A stretch of 64,000 bases of DNA from Hymenobacter convexus. Lineage in GTDB: Bacteria; Bacteroidota; Bacteroidia; Cytophagales; Hymenobacteraceae. Location of the stretch: the NCBI RefSeq assembly GCF_030580955.1, contig NZ_JAUQON010000003.1, positions 124,001 through 188,000 of the forward strand, written 5' to 3'. The translations under genes and the position numbers were made by a program. Shown in pieces: positions 1 through 64,000 of the stretch; position 1 is the stretch's first letter; each line of letters begins with the position of its first letter. Under the pieces are notes generated by a model. That model saw only the letters and a program-made list of their open reading frames with translations. It was not told where the DNA came from and did no database searches.

Positions 1-1
1 T

Positions 2-628
2 GCGCAGCTCACCCAAATCGGGCTGCAGCTGCTTTTGGAACGCGTGGCTCCCCCGCTCACCGAATCCTGGTTTTCGCGGGTGGAAGCAAGGGAAAACGCC
101 TATAGCTGGCGCTCGCTCTCGCCCGACGGCGCGTTGGACCACCAGACCGTGTGGCAATTTGCCAACTACGCGGGCTCGGCGGCCTTCGCCGTCCGGCAGC
201 ACGTGGCGCAACTGGCGCCGCTGTTTGAGCAGAGCACCATCACCAACCACCTCTGGACCGCCGTCTGGCGCGTGCTCCGGCAAGTGCGCACGGCCCTGCG
301 ACTGTGCGAGGCCGTCGGCCGGCGGTCAGCCCCAAGCTCTGCCGCCCCCGAAGACCCCAAGAGCCTGGCCTTGATGCTGCAGCACCTGCTGGCCCATCAC
401 CAGCAGCTCCTGAAGGCCGTGGCGGCCATGATTGAGCGCAGCTTGCAAACGGAACCGCGAAGCACACACTGGGCCCCGCTCATCCGGTCGAACAAAAAAA
501 CCGGGCAGGAGTCGCCGCTTATGCAAGAGCTGTTGGCGTGCATGGCGGTGCACGGCACGCTGGCGTCGTACGGGTATGGTCCGGAAGCCAGCCAAAGCTT
601 GGGCAAGCTAATCGCCACGCTGCCTTAA
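2..628 (+). CDS. Hypothetical protein, 5' end outside window
   Basis: The reading frame is open from the first bases of the window, so the true start lies upstream and only the last 208 codons are visible. An internal TTG at 35 is a possible but unlikely start. The visible part is rich in Leu, Ala, His and Gln, looks largely alpha-helical, and shows no signal peptide or membrane segment. I recognise no family. It has the base and codon use of the chromosomal flank. Reality as a coding region is supported by length and composition only. Confidence 0.5.
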   Translation, partial: AQLTQIGLQLLLERVAPPLTESWFSRVEARENAYSWRSLSPDGALDHQTVWQFANYAGSAAFAVRQHVAQLAPLFEQSTITNHLWTAVWRVLRQVRTALRLCEAVGRRSAPSSAAPEDPKSLALMLQHLLAHHQQLLKAVAAMIERSLQTEPRSTHWAPLIRSNKKTGQESPLMQELLACMAVHGTLASYGYGPEASQSLGKLIATLP

Positions 629-694
629 TTAATTGGTCTTCAAGTGCCCAAGCATCCTTTGCTCCCACGGGTCCCTTTTGTTCGTATGTAAGGC

Positions 695-961
695 ATGCCT
701 GTTCCCGAACTCGTGCTCGCGCCCACCGGTCGTCGGTTAACTTTTTCAGCCCATCCGGGCGAGCGTGCCCACATTTTCCGGCGCGTGGGCGGGGCTGCCG
801 GCCCCTGGCACCGGGTGGCCGTCAACGCCCGCTGCCCCTTCCTCGACGAGGACGTGCTGGCTCCCGGCACGGCGGTGGAGTACTACGTGCACGTGCAGTC
901 CGACGCCGCTGCGGAGGGGTCGCTTCAGAACCGCAGCCACTTGCTGAGCATTACCACCTGA
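695..961 (+). CDS. Small hypothetical protein, possible beta-sandwich
   Basis: An ATG-started frame of 88 codons, 66 bases after the preceding gene. The protein has alternating hydrophobic strands and a late segment AVEYYVHVQSDAA that resembles the end of fibronectin III or Ig-like beta-sandwich domains. There is no signal peptide. It lies alone between two unrelated hypotheticals. A longer overlapping frame in another phase exists here, but its only plausible start is further down at 1099. The domain resemblance is weak. Confidence 0.45.
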   Translation: MPVPELVLAPTGRRLTFSAHPGERAHIFRRVGGAAGPWHRVAVNARCPFLDEDVLAPGTAVEYYVHVQSDAAAEGSLQNRSHLLSITT

Positions 962-1098
962 TGCGGTTCAGCCCGCCCGCCTCGTATCGTCCGAACAGTA
1001 TTAAGGCGGGCGGAGGGCGGTTGCACTTTGCACAGCCGCTCCTAAACGTACCCGAAGCGGGGAATCGAAGCCTTTTTCACGCAGACCGAACAAGCGAC

Positions 1099-1752
1099 AT
1101 GACTGCTACAAGAAAGCCCCTGCGCTGGGCGAAAAGAACCCGCGCCAGCGTCGGCTTCAAGCCGGCCACCCAGGCGCTGTTTCCCTACAACCGCAAGCAT
1201 TACCAACGCTTTCTAATCGGCGACGCCGGTTCTCAGACGCCTTGGTATGGTGTTTCTTTTCAATTAGCCAGCGAAGCGCACGCCATCAGCCGGGGGATAG
1301 ACTTCGGGTTGACCAAGTTCATCGCCCACTACGAGACGTTGTTCAGCCAGGTGGTTTCAGCCTTCGACGACGGGTCGGACTGGGTAATCACGCACGATAA
1401 GTACGACGAGGCGTGGTGGCCGAATACGCAGAAAACCTTGTCCGCGCTACGCACCCTGTTTGCCCAGCACCAGGTGGCCAATGAATTTAGAGGGGCTTTG
1501 CTGTTGAAAAAGCAGGCGGTGTTCACTTTTGTCCGGGAACTTCTTTCCTATCCCACTGGCGTATTTAAAAGGGAAGGGTCCTTTTACAGCGATATTGATG
1601 TATCGCACAGCCACCTACCCTTTATCATCAAGATATCCAGCCATTTGAACGTGGACTTCCTGAGCACCCAGCCAGCGCTTTTGCAGGAGATAGTGCAGGC
1701 GCATCGCTCGCCCGTTTTCACCATCAAAGCCTACCGCGGCACGTCGTTGTAA
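1099..1752 (+). CDS. Hypothetical protein (217 aa)
   Basis: I start the gene at ATG 1099 rather than at upstream alternatives in the same frame, because the upstream stretch is Arg/Pro/Ala-rich and overlaps two other genes. The protein is basic at the N terminus (MTATRKPLRWAKRTRAS), has no signal peptide or membrane helix, and contains aromatic-rich motifs such as KYDEAWWPNTQ. I do not recognise the family. Its GC content is lower than that of its neighbours. It converges with the pectate lyase gene, with only 8 bases between the stops. Confidence 0.6.
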   Translation: MTATRKPLRWAKRTRASVGFKPATQALFPYNRKHYQRFLIGDAGSQTPWYGVSFQLASEAHAISRGIDFGLTKFIAHYETLFSQVVSAFDDGSDWVITHDKYDEAWWPNTQKTLSALRTLFAQHQVANEFRGALLLKKQAVFTFVRELLSYPTGVFKREGSFYSDIDVSHSHLPFIIKISSHLNVDFLSTQPALLQEIVQAHRSPVFTIKAYRGTSL

Positions 1753-1760
1753 ACGGGTGC

Positions 1761-3203
1761 CTACGATTTTACCAGGCTATTGAGGTAGTCCTCCAGATGG
1801 GTGTAGCCGCTGGCCCCGATGCCGTTGCGGTCGGTTTCGTCGTGCGGGTTCAGGTGGTGCGCGGTTTCCCAACTGTCGGGCAGGCCGTCGTGGTCGCTGT
1901 CGGCGGGCGCGGGGCCGGAGGGGTAGGCGGGCCAGCCGCCCACGTCGGCCTGCGAGTCGATGATGCCTTGGTGCAGGCCGTAGGTGGCGCTGCCGCCGGG
2001 GCTGCTGCCGCTGGCCGTGCCGGTAAGTGTTTCACGCACCACGCGGGCATCGAGGGCGTCGCGCAGGGGCACCGTGGCCCCCGCCCCGGCCAGCACCGCC
2101 CGGTAGGCCACCTCCGCCGGCTGGGTGGTGACGGGGGCGAGTTGAGGCGTTTCGGCCGCTTGCCTGAAACGGGCAGTGTTGGCGGCCGTGGCCGGGTAGT
2201 AGTGCAGGCGAATGCCGCGCCAGTTGTCGGCCGTCACCGCCGGGTAGCCCGCGTCGTAGTTGCCCGCCGCATACACCGTGGCCACGGGCCGCTCGGGCTG
2301 CGTGGCGTCGTAGGCCTGGGTGATGTCGAAGATGATGGCCGCCCGCGTGGCCGGGGTGGCCGGCCCGCCTTTGTAGTAATTGTTGACCAGGTTCAGCTGG
2401 CCCCGGCCGCCGGGGATGACCACCTCGTTGCCGTAGGCGGCGTACATGTCGCCCCAGTTGTAAATCACGTTGTTGCGGTAGTCCACCACCGCCGTGGTGT
2501 CGTGGGCGCGCGCACCGTTGAAGCGGATGGCGCGGCTGTGGTGGTGGGCAATCAGGTTGTGATGGTAGGTGGCGTACTGCCCGCCCCACACGCCGGCGTA
2601 GCCGTGGTCGCCCTTGCCGTTGAAGGACGAGTTGAGGCTTTCGCTGACCAGGCACCACTGCACGGTGGAGTTCCGGTTGTCGTAAAAGGTCGCCGTTTCC
2701 TCAATAGACCAGCTGAATGAGCAATGGTCCACGATGAAGTTGCGGCAGTTTTCCATGTTGAGGCCGTACACGCCCGAGGTGTTGGCCCCCGACGTATTGC
2801 CGGGCCGGGAGCGCAGGTAGCGCACAATCAGGTTGGTGCCGTGCAGCTTGAGGGAGTAGTTCTTCAGGCAGATGCCGGCGCCGGGGGCCGTCTGGCCGGC
2901 AATGGTGACGTTGGAGCGGCTGGGCTTGAGGGCCGACTGCAACTCAATGAGTCCACCCACCCGAAACACAATGGTGATGGGCTGGCCGGGGTATTGGGTA
3001 AACGCATCGCGCAAACTGCCCGGTCCGGCATCGGCAAGAGTCGTTACTTCGACCACCTGGCCACCCCGGCCGCCGGTGGCCAGGCGGCCAAAGCCCTCGG
3101 CCCCGGGAAAGGCAACCAGCTGCGCCTGAACTGGTTGATTAGCCACCAAGCCCAGCAGCAGGCCGAGGGGCAGAATGAGCGCACGAAGTCGGGAACGAGA
3201 CAT
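1761..3203 (-). CDS. Secreted pectate lyase (PL1-like)
   Basis: Probably a secreted pectate lyase that cleaves polygalacturonate by beta-elimination. From ATG at 3203 the protein is 480 residues and starts with a clear signal peptide (MSRSRLRALILPLGLLLGL, ending near VQAQ). The mature part has a right-handed beta-helix pattern with family landmarks: AFPGAEGFGRLATGGRGG near the mature N terminus, NFIVDHCSFSWS, HHNLIAHHHSRAIRF, and NNVIYNWG. The C terminus holds a calcium-binding-like segment (DSDHDGLPDSWETAHHLNP) common in Bacteroidetes lyases. A longer in-frame start at 3374 would bury the signal peptide and is rejected. It stands alone. No T9SS tail is seen, so export is probably by Sec alone. 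Confidence 0.85.
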   Translation of the reverse strand: MSRSRLRALILPLGLLLGLVANQPVQAQLVAFPGAEGFGRLATGGRGGQVVEVTTLADAGPGSLRDAFTQYPGQPITIVFRVGGLIELQSALKPSRSNVTIAGQTAPGAGICLKNYSLKLHGTNLIVRYLRSRPGNTSGANTSGVYGLNMENCRNFIVDHCSFSWSIEETATFYDNRNSTVQWCLVSESLNSSFNGKGDHGYAGVWGGQYATYHHNLIAHHHSRAIRFNGARAHDTTAVVDYRNNVIYNWGDMYAAYGNEVVIPGGRGQLNLVNNYYKGGPATPATRAAIIFDITQAYDATQPERPVATVYAAGNYDAGYPAVTADNWRGIRLHYYPATAANTARFRQAAETPQLAPVTTQPAEVAYRAVLAGAGATVPLRDALDARVVRETLTGTASGSSPGGSATYGLHQGIIDSQADVGGWPAYPSGPAPADSDHDGLPDSWETAHHLNPHDETDRNGIGASGYTHLEDYLNSLVKS

Positions 3204-3415
3204 ACAACAAAACAAAGCAGAGGGCAGGTTGGCAGTGGCACCCACCTCCCCCAATGCACCGGCAAGTTCCTCGGGAAGCCCGTCGGTAATCTGTAGCATG
3301 TTAGCCCTTTTCTGCCGGTAGCTAACTACTTCCGGGGGCAGGGCTCCCGGGCTCCCACAACTCCCCGGCTTCATCGCCGTAGGGGGTGTTCCTGGCTACA
3401 CTGGGTCCCCCTCCT

Positions 3416-3814
3416 ATGACCCACGCGTTTCCGTACCTGAACCTGTACCTCCACCCGGGCCCCTCCCCCAGCCTGGAAACCCACTGGCTGGGCTTTGCCA
3501 CCGGGGCGGAGTTTCGCGCAGGCGTTCGGAAAGCCGTGGAACTGGCCCGCCAGCACCACGTCACGGGTTGGATTGCCGACGACCGGCTGCTCGGGGCCGT
3601 ACACCCGCGCGACCTGCAGTGGTGCTTCGAGGAGGTGCTGCTGGCCTTGGGCGGGCTGGGTGTGCGCCGCTTCGCCCTGCTCGAATCGCAGGATGCGCTC
3701 AACCGCCGCACCATCGACGGCATGTACCAACGGGTACAGTCCGTGGTCGACTTCGAAATCCGCCGCTTCACCGACCTGGAACTGGCCCGGGCCTGGGCCG
3801 GCGGCGCAGAATAA
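3416..3814 (+). CDS. STAS/SpoIIAA-like hypothetical protein
   Basis: A 132-residue soluble protein. The pattern (strand LNLYLHPGP, strand HWLGFATGAEFRAGV, helix, strand GWIADDRL, helix, strand RRFALLES, helix) matches the short STAS/SpoIIAA-like proteins common in Hymenobacter relatives. ATG 3416 is chosen over an in-frame GTG at 3386 because homology-like sequence begins after it. It is followed 18 bases later by a protein of the same apparent fold, so the two probably form one transcript ending at the terminator at 4271. Role unknown; anti-anti-sigma-like activity is not shown, since I see no clear phospho-serine motif. Confidence 0.6.
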   Translation: MTHAFPYLNLYLHPGPSPSLETHWLGFATGAEFRAGVRKAVELARQHHVTGWIADDRLLGAVHPRDLQWCFEEVLLALGGLGVRRFALLESQDALNRRTIDGMYQRVQSVVDFEIRRFTDLELARAWAGGAE

Positions 3815-3832
3815 GCCCGTACCTTCACCGCT

Positions 3833-4243
3833 ATGCAAGAACTCAAAACCTCGTTGGGCCGCACCTACCTGACCGTCGACACTGACGCCGGCAACCAATG
3901 GATTGCCGTCAACTGGCAGGGCTACCTCACGGCCGACAGCATCCAGGAAGGGGCCCGCGCCTACACAGCCGCCCTGGCCAAGTCGGGCTTTGCCTGCGTG
4001 CTCAACGACACGCGCGCCGTGCGCGGGCCCTGGGACCACTCCATGGACTGGGTCATCAACGTATGGGCGCCCAACGCCGCCGCCGCCGGCCTGAAGTACT
4101 TCGCCCTGATTTCGACGCCCGAAACCCTGGCCGACGGCTCGGCCGCCAACTTCTACGCGCAGCTCAAGGCCTTCGATGCCGACGTGTTCAGCACCACGGA
4201 AGAAGCCGAGCAGTGGCTGCGCCGCTGCCAGCAGCGGGCGTAG
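3833..4243 (+). CDS. STAS/SpoIIAA-like hypothetical protein
   Basis: A 136-residue soluble protein with the same strand-helix order as the gene just upstream and the one at 6645-7085: an early strand WIAVNWQGYL, a helix, a strand ACVLNDTRAV, a helix containing DWVINVWAP, a strand KYFALIST, then a helix ending in EEAEQWLRRC. This order fits a STAS/SpoIIAA-like fold. It lies 18 bases after its paralogue and before a strong terminator, so it is probably the last gene of a two-gene unit. Specific function unknown. Confidence 0.65.
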   Translation: MQELKTSLGRTYLTVDTDAGNQWIAVNWQGYLTADSIQEGARAYTAALAKSGFACVLNDTRAVRGPWDHSMDWVINVWAPNAAAAGLKYFALISTPETLADGSAANFYAQLKAFDADVFSTTEEAEQWLRRCQQRA

Positions 4244-4270
4244 TTCTTGCCGGCCGGCCGTATTAACGAC

Positions 4271-4297
4271 GCCCCGACCAATTGGCCGGGGCTTTTT
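4271..4297 (+). terminator. Rho-independent terminator
   Basis: GCCCCG, 9-base loop, CGGGGC, then TTTTT, just after the stop of the STAS-like pair. Confidence 0.8.
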
Positions 4298-4350
4298 CGT
4301 GGGCTTTTTTCTTCACTGATAACCCGGAAAGGCCTACACTCCGCGGGAAT

Positions 4351-4926
4351 TCAGGACTGCAGCGCCCCCACGTACTGAAAGGTATTGACGAGCACGCTCG
4401 TGGGCAGGGCCTGGGAGCGAACGAGGGCCAGTGCGCACGGGGCGGCGCTGTCTGAGAAAAAGCGTTTGCCCCGGCCCAGCAAGACCGGGTAGACCAGCAG
4501 CACCACCTCGTCGGCCAGGCCCTGGGCCAGCAGCGCGGACGTCAGCGTGGAACTGCCCCAGACGAGCAGGTCTGGGCCCTCGGTGGCCTTGAGCGCGCGG
4601 ATACTCGCCAGCACGTCCGGCCCCAGGTCTGCGGACGGGCCCCAGGCGAGGCCCTGCGGCCGGTGGGTGGCCACGTACTTCGTGGCCGCGTTCAGTTGGC
4701 GGGCCATCGGGCTGTCCCCGGCCTGCGGCCAGTACTGGGCCCAGAGGTCGTAGGTGCGGCGGCCCAGCAGCAAATCAAAGGCGCTGCCCTGCGCTTCCAG
4801 CACGGCCGCCAGCCCGGCCGGCGAACGGTAGGGAGCCGTCCAGTCGCCGTGCGCGAAGCCGTCGCTGTTGTCGTGCTGGATGACGCCGTCGAGGGAGACG
4901 TGGGCCATGATTCGAATCGTTCGCAT
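4351..4926 (-). CDS. Dihydrofolate reductase family protein (RibD C-terminal-like)
   Basis: A 191-residue protein starting MRTIRIMAHVSLDGVIQ, the hallmark N terminus of the RibD C-terminal/DHFR-like family, in which the first strand and the SLDG motif form part of the NADPH and substrate site. Other landmarks are LLLGRRTYD, and the late VYPVLLGRGKRFF that contributes to the active-site loop. Full length for the family (about 180-200 residues). Members are usually stand-alone reductases of unknown substrate rather than true riboflavin enzymes. It is alone and converges with the STAS-like pair across the terminator at 4271. Confidence 0.85.
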   Translation of the reverse strand: MRTIRIMAHVSLDGVIQHDNSDGFAHGDWTAPYRSPAGLAAVLEAQGSAFDLLLGRRTYDLWAQYWPQAGDSPMARQLNAATKYVATHRPQGLAWGPSADLGPDVLASIRALKATEGPDLLVWGSSTLTSALLAQGLADEVVLLVYPVLLGRGKRFFSDSAAPCALALVRSQALPTSVLVNTFQYVGALQS

Positions 4927-5230
4927 GTGGGGTGCCGGTTAGGGAGGGGTGGCGCAAAGGTCTGCCACCGGAAGCATTGGGAGCAGGGCCAATCGCGGCA
5001 AATGAATGGGCCGTATGCGTCCATTTGCGGGTGGTATGCCGCCCGGCGAAGATGCGCGGGTATTTGTTGGCTGTTCCGCCCCCTTCTTCGTGCGGTCCTT
5101 GCAGAGTGGCCTGGGGTAGCAAACAGCCCCGCGTTCGTGCCGGCCCGTGCCCGTCTTAACTATTTGATAACCCACCTCCGGCAACCTTGCCAACGGACGG
5201 GAGTACAACCCTCCCTTAGCTGCCCGTGTC

Positions 5231-5368
5231 ATGAAATTCAGCACCCTCCGCACGCACCTCGACTCCTTCCGCACGCGCCAGGCGCGGGTGGTTTATATCC
5301 TCATGGGCGGGGCCGCCGCGGCCGGGCTGGTGTGGGCCCTGTGGGAGCACCACCTGCTGGGCGTGTAG
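5231..5368 (+). CDS. Very small membrane protein (45 aa)
   Basis: ATG 5231 opens a 45-codon frame. The product has a basic amphipathic N terminus (MKFSTLRTHLDSFRTRQAR) and one hydrophobic segment (VVYILMGGAAAAGLVWAL), followed by a short tail WEHHLLGV, so it would be a single-pass membrane protein. No family recognised. The 300 bases upstream (4927-5230) show no other supportable gene. Coding status rests on the good start, codon use and membrane segment. Confidence 0.5.
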   Translation: MKFSTLRTHLDSFRTRQARVVYILMGGAAAAGLVWALWEHHLLGV

Positions 5369-5405
5369 CCCCGCGGGGTGGGGTTGCCGCTTAATTAAGG
5401 CTTAA

Positions 5406-5816
5406 TTAAAACTGGTTGAGAAAACGCTCAATCTTATTGAGGGCTTCTTCCCGGGTGGCGGCCCGCTCGATGAGGTAGGCGTCGTTGTGCCTGACCAGCG
5501 CAATCGTGCCTTCCGCCGCCGGGGCCACCACCGCCACCCCCTCGGCCAGCGCCGCGGCCACCGGGGCCGGAAACCAGGCATCCAGTGCGGCCTTGGCGGC
5601 GTGCAGGGCTTGTTCGGCCTGGGCTTTTGCCTGCCGCTGGGGTTCGTAGGCGGCTAATTGGTCTTTGAAGGCCGCCACGGAGTTCGGGGTGATGTACCCG
5701 TCTTCGGGTTGGTAGCCGGGTTCGGGCGGGTGCAGCTCGCGCAAGCGGGTGTCCTCGGCGGCGGCGGCCTCAAACGTGGCGACAAGTAATTCGAAGGCGG
5801 ACTCGGGGGCGGTCAT
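5406..5816 (-). CDS. Hypothetical protein (136 aa)
   Basis: From ATG 5816 (an upstream frame extension to 5969 is unlike protein and is rejected) the product is 136 residues, acidic and Ala-rich. It has a helical middle (AAFKDQLAAYEPQRQAKAQ) that could form a coiled coil, and a C-terminal alpha/beta part (GTIALVRHNDAYLIE...LNKIERFLNQF). No signal peptide or catalytic motif is seen. It may be a cytoplasmic protein; no family recognised. Confidence 0.55.
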   Translation of the reverse strand: MTAPESAFELLVATFEAAAAEDTRLRELHPPEPGYQPEDGYITPNSVAAFKDQLAAYEPQRQAKAQAEQALHAAKAALDAWFPAPVAAALAEGVAVVAPAAEGTIALVRHNDAYLIERAATREEALNKIERFLNQF

Positions 5817-5975
5817 ACGGGACGCGGAAAAGGGAACCCGAAGGTAGCGCTCGTGCTGGACGTTTCGAATCCATGAGCTGCCCCAGCGCCTCGCCCCGCC
5901 GGGTGGGGTAGTTGAGTACGTCCGCAATGGCGGTGAGCAAGCAGGGGTAAGGTGTTTCGTGCGAAACAAGGCAGC

Positions 5976-6006
5976 AAAAAGCCCCGCGGGGTGGGCAGGG
6001 CTTTTT
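5976..6006 (-). terminator. Bidirectional hairpin terminator
   Basis: AAAAAGCCC pairs with GGGCTTTTT around a GC-rich loop. It lies just after the end of the minus-strand gene at 6033-6356. Confidence 0.7.
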
Positions 6007-6032
6007 GGGGAGCAGTTGTTTCGCGCGGCCGG

Positions 6033-6356
6033 TTAGCGCACCTGGCCGTCGTGCTTCTGCCGGTGAATAGCGCGGCTGTCGCGGTTCTCGGTGCGGCGCA
6101 GCTGGTGGCGCTCCTGTGGGGTCACCACCCCATCGGCTTTCACGGCCCGCTTCTCGGCCTGCAAATTGGCCTCGCGGCCCTGCAACCGGGCGGTTTCGCG
6201 GGCGTTGAGCTGGCCCGTGGCGACCCCACGGTTGATGCGGGCTTCCTGCCGGGCTTGGCGGGCATTCACGCCGGGGGTGCGGGTCTGGGCGTGGGAAACG
6301 GTCAGGTGGGTGGTTGCGAGCAGGGCAACAGCGACGGAAAACAGGCGAGTGTTCAT
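6033..6356 (-). CDS. Secreted Arg/Gln-rich hypothetical protein
   Basis: A 107-residue protein with a signal peptide (MNTRLFSVAVALLATTHLTV, cleavage near SHAQ). The mature part is highly charged and helical, with segments INRGVATGQLNARETARLQG and ADGVVTPQERHQLRRTEN. This arrangement is typical of a widespread small periplasmic protein family of unknown role found in Bacteroidetes and Proteobacteria. The VTPQER segment resembles an EF-hand-like or TerB-like turn, but I cannot confirm that. Monocistronic, with its own terminator at 5976. Confidence 0.7.
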   Translation of the reverse strand: MNTRLFSVAVALLATTHLTVSHAQTRTPGVNARQARQEARINRGVATGQLNARETARLQGREANLQAEKRAVKADGVVTPQERHQLRRTENRDSRAIHRQKHDGQVR

Positions 6357-6644
6357 AAAAAATCAGGGCGGATAAAAAGAATGAATTAAAAACTAAGGCT
6401 TCATTTGCGAGGCCATTTCGATTGGTTGGAGCCCACGTTTTGCCCAGGGTTTAATGCTTCCTTTTTGCACGGCCTGGCAACTGCCTGCGTGCCGGCACGA
6501 CAGGGCCGAGCAGCACCAAGGCCACCCGGCTGCTTCGGGTGCCAGGGAAAAGGAAAAGCCCCGCCGGGTGGGGCAGGGCGGCTCTCCTGTTGTTCTTCGT
6601 TTTTCGTTCGGGGCGGGCGGGTAGCTGGGATTTGGGGGAGCTTG

Positions 6645-7085
6645 CTACCGTAGCTGCATCAGCCAGGCGGCAGCCGTTGTTTCGTCCTTGAAAAGGCGGT
6701 AAGTCAGGGCCGCCGACTGCAGCGTCTCGCGCATCATGTTGGTGGCCAAGCGGGCGAAGACGTCATCGGCCAGCACCACGGCGGCGTGCAGGCCCCCGGC
6801 CGGCTGGTTGGCCGGGTCGAGCCAGAAGGTCGTAACCCAGGCGGTTTCCTCTTCGGTGAAGGGAACCATGCGGTGCTGGTCGGCCAGGACGCGGTGCCAG
6901 CGGTTGCGGCGCAGCAACTGGCTGGTGTGGGTGAGCAGGGCCTGAAAATCAGGCAGGGCCCGCTTGCCGGGGTGGTACTGGAAGACGATGTAGCCGGCGG
7001 GATGTTCGAGGAGGCGGCCGGCGGCATTCTGAAAGTAAACCGGTAGGCCCGCAAACGGCAGCGGGAATGAGGGAGTGGGTTGCAT
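6645..7085 (-). CDS. STAS/SpoIIAA-like hypothetical protein
   Basis: From ATG 7085, a 146-residue soluble protein. The strand-helix series (AGYIVFQYHPGKR, helix, RWHRVLADQHRMVPF, helix with WVTTFWLDP, AAVVLADDVF, helix, TYRLFKDETTAAAWLMQ) matches the two proteins at 3416-4243, making a local trio. The longer frame running to 7334 is Arg-rich and unlike protein. Function unknown. It is separated from its relatives by about 2.4 kb with unrelated genes between. Confidence 0.65.
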   Translation of the reverse strand: MQPTPSFPLPFAGLPVYFQNAAGRLLEHPAGYIVFQYHPGKRALPDFQALLTHTSQLLRRNRWHRVLADQHRMVPFTEEETAWVTTFWLDPANQPAGGLHAAVVLADDVFARLATNMMRETLQSAALTYRLFKDETTAAAWLMQLR

Positions 7086-7261
7086 GGGCAAAAGGTACAC
7101 CAGGGCCCCTGAAGCGCCCATGAAGCGGCACTTCTTCCCCCATTCCGGCCCGTGCAGGGCTTGCGGACTGCCTTGGGGTGGGCGGCGTAGCTCGTTCCTC
7201 CTCCTCCTCTGCCAACGGCCCCGGGTGCGCCCCACTGCAAAGCCGCCGCCACGTGATGCTA

Positions 7262-7405
7262 CCGCTGGGCGGCGGCGCCGGTTTGCAGCAGGCAGAGGCC
7301 GGCGGTTTCGAACACCGTGGCGCCGGTCGGGCACGTCCGCACCAGCCGGCCCTGGGCATCAAACCGCTGCGGCGCGACGGGCAGGCCGGCGGCTGGCCAG
7401 GCTGA
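7262..7405 (-). pseudogene. Possible gene remnant
   Basis: One minus-strand frame here reads protein-like (QRFDAQGRLVRTCPTGATVF...) and ends in TAG at 7262, but I find no proper start before it runs into the terminator at 7425. It may be the tail of a decayed gene. The stretch 7086-7632 holds otherwise only two terminators and the left attachment site. Confidence 0.2.
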
Positions 7406-7424
7406 AAAAATACCAGAGCCATCA

Positions 7425-7454
7425 AAAAGCCCCGGCCGATTGGTCGGGGCTTTT
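7425..7454. terminator. Bidirectional hairpin terminator
   Basis: AAAAGCCCCG, loop GCCGATTGGT, CGGGGCTTTT. Symmetrical A and T tracts allow use in both directions. Confidence 0.7.
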
Positions 7455-7550
7455 CCGTGTTAAGAAATATTGCCTTGCAACGTCTCCCAATAGCCTCCAG
7501 CGCCATCTCAACCATTAAAGCTCGTCATTGCGTTGTATTTTTTGTTGCCC

Positions 7551-7590
7551 AAAAACAAAATCCCTCCCCGCAATGCGCAGGGAGGGTTTT
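7551..7590 (-). terminator. Former host terminator of tRNA-Met
   Basis: CCCTCCC pairs with GGGAGGG and is followed on the minus strand by a T-rich tract (A-rich at 7551-7560). It abuts the left attachment core and resembles the hairpin at 46619-46653, so it is probably the original chromosomal terminator of the tRNA gene, displaced by integration. Confidence 0.6.
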
Positions 7591-7605
7591 CGTGGGCCCA
7601 ACTGG
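7587..7605. other. Prophage attachment site attL (19-bp core)
   Basis: TTTTCGTGGGCCCAACTGG is repeated exactly at 46650-46668, where it covers the 3' end of a tRNA-Met gene. The integrase gene begins 28 bases to the right. The two copies bound a complete phage gene set, which supports attL/attR assignment. Confidence 0.85.
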
Positions 7606-7632
7606 TGTCAGCCTTTTGATAGCTCATACGGT

Positions 7633-8964
7633 TCAGCGGTAAGAGACCCGCCGAATCAATACCCCGCCCCCGCCTTGGCTTGGCACGTCCTGGTGTACGA
7701 TACCGGCCAAAGTGGGTGCATTTTTTTCCGTTGCACCCACTGCACCCAGCACCCTCTCCCAGGCCTTGAGCAGCGCCGGGCCGTAGCGTTCGAGGGCATC
7801 GTGTCCATAAACACCGGCGTGGCCCAGCGCCTTCTCCTTCAGGTTGGAATCCCCGCCCGACCCGAGCATGACCAGGTCGGCGCCGGTGTGGCGGGCCGTG
7901 TGGGTAGTAATGACTTTATGGAGAGGCAGCACCTCTTCGGTGGCCTCGCCACGCACGTACTGCACCCGCACGAAGGACCGGGTGAGCTGGGCCACGCGGG
8001 CCAGCTGCTTCATGCGGCGGTTCCGCTCCTGCTGGCTGGGCACGGGCGGGCGCCCCGCCCACCCGTGCCAGATGGCGGCCGCGGCGGGCGGGAGCGGCAC
8101 GCGCACCTCGTCACCGGTTTTGGCCTGGTGAAACGTGAGCACCGGCGTGGCCGGATAGCCCGGCAAATCGACGGGGGCGACGTGGTGGGGGCGCAGGGCC
8201 CGCAGGTCGGAGTCGCGCAGCAGGAGCAGCGTTTGGAACGTGAACAGGGCCGCTTCCTCGCGCAACTCGTCATCGGTCAATTCCAGGGCCATGAGCGCGC
8301 GCAGCTCGGCCTGCTGCAGGGCGGGGGCCCGCCCGTAGCGGGTTTTGATTTTCAGCCAAGCGGGCAACACCTTGCCGCCCAGCCGGAAGCACTCGCGCAG
8401 GAATTTGATGTGCTTGCTCACGGTGCTGTCGACCAGGCCCAACGCGGCCAGGTAGGCCAGGTAGTCGAGCAAGTCCTTGCGGGTGAGGGCCAGCACCGGC
8501 CAGGCCGGGTGGTAGGCTTCGAGGTGGCCCACCACTTGCTTGTAGCGGCGGGCGCTGTTGTAGGTCTGGCCGGGGTTTTCGGCCTGCCACAGCGCGTAAA
8601 AGTCGCGGGGTGTGGTGGCCGTGGGCGCCTCGGCCGCGGCGCGCTTGCCGGCGGGCTTCTTGCCGAGGGCCACGCGGGCGGCGGCCACGAGTTCCGTTTC
8701 GGTCACGGGCCGGCTCTCGGCCGAGGCCAGCGTGAAGACCGTGTTGACGGCGGTTTCCACTTTGGCCAGTTCGTTGTTGAGGCGCGTGGCGTCGGGGTCC
8801 TTGCGCATGACCACCAGCCGGGCCTCGGGGCTGAAGTGGGCCGGCAAGCAACTCACGCCGGTGGCCAGCTTGGCCCGCTGGCCGTCCCAGGCTACGTCAA
8901 GCACCACGCGGCAGCGGCCGTCGGCATCGGGGCGGGACAGGACCTGGCGGTAGGTGAGCTTCAT
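7633..8964 (-). CDS. int: Tyrosine recombinase, phage integrase
   Basis: A 443-residue site-specific recombinase that would integrate and excise the prophage. It has an N-terminal arm-binding region (MKLTYRQVLSRPDADGRCRV onward, the Bacteroidetes Arm-DNA-bind type), a helical core-binding domain and a C-terminal catalytic domain. Catalytic residues read as Arg250 (LLLRDSDL), Lys282 (HQAKTG), His355 and Arg358 (HTARHT), His382 (ALGHAG) and nucleophile Tyr394 (LERYGP). Full length. It is transcribed towards attL, 28 bases from the core, the usual placement for a tRNA-targeting phage. Repeated GGGTGCA-type words lie inside its 3' end (7714-7747). Confidence 0.93.
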   Translation of the reverse strand: MKLTYRQVLSRPDADGRCRVVLDVAWDGQRAKLATGVSCLPAHFSPEARLVVMRKDPDATRLNNELAKVETAVNTVFTLASAESRPVTETELVAAARVALGKKPAGKRAAAEAPTATTPRDFYALWQAENPGQTYNSARRYKQVVGHLEAYHPAWPVLALTRKDLLDYLAYLAALGLVDSTVSKHIKFLRECFRLGGKVLPAWLKIKTRYGRAPALQQAELRALMALELTDDELREEAALFTFQTLLLLRDSDLRALRPHHVAPVDLPGYPATPVLTFHQAKTGDEVRVPLPPAAAAIWHGWAGRPPVPSQQERNRRMKQLARVAQLTRSFVRVQYVRGEATEEVLPLHKVITTHTARHTGADLVMLGSGGDSNLKEKALGHAGVYGHDALERYGPALLKAWERVLGAVGATEKNAPTLAGIVHQDVPSQGGGGVLIRRVSYR

Positions 8965-9300
8965 GCCAGCGAAGATAGGAATGGCGCGGTGAGGGTGTTC
9001 GAACCTTTCGATAATGCAAGGTCGACAGGTGTCATGGCTTGCTGGTCAGCTGCTCGGAGGAGCCAACCCTTATCCCAGCCGCAACACCCCTGCCCGAGCA
9101 TCTGACGTTGAGCAATCCCATCAGCCCCACCATCGACGGGGCACAGCCCGGCAATTACCTGCTCTTAAAGCTACAGTAACGGGTAAATGAAGACTTTAAC
9201 TAATTATATGTTAAAGTTCTGGCATTAATTGAGTTACCACTGTCTATAAAAATAAAAGCCCCAGCTTTGGGGCTGGAGCTTTTTGTTGTAACTATTTGTA
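8965..9300. other. Intergenic stretch with a possible gene fragment
   Basis: The gap holds the terminator at 9252-9281. A plus-strand frame ends at 9179 with protein-like sequence (LSNPISPTIDGAQPGNYLLL) but lacks a start, suggesting a leftover gene tail. Nothing else is recognised. Confidence 0.3.
9252..9281 (-). terminator. Terminator of the T9SS cargo gene
   Basis: AGCCCCA and TGGGGCT form a stem, followed on the minus strand by TTTATTTTT. It lies 20 bases beyond the stop of the gene at 9301-11223. Confidence 0.75.
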
Positions 9301-11223
9301 TTATCGCTGCAACAACACGCTACGCTTGACTACTTGACCGCCGTTGTGCATCACCACATGGTAAAGCCCATCAGGTAAGTTGGAGGTCATAATACGCAAT
9401 GTTCCACTGAATGCTTTAGCGGACCCAACATTGTTGCCGTGATTATCAAAAAGGCTTGCTTCCATTTCCTCCGGCGCGGTAGTTTTCACCACCTGTTTCG
9501 AGTTGGGTGGTAAGGCCGATTTGGTCAAGGTATTGCGCACTTCAAGGTAGTTGTCTGCAACTCCAATCGTTGGGTTAAAGGCTGTCCGGTAAGGTGAGTA
9601 AGGGTCACAGTAAGTGCTGCCATCAGGGTTCGTCCAGGGAATGAGAGTACGGGGCGCCTCTGGCAGGAATTGCCCGGTTGGGCAGTCAATTGTAGTCACT
9701 GTATAGTCAACTTCATCAAGTCCCACACCGGCGTCTACATAAGGGACTTGCGTCGTGAATGATAACGGGGTCTTTGGGTTGCCATTAAAATAGTTGGTGA
9801 CTGTCCAATAGTAGGGCGGAAATAGATTCTGGCCGATTACGTTGATGCGCACCGTATTACCGGGGCAGAGCTTTTGTGCCCCATTTAAATCAAGGTCTGT
9901 GTCAATTGAGCCCGTACCTAGTGTGGTAACTAACTTGGTGACTGTCGGCTGGGTGGGCAGATTTATAAATGTAGCCGTGATGTACCCTTGCCCAGGTGTT
10001 GCCGAGGCCGCACTGGTCGTAAATGTCGGACCAGTCCAATTCTGCACGGTAAAGTAGCCAGTTGGTGATGTCGTCCAAACCACGGTTTGTGATGGGTCGG
10101 CCGTGTACGTATTGCTAAAGCTAGGGCAGATGACATCAGGGCCAATAATCTTTGGGCATGCACCGCTTACCGTGACCGTGACGGTTGATGTAGATGTGCT
10201 TCCATCAGGCAGTGATACAGTTAACGTGTAAGTGGTCGTTTTCTTAGGACGAACATCTAATTGAAAAGATGTGTAACTAACTGTTAAGGGCATGCCGGGG
10301 GCAGACCAAGCGTATTTAGCTCCCGGAACAGGGCACCCCTCCCCTAGGGTTACTAGTTCTGAGCATGATACAGACGAAGAGTTTCCAGCTGTGGGAATTT
10401 TATACAGTTCTACTTCGTCGATGTGATAACGGGCTCTACCAACTGAAGAAGTGGAAAGGTCAAAATTACCAATAGTCACATACCATGGCTGTGGGGAATC
10501 AGGCAATGCGGGTGATGAGGGCGTTGGTATAGTAATTTTTCCATTCACTTTCGTCCAACTGGAATTAGGTAACACGCCAAGACTCTGCATAGTAGTGCCT
10601 GGAGAGTTAGAAAAATTACGTAGCCCCCCAGTAGCAGTGGACAGGCACATGCCTAGGCGTGTCGCAATGCCAGCCGGTACGTGATAAGCTTGAAAACTTG
10701 CGTAGTACTCCCCCCTGGTTAACATCAGTGGCGCAGTCGGTGAGATAAGGTCAAAAGTATAACCACTCCCGCTCGGTGAACTGCCATTTGAGGCAGTAAT
10801 GATACTAATTGCACCGTTGTTCAAGGCCGAATTATTATTCAATGGAGGAAACCCCGGGCCAAGGTATTGGTATGGATTTGTTGTTGTGATGAGAGCACTG
10901 TTAGAATTGGGATTGGTTAGGCCGCTAGGCGCGTTGGTTGCGAAATAGGTTGGCTTTCCGTTGGTAATGCCATTGCCATCACCACTGAATGACCACCCGG
11001 CAACTTCGTCGTGAGCGGAAAAAGTAGAGCGCACATTATCTGGGAATCCGGACAGTGCTCCCCCATTTTGATTTTGCTGCTCAAAAGAAGGATTGGGAAT
11101 AAGATTACACGGATTAATAGCTTGCCCAACGGCTCGGTCTGGTTGCAGTGTGCCTAAGACAAAGAGCAACAGGAAATGGAGCGGAGCCATATAAAAGGCT
11201 TCGCGAAGTGTACTAGTTCTCAT
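9301..11223 (-). CDS. Prophage-borne secreted protein with T9SS sorting tail
   Basis: A 640-residue exported protein with a signal peptide (an alternative start is the internal Met in YMAPLHFLLLFVLG; cleavage near VGQA). The N-terminal half resembles the 'NLIPNPSFEQ...' carbohydrate-binding-like or jelly-roll modules found in Bacteroidetes surface proteins. The middle holds PKD/Ig-like repeats (KKTTTYTLTVSLPDGSTST). The last 55 residues (EMEASLFDNHGNNVGSAKAF to VVKRSVLLQR) fit a type A T9SS C-terminal sorting domain, so the protein is probably released or anchored at the cell surface. GC is clearly lower than in the chromosome. It sits on the lysogeny side next to integrase with its own terminator, the position of a lysogenic-conversion gene. 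Confidence 0.8.
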   Translation of the reverse strand: MRTSTLREAFYMAPLHFLLLFVLGTLQPDRAVGQAINPCNLIPNPSFEQQNQNGGALSGFPDNVRSTFSAHDEVAGWSFSGDGNGITNGKPTYFATNAPSGLTNPNSNSALITTTNPYQYLGPGFPPLNNNSALNNGAISIITASNGSSPSGSGYTFDLISPTAPLMLTRGEYYASFQAYHVPAGIATRLGMCLSTATGGLRNFSNSPGTTMQSLGVLPNSSWTKVNGKITIPTPSSPALPDSPQPWYVTIGNFDLSTSSVGRARYHIDEVELYKIPTAGNSSSVSCSELVTLGEGCPVPGAKYAWSAPGMPLTVSYTSFQLDVRPKKTTTYTLTVSLPDGSTSTSTVTVTVSGACPKIIGPDVICPSFSNTYTADPSQTVVWTTSPTGYFTVQNWTGPTFTTSAASATPGQGYITATFINLPTQPTVTKLVTTLGTGSIDTDLDLNGAQKLCPGNTVRINVIGQNLFPPYYWTVTNYFNGNPKTPLSFTTQVPYVDAGVGLDEVDYTVTTIDCPTGQFLPEAPRTLIPWTNPDGSTYCDPYSPYRTAFNPTIGVADNYLEVRNTLTKSALPPNSKQVVKTTAPEEMEASLFDNHGNNVGSAKAFSGTLRIMTSNLPDGLYHVVMHNGGQVVKRSVLLQR

Positions 11224-11552
11224 GATTAAGTGGTTGAAAGGGTAAAAGGATTACCAAATCACCTTCTTATCGTTTCTCATTACAAGGAAAAAACTGGGCT
11301 TATTGCGACTAGGATTTATCTCTTTAAAATAGTAGCAAAGCAGGAATAGCACAGAATTATTCGCAGCGGCCAGCCAATGCAGGTACACCATTCCACTGAA
11401 TTAATACCAAATAAAGACATTCATTATTTTGCGTTTGAGAGTATTTCCATAAAATTGCAAAGGGAAAGCGGGCGCCGAGGGAGTTGTGCGCCAAGCATTT
11501 TGTAAAGTACACTCCTTTACTCCCCTTTCTTTACTTGGGGCTTGCGGGGTGG
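11224..11552. other. AT-rich intergenic region
   Basis: About 330 bases between two minus-strand genes with low GC. It should carry the promoter of the T9SS cargo gene; a TGATTTG word at about 11254-11260 (minus strand) with a TTG some 20 bases upstream is only a partial match to the Bacteroidetes promoter. No gene is supported. Confidence 0.3.
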
Positions 11553-12038
11553 CTAGACCTGGGGGATTACTTGTGCTGCCGGTTCAGGTGCAGGCGGCGC
11601 TGGTGGAGTAGAGGCGGCTTTTTTGGCTTGCTCCCGGTCATACCTTATTTGCGCCAATGCCATTTTCATGGCTCGGTCTACCTCTGCCTTTGAATAACTA
11701 TCGCGGTCATAATCTGGCCACGCTGGCTGCGTGATACGCTTTATCAATGGTTCAACGATGTTGAGCGTCACACCAGGAGAAACGGCCTTCTGCATTTCCT
11801 CGAATACGCTGTCTCGCTCGGCATAGCCAGCGAATACGTACTCCATTTCCCGCCGGCTGGTCAGCAACAGCTGGATGGTGTAAAGCACCGTCACCGCGGG
11901 GTCGTAATCCTCGTAGCGAAGCTGCCCTTCTCGAGTGGTGCGGTCGATGTTCTCGGTGTAGATGGCTACCACCTCGGCCATGTTGAGCAATTGGAGGCGC
12001 TCGTTACGGCGCGTATAGAAGAAGGAGGAACCAAGCAT
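11553..12038 (-). CDS. Hypothetical protein, paralogue of 12194-12577
   Basis: From ATG 12038, a 161-residue protein. It begins MLGSSFFYTRRNERLQLLN and shares with the next gene upstream the landmarks GSSF-YT, LLN-A, RYE-YDP, an L-rich strand, ER/ED-R and a closing helix with Y(S/T)-AE. The C terminus is a low-complexity Ala/Pro tail (STPPAPPAPEPAAQ). Cytoplasmic, family not recognised. The two genes are clearly a tandem duplication that has diverged. Confidence 0.6.
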   Translation of the reverse strand: MLGSSFFYTRRNERLQLLNMAEVVAIYTENIDRTTREGQLRYEDYDPAVTVLYTIQLLLTSRREMEYVFAGYAERDSVFEEMQKAVSPGVTLNIVEPLIKRITQPAWPDYDRDSYSKAEVDRAMKMALAQIRYDREQAKKAASTPPAPPAPEPAAQVIPQV

Positions 12039-12098
12039 AAGGAGAGGAAAGCAGCACAACGGCCGCTGTGGTCGTTTCGTGTGAAAGGTAGGAAAAGG

Positions 12099-12127
12099 AA
12101 AGGCCCCAGTGGTGCTGGGGCCTTTTT
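12099..12127 (-). terminator. Hairpin terminator
   Basis: AAAGGCCCCAG, short loop, CTGGGGCCTTTTT. It lies downstream of the minus-strand gene 12194-12577. Confidence 0.75.
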
Positions 12128-12193
12128 GAGCATTACTTCTCCCCTTTCTTCGCTCGTGGCGTGCGGGGTGGCTTGGCAGCGGGGTATTGAGTG

Positions 12194-12577
12194 CTAGTCA
12201 CGAACTACAGACATTGCGTGCTCTATTTCTGCGGCAGTGTAGCCGTTGTAGACTGTCTTAGGCCCCTCCGGCTTACGCGGCACGTCGGGCGATGTATCGA
12301 TGATGGTCGCGGCCGGTGCTAAGGCGGCTAAAATCCCGTCGTACATCTTGTCACGGTCTTCAGCTGTGGCGTACAGGTATTCGCTGTACAAACCGTTGGC
12401 CATGACGATGGTGAGCAGATAAATTTTCCCTTCTAACGGGTCATACTCTTCATACCGCCGCCTAGCCGGTTCGGAATCCACGTCAACATCATTGACATGA
12501 ACTGACGCGATTTGAGCAGTATTCAGTAAAGTACGACGCTTGCCGCAGACGGTGTAGATGAAGGAGGAGCCGACCAT
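12194..12577 (-). CDS. Hypothetical protein, paralogue of 11553-12038
   Basis: From ATG 12577, a 127-residue protein starting MVGSSFIYTVCGKRRTLLN, with the YEEYDPLEGKIYLL and AEDRDKMYDGILAAL segments that line up with its neighbour and a terminal helix YTAAEIEHAMSVV. A longer frame to 12913 runs antisense-like through the next gene and is rejected. Family not recognised. It ends at its own terminator (12099). Confidence 0.6.
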   Translation of the reverse strand: MVGSSFIYTVCGKRRTLLNTAQIASVHVNDVDVDSEPARRRYEEYDPLEGKIYLLTIVMANGLYSEYLYATAEDRDKMYDGILAALAPAATIIDTSPDVPRKPEGPKTVYNGYTAAEIEHAMSVVRD

Positions 12578-12630
12578 AGGAGGAGAAAGCAGCGCAACGG
12601 CTAGGGGTGGGATTTCGTGTGTTGAGCCCG

Positions 12631-12903
12631 CTACTCCGCGTCCGGCACCCAGTCCGGCAGCTTCACGAACATGGCGTAGTCCGGCAGGCGGTTGTCCTCC
12701 CCTCCTGCTTCGAAGGCAAAGCAAAACTCCACTTCGTTCTTGTCCACGTCGTAGTTCACCTCGACAAAGAAACCGGCGGGCACTTGGTAGAGCATCACCG
12801 CTTGGTGCACGTCGTCCCAGCGCCGGGCAATGTAGGTGCCTTGGTTGTAGACGTAGGCTAGCTGCACCTCGTCGGAAAGGTGGTTGAAGTTCTCGATGGT
12901 CAT
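12631..12903 (-). CDS. Small acidic hypothetical protein (90 aa)
   Basis: ATG 12903 starts MTIENFNHLSDEVQLAYVYN, followed by a compact alternating-strand protein (YIARRWDDVHQAVMLYQV, GFFVEVNYDVDKNEVEFCFA) that looks like a small alpha/beta domain. Bacteroidetes proteins with the 'YVYNQGTYIARR' type of start are common small hypotheticals. No function known to me. It lies 16 bases downstream of the secreted protein at 12920 and may be cotranscribed with it. Confidence 0.6.
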   Translation of the reverse strand: MTIENFNHLSDEVQLAYVYNQGTYIARRWDDVHQAVMLYQVPAGFFVEVNYDVDKNEVEFCFAFEAGGEDNRLPDYAMFVKLPDWVPDAE

Positions 12904-12919
12904 CACTGGGCAAGGTAGG

Positions 12920-13213
12920 CTAATAGCACCACTTGCACGGGTCCATCCGCTGCTGGGCCAAGGCCAGCGAGATGGGCACCACGGCCGCATTGCACCGGGC
13001 CAGGCCGCGGCAGCCGGGCGAGGCGTGGTACTTGACCGTGTTGCCGCTGGCGCAGTAGTACACCTTCGGGCCAGCGGCTGTTTTGGTCTTGACCTTGACT
13101 TTGGCCGCCGCGTGGTGGGTGACGGTTTTGTGAGTGGTACGGGGGTGGGTGGTCTGGGCCTGGGCAGTAATGGAGAGCGCGAGGAAGGCCACCTGGAGTA
13201 GCAGGTGTTTCAT
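12920..13213 (-). CDS. Secreted Cys/His-motif protein (97 aa)
   Basis: From ATG 13213, it has a signal peptide (MKHLLLQVAFLALSITAQAQ), a Thr/Lys/His-rich linker, and a C-terminal module YYCASGNTVKYH...C-GLARC...C-WC. The spacing of Cys and His residues resembles the small zinc-ribbon-like module that closes some secreted nuclease-like proteins (Ada-like or 'CxxxxxxxYHxxxxC'). Probably binds a metal in the periplasm or outside; no catalysis predicted. On the lysogeny side of the prophage, so possibly cargo. Confidence 0.6.
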   Translation of the reverse strand: MKHLLLQVAFLALSITAQAQTTHPRTTHKTVTHHAAAKVKVKTKTAAGPKVYYCASGNTVKYHASPGCRGLARCNAAVVPISLALAQQRMDPCKWCY

Positions 13214-13238
13214 GGGGGCAAGGTAGGGAGCGGGCATG

Positions 13239-13272
13239 AAAAAGCCCCGCTGGGTGAGGGCGGGGCTTCTTC
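13239..13272 (-). terminator. Hairpin terminator
   Basis: AAAAAGCCCCG pairs with CGGGGCTTCTTC. It lies downstream of the minus-strand gene 13309-13596. Confidence 0.7.
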
Positions 13273-13308
13273 TCAATACCACAGAGAGACGCAAGGGTTA
13301 TTCGCCGC

Positions 13309-13596
13309 TTAGAACTCTTCAAACTTTTTCACTGGCCCACCAGCCTCATGCCCTGGGTGTTGGGGTGGATTTTGCAACTGCTCTACTTGCTCCTGCAGTT
13401 GCCCAATCGTCTCCTGTGCCTTCTTTAGGCCTTCCTCCAAATCAAGCAGCCTACTTAATAGGTACGAATCAAAATATTGCCCCTCAGTTGGATATCTCAA
13501 CGGTGCCAAAGTTGGATTTCCTCCATTCACTATAGCGTGCTGTCTTTCGTTCTGCAAGGCTTCAAGCGACTTCTTAATTTTATCTGAGGGGTACAT
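13309..13596 (-). CDS. Coiled-coil hypothetical protein (95 aa)
   Basis: Starts MYPSDKIKKSLEALQNERQH. The central helix LLSRLLDLEEGLKKAQETIG and following residues show clear heptads, so it probably oligomerises through a coiled coil; the tail is Pro/Gly-rich. It is divergent from the gene at 13651 and the 54 bases between must hold both promoters. Function unknown. Confidence 0.55.
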   Translation of the reverse strand: MYPSDKIKKSLEALQNERQHAIVNGGNPTLAPLRYPTEGQYFDSYLLSRLLDLEEGLKKAQETIGQLQEQVEQLQNPPQHPGHEAGGPVKKFEEF

Positions 13597-13650
13597 TTGG
13601 GTTTACTAAAGGTTAGGCCTGTTAAATTAGGCAGAAAACCATTAATCCGA

Positions 13651-13971
13651 ATGCACTTGACTACAATCGCCAACCTGTACCGACCCGGCCAGCCACCGCA
13701 ACCCATCCCAGCCGAGCAATTCGCCCTCCCCGATGCTTCGGGCCGTGCCCAGGTGACGCAGGCGGTAGCCGATGCGCTGGGCTGCCATGTAAGCCTATTG
13801 GACGTACTGGCCAGTGGGCCTGGCTATGTGGCTTACTCCATCTTTGACTGTGAAGGAGATGTAAATGCTGCCGTTATCCCTCTATTAAAAGCAGTTACAA
13901 AAACAGAATGGGGGAACGAGAATGAAGATGAGGTGCTGCGAGGAAACATTTTAGTCATACGGCTTACATAA
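13651..13971 (+). CDS. Hypothetical protein (106 aa)
   Basis: ATG 13651 is preferred to an in-frame start at 13597, which would overlap the divergent gene's promoter. The product starts MHLTTIANLYRPGQPPQPIP and contains an alpha/beta part (ADALGCHVSLLDVLASGPGY). GC falls along the gene, marking the edge of the AT-rich operon. No family recognised. It could be the first gene of the transcript that continues into the methyltransferase, about 100 bases further on. Confidence 0.5.
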   Translation: MHLTTIANLYRPGQPPQPIPAEQFALPDASGRAQVTQAVADALGCHVSLLDVLASGPGYVAYSIFDCEGDVNAAVIPLLKAVTKTEWGNENEDEVLRGNILVIRLT

Positions 13972-14072
13972 AATATCTCGACACTGTGCACCATCATCAT
14001 CACCGGCGTTACTTTGCATGATGTCATACGCTTTGCTTGAACCACAAGACGTGGCAGCATTATTTTTCAAAG

Positions 14073-15149
14073 ATGCAGGTAGAACAGAAAGGACTTTTTA
14101 AATATTCAGGAATTGATATATTTTCTGGAGCCGGAGGCATGAGCTGTGGTGCCATGGCAGCAGGGGTTTCTATCGACTTAGCGGTTGAGTTTGATAAACA
14201 CTCCGCTAATACATTCAAAAAAAACCATCCGAATACACTTGTAATACAGGATGATATAAGCAATATCAATCCAAAAAAGTATATCACTACGCCTCCATTC
14301 GTAGTCTTTGGTGGACCACCATGCCAAGGGTTTTCTAAATCCAATACAAAAACTAGAGATATAGGTAATGACAATAATAACCTTTTCAGAGAATTTATCA
14401 GATTTGTGGATGAGCTACAGCCTCAATGGTTCGTCTTTGAAAATGTAGAGGGCTTTCAGTCCTTTAATAAGGGAAAGACTCTGAAGTCATTAGAACTAAC
14501 CTTTAAGGGCCTTAAATATACTACTAGTCATAAAGTCCTTTGTGCATCCTCCTTTGGAGTCCCACAGCGCCGGAAAAGATTTTTTATGGTGGGTAATAGA
14601 GATGGAATAAAATTTGAATTTCCTAAAGAAACCAGCACTGAAATCACTGTAAAAGACGCCTTTCATGACCTGCCGAAGCTTATAAATGGTCAGCAAGACT
14701 CTGCATTACCATATATAAGCAAGCCGCAAAGCCAATATGCAAAACTCATGCGCGGTGCAACAAAGGAATCAACACAAAATCTAGTATCTCGAAACAGGGA
14801 TTACGTTGTAGAGAGATATGCTCATATACCTCAAGGAGGAAACTGGCGGTCTATTCCGAATCACATGCTTGACAACTACGCCAACTTGGACAATTGTCAT
14901 GGGAGCATCTACCGTCGGTTAAACCTTGATGAGCCATCGGTAATCATTTCCAACTATAGAAAAAATATGCTTATACACCCAGAGCAAGACAGAGGTTTAT
15001 CTGTACGTGAAGCAGCGCGTCTGCAAAGCTTTCCTGACAGCTATGTCTTCGAAGGAAATCTGGTATCAATACAGCAGCAAATAGGAAATGCGGTACCGCC
15101 CCTGCTAGCAAAAGAGATTTTCTCCCAACTTATATCTGCATCCAAATAA
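14073..15149 (+). CDS. C5-cytosine DNA methyltransferase (Dcm family)
   Basis: Transfers methyl groups from S-adenosylmethionine to C5 of cytosine in DNA. From ATG 14073 (an in-frame TTG at 14037 is possible) the protein is 358 residues, normal for the family. Motif I is IDIFSGAGGMSCG (residues 14-26), motif IV GGPPCQGFS with catalytic Cys84, motif VI FENVEGF, motif VIII QRRKRFFMVG, and motifs IX-X RLQSFPDSYVF and QIGNAVPPLLAKEI. The target-recognition region (about 200-290) is distinctive, so specificity cannot be read. GC is about 40%, far below the phage structural genes. It is the first gene of a tight operon with 15151, 17316 and 17926. No restriction endonuclease is adjacent. Confidence 0.93.
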   Translation: MQVEQKGLFKYSGIDIFSGAGGMSCGAMAAGVSIDLAVEFDKHSANTFKKNHPNTLVIQDDISNINPKKYITTPPFVVFGGPPCQGFSKSNTKTRDIGNDNNNLFREFIRFVDELQPQWFVFENVEGFQSFNKGKTLKSLELTFKGLKYTTSHKVLCASSFGVPQRRKRFFMVGNRDGIKFEFPKETSTEITVKDAFHDLPKLINGQQDSALPYISKPQSQYAKLMRGATKESTQNLVSRNRDYVVERYAHIPQGGNWRSIPNHMLDNYANLDNCHGSIYRRLNLDEPSVIISNYRKNMLIHPEQDRGLSVREAARLQSFPDSYVFEGNLVSIQQQIGNAVPPLLAKEIFSQLISASK

Positions 15150-15150
15150 A

Positions 15151-17313
15151 ATGGCGAAGCAAAGTTTAAGGTGGAGATTCGACGTTAATACATTTCGGTT
15201 ATTGGGAAGAGAATTAATAACTGACCGTGTAACAGCAATATTTGAACTAGTAAAAAATTGCTATGATGCTAATGCCACCAAAGTGGACATCGATTTTATT
15301 GACGTAAGCCACGGCGTTGGGACGGGCCAAATAATAATATCTGACAACGGCCAAGGAATGACTTTCGAGGACGTTCGCGATAAATGGATGGTTGTAGGCA
15401 CAAACAGCAAGCGAGAGCGTACATCATCCGGCTCACCCTTCTTTCGCAGAATGGTGGGCGAGAAGGGCGTTGGCCGATTTGCCGTTGAAAAACTTGGGAG
15501 CAAGTTATTACTACAATCTAAAAAGGCTTCACAGCCGACACAGATAAACGTAGAAATAATCTGGGATACTTACGAGGAGTTATCTGCGCAATACAATCTT
15601 TTTAGCCAAGAGGCTACCCTTCCTACATTAAGAAAAAAGGCAGAGAAAGCGGCTATAAAACCCAAAAAGAAATATTTCACAGAGATTGATAACCGCTACT
15701 GGCACGAGGTCAAAAACAACGATTCTCAATATACAACCCTCGTAATAAGCGGCTTGCGCGAAACATGGACTGGCAATGATATTTCACGCGTCTACAAAGA
15801 ACTATCTAAGCTTATATCTCCCCTAACGGAGAAAAAAGAGGATTTCACTATAAATATACGAGCAAAGGAGTTTGAGGAATATAAAAAATATGAGGAAGTA
15901 AAGAATAAAGGGATTTCTGAATCATCTATAAATTTTTCCCTTAAATATAATTTAGAAAACAGAACACAAGAAGTAATAAAATTTAACGGAGAAAACCTTG
16001 TTGTTTCTTCGGTGCCAATAAAAAAGATGGGCCCGGTTGAAATGGCTCTATATTATCTCGACACTGAGGCTAAACGGACTTACAAGAATCTAACTTCGTC
16101 TCCACCTGACGGAATCAAGATTTATCGCGACAATTTAATCACTACGCCATTTGCAGAGTTTGAAAGCCAAGACGATAAAAAACGTGATGTTATAGGCATT
16201 GACAAAAGAAAGCATAACGCTTTCTTTGATAGAGTAGGCTCAAGAGATTTAATTGGTTATGTAGCTATCACGAAAGCTCAAAACCCGGAGATAATTGATG
16301 CAACGAATCGTCAAGATTTTGTCGAAAACGAGGAGTACAGGGCATTAAAACAGTTCATTATTGACCAAGTAGTAGAGTTAGAGAAGCTATTAAAGTACCA
16401 GCGCGAAGCCTCAAAACAAATAACCACCACTGGTTTGCAGAGTGCAAGGGTGGAGTTGGATGCTTTTACGCAGGTCGTTCAGCAGACAATTAGAGAGACG
16501 CCTCAGCTTACGCAGCAGTTGAACCCCTTGCTTCAAGTGGCAAAGCGTGTACGGGTGGACTTCGCTAAAGGAATAAAGGCTTACGAGCGTCTTGAGAAGG
16601 AAAAGGTTCGCCAAGAGAACATCTTCATGAGCCTAATGTCCTTGCAGGAATACGCAGCTCAGATTGCTCACGTTGTAAGGACGTCTCTGGCAAGAGTATT
16701 GCACCTAGCTGAATTTTTCAAGGACTTCTTTCCCAACGAGGAATACAACGACATTTTTGCCACTTACTCTAAAAACATCTATGATGAAATGATGACCCTC
16801 GATAGGGCAATTGAGTACATGTTGAGCTATGCTCTTGCAGATACTGACAAGGTCGCTATAGACATCAAGGATACTATTGAAGGTTTGCTATTCAGAAACT
16901 ATAAAGATATTTTAGCACAAAAAGACATTAGGACCATAGTAGAAATTAACAAGTCAGTGATTATAAATACAAATGAGAGAGTCATAATTGACATTTTCGA
17001 AAATTTAATCACTAACTCTATCAAGGCCCTTAATGAAATAAAAGGCGAAAAAATAATTAAGTGCTCTGGTTCTATTGATGACCAAGGCGTAAACATTCTT
17101 TTTTCTGACAATGGAAAAGGAATAGATGTGGATGATTACGAACGCATTTTTAATGTTTACTATACAACCAGCGCTGAGCAGGGCGGAGCTGGTATTGGTT
17201 TGTTTGTTGCCAAGACTCGTGTAGAATCTCTTAAGGGAACAATCAATGTTGTTAAACCAGAATTTCACCCACAGGGGGCTACATTCAAAATAACTTTTCC
17301 ATTTAATAAATAA
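15151..17313 (+). CDS. Dual GHKL ATPase: MORC/Hsp90-like module fused to histidine-kinase-like module
   Basis: A 720-residue protein with two GHKL ATPase units. The first (residues 1-about 200) is MORC/MutL/Hsp90-like: N-box FELVKN (Glu32, Asn36), DNGQGM (65-70), GEKGVGRFA lid (103-111). A middle region (about 200-430) resembles an S5-like transducer, followed by coiled-coil helices. From about 490 it looks like a histidine kinase: H-box IAHVVRTSLARV with candidate phospho-His507, N-box FENLITN (about 616-622), DNGKG (653-657) and GGAGIGLFVAK. It starts one base after the methyltransferase stop and ends two bases before a receiver gene, so signal relay to that receiver is likely. paraMORC-type ATPases are known from restriction-modification neighbourhoods; the histidine-kinase half is the unusual part. 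No membrane segments, so it senses something cytoplasmic. Confidence 0.85.
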   Translation: MAKQSLRWRFDVNTFRLLGRELITDRVTAIFELVKNCYDANATKVDIDFIDVSHGVGTGQIIISDNGQGMTFEDVRDKWMVVGTNSKRERTSSGSPFFRRMVGEKGVGRFAVEKLGSKLLLQSKKASQPTQINVEIIWDTYEELSAQYNLFSQEATLPTLRKKAEKAAIKPKKKYFTEIDNRYWHEVKNNDSQYTTLVISGLRETWTGNDISRVYKELSKLISPLTEKKEDFTINIRAKEFEEYKKYEEVKNKGISESSINFSLKYNLENRTQEVIKFNGENLVVSSVPIKKMGPVEMALYYLDTEAKRTYKNLTSSPPDGIKIYRDNLITTPFAEFESQDDKKRDVIGIDKRKHNAFFDRVGSRDLIGYVAITKAQNPEIIDATNRQDFVENEEYRALKQFIIDQVVELEKLLKYQREASKQITTTGLQSARVELDAFTQVVQQTIRETPQLTQQLNPLLQVAKRVRVDFAKGIKAYERLEKEKVRQENIFMSLMSLQEYAAQIAHVVRTSLARVLHLAEFFKDFFPNEEYNDIFATYSKNIYDEMMTLDRAIEYMLSYALADTDKVAIDIKDTIEGLLFRNYKDILAQKDIRTIVEINKSVIINTNERVIIDIFENLITNSIKALNEIKGEKIIKCSGSIDDQGVNILFSDNGKGIDVDDYERIFNVYYTTSAEQGGAGIGLFVAKTRVESLKGTINVVKPEFHPQGATFKITFPFNK

Positions 17314-17315
17314 TT

Positions 17316-17933
17316 ATGCCTAAGTCGCCCATTGAAGTAGTAGTAATCGATGATTTAATGGAAGCAACAGCTCCGTTAATAATAAGACTCAGAATGTTTT
17401 TTGAGAGTGTGATGCTGCGCAAAACGCCTGGGGAAGGGATAGAATACGTATTAGAAAATCTAGGAAAAAAAAGAATGGTAGTAGTTCTAGACCTGGAGTT
17501 TTTTTCTAACAAACACGCTGGGCATCAAATATTTGAAACGATTCGTAAAAAATCTCATATTCTGCCATTCGTTATTTTCAGTGCAACAGACCCTTCTAGT
17601 CAGGGCCAAGACTTGACTGATTTTATTAATGAGCAAGCTTTCGCCTTTCACAAAAAAGGCACGCCAGCGAGTGAAGTCGTAGATACCGTTAAGCGCGCTG
17701 CTGATTCTCTATCTGCTCGCGTAGATGCGGCCATTGAAAGTTGGATTGAAAGCCATCCACCGGAAACTAGGGAACAGCCTTATATCACTACTGCTAATGG
17801 TGAGACAATTTCTCTTGAAAATATTCTTCAAGAGATAAGATTACAAACAGAAAAAGGGAAGGAATTTGAGAGAAGGTTCCTAATGTTGACAGTAGATTTA
17901 GTAATGCGCAATATTGAAAATATCAATGGTTAA
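17316..17933 (+). CDS. Receiver-domain response regulator-like protein
   Basis: A 205-residue protein whose first 120 residues form a CheY-like receiver: acidic pair Asp12-Asp13 (VVVIDDLM), phospho-acceptor Asp59 (VVVLDLEFF), conserved Ser89 (VIFSATD) and Lys113 (FAFHKKG). The rest (about 125-205) is helical, ends RRFLMLTVDLVMRNIENING, and is not a recognised DNA-binding output domain. It probably receives phosphate from the kinase-like half of the preceding protein and passes the signal by protein contact, most simply to the protease-like protein encoded next, whose start overlaps its stop. Confidence 0.85.
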   Translation: MPKSPIEVVVIDDLMEATAPLIIRLRMFFESVMLRKTPGEGIEYVLENLGKKRMVVVLDLEFFSNKHAGHQIFETIRKKSHILPFVIFSATDPSSQGQDLTDFINEQAFAFHKKGTPASEVVDTVKRAADSLSARVDAAIESWIESHPPETREQPYITTANGETISLENILQEIRLQTEKGKEFERRFLMLTVDLVMRNIENING

Positions 17934-18558
17934 TATAATAATAGCCGTAGACGAACAGGATGCTGATTTAGGCTCCTATTTCCAAATGTGTGCTGCTGAC
18001 ATCAGTTTTGAATTACAAAGCGATGCACACAGCCAAACATACACATACAATATAATACGGACCGATGGTTTAACACAAGAAAATATAATAAAGGCAATTT
18101 CTTTAGTCCAAGACAAAAACTACATATTCATTGCTTATGCGCATGGCAATGAAAATTGTCTTGGAGTTCAAGGTGCCGATATTTTTGTTGATTTAGACGC
18201 AGGAGTAGGCCATTTTTGCAAATCTATTTTCTACACCTTCTCTTGTAAAACGGGCATAAATTTGGGACCCGGGCTAATTGATGCCGGCTGCCATGTGTTC
18301 TGGGGGTATATCAAAAACGCGGAGATTGTGCGGCCATTCGAGTCACTCTTTTTAGAGTGCGCGAACCACGGTTTCAAACGCCTACTCATTGGGGATACAG
18401 TCCAAGAAGCATTTGATTATATGATTAAAAAATACAATGAATATATATCGGCCATATATACACGAAATCTAATGGCAGGTCAGGCACTTATGAATAATAG
18501 AGACGCTCTAAGATTCTTTGGTAACAAGGATTTAAGGCTTGCTGACATTCTTGACTAG
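17926..18558 (+). CDS. Caspase/CHAT-like cysteine protease, putative effector
   Basis: A 210-residue protein. I start at ATG 17926, which overlaps the upstream stop (ATGGTTAA) and suggests translational coupling; an in-frame TTG at 17914 is an alternative. It reads as a caspase-fold (clan CD) peptidase: strand YIFIAYAHGNEN with catalytic-type His73, then strand SIFYTFSCKTG with Cys107, then GLIDAGCHVFWGYI and a helix pair ending DTVQEAFDYM, the order seen in CHAT and gingipain-like domains. It has no other domain, signal peptide or membrane helix. As the last gene of the methyltransferase-sensor-receiver operon, it is the natural effector, perhaps cleaving host proteins when triggered. The fold call is by motif and strand order only. 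Confidence 0.65.
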   Translation: MVNIIIAVDEQDADLGSYFQMCAADISFELQSDAHSQTYTYNIIRTDGLTQENIIKAISLVQDKNYIFIAYAHGNENCLGVQGADIFVDLDAGVGHFCKSIFYTFSCKTGINLGPGLIDAGCHVFWGYIKNAEIVRPFESLFLECANHGFKRLLIGDTVQEAFDYMIKKYNEYISAIYTRNLMAGQALMNNRDALRFFGNKDLRLADILD

Positions 18559-18567
18559 CAAAGAAGC

Positions 18568-19065
18568 TCATATACTTATAATTTCAACTATTTCCTCAAG
18601 AGATACCCATCTTAAAATCTCTTGACCGTCATGCTCTTCTCTTGCCATGAACTGCATCTTACGGTTCGGGCGTGGCTCTAGGCCGAGTCTATCACTCTTA
18701 TAGTTAGCGGCAGCACGGACGCTATAAAATTGGGGCGCTGTGTCATTTCCCTCAGCAACAGGCGTAGAGCGTGTCTCTGTGCCTGTTGTTGGGTTTGAAT
18801 GTAAGGACATTTTTTTTGGTGCTTCCGCTGATTTCTGCATTTCGCCCTCACCGAAAAGCAACCATTCTGCATTTATGTCCGGGTACGACCTCAACATTTT
18901 CTGAAGCACAGGAAAGCTAGGCCCCCCTTTTTTACCCCCTATAAGGTCCGCCACGGCTTGGCCGGATATGCCAGCAGCGCGTCCTAACTCGGATTTGTTG
19001 CCTTGAGCACGTGTCTCAAGCAGAAATTTAATCCGTTCAGCAACAGGTTGTTCACCTTTTCGCAT
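18568..19065 (-). CDS. CI-like phage repressor, XRE family
   Basis: A 165-residue protein with an N-terminal XRE helix-turn-helix (NKSELGRAAGISGQAVADLI, about residues 23-42) and the INAEWLLFGEGEM sequence that ends the HTH unit in many Bacteroidetes regulators. The C-terminal part is short and shows no S24/LexA-type Ser-Lys peptidase, so induction by RecA self-cleavage is not evident. It is divergent from the early operon, with inverted repeats at 19084-19119 as probable operators. Its stop faces the protease gene's stop across only 9 bases. Confidence 0.85.
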   Translation of the reverse strand: MRKGEQPVAERIKFLLETRAQGNKSELGRAAGISGQAVADLIGGKKGGPSFPVLQKMLRSYPDINAEWLLFGEGEMQKSAEAPKKMSLHSNPTTGTETRSTPVAEGNDTAPQFYSVRAAANYKSDRLGLEPRPNRKMQFMAREEHDGQEILRWVSLEEIVEIISI

Positions 19066-19083
19066 CAGATTTTATTGATGTTA

Positions 19084-19119
19084 AGTCAACTTTTTCTTGA
19101 CTATATCAGAATAAGTTGA
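19084..19119. promoter_or_regulatory. Probable repressor operators
   Basis: AGTCAA (19084-19089) and TTGACT (19097-19102) are a perfect inverted repeat; TCAACTT (19086-19092) and AAGTTGA (19113-19119) form a second, overlapping one. They cover the -33 element of the rightward promoter and lie between the repressor and the early genes. Confidence 0.6.
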
Positions 19120-19128
19120 ATACATTTG
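19097..19128 (+). promoter_or_regulatory. Early rightward promoter, Bacteroidetes type
   Basis: TTG at 19097-19099, 21 bases, then TACATTTG at 19121-19128, an exact match to the TTG...TAnnTTTG consensus of the Bacteroidetes primary sigma factor. It lies 33 bases before the first early gene. Confidence 0.65.
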
Positions 19129-19161
19129 TAACACAAACACTAACACAAGCAAGGTACACAA

Positions 19162-19425
19162 ATGAAACAGAACCCCACCCCGGCCAAACGCCCGCCCACG
19201 ATGCGGGAGTTGATGCCCAAAGGCTTTCTGCCCCTGCTCTGCAAGCGCACGGGCAGCGGCAACCTCTCCAACATGAGCCAGGTGGTCAACCTGGAAAACA
19301 CCAATTCCGGCTTCTGGCCCGCCGTGCTGGCCCTGGCCGAGGAAACCGACCCCGCCGGCCTGGCCGCCTGGAAAGCCGCCCAGGTGCCCGCCGAGCCGGA
19401 AGTCTCCCACGTCCAAGCGGCTTAG
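19162..19425 (+). CDS. Early phage protein (87 aa), unknown
   Basis: First gene of the early operon, directly behind the early promoter. Starts MKQNPTPAKRPPTMRELMPK; a basic N terminus is followed by KRTGSGNLSNMSQVVNLENT and an Ala/Trp-rich helix. Its position right after the repressor switch suggests a Cro-like or immunity-related regulator, but I see no clear helix-turn-helix. GC rises sharply here to phage-structural level, about 65%. Confidence 0.6.
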   Translation: MKQNPTPAKRPPTMRELMPKGFLPLLCKRTGSGNLSNMSQVVNLENTNSGFWPAVLALAEETDPAGLAAWKAAQVPAEPEVSHVQAA

Positions 19426-19474
19426 CCTCCACCAACACCAAGTCAACCCTTCACACCTCTTTCACACACCAACC

Positions 19475-19903
19475 ATGAAATCCAAACCCTCCCTTATCCC
19501 TATGCTGGCCTCCCCCGGCCAGAAGAAGCCCAGCCTCCCGGTGGCGGCGGGCTTCACCGAGAACGACCTGCTACACCTCACGGCCCCGGTGCTCGACTTT
19601 CCCACGGGCACGGTGCTGCCGGTGCTCGGCTACTGCATCGACGAGGAAGTGGACGGCACGCCCTACTGCGTGCGGGCCTACGTGCCGGGCCGGGGCACCA
19701 CGTTTGCCGGGCGGCAGGCTAGCCGCTTCCGCACGGCGCTGCAGCGCGAGGTCTGGTTCGGGGGCATCCGCCCGCTGTTCTTCACCGAGATTGACGTCAC
19801 CGACCACGCCGAGGCCCTGCGCCTGGAGCGGGTGGTGGAAGCCGTGGTGATTCCCATGTACGACTACCGCGGCATGGACACGCCCATGCGCAAAGCCGCC
19901 TAG
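19475..19903 (+). CDS. Early phage protein (142 aa), unknown
   Basis: Starts MKSKPSLIPMLASPGQKKPS. A compact alpha/beta protein with a repeated strand pattern (VLDFPTGTVLPVLGYCIDEE, YCVRAYVPGRGTTFAGR) and a C-terminal strand AVVIPMYDYRGMD. No motif recognised. In operon: 49 bases after the previous gene and 4 bases before the excisionase-like gene. Confidence 0.6.
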   Translation: MKSKPSLIPMLASPGQKKPSLPVAAGFTENDLLHLTAPVLDFPTGTVLPVLGYCIDEEVDGTPYCVRAYVPGRGTTFAGRQASRFRTALQREVWFGGIRPLFFTEIDVTDHAEALRLERVVEAVVIPMYDYRGMDTPMRKAA

Positions 19904-19907
19904 GGCC

Positions 19908-20246
19908 ATGCAAGTCGAACTCGTCAACGGCATCATCCAGCTGCAGCTCTCGCACCCGCGGGAGATGGAGCTGCTCAACACGGCCGCCCGCGAACTGGCC
20001 GCGCGCCTGGCGGGCGAGGCCCTGGAAAACCGCAACTACCACATGGGCACCAAGCCCACCCCCGGCCGGGGCTACGACGACCGCCTCACCATGCGGCTAG
20101 GCTTCTCGGCCACCACCTGCTACGAGTACCTGCGCCTCGACCCCAAGCGCGGCGGGCTGGCCGGCCGGCAGGTGGGCACCAAGTGGCTCGTGACCGAAGA
20201 AGCCGTGCGCGACTTCGAGGGCCGCAAGACGAAGCAGGCCGCCTAA
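19908..20246 (+). CDS. Excisionase-like helix-turn-helix protein
   Basis: A 112-residue protein. The C-terminal half reads as a MerR/HTH_17-type winged helix: RLGFSATTCYEYLRLDPKRG, then GRQVGTKWLVTEEAVRDFEG, the 'recognition helix - wing - W-V - E-V-F' order of excisionase and helix-turn-helix family 17 proteins. It may act in excision with the integrase or as an early regulator. The N-terminal half (VELVNGIIQLQLSHPREMEL) is a separate helical part. Placement in the early operon fits either role. Confidence 0.6.
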   Translation: MQVELVNGIIQLQLSHPREMELLNTAARELAARLAGEALENRNYHMGTKPTPGRGYDDRLTMRLGFSATTCYEYLRLDPKRGGLAGRQVGTKWLVTEEAVRDFEGRKTKQAA

Positions 20247-20276
20247 TTCATTTTCCCACGCTCATTTTTCCACGCC

Positions 20277-21296
20277 ATGAATCCCTTGACCGATTTCGCC
20301 CCCGAGCCCTACCTGCCCTGGCTGCGCACCGACCCGGCCATGCAGCACCCGACTGGCTTCATCAGCACCGAGGTGCTCACTCTGTCGGCCTACGTGCCGA
20401 TGAGCCGCCACTTCCCCGCCGGCACCCAAGTGGCCGCTAAGCGGGTTTTCTGCCCCGAAGATCTGACCGAGGGCGTGTACTGGTTCCAGCGCTTCCACCC
20501 CGCCGATGGGCTTTGCTTCAAGCAGGAGCACACCGAATGCGCCTTCGGCCGTTTCGCCGGGCTCATGCCCACCAGCAACGAGCGTGCCCAGGCCCGCCGC
20601 CTCAAGCAGGGCTACGCCCACCTGGAGCTGAGCGCCGACGTGGACTGCACCGATTCGAAGCGGGCCTACTTCCTGCGCGAAGACGGCACCCAGACAGTGC
20701 ACATGGACTTCAACGACCCCAACTTTAAGCTCTGGCGCTTCACGCACTACGTATCGCTGCCGGCCCCGGCCCTGGCCACGCTCGGCGACGCGGCCACCGG
20801 CTACTCGCCCGAGCAAACGCGCTGGCTGCGGGAAGAGCAAGCCATCTGGCAGGACCTGGGCGCCGAATTCACGGCCCAGGTGCTGGGCGGCTTTCCGCTG
20901 CCCGAGCTGCGGGCCGTGCTGACCTACCAGCAGCACGACGATTTCAACTGCGTGCTCAACACCCTTCCCCGGCTCATGCCCAGTCAGGCCAAAAAGCGCC
21001 GGGCGGGCTCGGTGGTGGCCCTCGGCTGGCGCAGCACCAACTGGCTGGGCCAACCGGTCACCCTCACCGAATACCTCAAGGTGGAAGACGCGGCTTTGCT
21101 GCTCGACCAGCTGCAAAGTATCACCGACCTACACCGGGCCGAAGCGCGGGTGCAAGAGAGCCGCGCCGCCGGCCAGGCTGCCGCCACGGCCATCCGCGCC
21201 GCCCGGGATGCGGCCCGCGCCGTGCAGGTGCCGCCCACGTCGGCCCAGGCCTTGTCCTTCGCCCCTTCCGCTGGGCTCAGCGCCCTCGCGGCCTAG
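20277..21296 (+). CDS. Early phage protein (339 aa), unknown
   Basis: Starts MNPLTDFAPEPYLPWLRTDP. Mixed alpha/beta with several aromatic motifs (YWFQRFHPADGLCFKQEH, NDPNFKLWRFTHYVSLPAPA) and an Ala-rich helical C terminus. No nucleotide-binding or nuclease motif is visible. It lies just before the replication initiator, so a role in phage DNA metabolism is possible. Not recognised. Confidence 0.6.
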   Translation: MNPLTDFAPEPYLPWLRTDPAMQHPTGFISTEVLTLSAYVPMSRHFPAGTQVAAKRVFCPEDLTEGVYWFQRFHPADGLCFKQEHTECAFGRFAGLMPTSNERAQARRLKQGYAHLELSADVDCTDSKRAYFLREDGTQTVHMDFNDPNFKLWRFTHYVSLPAPALATLGDAATGYSPEQTRWLREEQAIWQDLGAEFTAQVLGGFPLPELRAVLTYQQHDDFNCVLNTLPRLMPSQAKKRRAGSVVALGWRSTNWLGQPVTLTEYLKVEDAALLLDQLQSITDLHRAEARVQESRAAGQAAATAIRAARDAARAVQVPPTSAQALSFAPSAGLSALAA

Positions 21297-21316
21297 CACC
21301 GCCGCTTCTCTTTGCC

Positions 21317-22141
21317 ATGAACGGCTACACCCTCGCCAACCACTTCCGCAAGCTGCGCCCCACCAGCTCGTTCTCGTCCATCGAGGCCGACCTATTCTAC
21401 GAGCTGGTGGGCCTGTGCAACGACCGGAACTGGCCTACCGAGTTCCAATACCCAAACCCGCTTCTCTGTGCGACCCTCGGCATTTCGGAGAAATCGCTGA
21501 TTACGGCACGCAACCGACTCAAGCAGGCAGGCTTATTGGAGTTCACGTCAGGCCACAAGCGCAGCCCCACGGTGTACAGGTTTCTTGACCCTGATGCCGA
21601 AATACCCTTACCTCAGGTAAGTATAAACGGCAGTAAAAGCGGCAGTATAAACGGCACCCATACCGGCAGTAGAACCGGCACCCCTTATAAGGAACAAACT
21701 AAAAGGAAAAGTAAAACACCTCCGCCGGCTCCCGCCGTCGAAGCGAGTGAGGAAGTTTCTGCTTCGGTTTCGCTTCCCGACTGGCAAGCCTGGCTCGACG
21801 CCAACGCCCCGGAAGTCCAGCGCCTGAAAACGCCTTTCGGTCCCAACCAGTGGGCGAACCTGGTGGCCGACTTCGGCGAGCCGCTGGCCCGGGAAGTGGC
21901 GCTGGCCATGCAAAACCACGCCGGCCTGGCCAAAAAGTACACCTCGGCCTACCTCACGGCCCGGGATTGGTGCAAGCGCCGCCAGCCGGCCCAACCGGCC
22001 GCGCCGCGCCCCGCTCCCCAACCGGTGCCGGCTCCCGTCCTCGACCCCGAGGCCGTCGCCGCCAACACCGCCCGCCAACAATCGGCCATGCAGCAGCGCA
22101 TTGCCCAACGCCAACAACGCCAGGAAGCCCTGGCCGCCTGA
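21317..22141 (+). CDS. Replication initiator with internal iterons
   Basis: A 274-residue protein. The first 95 residues are a winged helix of the phage O/DnaD-like or RepA-like kind (SSIEADLFYELVGLCNDRNW, LCATLGISEKSLITARNRLK, then wing GHKRSPTVYRF). A low-complexity linker (about 102-125, rich in N-G-S/T-T) is encoded by five 12-bp repeats. The C-terminal part (about 150-225) resembles the domain that contacts the helicase. It precedes the helicase gene by two small steps. Lambda O likewise carries the origin inside its own gene; this makes 21621-21717 the likely origin. Confidence 0.75.
   Translation: MNGYTLANHFRKLRPTSSFSSIEADLFYELVGLCNDRNWPTEFQYPNPLLCATLGISEKSLITARNRLKQAGLLEFTSGHKRSPTVYRFLDPDAEIPLPQVSINGSKSGSINGTHTGSRTGTPYKEQTKRKSKTPPPAPAVEASEEVSASVSLPDWQAWLDANAPEVQRLKTPFGPNQWANLVADFGEPLAREVALAMQNHAGLAKKYTSAYLTARDWCKRRQPAQPAAPRPAPQPVPAPVLDPEAVAANTARQQSAMQQRIAQRQQRQEALAA
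21621..21717. other. Probable phage replication origin (five 12-bp iterons plus AT-rich stretch)
   Basis: Five abutting 12-mers at 21621, 21633, 21645, 21657 and 21669 with consensus GTAnAAnCGGCA; copies 1 and 3 are identical, copy 4 is degenerate. They are followed by the palindrome CCTTATAAGG (21683-21692) and an A-rich stretch to 21717, a typical iteron-plus-unwinding-element layout. Confidence 0.65.
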
Positions 22142-22150
22142 TTCCATCCC

Positions 22151-22522
22151 ATGCCCACGCCCACCACCACCGATGCCCTGCTCGCCGCCGTGGAGCCCAT
22201 TGCGGCCTACGTGGCCCGCACCCCGGCCCCGAACCGGCACGCCGACCGCTGCGCCGTGCTCGTCGATGCCGTGGCCGACTACGTGGAGGAGGTGGAAGCC
22301 GCCGAAACCGTTCGGGCCGCCGAGCCCGACTGGAAAGCCCTGACCTACCGCATGGTGGCCGCGCTGGACTTCCCGTCGCCCACCCACCCGCTCATCCTGC
22401 GCTGCCGCGCCCTGCTCGATAGCCCCCGCCTGCAGGCCCGTGCCGCCCTACCCCTGGCCCAGCGCATGCTGGCGGCCACCGTCACCTCCCACCACCTGGG
22501 CACCCCCGACCACCTGACATGA
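22151..22522 (+). CDS. Small phage protein between initiator and helicase
   Basis: A 123-residue, Ala-rich, all-helical protein starting MPTPTTTDALLAAVEPIAAY. Its stop overlaps the helicase start. Position between initiator and helicase suggests a helicase loader or accessory factor by analogy with other phages, but no AAA+ or loader motif is seen, so this is only positional inference. Confidence 0.55.
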   Translation: MPTPTTTDALLAAVEPIAAYVARTPAPNRHADRCAVLVDAVADYVEEVEAAETVRAAEPDWKALTYRMVAALDFPSPTHPLILRCRALLDSPRLQARAALPLAQRMLAATVTSHHLGTPDHLT

Positions 22523-23715
22523 GCCCGGCCCAGAAATTTCCCCGCAGCACCCGGCCGCCGGCCGACCCGACCACGAAGGCCACCGGCACCCCCGGCCGGC
22601 TGCCCCACATCGACAACCCGCTCGACGCCCTGTTTCCCGTCACGGACGCCATGTGGGCCTCTATGCAGCACGAGTACACCAACGGCCGCGAGAAGGGCCA
22701 GACCACCCACGTGCCCTTCATCGACAAGCATTTCACGTGGATGCCGGGCTACACCAACGTCATCACCGGCTGGCCCGGCCACGGCAAAACCGAGCTCTAC
22801 TACCAGCTGCTACTCTACCGGGCCGTGTTCGCCGGCAAGAAAACGGCCATCTACTCGCCCGAGAACGGCCGGCCCCAGGACATCTACGACGGGTTGATTC
22901 ACTCGCTGACCGGCCGCAACCCCGACCGCGACTGGAAGCGCAAGCTCTCGCTGCGCGACTACGCCCTGGCCAAGGACTTCATCCGCGAGCACTTTGTGGT
23001 GGTGAGCCCGCCGCGGGGCATGGGCAAAACGCCCGGCCACATCCTGGCCTACTTCGAAGCGGCCATTGCCCACTTCGGGGTCGACCATTCCATGTTCGAC
23101 CCGTGGAACAAGGCCGACCACTCGGCCCAGGTGGGCATGGGCGGCATCGAGGCCTACCTCATCGGCGTGCTGGACATGTGCACCGGCTGGGCGGCCGACA
23201 CCCGCCAGCACCTGGTCATCACCGCCCACCCCAAGCGCCTCGAAGGCATGGCCTACGGCAACGCCCGGGCGGTTCCGGACGGGGCCGCCATCAGCGGCGG
23301 CCAGACGTGGGAGAACATGGCCCTGGTGATTGGTGCCGTCCACCGCCCCCACAAGCACGTCGAGGGCGACACGTCGGTGGAGCTCTACTGGCACAAGGTC
23401 AAAAGCCACAAGCTCGTCGGCCACCCCGGCTCGGTGGGCACCATTGCGCCCGGCGAGTCCATGCCCGCCGTGCTGGTCACCTTCGACTGGCAGACCAACC
23501 GCTACTACTTCAACGGCTGGACGCCCTTCAACGACCCGCTGGCCTACGAGGTGTGGGGTGGCGCTTTTGAGGAGGACCGCCCGGCCCAACGCCACCTCGT
23601 CGAACCAGAAGCCACGGGCGCGCCGGCCCCTGCCCCCACGTGGCGCAACGGCACCCAGCTGCCCCTCGGCGAAGATTTTACCGGCAAAGGCCGCGTCATC
23701 ACTCTTAACTCTTAA
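22519..23715 (+). CDS. DnaB/RecA-fold replicative helicase-like ATPase
   Basis: A 398-residue protein with a RecA-fold core: Walker A GWPGHGKT (residues 84-91, Lys90), KTAIYSPENGRP after it, a Walker-B-like strand HLVITAHPKR and the IGAVHRPHK segment. It lacks the DnaB N-terminal primase-binding domain, so it is a short, helicase-core version like those of many phages. It should act at the origin opened by the initiator two genes upstream. The start overlaps the previous stop by one codon, suggesting translational coupling. Confidence 0.75.
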   Translation: MSPAQKFPRSTRPPADPTTKATGTPGRLPHIDNPLDALFPVTDAMWASMQHEYTNGREKGQTTHVPFIDKHFTWMPGYTNVITGWPGHGKTELYYQLLLYRAVFAGKKTAIYSPENGRPQDIYDGLIHSLTGRNPDRDWKRKLSLRDYALAKDFIREHFVVVSPPRGMGKTPGHILAYFEAAIAHFGVDHSMFDPWNKADHSAQVGMGGIEAYLIGVLDMCTGWAADTRQHLVITAHPKRLEGMAYGNARAVPDGAAISGGQTWENMALVIGAVHRPHKHVEGDTSVELYWHKVKSHKLVGHPGSVGTIAPGESMPAVLVTFDWQTNRYYFNGWTPFNDPLAYEVWGGAFEEDRPAQRHLVEPEATGAPAPAPTWRNGTQLPLGEDFTGKGRVITLNS

Positions 23716-23723
23716 CCGACAAT

Positions 23724-24272
23724 ATGCACCACGGCCTTACCCTTGAACTCGCCCAAGCTGCCAACGACATGGCCCGCGGCTATCACCCCGACCTCTACTG
23801 CTCTGCGCACTTCGTCGTGGCAGACTTACCCGCCGATGCCAAGAACGTTGGTGGCGCCTACTTCCGCCGCGCCGTGAAGGTTTGGACGGCCCAGCCCACG
23901 GGCGGCGCCATCAATCTGGTGTACTGCGAATCGGTGGGCGACGACGAGGACCTGCTCACGCATTTGCAAAAGGGCCTCAACGAATGGGCGGCCACCGGCG
24001 CCACGCCGCAAGACGCCCACTGGATTACCGAGGCCCGAGCCGCCGAGTTGCTGGCCCTGGCCACGCACCCGCTCACGTCGGTAACGGAGCGCACGGCCTT
24101 GCTGAGCAAGTACCTGCGCTGGCAAACCGAGAAGGACGCCCGCGAGCTGACCCAACTTCTCACCGTTCAGATTGAAGCCCGCAGCCCCGGCGTGCTTACG
24201 GGCCGCGGCTGGATGCCCCACGGCGCCCCGACACCCAAACCCGCCATCAACCCCTACGGCCAAGTGGCCTGA
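23724..24272 (+). CDS. Phage protein (182 aa), unknown
   Basis: Starts MHHGLTLELAQAANDMARGY, eight bases after the helicase. The N-terminal half is mixed alpha/beta (HFVVADLPADAKNVGG, INLVYCESVGDDEDL) and the rest helical. No motif recognised. Operon position places it among replication functions. Confidence 0.55.
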   Translation: MHHGLTLELAQAANDMARGYHPDLYCSAHFVVADLPADAKNVGGAYFRRAVKVWTAQPTGGAINLVYCESVGDDEDLLTHLQKGLNEWAATGATPQDAHWITEARAAELLALATHPLTSVTERTALLSKYLRWQTEKDARELTQLLTVQIEARSPGVLTGRGWMPHGAPTPKPAINPYGQVA

Positions 24273-24306
24273 CCTCATTTCAACAACCCTCACCACCTCC
24301 CCCACC

Positions 24307-24981
24307 ATGGCCAAGATTCCCGGACTCCAAGACATCAACGACCACATCAGCCTCTGCCGCTACGCCTACCTGCGCACCATTCTCTACCAGGAGCGCGGCG
24401 AGCTCACCCCCGAGCAGCAAAGCACCTACCAGTTCCAGATTGGCCACATGACCATCTTGCTGGAAGAACTCAAGGACCACCTCTACAACCTGCGCGGTCT
24501 GGCCACCGCCTGCGCCCACGGCCTGGCCGGCACCACGCCCGACGACTACGAGCCCTGGCAGGAAGACGAGAACGAAAACGAGGTGGAGGTGCCTTACGAC
24601 GCCTACGCCGAGATGGCCTACCACCTCAGCGGCGAAAGCAGCGTGCGCCCGCACCGGTTGAGCGACTCGGTGCTGGCCTACATCGAGGAAATGCCCCTAC
24701 GGGACCAGGTTCACGCCGAGGGCTTCCTGCAGTTCTTCGGTGGGGAGCTGACCGTGCTCAAAGAAGGCGTGCCCGGTACGGATTCGGCCCGCTACTCCTC
24801 CACCGACATCGCCGAGGCCGGCATTTCGGCCGCGCTCGAAGCCATCGGTTCCACGGCCTTCGTCCTCACCTACGCCGACGACATGGCCCGCGTGGAGCAG
24901 CTGGTGATTGACCGCGGCCCGCTGGAAGAAATCGCCGCCTTGCTGGGGCCGCTAAAACGCAAAATGCCGTGGGAGGACTAA
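24307..24981 (+). CDS. Phage protein (224 aa), unknown
   Basis: ATG 24307 is taken because the in-frame upstream part overlaps the previous gene and is unlike protein. Starts MAKIPGLQDINDHISLCRYA. Acidic and mostly helical, with an Asp/Glu-rich stretch (EPWQEDENENEVEVPYD) and a second half with EEMPLRDQVHAEGFLQFF. No catalytic motif is seen. Confidence 0.55.
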   Translation: MAKIPGLQDINDHISLCRYAYLRTILYQERGELTPEQQSTYQFQIGHMTILLEELKDHLYNLRGLATACAHGLAGTTPDDYEPWQEDENENEVEVPYDAYAEMAYHLSGESSVRPHRLSDSVLAYIEEMPLRDQVHAEGFLQFFGGELTVLKEGVPGTDSARYSSTDIAEAGISAALEAIGSTAFVLTYADDMARVEQLVIDRGPLEEIAALLGPLKRKMPWED

Positions 24982-24985
24982 TCCA

Positions 24986-25282
24986 ATGCCCATCCGCACC
25001 GCCTCCCGAGTAGACGCCAACCAGCCGGCCATCGTGGCCGCCCTGCGCGGCATCGGCGCCTCGGTGCTACACCTGCACCAGCTCAAGAACTGCTTCGACC
25101 TACTGGTGGGCTACCGCGGCCGCACCTTCCTCATGGAGGTAAAAGACCCCAGCCAGCCGCCAAGCAAGCGCCAGCTCACCGCGGGTGAAGCGCAATTCAA
25201 AGCGCAGTGGCGCGGCTCTAGCTACCACGTCGTGCACACCATCGACGAGGCCCTCGGCATCGTTACGGCTGCTCCCCCTTGA
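24986..25282 (+). CDS. PD-(D/E)XK nuclease, VRR-NUC/resolvase-like
   Basis: A 98-residue protein fitting the smallest PD-(D/E)XK nucleases: FDLLVGYRGRTFLMEVKDP gives Asp38, Glu51 and Lys53 in the right order and spacing, followed by a QLTAGEAQF helix and a C-terminal strand HVVHTIDEAL. Stand-alone VRR-NUC proteins of this size are common in phage replication modules as resolvase-like structure-specific nucleases. It follows the previous gene by 4 bases. Its last 20 bases overlap the antiparallel gene 25263-25589. Confidence 0.75.
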   Translation: MPIRTASRVDANQPAIVAALRGIGASVLHLHQLKNCFDLLVGYRGRTFLMEVKDPSQPPSKRQLTAGEAQFKAQWRGSSYHVVHTIDEALGIVTAAPP

Positions 25283-25589
25283 CAAACACGAGCGTGGTAA
25301 AAGCTGCCTGCCCTGTGCTGAACGTGCTTCTCAAGCGATACCCTTCTTGATAGAGCCGGGCAATCAGCTTCTGATAGCCTTGCCCGGAATCGGTAATGCC
25401 CTTATCGCTCAGCCCGCCGTTGAACTTGACCATTTCGCTTTTGCCATTGGCCCGACTAATCGAGGCCTCCACGTTGCCGCCGTTGTCATACACCCGCACC
25501 ACGACAATATCCGGCTCCGCCGCCTGCGCCATCACCGGACTCCCACTCAGTGCCACCAGGCACGCTCCCAAGAAGAATAGCTTTTTCAT
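25263..25589 (-). CDS. Small secreted protein, opposite to the phage operon
   Basis: A 108-residue protein with a signal peptide (MKKLFFLGACLVALSGSPVM, cleavage near AQA) and a mature beta-rich part (IVVVRVYDNGGNVEASISRA, FTTLVFVKGEQP). It is the only minus-strand gene inside the rightward early/late block and overlaps the nuclease tail by 20 bases. Such inverted, self-contained secreted genes are usually cargo ('morons') expressed in the lysogen. No family recognised. Confidence 0.6.
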   Translation of the reverse strand: MKKLFFLGACLVALSGSPVMAQAAEPDIVVVRVYDNGGNVEASISRANGKSEMVKFNGGLSDKGITDSGQGYQKLIARLYQEGYRLRSTFSTGQAAFTTLVFVKGEQP

Positions 25590-25634
25590 GCCGGCGAATG
25601 TAGCGCCGGCCCACCACTTGCCCGACTCCTACCC

Positions 25635-26090
25635 ATGGCCCTGCCCAACCGCCTCGCTTCTGCGCCCAGCCTTTCTTCCCCCTCACTCCAGCAACCGGCC
25701 CCGCGGGACCTGCCGGTCTACAACCCCGACCACCACATCCCGCCCCCGCCGCCCATGCCCACGCTGAGCATCAAACCCAAGGGCATGCTCCACCTCCACG
25801 CCAGCCTGCGCCAAGCCATCAGCCTGCGCCACGGCCAGCCCATCGACCTCATTCCCCCGGTGTGGAACAGCCTGTTCTGGCACCTGGACCTGCGCAAGTG
25901 CGCTACCCGCCGCGTGGTGTGGTACGACAACACCCGCGTCCGGGCCGAGGGCATCAAGCTCCCGCCGGGCCTGGTGACCGAACCGCTCACCCTTTACCTG
26001 CTGCCGGGGGAGCCCGCCCATCCGGATTACTACCCGCTACTGCCCGCCAACGCCCTGGCTGCCCCCTTCTATGCCCACCTTGCCCAGTAA
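25635..26090 (+). CDS. Phage protein (151 aa), unknown
   Basis: Starts MALPNRLASAPSLSSPSLQQ; a Pro-rich, probably disordered N terminus leads to a domain beginning MPTLSIKPKGMLHLHASLRQ (a second possible start at 25755). This part (HASLRQAISLRHGQPIDLIP, LTLYLLPGEPAHPDYYPLLP) looks like a small SpoVT/AbrB-like or beta-barrel fold, but the assignment is weak. It overlaps the HNH gene start by 20 bases. Confidence 0.5.
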   Translation: MALPNRLASAPSLSSPSLQQPAPRDLPVYNPDHHIPPPPPMPTLSIKPKGMLHLHASLRQAISLRHGQPIDLIPPVWNSLFWHLDLRKCATRRVVWYDNTRVRAEGIKLPPGLVTEPLTLYLLPGEPAHPDYYPLLPANALAAPFYAHLAQ

Positions 26091-26406
26091 GTCACCGGCG
26101 CGCCCGTGGATACCCAAGGCCCAGCCCACCGCGCGCAAGCCCTACCAGCGGCACGCCGAGCGTACGCCCCTATACGACTCGCCTCGGTGGCGCGCCCTGC
26201 GCCTGGCCCAGTTGCGCAAGGAGCCGTGCTGCCGGGCCTGTGCACAGAAGAAGCGCGTGACGCCAGCCGTGGTGGCCGACCACATCAGGCCCTACCGCGA
26301 CGGCTCGGACTTCTTCGACGCCACCAACCTGCAGAGCCTGTGTACCCCGTGCCATGCCCGCAAGAGTGCCAAGGAAGGCCATGTGAGGCGCAAAAACACC
26401 GTTTAA
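26071..26406 (+). CDS. HNH endonuclease next to terminase
   Basis: A 111-residue HNH nuclease: WRALRLAQLRKEPCCRACA supplies the first Cys pair, VVADHIRPYRDGSDFFDATN the His-Asn core, and LCTPCHARKSAKEG the second Cys pair and last His. HNH proteins of this length directly ahead of a P27 small terminase are typical of HK97-like phages, where the HNH partner (HK97 gp74) is needed for cos cleavage and packaging. The gap that follows has a cos-like sequence. Confidence 0.85.
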   Translation: MPTLPSKSPARPWIPKAQPTARKPYQRHAERTPLYDSPRWRALRLAQLRKEPCCRACAQKKRVTPAVVADHIRPYRDGSDFFDATNLQSLCTPCHARKSAKEGHVRRKNTV

Positions 26407-26464
26407 ACGCAATCAGGGCACATCATATCGCAAAAAGCGCCCCCAGAGGCTGGAAATGGCCTTT

Positions 26465-26500
26465 AGGGGGTAGGGGGTCAAAATCCTTCCGACCCCTCGC
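26465..26500. promoter_or_regulatory. Possible cos packaging site
   Basis: AGGGGG TAGGGGG direct repeat then GGGGTC (26474-26479) and GACCCC (26491-26496) as an inverted repeat, in the 154-base gap between HNH and TerS. G-rich tract plus palindrome in this position is what cos regions of related phages look like. Not proven. Confidence 0.35.
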
Positions 26501-26560
26501 TAAATAACCGTAGCCCAGCCTCAAACAGACGCGCGTGCATAATTCAATTCCAAATATCCC

Positions 26561-27037
26561 ATGCCAGCCGGACGCCCTCGTAAGCCGACCCACCTCAAAA
26601 AATTAGCCGGTACACTGCAGCCCAGCCGCACCAATCCGCTCGAACCCGTGCCCGCCGTGGCGTTGGGCCAACCGCCTGAATGGCTGAGCGCTACAGCCAA
26701 GGAATACTGGGATGAAATCGGCGGAATTCTGCTTCAAATGAACCTGGTGAGCTACGGCGACACCGCCGCCATGACGCTGCTCTGTGACGTGCTGGCGCAG
26801 TGGGTGAGCGTCCGGGTCACTATTGCCAAAAAAGGCCGCGTGTACGAATTGCTCAGCGACGGCGGCAAGGTGTTCCGCGCCCGGCCCGAGGTGGCCATGG
26901 AAGCCGACCTCTGGCGCCGGGCCAGCCGCATGCTCGTGGAGTTCGGCCTGACGCCGGCCAGCCGCTCCAAGGTGTCGGCACTCGGTGACAAGGAGGAAAA
27001 AGACCCATTGTCGGCCCTATTCGACGAAGCGAAATGA
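26561..27037 (+). CDS. terS: Terminase small subunit, P27 family
   Basis: A 158-residue DNA-recognition subunit of the packaging motor. It starts MPAGRPRKPTHLKKLAGTLQ, the signature of the P27 family (GRP-KPT-LK-L-G), followed by PEWLSATAKEYWDEI and a helical body ending RMLVEFGLTPASRSKVSA. Full length. It should bind the cos region just upstream. Its stop overlaps the start of the peptidase-like gene at 27034 (ATGA). Confidence 0.88.
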   Translation: MPAGRPRKPTHLKKLAGTLQPSRTNPLEPVPAVALGQPPEWLSATAKEYWDEIGGILLQMNLVSYGDTAAMTLLCDVLAQWVSVRVTIAKKGRVYELLSDGGKVFRARPEVAMEADLWRRASRMLVEFGLTPASRSKVSALGDKEEKDPLSALFDEAK

Positions 27038-27405
27038 AGCTGATTCTCCAACCCGAAGGCTCGACCGTGTGCGGCCAGTGCTGCGTGGCCATGATAGTGG
27101 GCGTTCCGCTCAAATCCTGCCTCAACACCTTCTGCCACGACTGGGCCACCAACCCCAAAAATGTCCGGTGGGCGCTGAAATACTACCACTACAAGCCCAA
27201 CAAGCGGCTGCTGAAGTTCAAAAAGCAGGAACAATTACCAAATCTGTGCCTGCTCAAGCTCACCTATCCCTTTCAGAAAATGGGGCACTGGGTGGTGTAC
27301 GACACCGGCGACATCTACTGCCCGGTGCTCGGCATTGTGAACTACGACGACTACGAAGAGCTCAGCGGCGGCACCCTCACCCACTACCTCGGATTTACTA
27401 AATGA
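27034..27405 (+). CDS. C39-like papain-fold cysteine peptidase between terminase subunits
   Basis: A 123-residue protein with GSTVCGQCCVAMIVG at residues 9-23, resembling the DCG-x-ACL-M active-site start of C39-type peptidases, candidate nucleophile Cys13 (or Cys16), then GHWVVYDTGD with His85 and Asp90/Asp93. Several other Cys residues lie near the front. Its start overlaps the TerS stop and its stop overlaps the TerL start, so all three are translationally coupled. Function unknown: possibly processing a phage structural protein or host factor. The papain-like call is by motif order only and a non-catalytic homologue is possible. Confidence 0.55.
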   Translation: MKLILQPEGSTVCGQCCVAMIVGVPLKSCLNTFCHDWATNPKNVRWALKYYHYKPNKRLLKFKKQEQLPNLCLLKLTYPFQKMGHWVVYDTGDIYCPVLGIVNYDDYEELSGGTLTHYLGFTK

Positions 27406-29285
27406 GCACCCTTGCCCCTTGGCACCAATACGCCACCGACGCCGCGCACTACGGCGGCATCGAAGCCGCCGTGCAGGAAAAGCTGCGCCCGATTCTGCGG
27501 CGCATCGCCAACCTGGAAAAAGAACAGTTGGAATTTGAGCGGCCGACCCTGAGCCAGCCCGGCAAAGCATTTGCGGAACTGCGGGAAGAGGTGAAAGCTT
27601 CCGACCGGAGCCGGGAAATTGCGGCCCTGGGCCGCAAGGCCGAGGCCTTCCGCGCCCAGTTGCGCGAGCTACCGATGCGCGTGAGCAAGTACACCCGCCT
27701 GGCCTGTGAGCGCCACCTGCGCGACCTGCAGCACGGCCCGGAGCGCGGGCTGTGGTTCGACGAGAAGCGGGCCACGGTGGCCGTGAAGTTCTTTTTGCTG
27801 CTCACCCACAACAAAGGCAAGTGGGCCGGCCAGCCGATGACGCTGGAGCCCTGGCAGCAATTCTTCATTGCCAGCATTTTCGGCTGGAAACGGGCCGACG
27901 GCACCCGCCGCTTCCGCGAATCCTACCTCGAAGTGGCCCGCAAAAACGGCAAAAGCACCGTGGGCTCGGGCGTGTGCCTCGAAATGCTGGTGCTCGACGG
28001 CGAGGCCGGCGCTGAAATCTACACGGCGGCCACCAAAAAGGAGCAGGCCCGCATCGTGTTTGGCGACGCCCAGAACATGGCCAGCAAGTCCACCTCGCTG
28101 CTCAAGAAGGTGAAGGTGCAGCGCAACGCCATTCTGGTGCCCTCCACCCTCTCGACGATGAAACCGATGTCGTCGGACTCCAAAACCGAGGACGGTCTCA
28201 ACCCGCATTGCATCTACATTGACGAGTATCACGCCCACCCCGACGACGGGCTCTACTCGGTGCTCAAGTCGGCCACCGGCGCCCGGGCCCAGCCGCTGCT
28301 CTCCATCATCACCACGGCCGGCTTCAACCGGCTCGGGCCCTGCGCCCAGCTGCGCAAGGCCTGCGCCAACCTGCTCGAAGGCCAGCACACGGACGACTCG
28401 TATTTCGCCCTCATCTTCAGCCTCGACGAGGAGGACGACTGGAACGACGAGAGCACCTGGCAGAAAGCCAACCCCAATTTGGGCGTTTCGCTGCAGCTCG
28501 ACTACCTGCGCGAGCAGCACCTGGCCGCCGTGCGCCTGCCCTCGCAGCAGGTGAACTTCAAAACCAAGCACCTCAACATCTGGACCGACAGCGCCGTGAC
28601 CTGGATTCCGTCCGAAGTGTGGGCACTGGGCAACGAGGGCACGCCGGTGGCCGAGCTGGCCGGCCGCCAGTGCTGGGGCGGACTCGACCTGGCCAGCGTG
28701 CGCGACATCACGGCCCTGGTGTTCATTTTTCCCACCGATGACGGCGCGTTCGACGTGCGGTGCTGGTTTTGGGTGCCGGCCGATACGGTGGATATCCGGA
28801 CCGAAAAAGACAGCATCCCCTACCGGCAATGGGTGGACGAGGGCTACATCATCGCCACGCCCGGCAACGTGACGGATTACAACTACATCAAGCGCCAGGT
28901 GCAGGAACTCTGCGAAACCTACCAGGTGCAGATGATAGACTACGACCGCTTCAACGCCTCCCAGCTGGTGATTGACCTCACGGACGAGGGCGTGCCCATG
29001 CAGCCGTTTGGCCAGGGGTTCGTGTCGATGAATGCGCCCACCAAAGAGCTGGAAAAGCTGGCGCTGGAGGGCAAGGTGCACCACTACGGCAACCCCGTGC
29101 TGGCGTGGATGTGCGGCAACGTGGAGATTCAGCGCGACCCGGCCGACAACATCAAAATCAACAAAGGCAAGTCGAAAGAAAAGGTCGACGGCATGGTGGC
29201 GCTGGTGGAGGCCTTGGGCGGCTACCTGAGCGATGACCGCGAAGACGAGTACATCCGGGAGGGCCGCGGCATTATTGAGCTGTAG
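27402..29285 (+). CDS. terL: Terminase large subunit
   Basis: A 627-residue packaging ATPase and nuclease. Walker A YLEVARKNGKST (Lys184), Walker B CIYIDEYHAH (Asp274-Glu275), coupling motif LLSIITTAGFN. The C-terminal RNase H-like nuclease carries CWGGLDLASVRDITAL and IDYDRFNASQL. The long N-terminal extension (about 110 residues of helix, EKLRPILRRIANLEKEQLEF) is somewhat unusual. It is the HK97-type Terminase_1 lineage, consistent with P27 TerS and cos packaging. Confidence 0.93.
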   Translation: MSTLAPWHQYATDAAHYGGIEAAVQEKLRPILRRIANLEKEQLEFERPTLSQPGKAFAELREEVKASDRSREIAALGRKAEAFRAQLRELPMRVSKYTRLACERHLRDLQHGPERGLWFDEKRATVAVKFFLLLTHNKGKWAGQPMTLEPWQQFFIASIFGWKRADGTRRFRESYLEVARKNGKSTVGSGVCLEMLVLDGEAGAEIYTAATKKEQARIVFGDAQNMASKSTSLLKKVKVQRNAILVPSTLSTMKPMSSDSKTEDGLNPHCIYIDEYHAHPDDGLYSVLKSATGARAQPLLSIITTAGFNRLGPCAQLRKACANLLEGQHTDDSYFALIFSLDEEDDWNDESTWQKANPNLGVSLQLDYLREQHLAAVRLPSQQVNFKTKHLNIWTDSAVTWIPSEVWALGNEGTPVAELAGRQCWGGLDLASVRDITALVFIFPTDDGAFDVRCWFWVPADTVDIRTEKDSIPYRQWVDEGYIIATPGNVTDYNYIKRQVQELCETYQVQMIDYDRFNASQLVIDLTDEGVPMQPFGQGFVSMNAPTKELEKLALEGKVHHYGNPVLAWMCGNVEIQRDPADNIKINKGKSKEKVDGMVALVEALGGYLSDDREDEYIREGRGIIEL

Positions 29286-29288
29286 GCT

Positions 29289-29345
29289 TCTCCCGTTTCC
29301 CCCCGCCCTCCTGTCAATATCGCTACCCCCGCGTCGGAGCTTTGA
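29289..29345 (+). promoter_or_regulatory. Repeated late leader element, copy 1
   Basis: TCTCCCGTTTCCCCCCGCC (29289-29307) followed by ...CGGAGCTT. Near-identical elements precede the genes at 39091 and 42311. It overlaps the hairpin at 29331-29361. Confidence 0.5.
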
Positions 29346-29361
29346 AGAGCTAATCCGACGC
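29331..29361 (+). promoter_or_regulatory. Hairpin just before the portal start codon
   Basis: GCGTCGGA (29331-29338) pairs exactly with TCCGACGC (29354-29361), with AGCT...AGCT inside the loop. It ends 2 bases before the GTG start at 29364, so it could limit translation. Confidence 0.5.
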
Positions 29362-29363
29362 CC

Positions 29364-30722
29364 GTGGGCCTTTTCGACTTCCTCAACCGCAAATCCAAAC
29401 CGGCCCCCGTGACCGGCGACCCCAACAACGTTGGCGGCGTGGGCACCTTCGTGGGCGCTGGCGGGCAGGGCGAAGCCGACCCGGCCTTTGCGGATTTCCT
29501 GGCCAGCGGCGGCGGCACCTTCGCCGCGCCCGGCACCAGCGGCGCGGTGGCCGTGAACGAGCACACGGCCGTGACGCTTTCGGCCGTCTGGGGCTGCGTG
29601 CGCGTGATAGCCGAGTCGGTGGCCCAGCTGCCGCTACTGGTGCTCGACAAAAGCACCCACGGTAAAAACCGGCTGGCCACCGAACACCCGGCCTACCTGG
29701 TGCTGACGCTGGAGCCCAACCCGCGCCAGTCGGCGTTCAATTTCTGGGAGCTGATGGTGGCCACCTGCTGCCTGTGGGGCAATGCCTACGCCATCATTGA
29801 GCGCAACAACTTGTACGAAGCCGTGGGCCTGCACTGGGTGCACCCGCGCAACGTGAGCGTGTACGAGTACGGGGGCGAGCTCTGGTACTGGGTGGCCGGC
29901 GAGAAGGCCCCGCGCCCCGCTTCAGAAATCCTGCACCTAGCCGGCCTGGGCTTCAACGGCGTGACCGGCCGCTCGGTGCTGAGCGTGATGCGCGAAAACT
30001 TCGCCCTGGGCCTGTCGGCCCAACGCTACGGCGTCAATTTCTACGAGAACGGCACCCACATTGACGGCGTGCTGGAATCGGCCAACAAGATTGACGACAA
30101 GCCCGGCCCCAGCGGCACCTCGGTGCTGGAGCGGCTGCGGGCGCAGTTTGCCGACCGGTATTCCGGGCTCAGCAACTCTCACAAACCGCTGATTCTGGAG
30201 TACGGCCTGCAATACAAGCGCATTGGCATGCCCCCGGCCGACGCCCAGTTCATCGAAACCCGGAAGATTCAAGCCGAGGAAATCGCCCGGGCCTTCCGCG
30301 TGCCGCAGCATAAGATTGGCATGCTGGAGCGCAGCACCAACAACAACATTGAGCACCAGGGCCTGGAGTTCGTGACCGACTGCCTGGGGCCCTGGCTGCG
30401 GCGCATTGAGCAGGAATGCCGCCGCAAGCTGCTGCGCGACGACCAGAAGCGCGCCTACCGCATCCACTTCGACCTCGACGGCTTGCTGCGCGGCGATTTC
30501 GCCAGCCGCGCCACCTTCTACAAAACCCTGTGGGGCGTGGGCCTGATGAGCGCCAACGACATTGCCGACATGGAGGACCGCGACCATGTGGAAGGCGGCG
30601 ATGAGCGGTTCGTGCCGCTGAACATGGTGCCTACCAGTCTCATCAAGGAGGTGCTGCTCAAGCCCGCCGCCAAAGCCCCGAAAACGCCAAAATCTACCGA
30701 AAAAGACCCTTCAACCGCATGA
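29364..30722 (+). CDS. Phage portal protein, HK97 type
   Basis: A 452-residue portal subunit. GTG start 29364 gives MGLFDFLNRKSKPAPV, the common N terminus of HK97-type portals. Landmarks: AVNEHTAVTLSAVWGCVRVI, ESVAQLPLLVLDK, NLYEAVGLHWVHPRNVSVYE, IEHQGLEFVTDCLGPWLRRI and DFASRATFYKTLWGVG. Full length. It forms the dodecameric channel through which TerL packages DNA. Its start overlaps no other gene; a hairpin sits directly upstream. The stop overlaps the protease start. Confidence 0.9.
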   Translation: MGLFDFLNRKSKPAPVTGDPNNVGGVGTFVGAGGQGEADPAFADFLASGGGTFAAPGTSGAVAVNEHTAVTLSAVWGCVRVIAESVAQLPLLVLDKSTHGKNRLATEHPAYLVLTLEPNPRQSAFNFWELMVATCCLWGNAYAIIERNNLYEAVGLHWVHPRNVSVYEYGGELWYWVAGEKAPRPASEILHLAGLGFNGVTGRSVLSVMRENFALGLSAQRYGVNFYENGTHIDGVLESANKIDDKPGPSGTSVLERLRAQFADRYSGLSNSHKPLILEYGLQYKRIGMPPADAQFIETRKIQAEEIARAFRVPQHKIGMLERSTNNNIEHQGLEFVTDCLGPWLRRIEQECRRKLLRDDQKRAYRIHFDLDGLLRGDFASRATFYKTLWGVGLMSANDIADMEDRDHVEGGDERFVPLNMVPTSLIKEVLLKPAAKAPKTPKSTEKDPSTA

Positions 30723-31366
30723 AAAAGCCCGCTAAAACCATTGAAAAGCGCTTTTTGAAAGGCGAAAAAGCCGGCATTCACGTCGAATACCGGGCCGAGG
30801 GCGAAGCCCAAACGCCGGTGGCCTTCGTCGGCAAGGCCATCGTGTGCAACTCGCGCAGCCACAACCTGGGCGGTTTTGTGGAGATAATCGACCCCAAGGC
30901 CCTCGACAACGCCGATTTGAGCGACGTGGTGGGCCTGTTCAACCACGACCGCAGCATGGTACTGGGCCGCACCACGGCCGGCACGCTCACCCTGACCCGC
31001 GACAAAGACGGCGGCCTGAGCTACCGCATTGCCTACGACCCCACCGACCCCGACCACCAGCGCGTGATGGCCAAAATCCTGCGCGGCGACGTGGTGGGCT
31101 CCTCGTTTGCCTTCCGCGTGGCCCCCAGCGGCGACAGCTGGGACAAGGAGGAAACCGACACGACCAGCATCTACGTGCGCACGGTCACCAAAATCAGCCG
31201 CGTCTCGGACGTGTGCCCCGTCACCGTGCCGGCCTACGCCACCAGCACGGCCGCCAAGCGCAGCCTCGACAGCCTGCGGGCCGAGCGGGCCACGCCCCCG
31301 CCGGCCGGGCCCAGCCTGGCCCAGCGCCGCCGCCAGCTGGCCCTACTCGAAACCGCCCCGCTTTAA
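30719..31366 (+). CDS. HK97-family prohead protease
   Basis: A 215-residue head maturation protease. Landmarks are VGLFNHDRSMVLGRT (His76 as catalytic His), RGDVVGSSFAFRV (Ser128 or Ser129 as nucleophile) and VCPVTVPAYATSTA near the C terminus. It should cut the delta region off the capsid protein encoded next. The start overlaps the portal stop. Normal length for the family. Confidence 0.88.
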   Translation: MKKPAKTIEKRFLKGEKAGIHVEYRAEGEAQTPVAFVGKAIVCNSRSHNLGGFVEIIDPKALDNADLSDVVGLFNHDRSMVLGRTTAGTLTLTRDKDGGLSYRIAYDPTDPDHQRVMAKILRGDVVGSSFAFRVAPSGDSWDKEETDTTSIYVRTVTKISRVSDVCPVTVPAYATSTAAKRSLDSLRAERATPPPAGPSLAQRRRQLALLETAPL

Positions 31367-31374
31367 ATCTTCAC

Positions 31375-31393
31375 CTCACCTTTTTTCTGCAAA
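31375..31393 (+). promoter_or_regulatory. CT-rich leader, copy 1 (capsid gene)
   Basis: CTCACCTTTTTTCTGCAAA, 9 bases before the capsid ATG. The same 19-mer occurs at 34832-34850 before the tail-tube gene, and similar ones at 35416 and 45982. Confidence 0.5.
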
Positions 31394-31402
31394 TCAGTCT
31401 AT

Positions 31403-32704
31403 ATGAAAAAGACCCTCAAGCAATTGATGGAAGAGCGCGCCGCCAAGCTCAAAGCCAATCAGGCTTTGCTCACGGCCGCCGACACCGAGCAGCGCGACCT
31501 GAGCGACGCGGAGGCCACGACCTTCGACAACACCACGGCCGAAATCCGGGCGCTGGATGAGCAAATCGTTCGCGCCAAAGCCATCGAAGAGCAGCGCGCC
31601 ATCACCGCTGGCCTGGGTGCGCCCGTTGCCGGCGGTCCGTCGGAACGCGAACACCGCGATTTCAGCGGCTACTCGCTGACCCGCGCCCTGAACGCGCTGG
31701 CCAACAACCGCCCCCTCGACGGCTTGGAGGCCGAAATGCACCAGGAGGCCCAGCGCCAGCTGCGCGAGGCCGGGGCGCAGGGCGGCGGCAACCTGGCCAT
31801 TCCGCAGATGGTGCTGCAAAGCAGCCTCCAGCAGCGCAGCATGAGCGCCACCGGCCAGACCACCACCCCCGGCGACCTGGGCGGGCAGGCCATTCAGACC
31901 AACGTGGGCGGCTTCATCGAGCGCCTGCGCGCCAAGCTGGTGCTGGCCGGCATGGGCACCACGCAGCTCGACGGGCTGGTGGGCAACCTGACCTTCCCCA
32001 AGTTCAACGCCAACGACAACGCGGCCGAGAAGAGCGAAAACGCCACGGCCAACGAGTCGAGCCCCACGGTGAGCTCGGTGAGCATGGCCCCGCGCCGGCT
32101 GCCGGTGTTCACCACCGTGAGCCGCCAGCTGCTGCTGCAAACGTCGGCCTCGGTGGACGCGATGCTGCAGGACGACCTGGCGTTCCAGCTGGCGCAGGCC
32201 ATGGACCAGTCGGGCATCCTCAAAATCCTGAACACGGCCGGCATTGGCTCGGTGGTAGGCGGCGCCAACGGTGCCGCTCCGACGTGGAAGAACATCGTGG
32301 ACCTGGAAACGGCCGTGTCGGCCCTCAACGCCGACATGGGCAATCTGGGCTACCTGACCAACGTGAAGGTGCGCGGCATCTTGAAGCAGACGGCCAAGAT
32401 GGGCAACACCATCGCCCAGCCGATTTGGGAAGGCGACAACACCCTCAACGGTTACCGCACCGGCGTAAGCACGCAGGTCCCCGGCACGCTCAACAAAGGC
32501 ACGGCCAACGGCCTGTGCTCGGCCGTCATCTTCGGCAACTTCCGCGACCTGGTGCAAGGCCAGTGGGGCGGCATGGAGTTCCTGGTGAACCCCTACGCCG
32601 GCGACAAGGAGGGCCTGATTCGCATCAACGCGTGGACGTTCTTCGACGACATGGTGCGCCGCGCCGAGTCGTTCGCGGCCATGAAAGACGCCCTGACGGC
32701 GTAA
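31403..32704 (+). CDS. Major capsid protein, HK97 fold
   Basis: A 433-residue capsid subunit. The first 80 or so residues (MKKTLKQLMEERAAKLKANQ onward) are a coiled-coil delta scaffolding region removed by the protease. The HK97 fold body follows, with GFIERLRAKLVLAGMGTTQL, a central E-loop and P-domain (RQLLLQTSASVDAMLQDDLA) and a C-terminal RINAWTFFDDMVRRAESFAA. Full length. The CT-rich leader and strong hairpin on either side suggest high, controlled expression. Confidence 0.92.
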   Translation: MKKTLKQLMEERAAKLKANQALLTAADTEQRDLSDAEATTFDNTTAEIRALDEQIVRAKAIEEQRAITAGLGAPVAGGPSEREHRDFSGYSLTRALNALANNRPLDGLEAEMHQEAQRQLREAGAQGGGNLAIPQMVLQSSLQQRSMSATGQTTTPGDLGGQAIQTNVGGFIERLRAKLVLAGMGTTQLDGLVGNLTFPKFNANDNAAEKSENATANESSPTVSSVSMAPRRLPVFTTVSRQLLLQTSASVDAMLQDDLAFQLAQAMDQSGILKILNTAGIGSVVGGANGAAPTWKNIVDLETAVSALNADMGNLGYLTNVKVRGILKQTAKMGNTIAQPIWEGDNTLNGYRTGVSTQVPGTLNKGTANGLCSAVIFGNFRDLVQGQWGGMEFLVNPYAGDKEGLIRINAWTFFDDMVRRAESFAAMKDALTA

Positions 32705-32721
32705 TCCGGTTTACCCCCGGG

Positions 32722-32766
32722 CCCCAAAAGCCCCGGCTGCCTGTGGAGCGGTCGGGGCCTTTTGGG
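32722..32766 (+). terminator. Hairpin after the capsid gene
   Basis: CCCAAAAGCCCCGGC pairs with GTCGGGGCCTTTTGGG with one bulge. It is followed by no long T tract, so it may be an attenuator or processing site that separates the capsid message from the tail genes. Confidence 0.5.
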
Positions 32767-32797
32767 TGCCAATTGTTTCACTTTATCGTCATCACCC

Positions 32798-33025
32798 ATG
32801 CCCACCGCTGAAGAAAAAGCCGCCAAGAAAGCCGCCGAACAGGCCGCCATTGCCGCCGTCGGCATTCGCAAAGTTGCCATCCTGCGCTCGCACCCGGCGT
32901 ACGCCTACAATGCCGGCGACAAAGCAGAACTCTCGGACGTGCACGCCGATGTGCTCGTCAAAGGCGGCTTTGCCCGCTACGACGAGGCCGAAACGGCCGA
33001 GGCGCCCACCGACGAAACCCGCTAA
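32798..33025 (+). CDS. Small phage head-region protein (75 aa)
   Basis: ATG 32798 starts MPTAEEKAAKKAAEQAAIAA. After a Lys/Ala-rich helix there is a compact part VGIRKVAILRSHPAYAYNAG and VHADVLVKGGFARYDE. This looks like the small head-associated protein found after the capsid gene in many phages of this group. Role unknown; possibly a capsid accessory or head-tail joining helper. Confidence 0.6.
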   Translation: MPTAEEKAAKKAAEQAAIAAVGIRKVAILRSHPAYAYNAGDKAELSDVHADVLVKGGFARYDEAETAEAPTDETR

Positions 33026-33040
33026 TCACTGCTCCCAAAC

Positions 33041-33364
33041 ATGCCCCTGCCCATCACCCTCGCCGACGCCAAAGCCCAGTGCCGCATTCCTGACCGGGAT
33101 ACGGCCGAGGATGCGTTGCTGCAATCGTACCTCGTGGTGGCAGGGGCTGTTTTTGAAAAGCTGAGCAAGCGGAGCTTCGACGCCACCGGCGATGAAGCGC
33201 TGACGGCCGGCGAGCTGGCCATTGCCGGCCAGTGGCTGCTGCTGATGGTGGCCCACCTCTACGACACGCGCCAGCCCGTCATCACCGACGTGCGCGCCGT
33301 GTCGGTGGAGGTGCCCAAAACGCTGGATTTCCTCATGGACTTAATTCGGGTGCCCTCGCTATGA
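33041..33364 (+). CDS. Head-tail connector protein (gp6-like)
   Basis: A 107-residue all-helical protein starting MPLPITLADAKAQCRIPDRD. The pattern TLADAKAQCRI-D-D...LLQSYLVVAGAVFEK-S ... AIAGQWLLLMVAHLYDTRQP matches HK97 gp6/SPP1 gp15-type connectors that form a ring below the portal. Full length. Overlaps the next gene by one codon (ATGA). Confidence 0.78.
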   Translation: MPLPITLADAKAQCRIPDRDTAEDALLQSYLVVAGAVFEKLSKRSFDATGDEALTAGELAIAGQWLLLMVAHLYDTRQPVITDVRAVSVEVPKTLDFLMDLIRVPSL

Positions 33365-33690
33365 GCAACATCGGCAAGCGCGACCGCCAAATCCAGCTGC
33401 AGGCCCCGGCCCCGGCCGCTCAGGATGCCTTCGGGCAGCCCGTGGGCGCGCCCACCTACGCCGACCAGGGCACCGAGTTCGCGCAGGTCATCTACCCCAC
33501 CGCTGGCCAGGAGCTGGTACAGGCGGCCCAGCAGACCGCCGTGCAGCCGGTACAGTTCGTGCTGCGCTACCGGGCCGACGTGCGGCCCACCTGGCAAATC
33601 GACTTCGAAGGTACCCTTCACCTGATTACCGCCGTCACCGAAATCGGCCGGCGGCAAGGCCTCACCCTCACCACCCAGCGCCGTGGCTAA
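33361..33690 (+). CDS. Head closure protein
   Basis: A 109-residue beta-barrel-like protein: MSNIGKRDRQIQLQAPAPAA, then DAFGQPVGAPTYADQGTEFA, and a C-terminal FVLRYRADVRPTWQIDFEG. The 'I-I-RDR-I-LQ...D-FG-PV' pattern matches the SPP1 gp16/HK97 head closure family that seals the head after packaging. ATG 33361 overlaps the previous stop; the frame upstream of it is shadow. Confidence 0.8.
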   Translation: MSNIGKRDRQIQLQAPAPAAQDAFGQPVGAPTYADQGTEFAQVIYPTAGQELVQAAQQTAVQPVQFVLRYRADVRPTWQIDFEGTLHLITAVTEIGRRQGLTLTTQRRG

Positions 33691-34174
33691 TTCATCAGGT
33701 GTCAAAATCAAGGGCATTGAGGGGCTCGACCAGGTACTGGCCGGCTTCGACGACAAGTTCGGCGCGCAGGTGCTGGACAAGATGCTACGCAAGGCCGCGG
33801 GCCCCATGGTGCGCGAAGCCAAGCGGCTCAGCAGCAACGCCGACGTGACGGGTGAAACCACCAAGAGCATCGGCATCGTCGCCAACCGCAAGGCCGGCAG
33901 CATCACCATCGGCCCGCGCCGGGGCAACGGCTACAAGGGCTACCACGCCCACTTGCTGGAGTACGGCACTGCGCCCCACCTCATCAAAGCCAAAGCCGCC
34001 GCGGGGCTGCTGCACTGGGCGGGCGGCGCGGCCCACCAGGTGCAGCACCCGGGCAGCGCCGCCCAGCCCTTCATGCGGCCGGCGTTCGACGCGACCGGCA
34101 CCGGCATGGTGGACTCAATCAAGGACCAATGCCGCGAAATCATCGAAAGCGGCTTTAAATCAGTGCACAAATGA
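33683..34174 (+). CDS. HK97 gp10-like head-tail joining protein
   Basis: A 163-residue protein with GTG start 33683 overlapping the previous stop. Landmarks KIKGIEGLDQVLAGFDDKFG, LRKAAGPMVREAKRLS, and HAHLLEYGTAPHLIKAKA followed by QPFMRPAFDA are hallmarks of the HK97 gp10 family, which joins head and tail or serves as tail completion protein. Full length. Confidence 0.85.
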   Translation: MANSSGVKIKGIEGLDQVLAGFDDKFGAQVLDKMLRKAAGPMVREAKRLSSNADVTGETTKSIGIVANRKAGSITIGPRRGNGYKGYHAHLLEYGTAPHLIKAKAAAGLLHWAGGAAHQVQHPGSAAQPFMRPAFDATGTGMVDSIKDQCREIIESGFKSVHK

Positions 34175-34419
34175 AAAACTTTCTTATCCTCGGTTTCTCC
34201 GTGACGGCGGCCTACCTACTTGGCCGTGGCCGTGCGCAGAAGACCCGCCGCACGACAGAATTACTGGTAGAGGTCAAGGCCGACACGTCACAGGCCATTG
34301 CTGCGCTCGATGAATTGAACAAAAAATCGGAGGTGGTGACGGCTAACATCGTGTGCCGTGGGGAAGACATGCAGGCGGCACTTAACTACGCCACTTATCG
34401 CGCCGTGCGCACTACCTAA
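34171..34419 (+). CDS. Small membrane-anchored phage protein (82 aa)
   Basis: Overlaps the preceding stop (ATGA). Starts MKNFLILGFSVTAAYLLGRG, a single N-terminal membrane segment or signal anchor, followed by basic residues and a helix with heptads (TSQAIAALDELNKKSEVVTA). Unusual as a membrane protein inside a structural block. Possibly late cargo or an exclusion protein. Function unknown. GC somewhat lower than neighbours. Confidence 0.55.
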   Translation: MKNFLILGFSVTAAYLLGRGRAQKTRRTTELLVEVKADTSQAIAALDELNKKSEVVTANIVCRGEDMQAALNYATYRAVRTT

Positions 34420-34422
34420 ACC

Positions 34423-34824
34423 ATGGAACCCGGCCAGCTCATTTTCGCCCGCCTCAGCCAGGCTCCCAGCGTCGGGGGCCTGCTTCAGCACGTGCGCGAC
34501 GGCCAGCCGGAAGTCAAGATTTACCCCGTTCAGGCCCCCGAGGAGACGCCCCGGCCCTACCTGGTGTACCAGCTCATCAGCCGCGTGCCCGACGGCTCGG
34601 CCTTGTGCGAGCTCGACGACGTGGTCCGGGTGCAGGTCTCGATGTTCGCCGATACCTACGCCGAAATCTGCACGCTGGCCAATGCCCTGCGCCGGCAGCT
34701 CCATCGCTACGAAACCGCCGGCGCCGCCCTGGAGCTGGCCAACGAATTCGACCACCCCAAGACCGCCGGTGCGCTCTGCTTTTTCCGCTCCCAGGACTAC
34801 CGGGTCGAACTGGCGCCCGACTAA
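34423..34824 (+). CDS. Tail completion/terminator protein (DUF3168-like)
   Basis: A 133-residue protein: MEPGQLIFARLSQAPSVGGL, then RPYLVYQLISRVPDGS, DVVRVQVSMFADTYAEICTL and YRVELAPD at the end. This 'P-PYLVYQ ... Q-S-FA-TY-E---LA--LR' pattern is typical of DUF3168/HK97 gp17-like tail terminators that cap the tail tube at the head end. Its position directly before the tail-tube gene fits. Confidence 0.75.
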   Translation: MEPGQLIFARLSQAPSVGGLLQHVRDGQPEVKIYPVQAPEETPRPYLVYQLISRVPDGSALCELDDVVRVQVSMFADTYAEICTLANALRRQLHRYETAGAALELANEFDHPKTAGALCFFRSQDYRVELAPD

Positions 34825-34831
34825 TCTTTCT

Positions 34832-34850
34832 CTCACCTTTTTTCTGCAAA
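34832..34850 (+). promoter_or_regulatory. CT-rich leader, copy 2 (tail tube gene)
   Basis: CTCACCTTTTTTCTGCAAA, identical over 19 bases to the copy before the capsid gene, 4 bases before the ATG at 34855. Confidence 0.5.
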
Positions 34851-34854
34851 CACA

Positions 34855-35340
34855 ATGGCAAAATCAAATATCAAAGGCCGCAACGTGGCCATGATGGTCG
34901 AAAAAGCCGAGGGCTCCAACACGTTCGTGCGCGTGGGCTGCATCGGCGACCTCGGCCTGAGCATCACCACCGAGTCGGACGAGGTGACCTGCTCGGATTC
35001 CACCGACTTCAAGGAGTTCGAGCCCGGCCAAATCAGCATCGACGCCTCGGGCAACCTGACCGTGCGCCAGCTCACCGACGCGCCGGCCGGCAACGGCGGG
35101 GTACCCGCCGCCCAGACCGACGCCACCGACGGGGTGAGCACGGAGAACTTCATCGACTGGCACCTGGCCGGCCGCAAGCTGAAGCTGCGCTTCGACCTAG
35201 GCCAAGGCACCGGTACCGCCCGCTACCAGGCGTTGTTTTTCATCACCAAGAGCGACCTGAAAGCCCAGCTCAAGGGCGCGGCCACCTACGCCGTGAGCCT
35301 GCAGGGCACCGGTCCGATGACCAAGACGCTGGCCCCCTAA
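34855..35340 (+). CDS. Major tail tube protein
   Basis: A 161-residue beta-rich protein. MAKSNIKGRNVAMMVEKAEG, LGLSITTESDEVTCSDSTDF, GQISIDASGNLTVRQLTDAP, FIDWHLAGRKLKLRFDL and AATYAVSLQGTGPMTK are typical of the phage tail tube/TP901-1-like major tail protein family, which stacks into the tail tube. With a tape measure of 938 residues a flexible tail is expected. Preceded by the CT-rich leader, followed by a strong hairpin, as for the capsid gene. Confidence 0.82.
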   Translation: MAKSNIKGRNVAMMVEKAEGSNTFVRVGCIGDLGLSITTESDEVTCSDSTDFKEFEPGQISIDASGNLTVRQLTDAPAGNGGVPAAQTDATDGVSTENFIDWHLAGRKLKLRFDLGQGTGTARYQALFFITKSDLKAQLKGAATYAVSLQGTGPMTKTLAP

Positions 35341-35360
35341 TTTTTAATCTGCTGCAACTT

Positions 35361-35399
35361 CCCACAGAAGCCGCTGGCCCTGCCGGCGGCCTCTGTGGG
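35361..35399 (+). terminator. Hairpin after the tail tube gene
   Basis: CCCACAGAAGCCGCTGG pairs with CCGGCGGCCTCTGTGGG, both differences being G-U compatible. A short T-rich stretch follows. Probably a partial terminator or mRNA-processing structure. Confidence 0.55.
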
Positions 35400-35415
35400 G
35401 CGCGGTTTTCCTTCT

Positions 35416-35436
35416 CCCATTTCTTTTTTCTGCAAT
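35416..35436 (+). promoter_or_regulatory. CT-rich leader, copy 3
   Basis: CCCATTTCTTTTTTCTGCAA directly in front of the ATG at 35437. Core TTTTTTCTGCAA shared with copies 1 and 2. Confidence 0.4.
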
Positions 35437-35820
35437 ATGAAGTCTGCAACAACCCCCATTGCCCCCGCCCTCACGGCCGACGCCAGCCGCGGCGAAGTGC
35501 TGCTCACCATCGCCGGCCAGCCGCGCCTGATTCGCTTCGGCCTCAAATTCCTCAAGGCCCTGACCGACCGGCAGGGCGGCACCGGCCCGGCCGACGTGCT
35601 GGACACCCTGCAAAAGGCCCCGCTCACGGCCTTGCTCGACATGGCCACGCTGGGCGTGACGCTGTGCGTGCCGGCCGGCGAGCTGCCCGCCGACTTTGAC
35701 GCGCTCACGGCGCTCGACGAGCTGCCCACGGCCGAGCAAACGGAACTGTTCTCAGTGCTGATGGCCAGCATCCAGGCGTCCCCTCTTGTGGCGGCTTTGA
35801 CGTCGACCAAAGCCGCCTAA
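35437..35820 (+). CDS. Tail assembly chaperone, first part (gpG-like)
   Basis: ATG 35437 follows the CT-rich leader; the frame upstream is not used. 127 residues, with MKSATTPIAPALTADASRGE, a strand VLLTIAGQPRLIRFGLKF, then helices. Its position between tail tube and tape measure, its size, and a following out-of-phase helical gene are those of the gpG/gpGT-type tail assembly chaperone pair. No membrane or enzymatic motif. Confidence 0.6.
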   Translation: MKSATTPIAPALTADASRGEVLLTIAGQPRLIRFGLKFLKALTDRQGGTGPADVLDTLQKAPLTALLDMATLGVTLCVPAGELPADFDALTALDELPTAEQTELFSVLMASIQASPLVAALTSTKAA

Positions 35821-35861
35821 CGTCCGACACGCTACCCGCGCCGCCCGACACCTGGGACGAC

Positions 35862-36158
35862 GTGGAGGCCTTCGGCATCGGCGACCTGGGCCTGAAGCCG
35901 AAAGTCTTCTGGGCCCTGACCTGGCGGGAGTACCGCCTGCGGGCCGACGGCTTCCACCGGCGCGAAATCCGGCGCTGGCGGCACACGCGCTGGCTGGGCA
36001 CGGTGCTGCTCAACGTCCACCGCGGGCCCGACGACCCGGTGCAAACGCCCGAGGACGTGCTCTACCTGCCCGGCGACCCGCCGCTGCTGGTCATCACCGC
36101 CGAAGAAATCGACACCGAACTGGCCCGCGTGGCCGCCCTAGACCCCGACTGGCTGTAA
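35862..36158 (+). CDS. Tail assembly chaperone, second part (gpT-like)
   Basis: A 98-residue frame with GTG 35862 as the only formal start; the same frame stays open back into the previous gene, so it may be made as a -1 fusion instead. Landmarks FWALTWREYRLRADGFHRRE, RRWRHTRWLGTVLLNVHRGP and DVLYLPGDPP are very like the small second chaperone genes that precede tape measures in this phage group. Ends 15 bases before the tape measure gene. Confidence 0.6.
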   Translation: MEAFGIGDLGLKPKVFWALTWREYRLRADGFHRREIRRWRHTRWLGTVLLNVHRGPDDPVQTPEDVLYLPGDPPLLVITAEEIDTELARVAALDPDWL

Positions 36159-36173
36159 GCCCCCTCCCTGCCC

Positions 36174-38990
36174 ATGTCCTCGATTTTAGCTTCCGTTTCC
36201 GTGGTGCTGGGCGCCGAACTCAGCGAGTTCAAAGCCAAGATGGCCGAGGCCCGCCGCGAGCTCAGCGGGCTGGTCAAGTTCAGCGAGGGCCTGAAGGACA
36301 TCGGCAAGAACCTGACGACCTACGTCACGGCCCCGCTGCTGGCTCTGGGCACGGGCGCCGTGCTGGCGTCGGGGAAAATCGAGGGCCTGCGCAACGCCCT
36401 CAACGCCATCAACACCCAGGACCTGGCCCGGGAGGGCACCACGGGGCTGGGCGCGCTGGCGCAGGCCGCGCAGCTCACGCGCGAGCGGATGAAGGAGTTG
36501 GAGGTGCTGGCCCGGCAGCCGGGCCTGGGCTTCGAGCAGGCCGTGCAGGGCGACGTGCGCCTGCGCGCGGTGAGCATTTCGGCCGAGCAGTCGGGCAAAA
36601 GCCTCAAGGCCTTCGCCAACGCCATCGCCCTGACGGGCGGCGGCAAAAGCGAGCTGGCCGGCGTGACCGTGCAGCTGGCCCAGCTCTCGGCCAAGGGCAA
36701 GGTATTGGCGCAGGACCTGCGCCCCATCATCGAGGCGGCCCCGGCCGTGTCGGGCGCGCTGCAGAAGCTCTACGGCACGGTGGATTCGGAAACCATCTCG
36801 GCCAGCCTGAAAAAGCAGGGCCAGAGCAGCACGGATTTTATTCGGGTGCTCACCGACGAGCTGGGCAAGCTGCCCCAGGTGGCGGGCTCGCTGAAAAACG
36901 GCCTGGAGAACTTCGGCGACACGGCCACCCTCACGCTGGCCAAAATCGGCGACGGCATCAGCAAGGCGCTGAACCTGCCGGCCGTGCTGGCCGGCGTGAG
37001 CGACTACGTGACCCGCATCGGGGATTCCTTTGCCAACCTCTCGCCCGGCGCGCAGCGGCTCATCGTGGCCCTGGCGGGCGTCGCCGCCGCGGCGGGGCCG
37101 GTGTTCGTGGCGCTGGGCACGCTGGGCGCCGCGGCGCCGGCCGTCATTGCCGGCTTTGCCCTGCTGAAAAGCGGGCTGGCGTCGGTGGGCACCGGCTTTG
37201 CCGCGCTGCTCACGCCCACCGGGGCCGTTATCGCCGTGCTGGCCACGCTGACGGCCGTGGTGTACGCGGCCAGCACCGCCAACGAGCGGGCCTACCAGTC
37301 CTTCGTGGAGCAGTCGGCCGCCACCCAAAAGCTGGCCACCGACCTGAACCCGTTGCTGGACCGCTACGACGAGCTGAAAAGCAAAGCGGAGCTCTCGGCG
37401 GCGGAGCAGGACGAGCTCAAGGGCATCATTGAGCAGGTTACGTCCGTGCTGCCGGATGCGGGCAAAGGCTTCGATAGTTACGGCAAGGCCATCGAGCTCT
37501 CGACCGGCAAGGCCCGGGCCTTCATTGCCCAGAACCAGGAACTGGACCGCACCATTGCCCTCAAAAGCCTGCCGGCGCAGCTGGACAAGCTGCGGGAGTT
37601 GCAGGCCGAGTACGACCGCGTGGCCAAGAAACGCGACGAGGTGACGAGCAAGGGCACCTTCAACGGGGTGAACGTGGACGACCTGGGCACGAAGTTTTTG
37701 CTGGAATTCCGTACCCAAGTAGGCGAAACCACCACGGCGCTGGAAGAGCAGAAAAAGCGTGTAGCCGATTTGCGCGCCGCCGTCAACGGGCTCGGCGGGG
37801 CCTACGAGGACGCTTCGGTGGCGGGCGCCGTGTTTGGTGATTCGGTCGGCAGCCTAGCCGGCGCCCTGGGGCAGCAGGTGGGGTTGTTGGCGGAATTGGA
37901 AGAGAAGCTCAAGGCCGCCAAGGAAGCCAAGCCCAACCTCACCACCGAGGACGAGATTGCGGCCAGCAACCGACTAATTGCCAGCCTGGAGGCGCAGATT
38001 AAGCGGCTCAATGAGTTAGGTATTGGCTCGAAAAAAGCGCAGGACGCGCTGGCCAAGCTGGCGGCCGAGTTGCGGGGAAATGCTGAGCTTTCGGCCGCGT
38101 TGGGGTCGAATTATGATGCCCTCGGAGAGCGCCTGAAAATCATCGAGGCAGGGCTCAAATCCTTGGTTCTTGCAGGTGTGTCACCGGCCAGCGCCAAGTT
38201 CAAGGAACTGGTGGCTGAAGCACTCCGGCTGAAGCAGACGCTGGGCGACAACGCCACGCTCATACAGAAGTTCTACAAAAATGCCGACCTGCGGCGCGAT
38301 GCCCCGCAGCTGGAGCTGGCCGACCCATTTAGCGACACCTCGCAACTGGACAAGGCGGGCGGGCGCAATCCGTACGAGCGGCCCACGCGCCTGGCGCCGT
38401 TGGACGTCACGCCCATCACGGAGCCGCTGAAGGTGTTGAGCGAAGCCCAGCAGAATGCCCTGCTGCGGCAGACGACTTTCAACACCCAGATGGAAGGCCT
38501 GATAACGTCGCTCGGTGCCAGCATTGGCCCGCTCCTGGCTGATTTTGCCGGCCAGTTCGGGGACGCCTTCGGCAGCATCATTACCGGGACGGCAGCGGCG
38601 GGCGACGCCATGACGCAGCTATTTGCCGGCGTACTGGGCTCGCTCGGCTCCTTTATGGGCGAATTTGGCAAGCAGCTGATTACCATCGGCGTTGGCAAAC
38701 TTGCGCTGGACACTCTTTTCACGGGGCCACAGGGCGGGCCGCTGGCCATTGCGGCGGGCCTGGGCCTCGTGGCCCTAGCGGGGGTGGCCAAAAGCATTGC
38801 CAGCAGCGCGAGCGGCAGCCTGTCGAATGTTACCGGTGGTGGCAACTATGGCGGTGGTAGTGGTTCGAACTATGGCCAAGCCACGCCCGCCCAGCAGACT
38901 GTGAAGGTGATTGCTGAATTCAAATTGCGCGGGGAGGATTTGGTAGCTGTGGGCCGAATGGGTGCCTATCGCAATGTATTGACAGATTAG
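36174..38990 (+). CDS. Tail tape measure protein
   Basis: A 938-residue protein that sets tail length and is ejected with DNA. Starts MSSILASVSVVLGAELSEFK (the common 'lg-d-s-F---m' N terminus), then long heptad helices, a tape-measure core (AQAAQLTRERMKELEVLARQ, AVQGDVRLRAVSISAEQSGK), two hydrophobic segments around residues 290-370 (GPVFVALGTLGAAAPAVIAG and TGAVIAVLATLTAVVYAAS) and another near 780-880. Using the rough 0.15 nm per residue rule, the tail would be about 140 nm. Longest gene of the tail block. Confidence 0.88.
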   Translation: MSSILASVSVVLGAELSEFKAKMAEARRELSGLVKFSEGLKDIGKNLTTYVTAPLLALGTGAVLASGKIEGLRNALNAINTQDLAREGTTGLGALAQAAQLTRERMKELEVLARQPGLGFEQAVQGDVRLRAVSISAEQSGKSLKAFANAIALTGGGKSELAGVTVQLAQLSAKGKVLAQDLRPIIEAAPAVSGALQKLYGTVDSETISASLKKQGQSSTDFIRVLTDELGKLPQVAGSLKNGLENFGDTATLTLAKIGDGISKALNLPAVLAGVSDYVTRIGDSFANLSPGAQRLIVALAGVAAAAGPVFVALGTLGAAAPAVIAGFALLKSGLASVGTGFAALLTPTGAVIAVLATLTAVVYAASTANERAYQSFVEQSAATQKLATDLNPLLDRYDELKSKAELSAAEQDELKGIIEQVTSVLPDAGKGFDSYGKAIELSTGKARAFIAQNQELDRTIALKSLPAQLDKLRELQAEYDRVAKKRDEVTSKGTFNGVNVDDLGTKFLLEFRTQVGETTTALEEQKKRVADLRAAVNGLGGAYEDASVAGAVFGDSVGSLAGALGQQVGLLAELEEKLKAAKEAKPNLTTEDEIAASNRLIASLEAQIKRLNELGIGSKKAQDALAKLAAELRGNAELSAALGSNYDALGERLKIIEAGLKSLVLAGVSPASAKFKELVAEALRLKQTLGDNATLIQKFYKNADLRRDAPQLELADPFSDTSQLDKAGGRNPYERPTRLAPLDVTPITEPLKVLSEAQQNALLRQTTFNTQMEGLITSLGASIGPLLADFAGQFGDAFGSIITGTAAAGDAMTQLFAGVLGSLGSFMGEFGKQLITIGVGKLALDTLFTGPQGGPLAIAAGLGLVALAGVAKSIASSASGSLSNVTGGGNYGGGSGSNYGQATPAQQTVKVIAEFKLRGEDLVAVGRMGAYRNVLTD

Positions 38991-39029
38991 GGTCTTACGG
39001 CGGGGGCTTGACTCCCTGGCGGCTTTGAT

Positions 39030-39090
39030 TCTCCCGCTTCCTACCCGCTGTATCCGAAGCCTGCCCCCGGCCCGTTCGGACCTTCACGGT
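39030..39090 (+). promoter_or_regulatory. Repeated late leader element, copy 2
   Basis: TCTCCCGCTTCCTACCCGC followed by a C-rich spacer and CGGACCTTC, ending at the ATG 39091. Diverged version of copies 1 and 3. Confidence 0.4.
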
Positions 39091-42000
39091 ATGGCAAACA
39101 TCCTTTTCCGGCGCACCCTCACGCCCACTCCGACTTCGCCCGCCGCGCCCTACGTGGCCTTGAATGAGTTTTGGGATGACGTGAAACGCACGGTTTACCG
39201 TGACCAGGAAACCAGCGCGGTCGATGACCCCAGCGAGGTGGCGCTTGATACCGAGCTGGCCCGCTACGCCGTGCGGCCCGGCGTGGCCCGGGTGGTGCGC
39301 TACGCCGGCAACGGGGAAATCTACACCCAGGACGAGGGCGTGACAGCAGGCCCCGGCGGGGGCGGCGTGTGCACGCTCGATGCGCCCGACATTACCCCGA
39401 ACCCCGCCGGCACGAGTTACGCCGGCGCCAACGATGCCAACATCACGGTCGTCTGCCGCCAAGGCTTTCCGCCCTACGCGCTGACCCTGCGCCGGCAGAA
39501 CGACGCGGCCGTCCTCGCCACGGGCACTTCGCCCAGCGCGCTGTTTCCCGTGGCGTTTACCGGCCTGAGCGGCGGGCGTTACCAACTGACCGTCATCGAC
39601 GCGGCCGGCTGCACGCGCACGGGCCTCTTCGACGTGTTCGAAGGCAACGCCAACGGCATGCCCTACGGCCCGGACCTGCGCGTGACCTATTCGTACGCCA
39701 ACGGCCTGTACCGCGTGTTCTGGAACCCGCGCACCAAGGCGGTCGAAAACAGCAGCATTCCCGGCCCCTACGGCGACCCCAACGACCCCGACTACGACAC
39801 CCCCACGCCGGACGGCACCGTCGTCGACGGCTACCTGCTGGCCGACGGCTACACCTGGCGGGCCGTGTACGCCGACGGCCAGGGCGGGGTGCGCTTTACC
39901 GAAACCGACACCCGCCGGCCCGGCCTGCTGGAGTTGCACAATCTTATTTTATTTCACCCTGATACCGTGAACGAGCCCGGCGGGGTGCTATTGGAGGTCA
40001 ATGCCACCGACTACCCGCTTACCTTTCAGCTGGGCGACGGCACCGGCACCACCATCGGGCCGGCGCAGGCATCGGGCAGCTTCGACAACCTGAGCGCTGA
40101 CACCTACGAGGTGGTGGTCACCGACGCCGTGGGCCGCACCCTATCGGTCCCGTTTTCGCTGCGGGTGCGCTACGGCAAGCGCTTCGAGCTGGTGACCGAC
40201 GACGTGGACGGCACGCCCTGGTCGGTGAGCATCAGCCAAATTGCCTACGCCGGCGACGTGGAGCCCCTGCTGGGCCAGGGCCGGGCGCCGGTGGTGCTCA
40301 AAACGGACGGGCTCAACACCGGCCTCGGCGGGCAGGGCGATTTGCCGGCCGTGGTGGGTACCTCCTGCGTGCTGCAGCTGCGCGCCGAGCTGCACCAGCT
40401 CGAGGCCCTGCAGCTCGGCGCCGACCGCGACTTTCGGGTGGACGTGGTGCGGGCCGGCGCGCTGGAGTTTCGCGGCTACGTGACGCCCGACATTTACACG
40501 GCCCCGCTGCTGGGCGGCAAGGTGCCGGTCAGCCTGACGGCCACCGATGGACTGGCGGCGCTCAAGCAAACCGGGTTCACCGGCCACGTGGGCCAGGTGC
40601 TCACCGGGCGCTGGCCCGTGCTCGACACCCTGCTGCACTGCCTGAGCCGCTGCGACGTGGCCCTGCCCGTGTGCATCGCCACCAACCGGCGGCCGGCCGA
40701 AATCGGCAGCCTCGTGGCCCCCGAGCGGGCCGTGCTGACCGAGCGCGCCGGCTACCAGGACGACAAAGGCGCGCCGCTGGACATGCGCCAGGTCGTGGAC
40801 GCCTGCGCGCAGCTGCTCGGCGGCACGCTGGTGCAGCGGTCCGGGCGCTGGGAAATCCGCTCGGTGTCGGAAACGGCCGGCCTGCTCACCCACGCCCGTA
40901 CCTACCGGGCCGCGGGCACCCCCACCGGCACGCCCGCGCTGGCCGGCCCGGCCGGGCTCATCGTGCCGCCCACCCAGCTGGCGCAGGCCGGCCACGGCTG
41001 GGAGTGGATGGGCGGTGGCCAGCAGTTGAGCATCCGCGCCGGCTGGAAGTCGCTCACGGTGAAAACCGATACGGGCTACGCCGCCAACGCGCTGCCGGCC
41101 GGCGACGCCTTCGGCAGCGACGCGGCCTGGAACGAAAGCCTGGACGCGCTGCTGCCCACGGCGGGCTGGAGCGACAACTCCGCCGCGCCGGGCTTCCCGC
41201 TGGAATTGGTGCGGGCCGGCGAGAAAAACACCGACCTCGGCACGTTGTGGCCCCGGAGCACCGGCACGGCAGACGCCCGCTACCTGCAAAGCGGGCAACT
41301 GCCCAACCGGCCCGAACCGGAAAATGCGCCTTGGCAATTAAAGGTGGTGGGCCGTTTCGTGTACCCGACCCCGGCCAGCGGCGTGGCGCCCCCGCAGCCA
41401 CCGGTGGGTAACCGGGAAGCGTATCTCAAAGCGGACGTGATGGTCGACGGCCAGCCGCCGCTCGTGCCGCTGGGCGCCGTTTTTTCGCTGCCCACGAGTG
41501 CCGGCGCCGGCGATACGACCGTCACCGTCGCGTTGCCGCCGCTGCCGGCCGGCGCGCGCGTCGTGCGCCTGCGCCTCTACCCGTGGACGTCCTCGGCCCC
41601 GGCGGGCACACAACTGCTCATCAAGCAGGTGGCCCTGGTGCTACAGCCGCAGGGCGCGACCTGGGACGGCAAGGATACCTTCCGGGCCGATTCCGGCCGG
41701 GGCACGGTGCGGCCCAGCGAGGCGCTGAGTGTGTTTCACGCCGACGTGCCGCTGAAGGCGGGGCTGTTCGAGGCCAACGCCTTTGCCTTCCGGCGGGCCA
41801 CCAGCGTGGTGGGCGGGGCCCTGACGACCGTGTGGGCGCGCCGCACCGACCTGGCCCCGGCGCCGCTGCTGGAGGCCACGGCGCTGGACGTGCTGGCGTT
41901 GCGGGCCGCGCCCTCGCGCCTGCTCACCGGCCCGGTGCGCCACCGCCGCACCGGGCCGCCGCGCATGCTCGACGCCGTGGACGCGCCCTACGACTTGGAC

Positions 42001-42240
42001 GCCCGCCGCTTCGTGGTCGGCGCCTGGGCCTGGGACCTGAAAGCCGCGCGCGCCGACGTGTCGCTGGTGGAAAACGGGGTGGGCACCGTCCGCAGCAGCC
42101 TCGACCCGCTGGCCGGCCTGCCCGACGGGGTGCGGCTGCTCGACGGGGTGACCTTCCCGGTGGGCCTGCCCGTGGTGGCCGGGCAGGGCCGGCCCCGGGT
42201 GCGGGCCACCCACCACGGCGTGCGCGTGGCGCACAAGTAG
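39091..42240 (+). CDS. Large tail-tip/baseplate protein
   Basis: A 1,049-residue protein starting MANILFRRTLTPTPTSPAAP at ATG 39091, right behind the repeated leader. The first 350 residues contain SprB-like or Ig-like beta modules (ANITVVCRQGFPPYALTLRR, TGLSGGRYQLTVIDAAGCTR) and EVNATDYPLTFQLGDGTGTT. The middle (FRVDVVRAGALEFRGYVTPD, PVSLTATDGLAALKQTGF, DMRQVVDACAQLLGGTLVQR) resembles tail proteins of Bacteroidetes siphoviruses that carry adhesion and baseplate functions. Located after the tape measure, where tail-tip proteins lie. Catalytic function not seen. Adhesin-like modules suggest receptor binding. Confidence 0.7.
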   Translation: MANILFRRTLTPTPTSPAAPYVALNEFWDDVKRTVYRDQETSAVDDPSEVALDTELARYAVRPGVARVVRYAGNGEIYTQDEGVTAGPGGGGVCTLDAPDITPNPAGTSYAGANDANITVVCRQGFPPYALTLRRQNDAAVLATGTSPSALFPVAFTGLSGGRYQLTVIDAAGCTRTGLFDVFEGNANGMPYGPDLRVTYSYANGLYRVFWNPRTKAVENSSIPGPYGDPNDPDYDTPTPDGTVVDGYLLADGYTWRAVYADGQGGVRFTETDTRRPGLLELHNLILFHPDTVNEPGGVLLEVNATDYPLTFQLGDGTGTTIGPAQASGSFDNLSADTYEVVVTDAVGRTLSVPFSLRVRYGKRFELVTDDVDGTPWSVSISQIAYAGDVEPLLGQGRAPVVLKTDGLNTGLGGQGDLPAVVGTSCVLQLRAELHQLEALQLGADRDFRVDVVRAGALEFRGYVTPDIYTAPLLGGKVPVSLTATDGLAALKQTGFTGHVGQVLTGRWPVLDTLLHCLSRCDVALPVCIATNRRPAEIGSLVAPERAVLTERAGYQDDKGAPLDMRQVVDACAQLLGGTLVQRSGRWEIRSVSETAGLLTHARTYRAAGTPTGTPALAGPAGLIVPPTQLAQAGHGWEWMGGGQQLSIRAGWKSLTVKTDTGYAANALPAGDAFGSDAAWNESLDALLPTAGWSDNSAAPGFPLELVRAGEKNTDLGTLWPRSTGTADARYLQSGQLPNRPEPENAPWQLKVVGRFVYPTPASGVAPPQPPVGNREAYLKADVMVDGQPPLVPLGAVFSLPTSAGAGDTTVTVALPPLPAGARVVRLRLYPWTSSAPAGTQLLIKQVALVLQPQGATWDGKDTFRADSGRGTVRPSEALSVFHADVPLKAGLFEANAFAFRRATSVVGGALTTVWARRTDLAPAPLLEATALDVLALRAAPSRLLTGPVRHRRTGPPRMLDAVDAPYDLDARRFVVGAWAWDLKAARADVSLVENGVGTVRSSLDPLAGLPDGVRLLDGVTFPVGLPVVAGQGRPRVRATHHGVRVAHK

Positions 42241-42250
42241 GCGCGCAGCC

Positions 42251-42310
42251 TCTCCCGTTTCCCCCCGCCGCTAGGGCCAAAACCGTAACCCCGGGCCGGA
42301 ACTTCGGGGC
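42251..42310 (+). promoter_or_regulatory. Repeated late leader element, copy 3
   Basis: TCTCCCGTTTCCCCCCGCC (42251-42269) is identical to copy 1 over 19 bases, ends CGGAACTTC, and includes a CCCCG...CGGGG hairpin (42290-42309) ending just before ATG 42311. Confidence 0.5.
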
Positions 42311-44476
42311 ATGAGCAGCACCAGCGCCGTCACCGGTTACCGCATCAACTCCCTGGATTCCGTGCAGGCCCCGCTGGCGGCGCTGGCCAATGCCTACTTC
42401 GAAGTCGAGGTGCCGGGCACGGGCAGCACCTACACCAACCTGCGCCTGCGCGGCGACCAGCTCACGACCTGGCTCAACGGCGTCGTGTCGGGCCGCTCGG
42501 TCGGCCCCAACCAGCGCCCCGACCTCTGGAAAGAAGTCACCCACATGACGCGCGCCGAAGCCGGGCCGGGCGGCGGGGACGTGTTCGAGGAACTGGCCTT
42601 CGACAAGTGTTGCATGTTCACCACGGTTATCGTGGAGTTCTACCGCGAAACCCCCACTTCTCCCGAGATTCGCAAGCAGCTGCTCGTTGCCGAGTTCGAC
42701 GGTGGCCCCAATCCGGCCTACCACATCTGCCGCGACGGCCGCTTTGATACGACGGTGCTGCTGCCGGCCCGCTTCATCAAGGCCGAAGACGCCCGCGACT
42801 TCATCCCTTACAACGCCGTCCCCGCCGGCTACAACTGGCCCGAAGGGAAGCACACGAGCTACTACGTGGGCTCCCCGCTGGAGGAGCAGTACTTCACGCG
42901 CCGCGCCCCGGGTGGCCCGGTGCCGGCCGCGCCGGTGGAAGGCGGGGACGCGACGTATTGGGCGCCCAGCAGCTACACGGCCATTCCGCCCGCTGCGGCA
43001 ACCTACGACGACACCGCCGTGCGCGGGCTCATCGCCGGGCTGGATACGCGGCTGGACGCTGCCGAAGCCGATTTGGTGTTTGTGGAGCAGGAAGTAACGG
43101 ACCTGCAGAATGAGCACGCCGACCTGCAAACCGAAAGCACGCAGACGCGCGGCTGGATTGGCACGTTGGGCAGCCTGCTCACCTCAACCAAGGGTAATCT
43201 GGTGGCGGCCATCAACGAGGTGCTGGGTAAGATTCCCGTGGCCTACACACGCTTGGGCTTCAATTCGGATGGCTACCTGACGCAAGCCTACGCGACGACC
43301 ATTCTGGCCACGAAGGCCGCCACGGCCTACACGCCCAACTACCAGGTAGAAGTTGCGGCCGGGGGCACACTGTCCCCCGGGCTGAACGGGGGCAAGTCCT
43401 ATGCGCTGAACGGAACCAACGTGCAACTCGACAATCCGGCCACGGACCCGAGCAGCTACGGCAAGGTGGACCTGTACCGCGTCATCGGCCAGCAGACGGC
43501 GAAGCTGACTGCGGCACCGGGCGCGACCATCGACGGCAACCCCAGCGTGACGTTTCAGCCCGGCGAGTGGTTTGTGTTGAAGCAGCAGGCCGGCGGCCAT
43601 ACCATTGTTATGCGCGCCAGCACCCTCACGCCCACGCCCGGCGCCGGCAGCACCTACACCGCTGGCGCGGGCATCAACATCAGCCCGCAGAACGTCATCA
43701 GCGCCACGAGCACCGGCAGCAGCGGCGCCATCGACTACGTGAACTTCGTGGCGCACGCCACCAACACCGTGCTGAGCGTGGCTGACATGGGCAAGCACCA
43801 CGTGTTCACCGGGACCGGCCAGTCGCTGTGGACGGTGGCGCTGCCGGCGGCGGCCGACGTGGCCGGCAAGCTCATCAGCATTCAGGTTGGCAACTCGGCC
43901 AGCGGCATGTGGGAACTGCAGGCCGCCGACATCGACGGCGAACCCGCCCGGCGCATGTGGTCGCGGGAGGTGGCCCTGCTGTGGAGCAACGGCACGAGCT
44001 GGCGAAAGCTGGGCGGCCGTTCCATCCCGCTGGTGCTCACCGTGGGCTTCCCCAACGGCAACCAGGCGCTGGGGGGACAGCAAATTACCACCCTCAACTT
44101 CACGCAGAAGGTCAGCGGCAACGCCCCGGACGAGATGCTGTTCGCGGCGGGCCTGGCCATTCGGGCCTTGCGCAAGGGCCTCTACGAGCCGGCGCTCACG
44201 GCTTATTGCATCGGCAGCAGCCAGTTCCGGCCCATCCAGGCCATTGCCTCCGTCAACGGCGACTACGGCAGCACGCGCTCGGTGAACACGCCCTGCCTGG
44301 TCGGGGCGGACGGCGCGGGCCTGTTCTACTCCTCGCTGAGCATGGCCAGCAACCCGCTGGCCCTGGATGCGGGCGACTACGTGAACATCCGAACATACAC
44401 GGACGCCGCCATCGAGGTGCAGAACTACGACGCGCTGCGCCCCCGCTTTTCCCTCAACGAAGTCTTAACCTGGTAA
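42311..44476 (+). CDS. Tail fibre protein
   Basis: A 721-residue fibre-like protein starting MSSTSAVTGYRINSLDSVQA. After an N-terminal anchor domain and a compact beta domain it has a coiled coil (about residues 240-300, LDTRLDAAEADLVFVEQEV, DLQNEHADLQTESTQTRGWI) and then a Gly/Thr/Asn-rich beta part (TPTPGAGSTYTAGAGINISP) typical of fibre shafts and tips, ending in a beta-rich module with LSVADMGKHHVFTGTG. Probably receptor-binding. Preceded by its own copy of the late leader element, with hairpin. Confidence 0.7.
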   Translation: MSSTSAVTGYRINSLDSVQAPLAALANAYFEVEVPGTGSTYTNLRLRGDQLTTWLNGVVSGRSVGPNQRPDLWKEVTHMTRAEAGPGGGDVFEELAFDKCCMFTTVIVEFYRETPTSPEIRKQLLVAEFDGGPNPAYHICRDGRFDTTVLLPARFIKAEDARDFIPYNAVPAGYNWPEGKHTSYYVGSPLEEQYFTRRAPGGPVPAAPVEGGDATYWAPSSYTAIPPAAATYDDTAVRGLIAGLDTRLDAAEADLVFVEQEVTDLQNEHADLQTESTQTRGWIGTLGSLLTSTKGNLVAAINEVLGKIPVAYTRLGFNSDGYLTQAYATTILATKAATAYTPNYQVEVAAGGTLSPGLNGGKSYALNGTNVQLDNPATDPSSYGKVDLYRVIGQQTAKLTAAPGATIDGNPSVTFQPGEWFVLKQQAGGHTIVMRASTLTPTPGAGSTYTAGAGINISPQNVISATSTGSSGAIDYVNFVAHATNTVLSVADMGKHHVFTGTGQSLWTVALPAAADVAGKLISIQVGNSASGMWELQAADIDGEPARRMWSREVALLWSNGTSWRKLGGRSIPLVLTVGFPNGNQALGGQQITTLNFTQKVSGNAPDEMLFAAGLAIRALRKGLYEPALTAYCIGSSQFRPIQAIASVNGDYGSTRSVNTPCLVGADGAGLFYSSLSMASNPLALDAGDYVNIRTYTDAAIEVQNYDALRPRFSLNEVLTW

Positions 44477-44480
44477 CGCT

Positions 44481-44972
44481 ATGCCGCTCGTCCTTTCCGC
44501 CCCGTCCTTCATCGACCGCGCCATCCGCCCGCTGCACCTGGGCCCGCTCGTCTTTCAGCGCGTGCAGCGTTACCTGACGCACTACCCGGTGCAGGACCCG
44601 CTCACCGGCAACGTGGAAGTCTTTGTGGAGGTGTGGGTGCTGCACTTTTTCACCAACGCGGACGGCACGGCTGGCGCCGATGCCGGCGCCGTGGTGGCCA
44701 ACTACAAAGCCACCTACAAGGCCCTCAATTCGGAAATCATCGACGTCCGGACCCAGGAGATTGTCTACACCCGCAAGCGCGAAAGCGACCAGGAGTGGGC
44801 TGACCTGCTGGCCAACGACCCGCGCCCGCTGGCCGAGCGCGGCAACGCCTTTGGCCAGCAGATGCACGCGCTGCCCAGCGAAACGCAGGTGGCCCAGCTG
44901 GAGGCGGCGATGGACGCCGCCGATGGCCCGCCCTGGTATCGCTTCGGCCGTGACGAGGAGCCTGCTGCCTGA
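44481..44972 (+). CDS. Phage late protein (163 aa), unknown
   Basis: Starts MPLVLSAPSFIDRAIRPLHL four bases after the fibre gene. Mixed alpha/beta (VEVFVEVWVLHFFTNADGTA, VANYKATYKALNSEIIDVRT) with a Glu/Ala-rich C-terminal helix. In this position it may be a fibre chaperone or a small structural protein. Not recognised. Stop overlaps the next start (TGATG). Confidence 0.55.
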   Translation: MPLVLSAPSFIDRAIRPLHLGPLVFQRVQRYLTHYPVQDPLTGNVEVFVEVWVLHFFTNADGTAGADAGAVVANYKATYKALNSEIIDVRTQEIVYTRKRESDQEWADLLANDPRPLAERGNAFGQQMHALPSETQVAQLEAAMDAADGPPWYRFGRDEEPAA

Positions 44973-45070
44973 TGCCGAACACCTTCGCCACCTATCTGCG
45001 CGCGGCCGTGCTGCTGCTCATAGCCGCCGCCATCGTGGCCGCCTTTCAGTGGTGGCCTCAAAACCTTTAA
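44972..45070 (+). CDS. Tiny membrane protein (32 aa), lysis region
   Basis: ATG 44972 overlaps the previous stop. The 32-residue product is one hydrophobic helix (YLRAAVLLLIAAAIVAAFQW) with short flanks, so it would be a single-pass membrane peptide. Location at the head of the lysis cassette suggests a holin accessory or antiholin. Coding status is inferred from the overlap and hydrophobicity. Confidence 0.5.
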   Translation: MPNTFATYLRAAVLLLIAAAIVAAFQWWPQNL

Positions 45071-45130
45071 CACCGGCCCCCTGGGCCCGCATCTACCTTC
45101 TATCCCAATTGCCGCCCGGCGGCCTCGCTC

Positions 45131-45424
45131 ATGCCCTTGCCCTTGCTCTGTTGCCTCATTGGCCTTGTGTTTACCGTCGTCATGGCCATCATCGGCGGGC
45201 TGCTGAATCGCAGCATCGGCCAAATGGATAAGAAGCTGGACGCCAACTGCGAGGCCACGGCCGAAATCAAGGCCGACATGCAGGGCTACAAGCTGCTGGT
45301 GGACTACCTGCGCACGGAAGTGGGCGAGGTGAAGTCGGAAAACCGCACCCTGCGCGAAGCCCACCACGCCATCGACAAGCGCATCGCCGTGGTGCAGGCC
45401 ACCAACCCCAAAGGCGCCATCTAA
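45131..45424 (+). CDS. Membrane-anchored coiled-coil protein, spanin/XhlA-like
   Basis: A 97-residue protein. MPLPLLCCLIGLVFTVVMAI is an N-terminal membrane anchor; then SIGQMDKKLDANCEATAEIK and KSENRTLREAHHAIDKRIAV form a coiled coil. This layout is like an i-spanin (Rz) or haemolysin XhlA-like protein that helps breach the envelope at lysis. Sits between the tiny membrane protein and the holin candidate. Confidence 0.6.
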   Translation: MPLPLLCCLIGLVFTVVMAIIGGLLNRSIGQMDKKLDANCEATAEIKADMQGYKLLVDYLRTEVGEVKSENRTLREAHHAIDKRIAVVQATNPKGAI

Positions 45425-45437
45425 TTCTGTACTCCGC

Positions 45438-45848
45438 ATGACAAACTTTTCCGCTTACCTCTCGCCCACGGCCGCCGTCGACGTGGTGCGCGTCCTGCTC
45501 TGGATTAGCATCGGCGGGCTCACCTGGCTTTGGCTCAAAGGCGAGCTCACGCCCAAGCGCTTCCTGACCACCTTCGAAAGCGAGGGCGTGCTCAGCATCC
45601 GCCTGATGCTGGCCGCCGTGTGGTCGGCTTTCATCATGTGCATGCTGGCCGCCGGCCGCCTCACCGTCGACGAGGCCGTCAAGCTCAACGCCATCACCGA
45701 GTTGCTGCTGCTCTACGGCACGGTGAAGGTGCTCGGCTCCCGCTTCGCGCGGCGGCCAGCCGACCCCGCCCCGCAAATACATGCGAAAAAAGCCAGCGTC
45801 GACGTGGCCGGCGATGCCAACTTTTCCACCCCTTCAAAAACGGACTAG
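45438..45848 (+). CDS. Holin-like membrane protein
   Basis: A 136-residue protein with three likely membrane helices: VRVLLWISIGGLTWLWL, IRLMLAAVWSAFIMCMLAAG and ITELLLLYGTVKVLGS, followed by a charged C-terminal tail (ARRPADPAPQIHAKKASVDV). Size, topology and location just before the endolysin fit a class I holin that forms the inner-membrane lesion at lysis. No sequence family recognised. Confidence 0.6.
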   Translation: MTNFSAYLSPTAAVDVVRVLLWISIGGLTWLWLKGELTPKRFLTTFESEGVLSIRLMLAAVWSAFIMCMLAAGRLTVDEAVKLNAITELLLLYGTVKVLGSRFARRPADPAPQIHAKKASVDVAGDANFSTPSKTD

Positions 45849-45850
45849 CG

Positions 45851-45970
45851 ATGACGCCCGCCGAACTCTACGCCGCCTTCCTGCTGCTTACGCCCGAGCA
45901 GCAGCGCGCCCTGCTTGACCGCCTGCACGACGCCGTGTACCACCCCCACTTCGAGCCGGAGCCCTCCTAA
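45851..45970 (+). CDS. Very small lysis-region protein (39 aa)
   Basis: ATG 45851, two bases after the holin-like stop. The product MTPAELYAAFLLLTPEQQRA... is a short helical peptide with the sequence pattern of TPEQQ-type small regulators, but too short to assign. Probably translated with the holin gene. Confidence 0.4.
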   Translation: MTPAELYAAFLLLTPEQQRALLDRLHDAVYHPHFEPEPS

Positions 45971-45981
45971 AATACCGCCAA

Positions 45982-46000
45982 CTCCCTTTTTCTCTGCAAT
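45982..46000 (+). promoter_or_regulatory. CT-rich leader, copy 4 (endolysin gene)
   Basis: CTCCCTTTTTCTCTGCAAT, 3 bases before ATG 46004; core differs slightly from copies 1-3. Confidence 0.35.
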
Positions 46001-46003
46001 CCC

Positions 46004-46555
46004 ATGTACCAACCTCTGCCTTTGGCCTTTGCCAACCTGGCCCACGAGCCCGGCCCGAAAATTCTGCTCGCCGCCCTGGCCGACCACGGCCTGCGCGAAC
46101 TGCCCGGCGCCGCCAACTCGCCGCGCATTCTGGAAATGGCCTTTCAGGCCCACGCCGGCTCTTATTATAAAAGTGACGCCACGCCCTGGTGCGCGCTGGC
46201 CATGACCAGCTGGGTGCTCACCGCCGGCTTTGTGCCGCCGCGCGACCCGCTGGCGGCCAAGAGTTGGGCCACGTTCGGCACGCCGGTGGCGCTGGAAGAT
46301 GCCGCTCTCGGCGACATCCTGGTGATGGAGCGCCCGGGCGGCAACCACGTGACGATGTACGCGGGGGAAGACGACCACAATTATTATGGTCTGGGCGGCA
46401 ACCAAGGCGACTGCGTGTGCATTGCTCCGTTCCTCAAAGCGCGTATTACCCACGTGCGCCGCTGCGCCTGGAAGGTGGCCCAGCCGACAAATATTGGCAA
46501 ACGCTTCCCTGGACTGGTTGTAGCCGGTGTGGCTGCTAAACTAAAGGAATACTAG
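46004..46555 (+). CDS. Endolysin, CHAP/NlpC-P60-type (TIGR02594-like)
   Basis: A 183-residue peptidoglycan hydrolase. The first 100 residues contain the TIGR02594-type pattern: LRELPGAANSPRILEMAFQA, TPWCALAMTSWVLTAGFVPP with the catalytic Cys of the PWC motif, GDILVMERPGGNHVTMYAGE with the His, and YYGLGGNQGDCVCI. The catalytic dyad is Cys (PWC) and His (GNHV). No signal peptide, so release depends on the holin. Last phage gene before attR. Confidence 0.88.
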   Translation: MYQPLPLAFANLAHEPGPKILLAALADHGLRELPGAANSPRILEMAFQAHAGSYYKSDATPWCALAMTSWVLTAGFVPPRDPLAAKSWATFGTPVALEDAALGDILVMERPGGNHVTMYAGEDDHNYYGLGGNQGDCVCIAPFLKARITHVRRCAWKVAQPTNIGKRFPGLVVAGVAAKLKEY

Positions 46556-46618
46556 CTGCAGCTACTAATTTGAACATTTATTTTAGTCAAATGGGTGTTT
46601 AAATGGGTGCATTAAATA

Positions 46619-46653
46619 AAAAACCCTCTCTGCAGTGCGCAAAGAGGGTTTTT
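46619..46653 (-). terminator. Phage-supplied terminator of tRNA-Met
   Basis: CCCTCT pairs with AGAGGG with A and T tracts on either side. It lies on the phage side of the attR core directly behind the tRNA 3' end, so the prophage provides a replacement terminator similar to the host one at 7551-7590. Confidence 0.7.
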
Positions 46654-46668
46654 CGTGGGCCCAACTGG
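46650..46668. other. Prophage attachment site attR (19-bp core)
   Basis: TTTTCGTGGGCCCAACTGG, identical to 7587-7605. It covers the 3' acceptor-stem strand and the discriminator of the tRNA, so integration regenerates an intact tRNA gene. Confidence 0.85.
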
Positions 46669-46729
46669 AATCGAACCAGTGACCTACTGATTATGAGTCA
46701 GTTGCTCTAACCGATTGAGCTATAGGCCC
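46656..46729 (-). tRNA. tRNA-Met (anticodon CAT)
   Basis: Read on the minus strand: acceptor GGGCCTA pairs with TGGGCCC; D arm AGCTC...; anticodon stem ACTGA/TCAGT around loop CTCATAA (anticodon CAT); T arm with GTTCGATTC. CCA is not encoded. It could instead be tRNA-Ile2 after lysidine modification, since both carry CAT; elongator Met is the more usual reading for this sequence type. It is the phage integration site. Confidence 0.9.
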
Positions 46730-46829
46730 GATGCTGGAGGCAGTCATCTTTCACCTCAACCCGTGCCGTTGCCGGCCCTCCAACGGAGCAAAAGTACGAC
46801 CTTCGCGGCTGGAAAACCAAAGCTTGCCC

Positions 46830-47489
46830 ATGCTCCCCCACCTGTTATTCGATTTTGGCGGCGTCATCATCGACATCGATTACGACGCCACCCCGGCGGC
46901 CATGCGCCGCCTGAGCCAGGCCGGCAGCACCATTGCCTTCTCGCAGGCCCAGCAGGCCGAGCTGTTCGACCGGTTTGAAACCGGCCACCTTTCTGCTGCC
47001 GAGTTTCGGGCCGGCCTGCGCGCCGCCTACGACCTCGACGCCACCGACGCCGAACTGGATGCCGCTTGGCACGCCATGCTGCTCGATGTGCCCGCCGAGC
47101 GCCTCGCCCTCATTGGCGAGCTGCGCGCCCAGGGCCACCAAACGGCGCTGCTCTCGAACACCAACACCCTGCACATTGCCGAAATCAACCAGCGGCTGGC
47201 CGCCAAGTACGGCTTCAAAAACGGCATTGCCGACGTGCTCGACCGCGTGTTCTACTCCCAGGAAGTAGGCCTGCGCAAGCCGGGCGAGGAAATATTCCGC
47301 CACGCACTGCGCGAAATGAACTGGCGGGCCGAAGACGTGTTGTTCATCGAGGACAGCCCGCAGCACGTGGCCACGGCCCGGCGGCTGGGGCTGCGCGTGC
47401 TGCACCTGGCCCCGCCCCTCACCCTCGTTTCCGCCCTGCCCGAAGCCCTCCGTGCCTTTCCCCGAGAATACGCCCCCGCCCGTTCCTGA
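46830..47489 (+). CDS. HAD-superfamily phosphatase (YihX-like)
   Basis: From ATG 46830, a 219-residue phosphatase of HAD subfamily IA: motif I LLFDFGGVIIDID (Asp8 nucleophile), motif II LLSNTNTLHI, motif III VGLRKPGEEIF, motif IV FIEDSPQHV. The start FDFGGVIIDID is like YihX, an alpha-glucose-1-phosphate phosphatase. The helical cap after motif I is full. The substrate is not determined. The M50 protease gene starts within its last codons (GTG 47452). Confidence 0.87.
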   Translation: MLPHLLFDFGGVIIDIDYDATPAAMRRLSQAGSTIAFSQAQQAELFDRFETGHLSAAEFRAGLRAAYDLDATDAELDAAWHAMLLDVPAERLALIGELRAQGHQTALLSNTNTLHIAEINQRLAAKYGFKNGIADVLDRVFYSQEVGLRKPGEEIFRHALREMNWRAEDVLFIEDSPQHVATARRLGLRVLHLAPPLTLVSALPEALRAFPREYAPARS

Positions 47490-48729
47490 ATCCGACCTGG
47501 CCGGCTGGCCCGCCGATGCGGCGGCGCCCCCCGCCAGCCCGCCCGATGTCCCCGAACCCCAGACCCGGCTGCGGGCCGCGCGCCAGCTGTTCCGGCGGTT
47601 TGAGCGGCCGGCGCCCTCGCCGGGGCGCACGGCGGCGCTGCACATCGGGCTGTTTTTGATTACGCTGCTCAGCACCACGCTGGCGGGCGTTCAGCTCACG
47701 CGCGGCGATGTGGGGCTGCTGCCGCTGGGTTTCTGGATATTTCCGGCCGCTCCGCAGCCGGGAGAGTGGGTGCGCGGGCTGTGGTTCGCGCTGCCGTTTT
47801 TGGGCGTGCTCACGGTGCACGAGTTCGGGCATTACTTCACGGCGCGGGCCAACCGGGTGCGGGCCTCGCTGCCTTATTACATTCCGTTTCCGATGGGGCT
47901 GGGCACGTTCGGGGCCGTGATTCGGCTTCGGGAACGGATATTTTCGCGGCGCGAGTTCTTCGATATTGGGCTTGCGGGGCCGCTGGCGGGGTTTCTGGTG
48001 GCGGTGCCGCTGCTCATTTACGGCTTCACCCACCTGCCGCCGCTGGCTTACCTCTATCAGATTCACCCCGAGTACGCCCGGTTTGGGGCCAACTATGCGC
48101 AGCACGTGTACCCGCCCGGCGCGCAGGCCCTCACCATTGCCAAGCCGCTGCTTTACCAGTGGCTGGAAACCGCTTTTGCTGACCCCGCCCGGCTGCCCCA
48201 CCCCAACGAGCTGTTGCACTACCCGGTGCTGCTGGCGGGCTCGCTGAGCCTGTTCTTTACGGCGCTCAACCTGCTGCCCATGGGCCAGCTCGACGGCGGG
48301 CACATCCTCTACGGCCTGCTGGGCCGCCGCATTTTCGACAAGCTGGCCGTGGTGCTGTTCACCAGCTTCATTTTTTATGCCGGGCTGGGCCTTTTCACGC
48401 TGCACGACGACTGGCAGACCTGGCTCTACGGCGGGCCGGTGTACGCGGCTTATCTGGCGCTCATCTTCTGGCGAGTGTTACCCACGCCCCGGCTGGGGCT
48501 GCTGCTGGCGGCGGGCATCTGGGCCGCGCAGCTGGCGGTGGCCACGGCCGTGCCGGGTGCGGTGGGCAACCCCGGCTGGCTGGTATTCGGGCTGCTGCTG
48601 GGGCGCTTCACCGGCGTGGCGCACCCGCCCGCGCCCGACGAGCGCCCCCTGAGCGCCGGCCGGCAGGTGCTGGGCTGGGTGATGGTGGCTATTTTTGTGC
48701 TTTGCTTCACGCCCAGCCCGTTTAAGTAG
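47452..48729 (+). CDS. M50 site-2-protease-like membrane metalloprotease
   Basis: A 425-residue membrane protease. GTG start 47452 overlaps the HAD gene by 38 bases. After a Pro-rich N terminus there are about eight hydrophobic segments. The zinc site is HEFGH (residues 123-127) and the third ligand Asp281 in LPMGQLDGGHI. This is a site-2-protease family member of the form found in plants and bacteria with an unusually long C-terminal membrane region. It may act in regulated intramembrane proteolysis; no PDZ domain is visible. Probably cotranscribed with the phosphatase. Confidence 0.85.
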   Translation: MPFPENTPPPVPESDLAGWPADAAAPPASPPDVPEPQTRLRAARQLFRRFERPAPSPGRTAALHIGLFLITLLSTTLAGVQLTRGDVGLLPLGFWIFPAAPQPGEWVRGLWFALPFLGVLTVHEFGHYFTARANRVRASLPYYIPFPMGLGTFGAVIRLRERIFSRREFFDIGLAGPLAGFLVAVPLLIYGFTHLPPLAYLYQIHPEYARFGANYAQHVYPPGAQALTIAKPLLYQWLETAFADPARLPHPNELLHYPVLLAGSLSLFFTALNLLPMGQLDGGHILYGLLGRRIFDKLAVVLFTSFIFYAGLGLFTLHDDWQTWLYGGPVYAAYLALIFWRVLPTPRLGLLLAAGIWAAQLAVATAVPGAVGNPGWLVFGLLLGRFTGVAHPPAPDERPLSAGRQVLGWVMVAIFVLCFTPSPFK

Positions 48730-48760
48730 CCGCGGTGAAGAAATAGCGAGGCATGTAAGC

Positions 48761-48868
48761 GCCCCCAGCACGTCATGTCGAGCGCAGCCGAAACATCTCG
48801 CCGCGGAAAACCAATTACTTGCTGCACGCGAGATGTCTCGGCTGCGCTCGACATGACGTGCTGGGGGC
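48761..48868. repeat. REP-like long inverted repeat
   Basis: Arms 48761-48801 and 48828-48868 are 41 bases each with one difference, around a 26-base loop. The core word GTCATGTCGAGCGCAGCCGA recurs in Hymenobacter-type genomes as an intergenic repeat (inference). It lies just after the M50 gene and would form a very stable hairpin. Confidence 0.75.
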
Positions 48869-48932
48869 ATACCCTTTAACAAACCAGGTATTTTCCGTTT
48901 GATTTTTAGCCCACATCTGTCGGCGCATTTAC

Positions 48933-49571
48933 ATGATTTTTAACCAAAAGCAGCTTTTCCAGGGCAACACCCACATTGCGTTGCGCGCCGAAAGCCTCTA
49001 CGTTTGCAAGCGCAACCCGCAAGGCGTTGCCACCCTCGAAACCGAAGTTCCTTACGAAGAAATTCTGCCGGTGAAGGCCAGCGAGCACCGGCACATTCCC
49101 GTGAACCAACTGCTGCTCACGGGCTTGTTGCTGGCGTTTCTGGGTTACCAGCCGTGGCACGAGTGGTTGGCCACGGGCCAGGCCAGCTTGTCGCTGTATT
49201 TGTGGTGGGGCATTCTGGGCCTGAATACGCTGGCCAGCTGGCTGCGTTTTGAGCAGCAGTGGAGCACCTTCCGGCTGCAAACCGCGCATCTGGTCGTCAC
49301 GCTGGCCGGCCGGCCGTGGCAGCGCAAACAGTTCCGGGCCCTGGTGGCCGAGTTGGAGCGCCGCACCAAGGTTTACCTGCGCACCGAATACGGCCAGGTC
49401 AACCCCCTGGGCTTCATCGAGCCGCAACTGCGCCGCGTGGCCTGGCTGCATGAGCTCGACGTGCTCAGCGCCCGCGAGGCCCAGGCCCTAAGCACGCGCC
49501 TCACCGGCCGCCGCAGCACCGCCCCCCTCAAAGGCATGGGCCAGGACTTAGAAGCGCCGTATTTGAATTAG
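48933..49571 (+). CDS. Membrane protein (212 aa), unknown
   Basis: Starts MIFNQKQLFQGNTHIALRAE. A soluble N-terminal part is followed by two membrane segments (LLLTGLLLAFLGYQPW and LSLYLWWGILGLNTLASWL), then a cytoplasmic region AGRPWQRKQFRALVAELERR. No family recognised. It is flanked by REP-like repeats on both sides. Confidence 0.65.
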   Translation: MIFNQKQLFQGNTHIALRAESLYVCKRNPQGVATLETEVPYEEILPVKASEHRHIPVNQLLLTGLLLAFLGYQPWHEWLATGQASLSLYLWWGILGLNTLASWLRFEQQWSTFRLQTAHLVVTLAGRPWQRKQFRALVAELERRTKVYLRTEYGQVNPLGFIEPQLRRVAWLHELDVLSAREAQALSTRLTGRRSTAPLKGMGQDLEAPYLN

Positions 49572-49611
49572 AAGAAGAAGGTCAGGAACTCAGTTATGCC
49601 TTGAACGCCCT

Positions 49612-49645
49612 GAACGTCATGCAGAGCGCAGCGAAGCATGACGAG
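49612..49645. repeat. REP-like repeat, second copy
   Basis: GTCATGC...GCATGAC palindrome with the AGAGCGCAGCGAA centre, a variant of the repeat family at 48761. Lies in the gap after the membrane-protein gene. Confidence 0.45.
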
Positions 49646-49671
49646 TTGATAAACACCAATAAATCAGTTAG

Positions 49672-49709
49672 CAAAAAGCCCCGACACTGTGCAGTGCCGG
49701 GGCTTTTTG
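49672..49709. terminator. Bidirectional hairpin terminator
   Basis: AAAAAGCCCCG, loop, CGGGGCTTTTT, between the convergent membrane-protein and M4-peptidase genes. Confidence 0.8.
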
Positions 49710-49718
49710 CATTGGAAG

Positions 49719-49763
49719 AATTGTCGCGGAGAACAGATTGCCGCGCTGCGCTCGCAATGACAG
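49719..49763. repeat. REP-like repeat, third copy
   Basis: Minus strand reads GTCATTGCGAGCGCAGCGCG, related to the other two copies. It overlaps nothing coding and ends just before the M4-peptidase stop at 49765. Confidence 0.45.
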
Positions 49764-49764
49764 C

Positions 49765-52700
49765 TTATTCTCGCGTCACGCGCAGGGTCTGGATATCGTT
49801 ATCGAGTACGACGCGCACCACGTACACGCCGGCGGCCAGGCGGCCGGCTTCGGGCAGGGCCACGGCGCTGAGGCCGGAAGCTACCGCCAGCGGGCGCTGC
49901 ACCAGCAGGCGCCCGGTGAGGTCGTAGATAGCCACCGAAGCGGCACGCGGTGCCCGCGTGACTTGCAGGGCCAGCGAGAAGCCTGCTTCGCCGAAAGGCA
50001 CCGGCTGGGCTTGCACCGCGAAGCCGGCCGCCGCGTTGCGGGTGGGCAGCATGGCGGTGGGCGTGCTCAGCGTCCAAGTGCCGGCAATGGGCGACGAGGC
50101 TTCCACGTAGTTCAGCGTGGTGCTTTGGGTGGTGCGGGCCACGGGCACCCAGGGGCCTACGGCCGGAATAGTCAGCGAGTTCGATAGGAAGGGCTGCAGG
50201 TCGGCCTCGTTCAAACCATTCAGCTCGGCATCGCGGTAGCCCAGGCGCACGGTAGCATTCACTGCCGCTTGCGTGACGTAGCCCAGCGTGTAGTAGCGGC
50301 GAATGCTGGTGCGGGCCGGTGCCCGGCCAATGGCCTGGTCCGTCACGCGGGTCAGGTTGAGCGGGGCCGTTCCGGTGGCTTGGCTCAAACTGAGGCCCAG
50401 ACCGCCGAAGGTTTCGCTGCCACCCGTACTCAGTTGGCCCACGGCCAGCACCCGGCCCGATACATAGGCATCGGCCGTTTCGGTGATGGTGGCGCCCTGG
50501 CTCAGGGTTACATCGGCGGCCTGAGTTTTGAGTACGCCGCGTTGCATGGTGAGGGCCGTGCCCACGGTCAGGCGCTGGGCCAGGCGGGCGGTGTCGGTGG
50601 CGGCAGGCAGGTTCACCAGCAGGCGCGGCACATTGAGGGAGGCGGTGCTGGGCGCGGCCAACGTGACAGTGGCGCCGCGCAGGCTGAGCGTGCCATCGGT
50701 GCCGGCAATGGTGGCGCCGGTTTCCAGGGTCAGGGTGCCGTACACTTCCAGTGTGCCGCCGTTGAGGGCCAGGGCGGTGCCAGCCCGCAGCGTAAGGTTG
50801 CGCACCTGCACGAGGCCCGTGCTGAGCACGGGCTGGGCGCCGGTGGCGCCGCGCACTTCGGCGTCGGTGGTGGGCGTGGGCAGGCAGGTCCAGTTGGCGG
50901 CCAGGGCCAGGTCGGTATTCTGGCGGCGCTGCCACTGCGGGCCGGGGGCCACGCGCACGTTCACGGTGTCGCGGAAGGTGCAGCCGCCGGCCGTGGTGGT
51001 GCCGATGTAGCGGTAGCGGCCGGCGGTGGCGGGCACGGCGGCCAGCACATTGGAGCCGGTGGCGGTGATGCCGTTCGGCCCGGCCCAGGTCACGTTGTTG
51101 TCGCGCGTGACGAGGCCCCAGGCCGTAACCGGGCCCACGTCAGCGGGCCCGCCATCAACTACAAACAAATTCCAGGTGCCGGCCTGCGGCGCGTTGCGCA
51201 GCTTGGCGAAGCCCGTGGGCTCGTCGGCCTGCCAGGTGCCGGTGAAGGGGGCGGTGCCGGCGCCCAGGCTGCGGGCGCCCACCGAGTCGATGAACAGCGT
51301 GTTCTGGTAGTTCTGGCCCGCCCCACCGCGCATGTTGCTCAGCAGCACGCGGGTGCCGTCGGGCGCTTCCACGTACAAGGTCAGGTCGCCGGTGTAGGTG
51401 TGGGTGATGCTCACGCTGATGCCGCGCAGGTCAAAAAAGCTTTCGGCCGAACCGGCTACTGCCAGCGGGATGCGCACCCCGGTGGGGTTGTTATCCGGAA
51501 TCTGCACGCTCCCAGTGAATCGGTACGGGCCGCCCAACTGGTTCTCGAACAAACGGCTGCGCAGGCGCGTGGTGCCGCCGGCACAGGCAACGGAATCGAT
51601 GCCCGCGGGCGCGGCAACAGTTTGGCGCCGGGCAATGACCGACACGGTTTGTTGGGTGGCGCAGTTCGAGCCGGGCGTGGCCGTGGCCACGGTGTAGCGC
51701 TGGCGGCCGGCGGTGGACGGGGTGGCACTCACGCGCTTGCCCAGGGCGCTGTAGCCCGCGGGGCCGGTCCAGGTATAGAGCTGGCCGGCCACGCTGTCGT
51801 CGGCCGTCACGCGCAGGCCCACAGCCCCGAAGGCCTGGCCCCGGGCGGCGCACAGGTCGGCCTGGGTGGCGGCGGCGGCCAGCACCGGCTGGCTCACGGT
51901 CACGTTCAGCGACTGCACGCTGGTGCAGCCGTAGTAGGGGTCGGCGGCCAGCACGGTGTAGCGGTAGGTGGCCGAGCCGCCACCGGCCGGGGCGGCGGGG
52001 GTGGCGGTAGCCGTCAGGCCCGTCACGTCCAGGCCCGGACCGGTCCAGCGCACGGCCGGCACGTCGGTGCTCAGGCGGTTAAACAGCAGCTCCACCAGCT
52101 CCACGGTGCCAGCGCTGCCCACCTGATTGTCCATCACTTCCACATTAATAGTAGTGAGGGTACCCGATGGCAACAGGCTGGAAAAGGCCACGGTGGGCGT
52201 GTAAGTACCCGTGAGGGTGGTGCCGCTCACGGTAGCGGGCAGGGCCGCGGTGGCCGCGTCCGAGAACGTGAGGTCGAGGGCCACGGGTGCGGCCCCGGCT
52301 GGCGCCGTAGGCAAGGCCGAGGCCAGGTTTACGTAGGTGGTGGTGCCGGTGCTGGTGCGCACGGCCAGGCGCAGGGCCACCTGGCTGGGCTGGGCGTGGT
52401 TGAGCCGTACGCGCACGCCTTTCAGGTCGCTGTAGCTGCGGTAAATGTTTTCGAGGCCGTGCTGGTAGGTGGTGCCGTTCGAAACCACGGTGCTGTAGGC
52501 GATGATGGACGTGTAAGCGGTGCTGCCATCGGGCACGGGCACCACGGCCAGGTTGCGCAGGCGGCGGGTGTTGGGGTAAGTGGCCGTGGCCGTGAGCCGG
52601 ACGTTGGTACCGGCGCACACGCTGCTGGCCGAAGCCGTGGCCGTGAGCACGGCCGCGTCGTCGGTGGGGCACTGGGCCTGCGTGCCGGCCGGGGCCGTGC

Positions 52701-54444
52701 TGCTGGTGCCCAGCCCCACGGCAAACCAGGCGTCGGTCACGGCCTGCACTTCGGCCGAGCCGGCCCCGTACAAATCCGTGGCGGCCTGAATGGTGAACGT
52801 GCGGGCCGAGCGGTAGTCGGAGTTCGGCGTGAGGTAGAGGCGCTCGGCGCGGTAGGCAATGCGGGCGGCTTTGGTGATGCCGATGCCCGTCACGTTGTAG
52901 GCCTGCTGCTGCTCGTTCACGCCGGTTTTGCCCACGGTCAGGATGTAGTACCAGTGGTTGAGCACGCCCGAGTTGGTGTGCACGCCACCGTTGTCGCTGG
53001 TGCCGAAATTCCAGAGTTGGCCTTTGTAGTTGGCCGGGCAGGGCGTGAGCACGGCCGTGCTCAGCGGGTTGCTCATCGAGCGCAGGCCAGCGGCGGTGCG
53101 GCAGATGTCCTCGCCCACAATCCAGGTCTGCTTGGTGGGGTCAACATTGTATTCAACCGAAGCACCCCAAATGTCGGAAAACCCTTCGTTCAGCGCCCCC
53201 GACTCGTTCAAATACACCAGGCCGGCCGTGGCTTGGCACACGCCGTGGCCGGTTTCGTGGGCGCACACGTCCAGCGCCGTCAGCGGGGTGAAGGCCGTGG
53301 CGCCGTCGCCGTAGCGCATGGCCGAGCCGTTCCAGTTGGCGTTGTCGTAGTTGGTGGAGTAGTGCACGTAGTTAATCAGCTTGCCGCCCGCGTTGTCCCA
53401 GGAATTGCGGCCGTGCACGGTCATCCAGTAGTCGTACACCTGCGTCGAGCCGAAATGGGCATCGAGGGCCGCGTTGTCCTTGGCCGCGTTGTTGAATTCG
53501 GCCGCTGTCCAGTTGTTGTCGAGGTCGGTGAAGTCGGTGCCGGCGGCCAGGTTCGTGCCGTTGCGCAGGTTATAGGTTTCGATGCCGGCGGCGCGGGTGT
53601 AGTCGCGCAGGCGGTAGCTACTGCCAAACAAATCGGTAGCCACCTGCCGCGAACCCAGGTAGCGCGTGGCAAACGTGCCCGTGGCCGCGCTCTTGGCCCC
53701 GCGGGCGCCGGCGGGCCGGGCAGCCGGCGCGGCGTGGGCGGCGGCGGCACCGGCCGGCGCCAGCCCCTTGGCGTGCTTGATGATGTCGTCCTGCAGCACC
53801 ACGGAACCGGTATGGGCATCCACGTACACCCAGGCGCGGCTTTCGGGCTGCTGCGCGTAGATATTAAACTTCCAGGCCAGCACCAGCGGGCGCTGGGCGG
53901 CGGCGGCCACGCGGTAGTCTTCCACCACCACCAGCTCGCCTGTGGGGCGGTAGGTGGCGGCGGGGTTGCCGGTTTCGCGCTGAAGGCCGGCTTCGGCGGC
54001 GGCATCGTCCCACATATAGCGGCGGGCGCCCACGGCGGCCAGGCCGCGCTGCAGGGCGGCGGCGGCGCTCAGGCCCGGCTTGGTGCTGAGGTTGGCCGGC
54101 ACGGGCTTAAACTCGCCGCTGAGCACGCCCGCCGTGCGGTGCACGGTGTACTGGCCGTGCTCCACCTTCACCCCGTTAAAGTATTGCTGAAACCGCTCGT
54201 GGCGCTGGCCCAACTCGTCGGTTTCCACGCGCAGCGGGCGCAGGTCGTCAGCGGGGCGCAGGCCCAGCTCCTGGCGGAGCAGCAGGCGGCTGTCGGTGGG
54301 CAGCTGGCGCAGGGCCGCCGCCGATTTGTCCGACAAAGCCCGCAGCTGCGGGGTGCCGTCGGCGGGCAGGGTTTGAGCGGCGGCGGTGGCGGCCACCAAC
54401 AGGGGCAACGCCACCAGCCACCCGGTGCGTAGGGGTTTGGTCAT
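49765..54444 (-). CDS. Giant M4 metallopeptidase with P-domain and T9SS tail
   Basis: A 1,559-residue secreted protease of the thermolysin/bacillolysin family. From ATG 54444 it has a signal peptide (MTKPLRTGWLVALPLLVAAT), a FTP/PepSY propeptide, and the M4 catalytic domain with zinc motif HETGH (396-400) and third ligand Glu420 (NEGFSD). Then Ig-like and PKD-like repeats, a proprotein-convertase P-domain (PYRFTGSVQIPDNNP to the GTWQADEPTGFAKLRNA segment), more beta repeats and a type A T9SS sorting tail (FSLALQVTRAPRAASVAIYD ... TLRVTRE). It should be exported across the outer membrane by T9SS. Longer in-frame start at 54495 is rejected. Confidence 0.9.
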   Translation of the reverse strand: MTKPLRTGWLVALPLLVAATAAAQTLPADGTPQLRALSDKSAAALRQLPTDSRLLLRQELGLRPADDLRPLRVETDELGQRHERFQQYFNGVKVEHGQYTVHRTAGVLSGEFKPVPANLSTKPGLSAAAALQRGLAAVGARRYMWDDAAAEAGLQRETGNPAATYRPTGELVVVEDYRVAAAAQRPLVLAWKFNIYAQQPESRAWVYVDAHTGSVVLQDDIIKHAKGLAPAGAAAAHAAPAARPAGARGAKSAATGTFATRYLGSRQVATDLFGSSYRLRDYTRAAGIETYNLRNGTNLAAGTDFTDLDNNWTAAEFNNAAKDNAALDAHFGSTQVYDYWMTVHGRNSWDNAGGKLINYVHYSTNYDNANWNGSAMRYGDGATAFTPLTALDVCAHETGHGVCQATAGLVYLNESGALNEGFSDIWGASVEYNVDPTKQTWIVGEDICRTAAGLRSMSNPLSTAVLTPCPANYKGQLWNFGTSDNGGVHTNSGVLNHWYYILTVGKTGVNEQQQAYNVTGIGITKAARIAYRAERLYLTPNSDYRSARTFTIQAATDLYGAGSAEVQAVTDAWFAVGLGTSSTAPAGTQAQCPTDDAAVLTATASASSVCAGTNVRLTATATYPNTRRLRNLAVVPVPDGSTAYTSIIAYSTVVSNGTTYQHGLENIYRSYSDLKGVRVRLNHAQPSQVALRLAVRTSTGTTTYVNLASALPTAPAGAAPVALDLTFSDAATAALPATVSGTTLTGTYTPTVAFSSLLPSGTLTTINVEVMDNQVGSAGTVELVELLFNRLSTDVPAVRWTGPGLDVTGLTATATPAAPAGGGSATYRYTVLAADPYYGCTSVQSLNVTVSQPVLAAAATQADLCAARGQAFGAVGLRVTADDSVAGQLYTWTGPAGYSALGKRVSATPSTAGRQRYTVATATPGSNCATQQTVSVIARRQTVAAPAGIDSVACAGGTTRLRSRLFENQLGGPYRFTGSVQIPDNNPTGVRIPLAVAGSAESFFDLRGISVSITHTYTGDLTLYVEAPDGTRVLLSNMRGGAGQNYQNTLFIDSVGARSLGAGTAPFTGTWQADEPTGFAKLRNAPQAGTWNLFVVDGGPADVGPVTAWGLVTRDNNVTWAGPNGITATGSNVLAAVPATAGRYRYIGTTTAGGCTFRDTVNVRVAPGPQWQRRQNTDLALAANWTCLPTPTTDAEVRGATGAQPVLSTGLVQVRNLTLRAGTALALNGGTLEVYGTLTLETGATIAGTDGTLSLRGATVTLAAPSTASLNVPRLLVNLPAATDTARLAQRLTVGTALTMQRGVLKTQAADVTLSQGATITETADAYVSGRVLAVGQLSTGGSETFGGLGLSLSQATGTAPLNLTRVTDQAIGRAPARTSIRRYYTLGYVTQAAVNATVRLGYRDAELNGLNEADLQPFLSNSLTIPAVGPWVPVARTTQSTTLNYVEASSPIAGTWTLSTPTAMLPTRNAAAGFAVQAQPVPFGEAGFSLALQVTRAPRAASVAIYDLTGRLLVQRPLAVASGLSAVALPEAGRLAAGVYVVRVVLDNDIQTLRVTRE

Positions 54445-54683
54445 AAAGTAATGAGTAAAGAATATTCCCTCCGAAAGATACAGTGAAATGGGCACCTATT
54501 TGACCTGCACTTTGCTTGTAGAGAAATAGCTGTTACCCAACTTTGTATTTAGCACGCTTTTTGAGGCTGGCAGCGGCTGGCGCGGGACCGTATCCCTGGG
54601 GCCTGCCTAATCAAATTATCACCACCCGGCGGCTTCGCGCTGCTTATCTTTGGCGCGTCGGCCTGGGCGCCGTCACCTTCCCG

Positions 54684-55061
54684 ATGGCTCGTTTGCTGGC
54701 TTTTTTCCTCGTGGCGCTCATGCTGCTCCAAACACTGGGGCAGGAGCTGCTGGTCGTGGATTACCAGTTGAACAAAGCGCGCATCACCGAGCTGTACTGC
54801 GTGAACAAGGCTCGCCCGCAGCTGCACTGCAACGGCAAGTGTCACCTGGCCAAGCAGCTGCGCAAAGCCGACGGGGCCGAGAAAAAGGCCCCGGCCGGTA
54901 CGCTGAAGGTGAAATTTGAGGTGCTGCCCACGGCCTCGTTTGCCCTGCACCCACCGGTGCGCTGGCGTCAGCCGGCCCGGCGCTACACCCTGCCGGCGGC
55001 GGCGCACTACGCCGCCGTATCCGGCCCGGGCGTGTTTCGCCCCCCGCTCCTACTGGCCTGA
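54684..55061 (+). CDS. CNGKC-motif small secreted/membrane protein
   Basis: From ATG 54684, a 125-residue protein with an N-terminal hydrophobic segment (MARLLAFFLVALMLLQTLGQ) that is a signal peptide or anchor, and the conserved ITELYCVNKARPQLHCNGKC motif (CxxN..CNGKC-HL). This motif is found in small Bacteroidetes proteins next to MbnP-like lipoproteins, as here (the next gene). Metal binding by the Cys residues is likely, probably copper; no direct evidence. The true start could be further upstream at 54543 but that part lacks protein character. Confidence 0.7.
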   Translation: MARLLAFFLVALMLLQTLGQELLVVDYQLNKARITELYCVNKARPQLHCNGKCHLAKQLRKADGAEKKAPAGTLKVKFEVLPTASFALHPPVRWRQPARRYTLPAAAHYAAVSGPGVFRPPLLLA

Positions 55062-55087
55062 TTGGTTGCCCAGAACCCGCGGCTGAT

Positions 55088-55136
55088 GCCGCCGGCCGGG
55101 TTTTGCGGGCGCCCCAACGGGGCGCCGGCTGGCGGC
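55088..55136 (+). promoter_or_regulatory. GC-rich nested hairpin between CNGKC and MbnP-like genes
   Basis: GCCGCCGGCCGG (55088-55099) pairs with CCGGCTGGCGGC (55125-55136), with GGCGCCCC/GGGGCGCC nested inside (55108-55126). No T tract follows, so it may regulate or protect the transcript rather than terminate it. Confidence 0.45.
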
Positions 55137-55181
55137 TGCGTGCCGCTGATTCAATCAGTGTTGGTATTTGCTTTTTTCTTT

Positions 55182-56048
55182 ATGAAATCCCCTCTTTTAT
55201 TCCCCTTGGCCACTGCTTTGGCCGCTTTTAGCCTCGCCGGCTGCTCCAAAGACAACGTGGCGACGCCCCAAACCGAATTTACCCTGCACATGGATAACGG
55301 CGCGATGGTCAACAACGCTGCCGGTACGCCCGTGTTCACGTCGCTGGTGCTCAACGCCACCCCTTACAAGAATGCCAACGGCGACGACTTCACCGTGAGC
55401 ACCCTCAAGTATTACATCTCGAACGTGAAGCTGAACAAGGCCGACGGCAGCAGCTATGCCGTGCCCGACAGCTACTTCCTGGTGGACCAGGCCGACGCTA
55501 CCACCCAGGACCTGACCATGACCGGCGCGCCCGAGGGCGACTACAGCAGCGTGAGCTTCATCGTGGGCGTGGACAGCGCCCGCACCAAGGCCGGCAACTT
55601 CGGCACGGGCGTGCTCAATTCCAGCAAGGGCATGTTCTGGCCCATGAACGGCGGCTCGGGCGAATTCATCAACTTCAAGCTCGAAGGCTATTCGCCGCAG
55701 GCCCAGCACACGGCCCCGGCCACCACGGGCGGCCTGGTTTTTCACGTGGCGGGCTACCAGCACTCCACCACCAACACCATTCGCACCGTGACGGTACCCT
55801 TCCCTTCGGGCACCAACCTGCTCATCCGGGCCGACCATCAGCCCGAGGTGCACATGCTGGTCAACATCGCGAAGCTGTTCGACGGCCCCAACCCGGCGGG
55901 GGTAGCCAATCCGCCGTTCATGAACCCCGTGAAATTTTCGAGCCTAAGCGCCACCATGAGCCCTACGACGCCCATGACCGCCGCCTCCAAGCTGGCCGAC
56001 AACATCGTGGCGGGCATGTTCTCGGTGGGGCACATCCACGCCAACTAG
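55182..56048 (+). CDS. MbnP-like lipoprotein
   Basis: From ATG 55182, a 288-residue lipoprotein: signal MKSPLLFPLATALAAFSLAG with lipobox LAGC. The mature part fits the MbnP family (a copper-binding protein of the methanobactin region, also in many Bacteroidetes): FTLHMDNGAMVNNAAG, LKYYISNVKLNKADGSSYAV, SYFLVDQADATTQDLTMTGA and the mid-domain SVSFIVGVDSART, with DHQPEVHMLVNIAKLFDG at the end. The histidine- and Trp-containing metal site is not resolved here. The upstream gene and following barrel support a metal-related operon. Confidence 0.8.
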   Translation: MKSPLLFPLATALAAFSLAGCSKDNVATPQTEFTLHMDNGAMVNNAAGTPVFTSLVLNATPYKNANGDDFTVSTLKYYISNVKLNKADGSSYAVPDSYFLVDQADATTQDLTMTGAPEGDYSSVSFIVGVDSARTKAGNFGTGVLNSSKGMFWPMNGGSGEFINFKLEGYSPQAQHTAPATTGGLVFHVAGYQHSTTNTIRTVTVPFPSGTNLLIRADHQPEVHMLVNIAKLFDGPNPAGVANPPFMNPVKFSSLSATMSPTTPMTAASKLADNIVAGMFSVGHIHAN

Positions 56049-56057
56049 GCCCGGGGC

Positions 56058-57065
56058 ATGAAATTCCTTTGCCTGTTTTTGCTGGGCGCCGGCTTGTGGC
56101 TGGCGCCCGGCCCGGGCCGGGCCTGCGACATCTGCGGCTGTTTCATGGGCATCACGCCCTACGACAACCAGAGCAGCCTGAGTTTGATGCACCGCTACCG
56201 GATTTTCAACGGCTACCAGGCTTACGGGCAGTCGCCGCAGTTTTTTCCGGCGGGCGCGCGCCCGTTTTTTCCCTCGCCCCTGAACGGCGACAACGGCTAC
56301 GAGCACAGCCACGCTGGCGACCCGACCGATTTTGAGGCCTTTCGCGTCATCGAGCTACGCGGCAAATACTTTCTCTCGCAGCGCGTCGAACTGAACGCCT
56401 TTGTGCCGTATGTGATGAATACCTCGCAGATAAACGGCCGGCAGCTCAACTCCTCGGGCGTGGGCGACGTGACAGTGTTTGCCGGCTACCACCTCATCCG
56501 GGCCATCGAAACGGCCGGGGTGCAGAGCCGCCTCATCGTGGGCGGCGGCCTGAAGCTGCCCACCGGCGAGTTCACCCGCCAGAATGCCCAGGGCCACCGC
56601 TACCCGCTGCTCAACCAGGTAGGCACCGGCACCACGGACGGGTTTATTTACGCCAACTACATCGGCAGCTACCGCAGCTTCGGGCTGAGCGTGAACAGCA
56701 GCTACCGCCGCTCTACGGAAAACCGGTTTCTGAACAGCCTGGCGCCGAGCACGGCCACGTTTGCCAGCCTGTTTTACCGCCTGCCGCTGGGCGAAAACTG
56801 GCAGGTGTACCCCTCGGCCGAGTTTTTTTATGAGAAGACCCAGGGCGAAATGCTCGACGGCCGCCTCACCGGCGAGCACGCCATGAACAACGCCCTGCTG
56901 GGCCCCGGCCTGGGCGTGTACTACAAAAACCTGTCCTTGAACACCAGCTTCCAGCTGCCCGTGTACAACGCCGACACCGACCACCCCGTCAGTGCCGGGC
57001 GCCTGGTGCTGGCCGTGGGCTACAGCTTCAAGCAAACCAAATACCTGCTCCACGGCAAAAGCTAA
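56058..57065 (+). CDS. Outer-membrane barrel protein with N-terminal CDICGC motif
   Basis: A 335-residue exported protein: signal peptide MKFLCLFLLGAGLWLAPGPG, mature CDICGC right after it, then an antiparallel beta-barrel pattern (aromatic girdle strands such as RVELNAFVPYVMNT, GFIYANYIGSYRSFGLSV, LSLNTSFQLPVY). The double Cys pair at the start suggests metal binding. Follows the MbnP-like gene by 9 bases, so probably an operon partner that moves or senses a metal, perhaps copper. No TonB-box or plug domain visible. Confidence 0.75.
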   Translation: MKFLCLFLLGAGLWLAPGPGRACDICGCFMGITPYDNQSSLSLMHRYRIFNGYQAYGQSPQFFPAGARPFFPSPLNGDNGYEHSHAGDPTDFEAFRVIELRGKYFLSQRVELNAFVPYVMNTSQINGRQLNSSGVGDVTVFAGYHLIRAIETAGVQSRLIVGGGLKLPTGEFTRQNAQGHRYPLLNQVGTGTTDGFIYANYIGSYRSFGLSVNSSYRRSTENRFLNSLAPSTATFASLFYRLPLGENWQVYPSAEFFYEKTQGEMLDGRLTGEHAMNNALLGPGLGVYYKNLSLNTSFQLPVYNADTDHPVSAGRLVLAVGYSFKQTKYLLHGKS

Positions 57066-57148
57066 ACCGCAAGCTGAACACTGGGAACCCGGCCCATTGG
57101 GGCGCGTAGGAAAGGCCATCCATTCACCTTTCTTTCCGGTTTTCAGCG

Positions 57149-57499
57149 ATGAGCATTTCCCTCAATCCGCAGGCCGTGGCCTACGCCCGGCGCCTTATTC
57201 AGGACGGCAAACTCCAGAACGACCAGGGCCACTGGGGCCAGCACAACCCCGATACCAGCGAGGAAAACAGTTTCCTCAAAAAGCACGAAATGGAAGAGTA
57301 TGCCAACTGGCACCTCGGCCTCGACAAAAGCAAAGGCGAAGACACCAAAGGCCGCTACAAATTCCCCTACGGCGACTTCAAAACCGTGCACCGCGACGGC
57401 CTGATTGCCGCCAAGGAGCGCGCCGCCCAGCAAGGCTACCACGACATTGAGAAGGCCGCCGATGAACTGCTGCAGCTGCTGGAGAAGGAAGCGAAGTAA
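57149..57499 (+). CDS. Conserved hypothetical protein (116 aa)
   Basis: Starts MSISLNPQAVAYARRLIQDG. Contains the widely conserved pattern LNP-AV--AR-LI--GK...W--H-P---EN-FL--H...EEYANWHLGLD...TKGRYKFPYGDF--VHR-GL-AA--RA-Q. This is a family of small cytoplasmic proteins in Bacteroidetes and Proteobacteria, often associated with stress responses; exact role unknown. Full length. Followed by a terminator. Confidence 0.75.
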   Translation: MSISLNPQAVAYARRLIQDGKLQNDQGHWGQHNPDTSEENSFLKKHEMEEYANWHLGLDKSKGEDTKGRYKFPYGDFKTVHRDGLIAAKERAAQQGYHDIEKAADELLQLLEKEAK

Positions 57500-57516
57500 C
57501 CGAAATTGATACCAGC

Positions 57517-57552
57517 AAGAAGCCCCGGCCGTGTAAACGGTCGGGGCTTCTT
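57517..57552 (+). terminator. Hairpin terminator
   Basis: AAGAAGCCCCG, loop, CGGGGCTTCTT, 18 bases after the stop of the conserved hypothetical gene. Confidence 0.75.
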
Positions 57553-57615
57553 GTGCATAAGACCGGCGCTTGGCGAGAGTACCGCCCCCTCCCCCGCCGG
57601 TTGCACGCCGCCCCG

Positions 57616-57651
57616 AAAAAAGGCCCCGACTGCAGAGCCGGGGCCTTTTTT
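57616..57651 (-). terminator. Terminator of the giant T9SS gene
   Basis: AAAAAAGGCCCCG pairs with CGGGGCCTTTTTT, symmetrical, just downstream (minus strand) of the stop at 57672. Confidence 0.78.
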
Positions 57652-57671
57652 AGAATGGAGCACTTGGTGGC

Positions 57672-60600
57672 TTATTCCACCACCAGCTTCTTCACCACTA
57701 TACCGGCTTCGGTTTGCAGGCGCAGCGAATACACGCCCGTGGCCAGGCCGGTGAGCGGCAGCGTGTGCGTGGCCAGGCCGGCGGGCAGCACGCGCTGCAC
57801 CACCACGCGGCCCACGGCATCAAGCAGCGCGGCGGTCACCACCTTGCGGCCCAGCGCCGCCGGCAGCTCCACAAACACGGCCTTGGAGGCCGGGTTGGGG
57901 AACACGGCTACCTGCGCCGCCAGCGCGGCCGAAGCCGTGCCCAGCACCTGCGCCGGCCCAAACACCAGCTCGAAGCGCGGCGTGGTATTGGCCGCGTTCA
58001 TGGTGAAGGCATAGTCCGGATGCAGGCTCAGGTCGGTGAGGGTATTGAGCTGCAGGTCGCGCAGGAAAGGCTGAGCACCGGCCGCGAAGTTGAGCAGCTG
58101 CGCCGCGTGCAGCGTGTAGGTGCCCGTGGTGGGCAGGCCGATGGACAACGGCACCGTGAGGGACGTGCTGCCCATCGGGGGCAGGCCGTTCACGGCCAGG
58201 TTGTGGCCCGCGGCCACCGAGGCCAGGTTCAGGCCGGTGGTGTTGAGCAGCTTGGCCGCGTCGTAGTGGTCGTCGAGGCCGGAGGTGGCGCCTTGCTCGA
58301 AGTATACGAAAGCAGCATCGCGAGCGCCCTGGGCGCTCATCAGCTCCAGTTGCACACTCGGCCGCGTATCCGTGGTGGTGCGGTTGAAGGTCGGGTTCTG
58401 GTAGGTCGTCGAGCGCCAGGTGTTGAGGAAGCTGAACGCGGGCACGTTCTGGCTCACCCGCACGAAGAAGCCCTGCATCGAGCCAATCAGGCCGTTCGGC
58501 AGCGTGCCGAAGCCGTTCTGGTAGAACTGGTAGGTGCCGGCGTACTGGCTGCTGGACTTGAACACGTACACGGCGTCAATCACACCGGCGGGCAGGCTGT
58601 TGCGGGCCACGCTCCAGTCGAGCGGAGCCGGGTACGGGTTGCCCAATAGGTGCCAGCCGGAGTTGGCCCCGGTGCCGCGCGAGAGGGCACCCACGCCCAC
58701 GGTGCCGTTGTTGAGCGCGCCCACCAGGTCGACCTTGCTGGCCGCGTCGATATTCACCGTGTAGCCCCGGCCCACGGTCAGCTGGTCGCTGAGCGCGCCG
58801 GGCGAGAAGAAGCCCTGGTCGAAGCTCTGGGTGGTGGCGTTGGTGGCGTTCACCCGGCCTTCGTCGTAGCCATACACCGTGGGGAAGGGCGTCACCGTGT
58901 TGCCCACCGCGTTGTAGGCCGGGTTCACCACCGGGGCGAAGGTGCTGGTGGCTAGGTCGGCCACCGTGGTGCTCACCACCGGCGAGCTGTAGTGGCGGTA
59001 GCCCGGGCCCGCGTTCAGGCTGGGGTCGATGTAGCGCTGCACCGTGGCCGTGCCGAAGACGAAACCGCCGCTGTTGTTCACCACCAGCGCCGTGCTCGTG
59101 GCATTGCTTTCCAGCGTGAACGTGTTGGCCTGCGTCACCAACGCGCCGTTCAGGGTCAGCAGGTGCTGCACCGAGGCCCCGGCCGAGGTGCTCAGCAGCA
59201 CGCCGTTGCTGTTCACGGTCAGGTCCCAGAAGCGGACAGCACTGCTGCCCAGCAGGTTGGGGCCATTGCTTTGGAAGATGGTGCCCAGCACCACCGTGCC
59301 ACCCGAGGGCCGGAAGGTGCCGTTGTTGGTCAGGTTGGCGTTGATGGTCAGCGTGCCGCCGGTTTGCGTGAGCGTGGCGCCCGAGTTCAGGGCCAGGTTG
59401 AGGGCGAAGGCCGTGCCAGCGCCAATGAAAGGCTGGTTCGGCGCGCTGCCGGGCACGGTGGCGTCGAGGCTGGCCGTGGGCACCACGTTAGGCGTCCAGT
59501 TGCCGGCCGTGTACCAGTCGGTGCTGATGGTTCCGTTCCAGGTCACAGCCGTCACCGGGGCAGTATATGTGAGGGTGAACTGCGGCGCGGCGGTATTAAA
59601 GTTGAGGGCCAGGTCCTGGGCCACGTTGGCGGGCACGTCCACCGTCACAGCGCCGTTGCCGGCTGGCGTCACGGTGAAGGTATAGGTGCTGCCGCTGCCG
59701 TTGACAATGCCACCGGTAATGGTGCCGTTGCTCACCGTCACGTCGCCGGCCACGAAGCCCGTCACGTTTTCCGAGAAGGTCACCGTGAAGGGAATCGGCG
59801 AGGTGCTTGTGTTACTGCCCGAAGTCCCAGCCGTCGAGCTGATGGCCACCGTGGGCCGTACCGAGTCGACGATAAAGTTGTTGGTATTCGAATTGCCGCT
59901 CACGGCCTGGCCGCTGAGCTGAGCTGTGGCACGCACCGTGTGCGACCCCTGGGCCAGGGCGGTGGGCTGGGTCAGGCTCCAGTTCCCGCCCGGGGCCGTG
60001 GTTGTGCCGATGGGCGTGGCGTCCACGTACACCGTCACGGTGCTGCCGGCCGGGGCCGTGCCCGAGAAAGCCGGAGTAGCCGTGTTCACATAGTCGCCGG
60101 TAGCCGGCACGGTCACTACCGGTGCGGCCGTCTGCACGGTGAAAGGTGCCGTCAGGGTCTGGCTGCAAGGCAGGGTCAGCACCACATTGCCCGACGCGGC
60201 GCCGGCGGGCACCACGAAGGTGAAGCCCGTGGCCGTGAGGTTGCTAATGGTGGCCGCGGCGCCGCCCACCGTCAGGCCCGTGGCGCCGCTCAGGTTAGTA
60301 CCTGTGGCCGTCACCGGGCTGCCGGGGGTGGCCGAAGTCGGGTTCAGAGCGGTGAGCGTGGCCGTGGGCGGCGGGTTCACCGTCACGCGGGCCACCGACG
60401 TGCTGGTGCTGCCGTTGGCGTCGGTCACGGTCAGTAGCACGTACTGGGTTTTGTTGGCCTCGGTGCAGTCGTAGCTCAGGCTGGCGGCATCGGCCGAGTA
60501 GCCGACCTGCACCGCCAGAAACTTGGGCGTGCCCGAGCAGGGGTCGCCGAGCGTGGGGTTGTTGTTGGCCGTGGCCGCGTTGTTGGCGTCCATGCTGCCG

Positions 60601-62960
60601 GTGCTGCGGCCCACGTAGGAATTCGTGGCCGTGGCCACGCTGTTGGCCGCGTTGCAGGAACCCAGGCCGTAATTGCCGTTGCCGTTGTCGACGGGCGTGC
60701 CGTAGCTGGCGAAGCGGATGGCGTTGAAGTTGGCGCCGTTGGGCGTGTTCAGCGTCAGGGTGCTGTTTTCACTGGCCCTGCCAAACACAATTTTCTGAAT
60801 GGTGTAGGTGAGCGTGCCCGAACCGGTGCTGCCGTTGTTCACGCTGGTAGCATTGAGCGTGGCCGTGCCGTTGGCGGCCAGGTTCACCGTCACGTTCTGC
60901 GCCGTGGCCGAAGCCGGCTGCTGGTAAGTGAGGCTGTATTGAGTAGCGGTGGTATTGCCGTTGCCGGCAGCATCCTGGGCCACATTGGCCGCCACATTCA
61001 CCGTCACCAGGCCGTTGCCCGAAGGGGTTACGCTGAAGGTGTAGGTGCTGCCGCTGCCGTTGACAAGGCCACCGGTAATGGTGCCGTTGCTCACCGTCAC
61101 ATCGCCGGCCACGAAGCCGGTTACGCTTTCCGAGAAGGTGATGGTGAACGGAATGGGCGACGTGCTGGTCGGGTTGCTGGCCGTGCTGCTGATGGTCACC
61201 GTCGGGGCCACCTTATCAATGGTGTAAAGCGGCGTGCCGGTGAAGGGTTCGTTGGATACGCTGGGGGTGAGGCCGGTATCGTTGGCCAGCGTCAGCCCGA
61301 GGGTGCCGCTGCCGCTGCCCGTGTTCACCGTCACGGTGTAGGTAGTGCCCGAGCCGCTCACGCTGCTCACGCTGCTGCCCGTGACGCCGCCGCCGTTCGA
61401 AGTGGTGAAATTACCCACGGAAATCCCCGTCACGCTGGACGCAAACGCCACGGTAAACGTCACGCTGGCGGCATTCGTCGGGCTGGCGCCGGCCGGCACA
61501 ATGGAAACCACCGTGGTCGAGGCCGTACCCACCCGGGCCAGGAAGCCCCCGTTACCGGCCGCAATGCTCGACGCGCCGAAGGTGGCGGCCTGCGTGGGGT
61601 TGAGGTAGCCGGCCACAACGGCCTGCGTGCCGCTGATGGCCAGGCTGCCGGCGTTGTCGTCGAGGGTGCTCCCGCCGGCCACGGCCCCGTTCACGGTAAA
61701 GACGTTGGACGCTTCGCTGAACCGGGCCACGAAAGCGTCCTGGCCGCCGAGCGAGGTCAGCGCCGAGGGGCCGTAGGTCACCGAACCGCCAAAATTGCCG
61801 CTCACGTACACCGTGCTGCCGCTCACGGCCACGGCCTCGCCGGAATCGGAGCCGCTGTTGGTGCTCTTCGTGGCTGCGTTGGCCGTCAGCGTCCCCGAAT
61901 CGGTGTACTTGGCCAGGTACATGTCGCTGTTGGCGCCGGTGTTGTCCGTATTCGTCAGCGTGACGCCGTTGCCAAAGCTGACCGAAGTGGAGTTGAAAGT
62001 ACCCGTGGCGTAAAGCGTCGTGCCGTTCACGGCAATGCCGTTGCCGTATTCATTCGGCGTGCTGCCGCTGGCAGCGTTGCCGCCGGCCTTCACAGCCGTG
62101 GCCTGCGCAAGCGTGCCCGAATCAGTAAATTTAGCCAGAAAGGCATCATAGCTCAGGTTAGCCGCGTCGGTGTTCGTGTTGGTGAGCGTGGTCGAGCCAA
62201 ACACGGCCGTGAGGCTACGGAATTCCCCCGCCACGTACACGTTGGCGCCGTTCACCGCAATGGCGTTGCCCCGGTCGATGTCGGCGCCGCCGCTGCGCAC
62301 GGCGCTGCCGTAAACCAGCGCCGTGCCCGAATCGGTGTACTTGGCCACGAACAGGTCCTGCAAGCCATACACGGGCGTGAGCGCCGTGCTGCCAAAAGTG
62401 GCAGTGCCGTTGACGTAGCCCGTCACGTAAACCGTGCTGCCATTCACGGCAATGGCCCGGCCCTGGTCGCCGCTGGCGCCGCCGGCGCTCACCACGCTGC
62501 CGGTGGTCACGCTGGTGCCGCCATCCACGAATTTGGCCACAAACACGTCTTGCCCGCCCGCCCCGGAGAACGTCGTGCTCAAACTGCCGAAGCGGGCGTT
62601 GGCGCCGGAAGTGTACCAGCCGGTCACGTACACGTTGGCGCCGTTCACCGCAATGGCGTTGCCCTGGTCCGGCAGGAAGCCGCCGCCGCGCACCGCCCAG
62701 GCCCAGCTGTTGCTGATGCCGTTCCACTTGGCCAGGAACATGTCCTCGTCGCCAAGGCTGGTGAGCGTGGTGCCGCCAAAATTAACCGCGCCATTGAAGG
62801 ACCCGGTGACGAAAATGTCACCCGTCGAGTTGGTAGCCGTACCCAACACCACCGAGCCCGGCACGCCATAAGCGTTTTGCCAAACGGGCGCCTGCGCCCG
62901 GGCCCCCCAAGCCGTCAGCAGCGGCAGGAGCAGCAGAAGTCGGTAAAAGTTATTTTTCAT
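57672..62960 (-). CDS. Giant secreted T9SS protein with SBBP-like and Ig-like repeats
   Basis: A 1,762-residue surface protein. ATG 62960 is chosen because it begins the signal peptide MKNNFYRLLLLLPLLTAWGA. The first 500 residues are SBBP/beta-propeller-like repeats (GDIFVTGSFNGAVNFGG; IAVNGANVYVTG recurring). Then bacterial Ig-like repeats (TSPIPFTITFSESVTGFVAG and its near-copy later), an Ig-like block with ATPVIG, IPT/TIG-like modules, and beta-rich domains before a T9SS sorting tail (VAVFPNPASKAVFVELPAAL ... VVKKLVVE). Probably anchored or released at the surface. Function: adhesion or matrix, by inference. Confidence 0.88.
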   Translation of the reverse strand: MKNNFYRLLLLLPLLTAWGARAQAPVWQNAYGVPGSVVLGTATNSTGDIFVTGSFNGAVNFGGTTLTSLGDEDMFLAKWNGISNSWAWAVRGGGFLPDQGNAIAVNGANVYVTGWYTSGANARFGSLSTTFSGAGGQDVFVAKFVDGGTSVTTGSVVSAGGASGDQGRAIAVNGSTVYVTGYVNGTATFGSTALTPVYGLQDLFVAKYTDSGTALVYGSAVRSGGADIDRGNAIAVNGANVYVAGEFRSLTAVFGSTTLTNTNTDAANLSYDAFLAKFTDSGTLAQATAVKAGGNAASGSTPNEYGNGIAVNGTTLYATGTFNSTSVSFGNGVTLTNTDNTGANSDMYLAKYTDSGTLTANAATKSTNSGSDSGEAVAVSGSTVYVSGNFGGSVTYGPSALTSLGGQDAFVARFSEASNVFTVNGAVAGGSTLDDNAGSLAISGTQAVVAGYLNPTQAATFGASSIAAGNGGFLARVGTASTTVVSIVPAGASPTNAASVTFTVAFASSVTGISVGNFTTSNGGGVTGSSVSSVSGSGTTYTVTVNTGSGSGTLGLTLANDTGLTPSVSNEPFTGTPLYTIDKVAPTVTISSTASNPTSTSPIPFTITFSESVTGFVAGDVTVSNGTITGGLVNGSGSTYTFSVTPSGNGLVTVNVAANVAQDAAGNGNTTATQYSLTYQQPASATAQNVTVNLAANGTATLNATSVNNGSTGSGTLTYTIQKIVFGRASENSTLTLNTPNGANFNAIRFASYGTPVDNGNGNYGLGSCNAANSVATATNSYVGRSTGSMDANNAATANNNPTLGDPCSGTPKFLAVQVGYSADAASLSYDCTEANKTQYVLLTVTDANGSTSTSVARVTVNPPPTATLTALNPTSATPGSPVTATGTNLSGATGLTVGGAAATISNLTATGFTFVVPAGAASGNVVLTLPCSQTLTAPFTVQTAAPVVTVPATGDYVNTATPAFSGTAPAGSTVTVYVDATPIGTTTAPGGNWSLTQPTALAQGSHTVRATAQLSGQAVSGNSNTNNFIVDSVRPTVAISSTAGTSGSNTSTSPIPFTVTFSENVTGFVAGDVTVSNGTITGGIVNGSGSTYTFTVTPAGNGAVTVDVPANVAQDLALNFNTAAPQFTLTYTAPVTAVTWNGTISTDWYTAGNWTPNVVPTASLDATVPGSAPNQPFIGAGTAFALNLALNSGATLTQTGGTLTINANLTNNGTFRPSGGTVVLGTIFQSNGPNLLGSSAVRFWDLTVNSNGVLLSTSAGASVQHLLTLNGALVTQANTFTLESNATSTALVVNNSGGFVFGTATVQRYIDPSLNAGPGYRHYSSPVVSTTVADLATSTFAPVVNPAYNAVGNTVTPFPTVYGYDEGRVNATNATTQSFDQGFFSPGALSDQLTVGRGYTVNIDAASKVDLVGALNNGTVGVGALSRGTGANSGWHLLGNPYPAPLDWSVARNSLPAGVIDAVYVFKSSSQYAGTYQFYQNGFGTLPNGLIGSMQGFFVRVSQNVPAFSFLNTWRSTTYQNPTFNRTTTDTRPSVQLELMSAQGARDAAFVYFEQGATSGLDDHYDAAKLLNTTGLNLASVAAGHNLAVNGLPPMGSTSLTVPLSIGLPTTGTYTLHAAQLLNFAAGAQPFLRDLQLNTLTDLSLHPDYAFTMNAANTTPRFELVFGPAQVLGTASAALAAQVAVFPNPASKAVFVELPAALGRKVVTAALLDAVGRVVVQRVLPAGLATHTLPLTGLATGVYSLRLQTEAGIVVKKLVVE

Positions 62961-63120
62961 AAAAAAAGAGAGGAAGGGAAAACATGCAGAGAGTCCGCTT
63001 GCGCGGCGGAAATCAACAGGCTGTCGGAGGGTGTAAAACCAGGCGCTGGCCCGGCTAAACATGGCGGCAGCAGGCAGAAGAACAAGAGCGAAAGGCCGGG
63101 CTACGGGCCGCCCAGGCGGC

Positions 63121-64000
63121 TCAAACCGGGGCCGCGCGCTCTGCCCCGCTCAGCGGTGCCAGCACCTCCCCCACCTGCAGGCCCAGGCCGGCCAGCTGCC
63201 CGCCGGTGAAGTAGCCCTCGTCGAGCGCCACCATGTCCAACTGGGCCACCTCGCCCCCGCCGCAGGCCACCAGCAGGGCCTGCCCGGGGGCCGCCAGCAC
63301 GATGGTACCGGGCGGGGCCGCCACGGTTTCGGGCCGGGCGGTGAGGCCCAGCACCCGCAGCGGCTGGCCGCGCAGCAGCGTCAGGGCGCCCCGGTTCCAG
63401 GGGTTAACGGCTCGCACCAGGCGGGCCAGGGCTTCGGCGGGCTCGTGCCAGTCGAGCGCTACATCGGCCAGGCCGGGGCGGGGCCAGTAGCGGGCCGCGG
63501 CCTCGTCCTGGGGTTGGTCGGGCAGCGGCACTTCGTCGCGCAGCCCGGCCAGCAGCTGCCGGCCCGTGCCCACGGCCGCCAGCGCCAGTTGGCCGCGGTG
63601 CAGCCCGAAGGTGTCGTGCGGCGCAATGGGCACGGGCGTGGCCACCAGCACCGGGCCGGTGTCGAAGCCCTCGGCCATGCGGTGGGCCGTCACGGCGCCG
63701 GCCGGCTCGCCGTTGCGCAGCTGCCAGAAGGTGGGCTCGGGGCCCCGGTAGCCGGGCAGGGCGGCGAAGTGAAAGTTGATGAAGCCCTGCGGCGGCAGCC
63801 CCAGCACCCGGGCCGGAATGCGCCACGGAAACGTGAGCACCAGCACCGCCGTGGGCTGCGTGGCCGCTATCCAGTCCGTCAGCGCATCGGCCAGGCCCGC
63901 GCGCGTCAGCTGCAGCGGGATTAGTCCGGCCTGGGCCAGCAGCCCGGCCACTTGCCCGCTTTCTTCGTTGCCCGTGGCGGGCACGGCCACGCCGGCCACC
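63121..64000 (-). CDS. Formyltransferase-family protein, 5' end outside window
   Basis: The gene runs off the right edge, so the N terminus is missing; the frame stays open to the last base and a GTG at 63999 is not taken as start. The formyltransferase catalytic core is visible as PQGFINFHFAALPGYRGPEP (Asn-x-His motif) and AHRMAEGFDTGPVLVATPVP (Asp of the triad). The C-terminal part looks like the Fmt-type OB-fold region. Whether it is methionyl-tRNA formyltransferase or a sugar/peptide formyltransferase cannot be said; the active-site motifs are not the canonical Fmt ones. Confidence 0.75.
   Translation of the reverse strand, partial: VAGVAVPATGNEESGQVAGLLAQAGLIPLQLTRAGLADALTDWIAATQPTAVLVLTFPWRIPARVLGLPPQGFINFHFAALPGYRGPEPTFWQLRNGEPAGAVTAHRMAEGFDTGPVLVATPVPIAPHDTFGLHRGQLALAAVGTGRQLLAGLRDEVPLPDQPQDEAAARYWPRPGLADVALDWHEPAEALARLVRAVNPWNRGALTLLRGQPLRVLGLTARPETVAAPPGTIVLAAPGQALLVACGGGEVAQLDMVALDEGYFTGGQLAGLGLQVGEVLAPLSGAERAAPV

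Follow-up and report, generated by a model that had tools for sequence, protein, structure and literature searches.

A prophage-borne cassette of a DNA methyltransferase, a dual-GHKL sensor kinase, a receiver and a predicted caspase-like protease: a candidate abortive-infection module

The window, i.e. the whole 64,000-nucleotide stretch of Hymenobacter convexus DNA subjected to the present computational analysis, contains a cassette of four genes in the order m5C DNA methyltransferase, dual-GHKL kinase, receiver and clan CD protease (Table 1). We consider it about an even bet (probability roughly 0.5) that this cassette constitutes a prophage-borne, methylation-licensed, two-component abortive-infection module, in short a form of "restriction by protease". 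In outline it looks like a restriction–modification (R-M) system in which the place of the nuclease is taken by a caspase-like protease together with a sensor kinase and a relay protein.

According to this proposal the methyltransferase would mark the cell's own DNA, and the MORC-like GHKL and S5 half of the kinase would serve as an ATP-driven dimer clamp, closing on unmarked or otherwise foreign DNA. Clamp closure would be transmitted via a long helix to the DHp/CA core, where His507 would become phosphorylated and pass its phosphate on to Asp59 of the receiver. The phosphorylated receiver would in turn switch on the clan CD protease, which could cleave host or phage proteins, halting growth before the release of phage. 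The wider notion of an immune class, "proteolytic restriction", in which a MORC-clamp kinase reads methylation, unmethylated DNA elicits programmed proteolysis and one chassis drives HNH, MBL-fold or protease outputs, is offered more tentatively, as somewhat less than an even prospect. The pairing of kinase and protease could represent a new route to the killing of infected bacterial cells. If the scheme is correct, it would unite R-M self-marking, MORC-type clamps and caspase-like suicide via a two-component phosphorelay, provide a testable signalling role for prokaryotic MORC relatives, and furnish a case of a protease replacing the restriction nuclease. Because the output gene can here be named, a possible purpose is also suggested for the dual-GHKL kinases already published.

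Table 1. Features of the cassette and of the proposed prophage (window coordinates unless given as residues).
Feature	Position	Strand	Basis or remark
m5C DNA methyltransferase (gene 1)	14037..15149	+	PF00145, TIGR00675, PDB, residues
Dual-GHKL sensor kinase (gene 2)	15151..17313	+	ORF, Pfam, AlphaFold2 model, alignment
Kinase, GHKL domain	residues ~1-230
Kinase, S5 transducer	residues ~260-417
Kinase, long helices	residues 394-449, 451-526
Kinase, DHp	residues ~490-563		with His507 (codon 16669-16671)
Kinase, CA	residues ~565-720
Stand-alone receiver-type response regulator (gene 3), 205 aa	17316..17933	+	Response_reg, PDB profile, residues
Receiver Asp59, codon	17490-17492
Receiver C-terminal extension, ~75 residues
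Predicted clan CD (caspase/CHAT-like) cysteine protease (gene 4), 210 aa	17926..18558	+	fold, invariant dyad
Predicted dyad, His73, codon	18142-18144
Predicted dyad, Cys107, codon	18244-18246
Phage-type repressor, adjoining the cassette	18568..19065	-	HTH_26 E 0.0064 (below cut-off); PHROG transcriptional regulator E 3.5e-6
Phage-type integrase, just inside proposed attL	7633..8964	-	Arm-DNA-bind_5 E 4.9e-5, Phage_int_SAM_5 E 3.0e-4
Proposed attL, 19-base repeat of tRNA-Met 3' end	7587..7605	+	repeat and tRNA match
Proposed attR, over tRNA-Met 3' end	46650..46668	+	repeat
tRNA-Met	46655-46729	-

Results

Two ATPase modules in the kinase

The first-pass annotation of this DNA had proposed that a single polypeptide carries two different GHKL ATPase modules, and this is borne out by profile matches, by structure prediction and by the invariance of the catalytic residues. 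The uninterrupted ORF of 720 aa matches HATPase_c_3 at residues 28-136 (Pfam, E 9.5e-21) and HATPase_c at residues 609-719 (E 1.1e-23), and residues 498-563 match HisKA at E 8.6e-4, the 19.8 bits falling below the Pfam cut-off of 26.9. Both ATPase domains, in the order HATPase_c_3, DHp, HATPase_c, were found in all 68 of the kinases scanned (68 of 77), and HisKA reached E ≤ 0.01 in merely 12 of these 68. A profile built from the 77 rows retrieved the ZraS kinase core with its C-terminal half (E 2.6e-24), and weak matches to PMS1 (E 3.3e-6) and HtpG (E 7.7e-5) with its N-terminal half.

In the AlphaFold2 model (mean pLDDT 79.1, pTM 0.60) residues 15-417 align with the ATPase of MORC3 (Z 21.9, rmsd 3.3, 290 aligned). 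A histidine-kinase fold in the C-terminal half, on which the annotation had let its proposal depend, is present in the prediction: residues 496-719 align with HK853 (Z 20.0, 219 aligned, rmsd 11.2, the high rmsd presumably arising because the placement of DHp and CA differs), and the CA domain alone (565-720) aligns with ThkA (Z 20.0, rmsd 2.1, 147 aligned). Likewise, the motifs it had quoted (E32..N36, DNGQGM, GEKGVGRFA and H507) do lie where it had placed them. In the length-filtered alignment E32, N36, D65, G67, G69, H507, N618, N622, G679, G681 and G683 are invariant (77/77 rows); in a larger set of 84 rows, which includes other GHKL ORFs, H507 is retained in 80. Lys352 of the S5 domain is present together with E32 in 77/77 rows, and we take these two residues to have catalytic roles as in the GHL family.

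On the strength of the Pfam and profile matches and of the structure alignments to MORC3 and to histidine kinases, the two GHKL modules are regarded as real, and sequence and model together identify the kinase as an N-terminal MORC-type GHKL+S5 module joined to a C-terminal histidine-kinase core. An ATP-driven, clamp-like closure is plausible by analogy with MORC3, given the GHKL+S5 fold together with the conservation of Glu32 and Lys352. PADLOC matches to REase_II in the cassette are confined to the GHKL region of the kinase.

The fourth gene encodes a predicted protease

At the thresholds applied, gene 4, which overlaps gene 3 by 8 bases, matched nothing in Pfam, NCBIfam or PHROG and gave a single weak match in PADLOC (E 0.02); comparison of its sequence with the PDB returned nothing credible, and its identity was decided by fold search. 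The model (pLDDT 96.6) consists of one clan CD fold extending over all 210 aa. Foldseek retrieved SAVED-CHAT (E 1.5e-4) along with separase and caspases, and the Z-scores from structural alignment were 19.0 for SAVED-CHAT (178 aligned, rmsd 2.4), 17.7 for gingipain RgpB, 14.7 for legumain and 14.6 for separase. His73, Gly74, Cys107 and Gly127 are retained in 77/77 rows at a mean column identity of 31%. From the predicted fold, and from the invariance of His73-Gly74 and Cys107 at that level of identity, gene 4 is assigned as a clan CD cysteine protease (caspase/CHAT/gingipain/separase fold) with predicted activity. Peptidase_C25 is reached at E ≤ 0.1 by only 3/77 members, and Response_reg is absent among the 21 Pfam families matched by gene 4 proteins. 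The gene, probably the output of the cassette, did not figure in the first-pass annotation.

Probable location in a prophage

The cassette is most likely the cargo of a prophage of ~39 kb, as indicated by the integrase, the tRNA repeat and the phage genes enclosed. The latter, located between the att repeats, comprise repressor, replication, head protease, major head and tape-measure genes. The catalytic domain of the integrase was unmatched in the profile search. Repeats of at least 19 bases were encountered in 11/300 random 200-base stretches; since such repeats arise by chance, the evidence for attL resides in its place beside the integrase and in its match to the tRNA. The G+C content of the cassette is 39.6%, vs 63.5% around it, and in 68/72 of the related loci the cassette is likewise below its flanks (by at least 5 points in 43).

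The prophage location and the foreign composition would also suit a selfish addiction element, where loss of the cassette or prophage dilutes the methyltransferase, the sensor fires the protease and the cell is killed, and R-M systems are described in the available text of PMC8011034 as selfish elements whose loss can be lethal to the host. We regard addiction as rather unlikely to be the explanation, and it would in any case be compatible with a defence function.

Conservation of the cassette and the proposed role of the methyltransferase

Gene 1 matches PF00145 (E 4.4e-67) and TIGR00675 dcm (203 bits vs a cut-off of 100.65), has DNMT1 and the HaeIII and HhaI methylases as its PDB matches, and carries Cys96 and Glu135-Asn136-Val137 in 95/95 rows; translation may in fact begin a few codons downstream of the TTG called as its start. 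A scan of GTDB species genomes supplied the loci for comparison, i.e. the best 80 of 275 kinase relatives, 79 of them with a kinase ORF (L127 has none). Methyltransferase, receiver and protease matches are situated at most four ORFs from the kinase in 78, 78 and 78 of the 79 loci (L050 is without the methyltransferase, L114 without the receiver, L115 without the protease), and the order methyltransferase-kinase-receiver-protease, at any length, is found in 76/79, counts that ignore the relatedness of the loci and that, because the query was built from protease-linked kinases, are conditional on this clade and show the tightness of the cassette, not how common the protease is among dual-GHKL kinases. 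All four full-length genes stand in the expected places in 73/80 loci, the window counted, with L050, L101, L102, L103, L114, L115 and L120 outside the 73. Before residues were counted, rows were dropped for the proteases of L101 (75 aa) and L103 (95 aa), the receiver of L120 (83 aa), the extra GHKL ORFs of L104 (404 aa) and L116 (546 aa) and the methyltransferase fragments of L106 and L092; domain scans covered 55/78 receivers, 68/77 kinases, 44/46 distant downstream genes and 27/31 distant kinases.

The ORFs of methyltransferase and kinase overlap or lie at most 20 bases apart in 75/76 loci (longest-ORF coordinates), and those of receiver and protease overlap in 57/72. The hosts of the 80 loci are mostly Bacteroidota, joined by two Spirochaetes, one Kapaibacterium and one Desulfatirhabdium MAG. 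Within the phylum, 14/395 genomes have a kinase match at E ≤ 1e-40 and only 2/395 a protease match (one being that of the window itself, the other weak and partial), so that the cassette is rare and patchy. A search of 200 genomes from the same family added three full-length kinases, all with identical gene order, one of them probably belonging to the L121 genome and so counted twice. A viral collection yielded no close relatives by single protein or by protease alignment, and deep relatives only, at 27 loci, by kinase alignment.

In some deeper dual-GHKL relatives the fourth gene is exchanged. An HNH nuclease takes its place in L044, L128, L130 and L138, an MBL-fold (metallo-beta-lactamase) protein in L039, and a protein that is caspase-like by its HG...C motif in L038, L153, L177 and L179, with a profile match for L179 alone (E 1.8e-7). 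Many other deep loci have a longer downstream gene, one of which matches Response_reg_2. This suggests that sensor and relay form a chassis with exchangeable outputs. An effector tree (FastTree), where long branches meet, gave 3 changes for CASP and 1 for HNH; its "longRR" label covers mixed downstream genes, and the tree is used solely for the statement that the fourth genes differ.

No m5C methyltransferase was recognised beside the kinase in the four HNH loci, L044 being cut by the contig, and L130 and L138 have no methyltransferase within the three ORFs preceding the kinase. This speaks against methylation having a part in every such system. The gene upstream of the kinase in L128 encodes 435 aa with an NPPY motif; its assignment as an adenine methyltransferase was not adopted, as no PDB match was obtained.

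The same loci bear on an alternative that we judge unlikely, namely that the N-terminal GHKL module senses the nucleotide pool or a phage protein and that the methyltransferase is separate or accessory. Sensing of NTPs by the GHKL module is suggested in the available text of PMC8011034. In addition to the HNH-type relatives, this alternative is favoured, and the main reading weakened, by the lack of any recognised domain for binding DNA or reading a site. Co-variation between the kinase and the target domain of the methyltransferase does not weigh against it either: kinase segment 101-140 followed the target domain over 73 loci with a rank correlation of 0.80 (partial correlation 0.45; p 0.001 by permutation, before any correction for the 35 segments), and in the same test the kinase half tracked receiver and protease instead. 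The two target-domain types changed once on 4/7 trees and 2, 3 and 4 times on the other three, and within each type the peak of co-variation fell in a different place. With so few changes of target type and with shifting peaks, the co-variation was not counted as evidence. What speaks against nucleotide or phage-protein sensing is the presence of the methyltransferase near the kinase in nearly every locus and its near-contiguity with it, in combination with the MORC-type fold and the HgiDII likeness described below.

The receiver and the proposed phosphotransfer

A neighbouring receiver with D59, to which the annotation had pointed as a phosphotransfer target, does exist. D13, D59 and a Ser or Thr at position 89 are each found in 78/78 rows; position 12 is Asp or Glu in 63/78 and His in 15/78. 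Response_reg was recognised at E ≤ 0.1 in 52/55 receiver rows scanned (55 of 78; best E 9.5e-11), the window's own receiver not being among the rows matched in Pfam, and the receiver profile matched receivers in the PDB with a best E of 4.9e-9. Assignment to Response_reg_2 was rejected for this clade: the window copy is unmatched by PF19192, which is absent among the 25 of 32 families listed for 55 receivers, so that isolated matches may still occur.

Pfam recognised no DNA-binding output domain in the receiver, and the cassette stays a unit amid differing neighbours. Both observations stand against an ordinary regulatory two-component system, which would tune how much methyltransferase or phage protein is made or degraded and employ the protease as a regulator, not a killer; the phage repressor gene that adjoins the cassette in the window would fit such a function, which we nevertheless hold to be quite improbable.

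With regard to the chemistry of the proposed abortive-infection relay, the residue following His507 is acidic in 0/80 rows with H507, in which respect canonical HisKA differs, and a Lys at the receiver beta5 position is found within a 7-residue stretch in 40/78 rows (Lys or Arg in 61/78), the alignment being loose there. Owing to these two features phosphotransfer is advanced conditionally, and from the sequences it may be weak or unusual. They could also signify that the kinase half has become a pseudokinase or acts chiefly as a phosphatase and that the receiver restrains the protease until clamp closure frees it without phosphotransfer, but His507, N618, N622, the G-box glycines and D59 are invariant and we find this highly improbable.

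Comparison with known systems

The dual-GHKL architecture is already published. The first-pass annotation had known of no common protein with this pairing, a view that does not hold, since in the available text of Bellieny-Rabelo et al. 2021 (PMC8011034) 174 of 222 HEF_HK proteins consist of HATPase_c_3, HEF_HK and HATPase_c; novelty of the pairing was accordingly rejected. The HEF_HK genes are there linked to receiver genes and C5-methylases, in some loci with downstream Vsr genes, and are related to paraMORCs. The present cassette thus resembles the HEF_HK/Response_reg_2 (PF19191/PF19192) loci in its HATPase_c_3, DHp and HATPase_c domains and in the adjacent C5-methylase and receiver, and differs in the receiver, with 205 aa here and 600 aa for the receiver query there (PMC8011034). 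PF19191 is matched at E ≤ 0.01 by 0/68 members of the present kinase clade, and by 2/28 when P0001 and 27 deeper relatives were scanned together. The non-acidic residue that follows the core His likewise sets the clade apart from the HEF_HK family. The terms "caspase", "peptidase", "protease" and "phage" each occur 0 times in the available text of PMC8011034, and none of the papers among the literature matches listed, judged by title and the start of the abstract, describes a dual-GHKL kinase paired with a protease of caspase type.

With MORC and paraMORC systems the cassette shares a GHKL+S5 module beside a DNA methyltransferase gene (Iyer et al. 2008, PMC2292703), the partners named in the available text being helicases and endonucleases; here, in contrast, the kinase adds a histidine-kinase core. 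The BbrUII/HgiDII restriction enzymes (NF050001) resemble the GHKL N-terminus (kinase residues 9-143, E 9.2e-19), whereas the remainder of the kinase is unmatched and the 67.4 bits compare with a family cut-off of 550.

The fold of gene 4 is held in common with SAVED-CHAT and other CHAT/caspase-like prokaryotic proteases. Known members of this group are controlled by a cyclic nucleotide or a CRISPR complex, whereas gene 4 is a single-domain protein that would be controlled by a separate receiver. The Detocs system comprises three genes and has its effector fused to the receiver, the best-described effector being a PNP that cleaves ATP. The cassette differs from it in having a methyltransferase and in that its proposed effector, the protease, is a protein of its own with no receiver domain. 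Common to both would be the use of two-component signalling to drive an immune effector (PMC11249213, available text). Similarly, in VcSduA, a Shedu protein with a GHKL N-terminus whose anti-phage activity has been tested, the GHKL ATPase is proposed to control the effector (PMC12137116); this effector is however a fused PD-(D/E)xK nuclease, and the available description contains no kinase or receiver.

As to type II R-M systems, the cassette has the DNA methyltransferase (m5C), and Pfam found no nuclease domain in its four proteins. A small Xre-like gene stands directly upstream of the methyltransferase in 12/79 loci, which is where type II R-M systems carry their controller proteins. The window has no Xre-like ORF directly upstream and no Vsr among the four cassette proteins, and no fifth gene is common to every locus; Vsr-, Xre- and McrB-like neighbours merely recur. 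McrB-like genes were found in the neighbourhood of the cassette in 16/79 loci, and a Vsr-type repair endonuclease lies near it in 11/79, the copy in L060 matching PDB 1cw0 at E 7.4e-29.

Probable prophage setting of the cassette

The approximately 39-kb stretch at tRNA-Met that surrounds the cassette of m5C methyltransferase, dual-GHKL kinase, receiver and clan CD protease genes (window 7587-46668) is probably a prophage. Within it, between the integrase gene and the cassette, is placed an ORF for a 640-aa protein, which as prophage cargo would be unusual; its product's matches to type IX secretion C-terminal sorting (21 bits against a cut-off of 23, E 2.4e-4) and to Ig_2 are both weak. Two adjacent ORFs share the similar stretch GSSFxYT...LLN, and this comparison by eye suggests that they are perhaps a duplicated small prophage gene.

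Features of the window and of one related locus
Feature	Location	Strand	Remark
Integrase	window 7633-8964	(-)	probable prophage gene
640-aa protein ORF	window 9301-11223	(-)	weak matches
Two adjacent ORFs	window 11553-12059; 12194-12913	both (-)	similar stretch
Head protease	window 30719-31366		probable prophage gene
Major head protein	window 31403-32704		probable prophage gene
Tape-measure protein	window 36174-38990		probable prophage gene
1796-aa ORF region	window 57672-63062	(-)	internal repeats
McrB-like gene	L083:10440-12266		example locus

Related loci

McrB-like genes, of modification-dependent restriction, were found a short way downstream of the cassette in 16 of the 79 loci with a kinase ORF, and the two could possibly combine defences against unmethylated and methylated DNA. 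In L104 and L116, the dual-GHKL kinase gene is preceded, at a distance of a few genes, by a second ORF matching the GHKL profile (404 and 546 aa, respectively); this ORF is also upstream of the cassette.

Among the viral contigs (L129-L154), several dual-GHKL kinases are accompanied by longer downstream genes (about 276-613 aa), often with methyltransferases nearby; these longer genes represent a reservoir of possible other outputs.

The internal repeats of the 1796-aa ORF region include a 245-base repeat of 82% identity.
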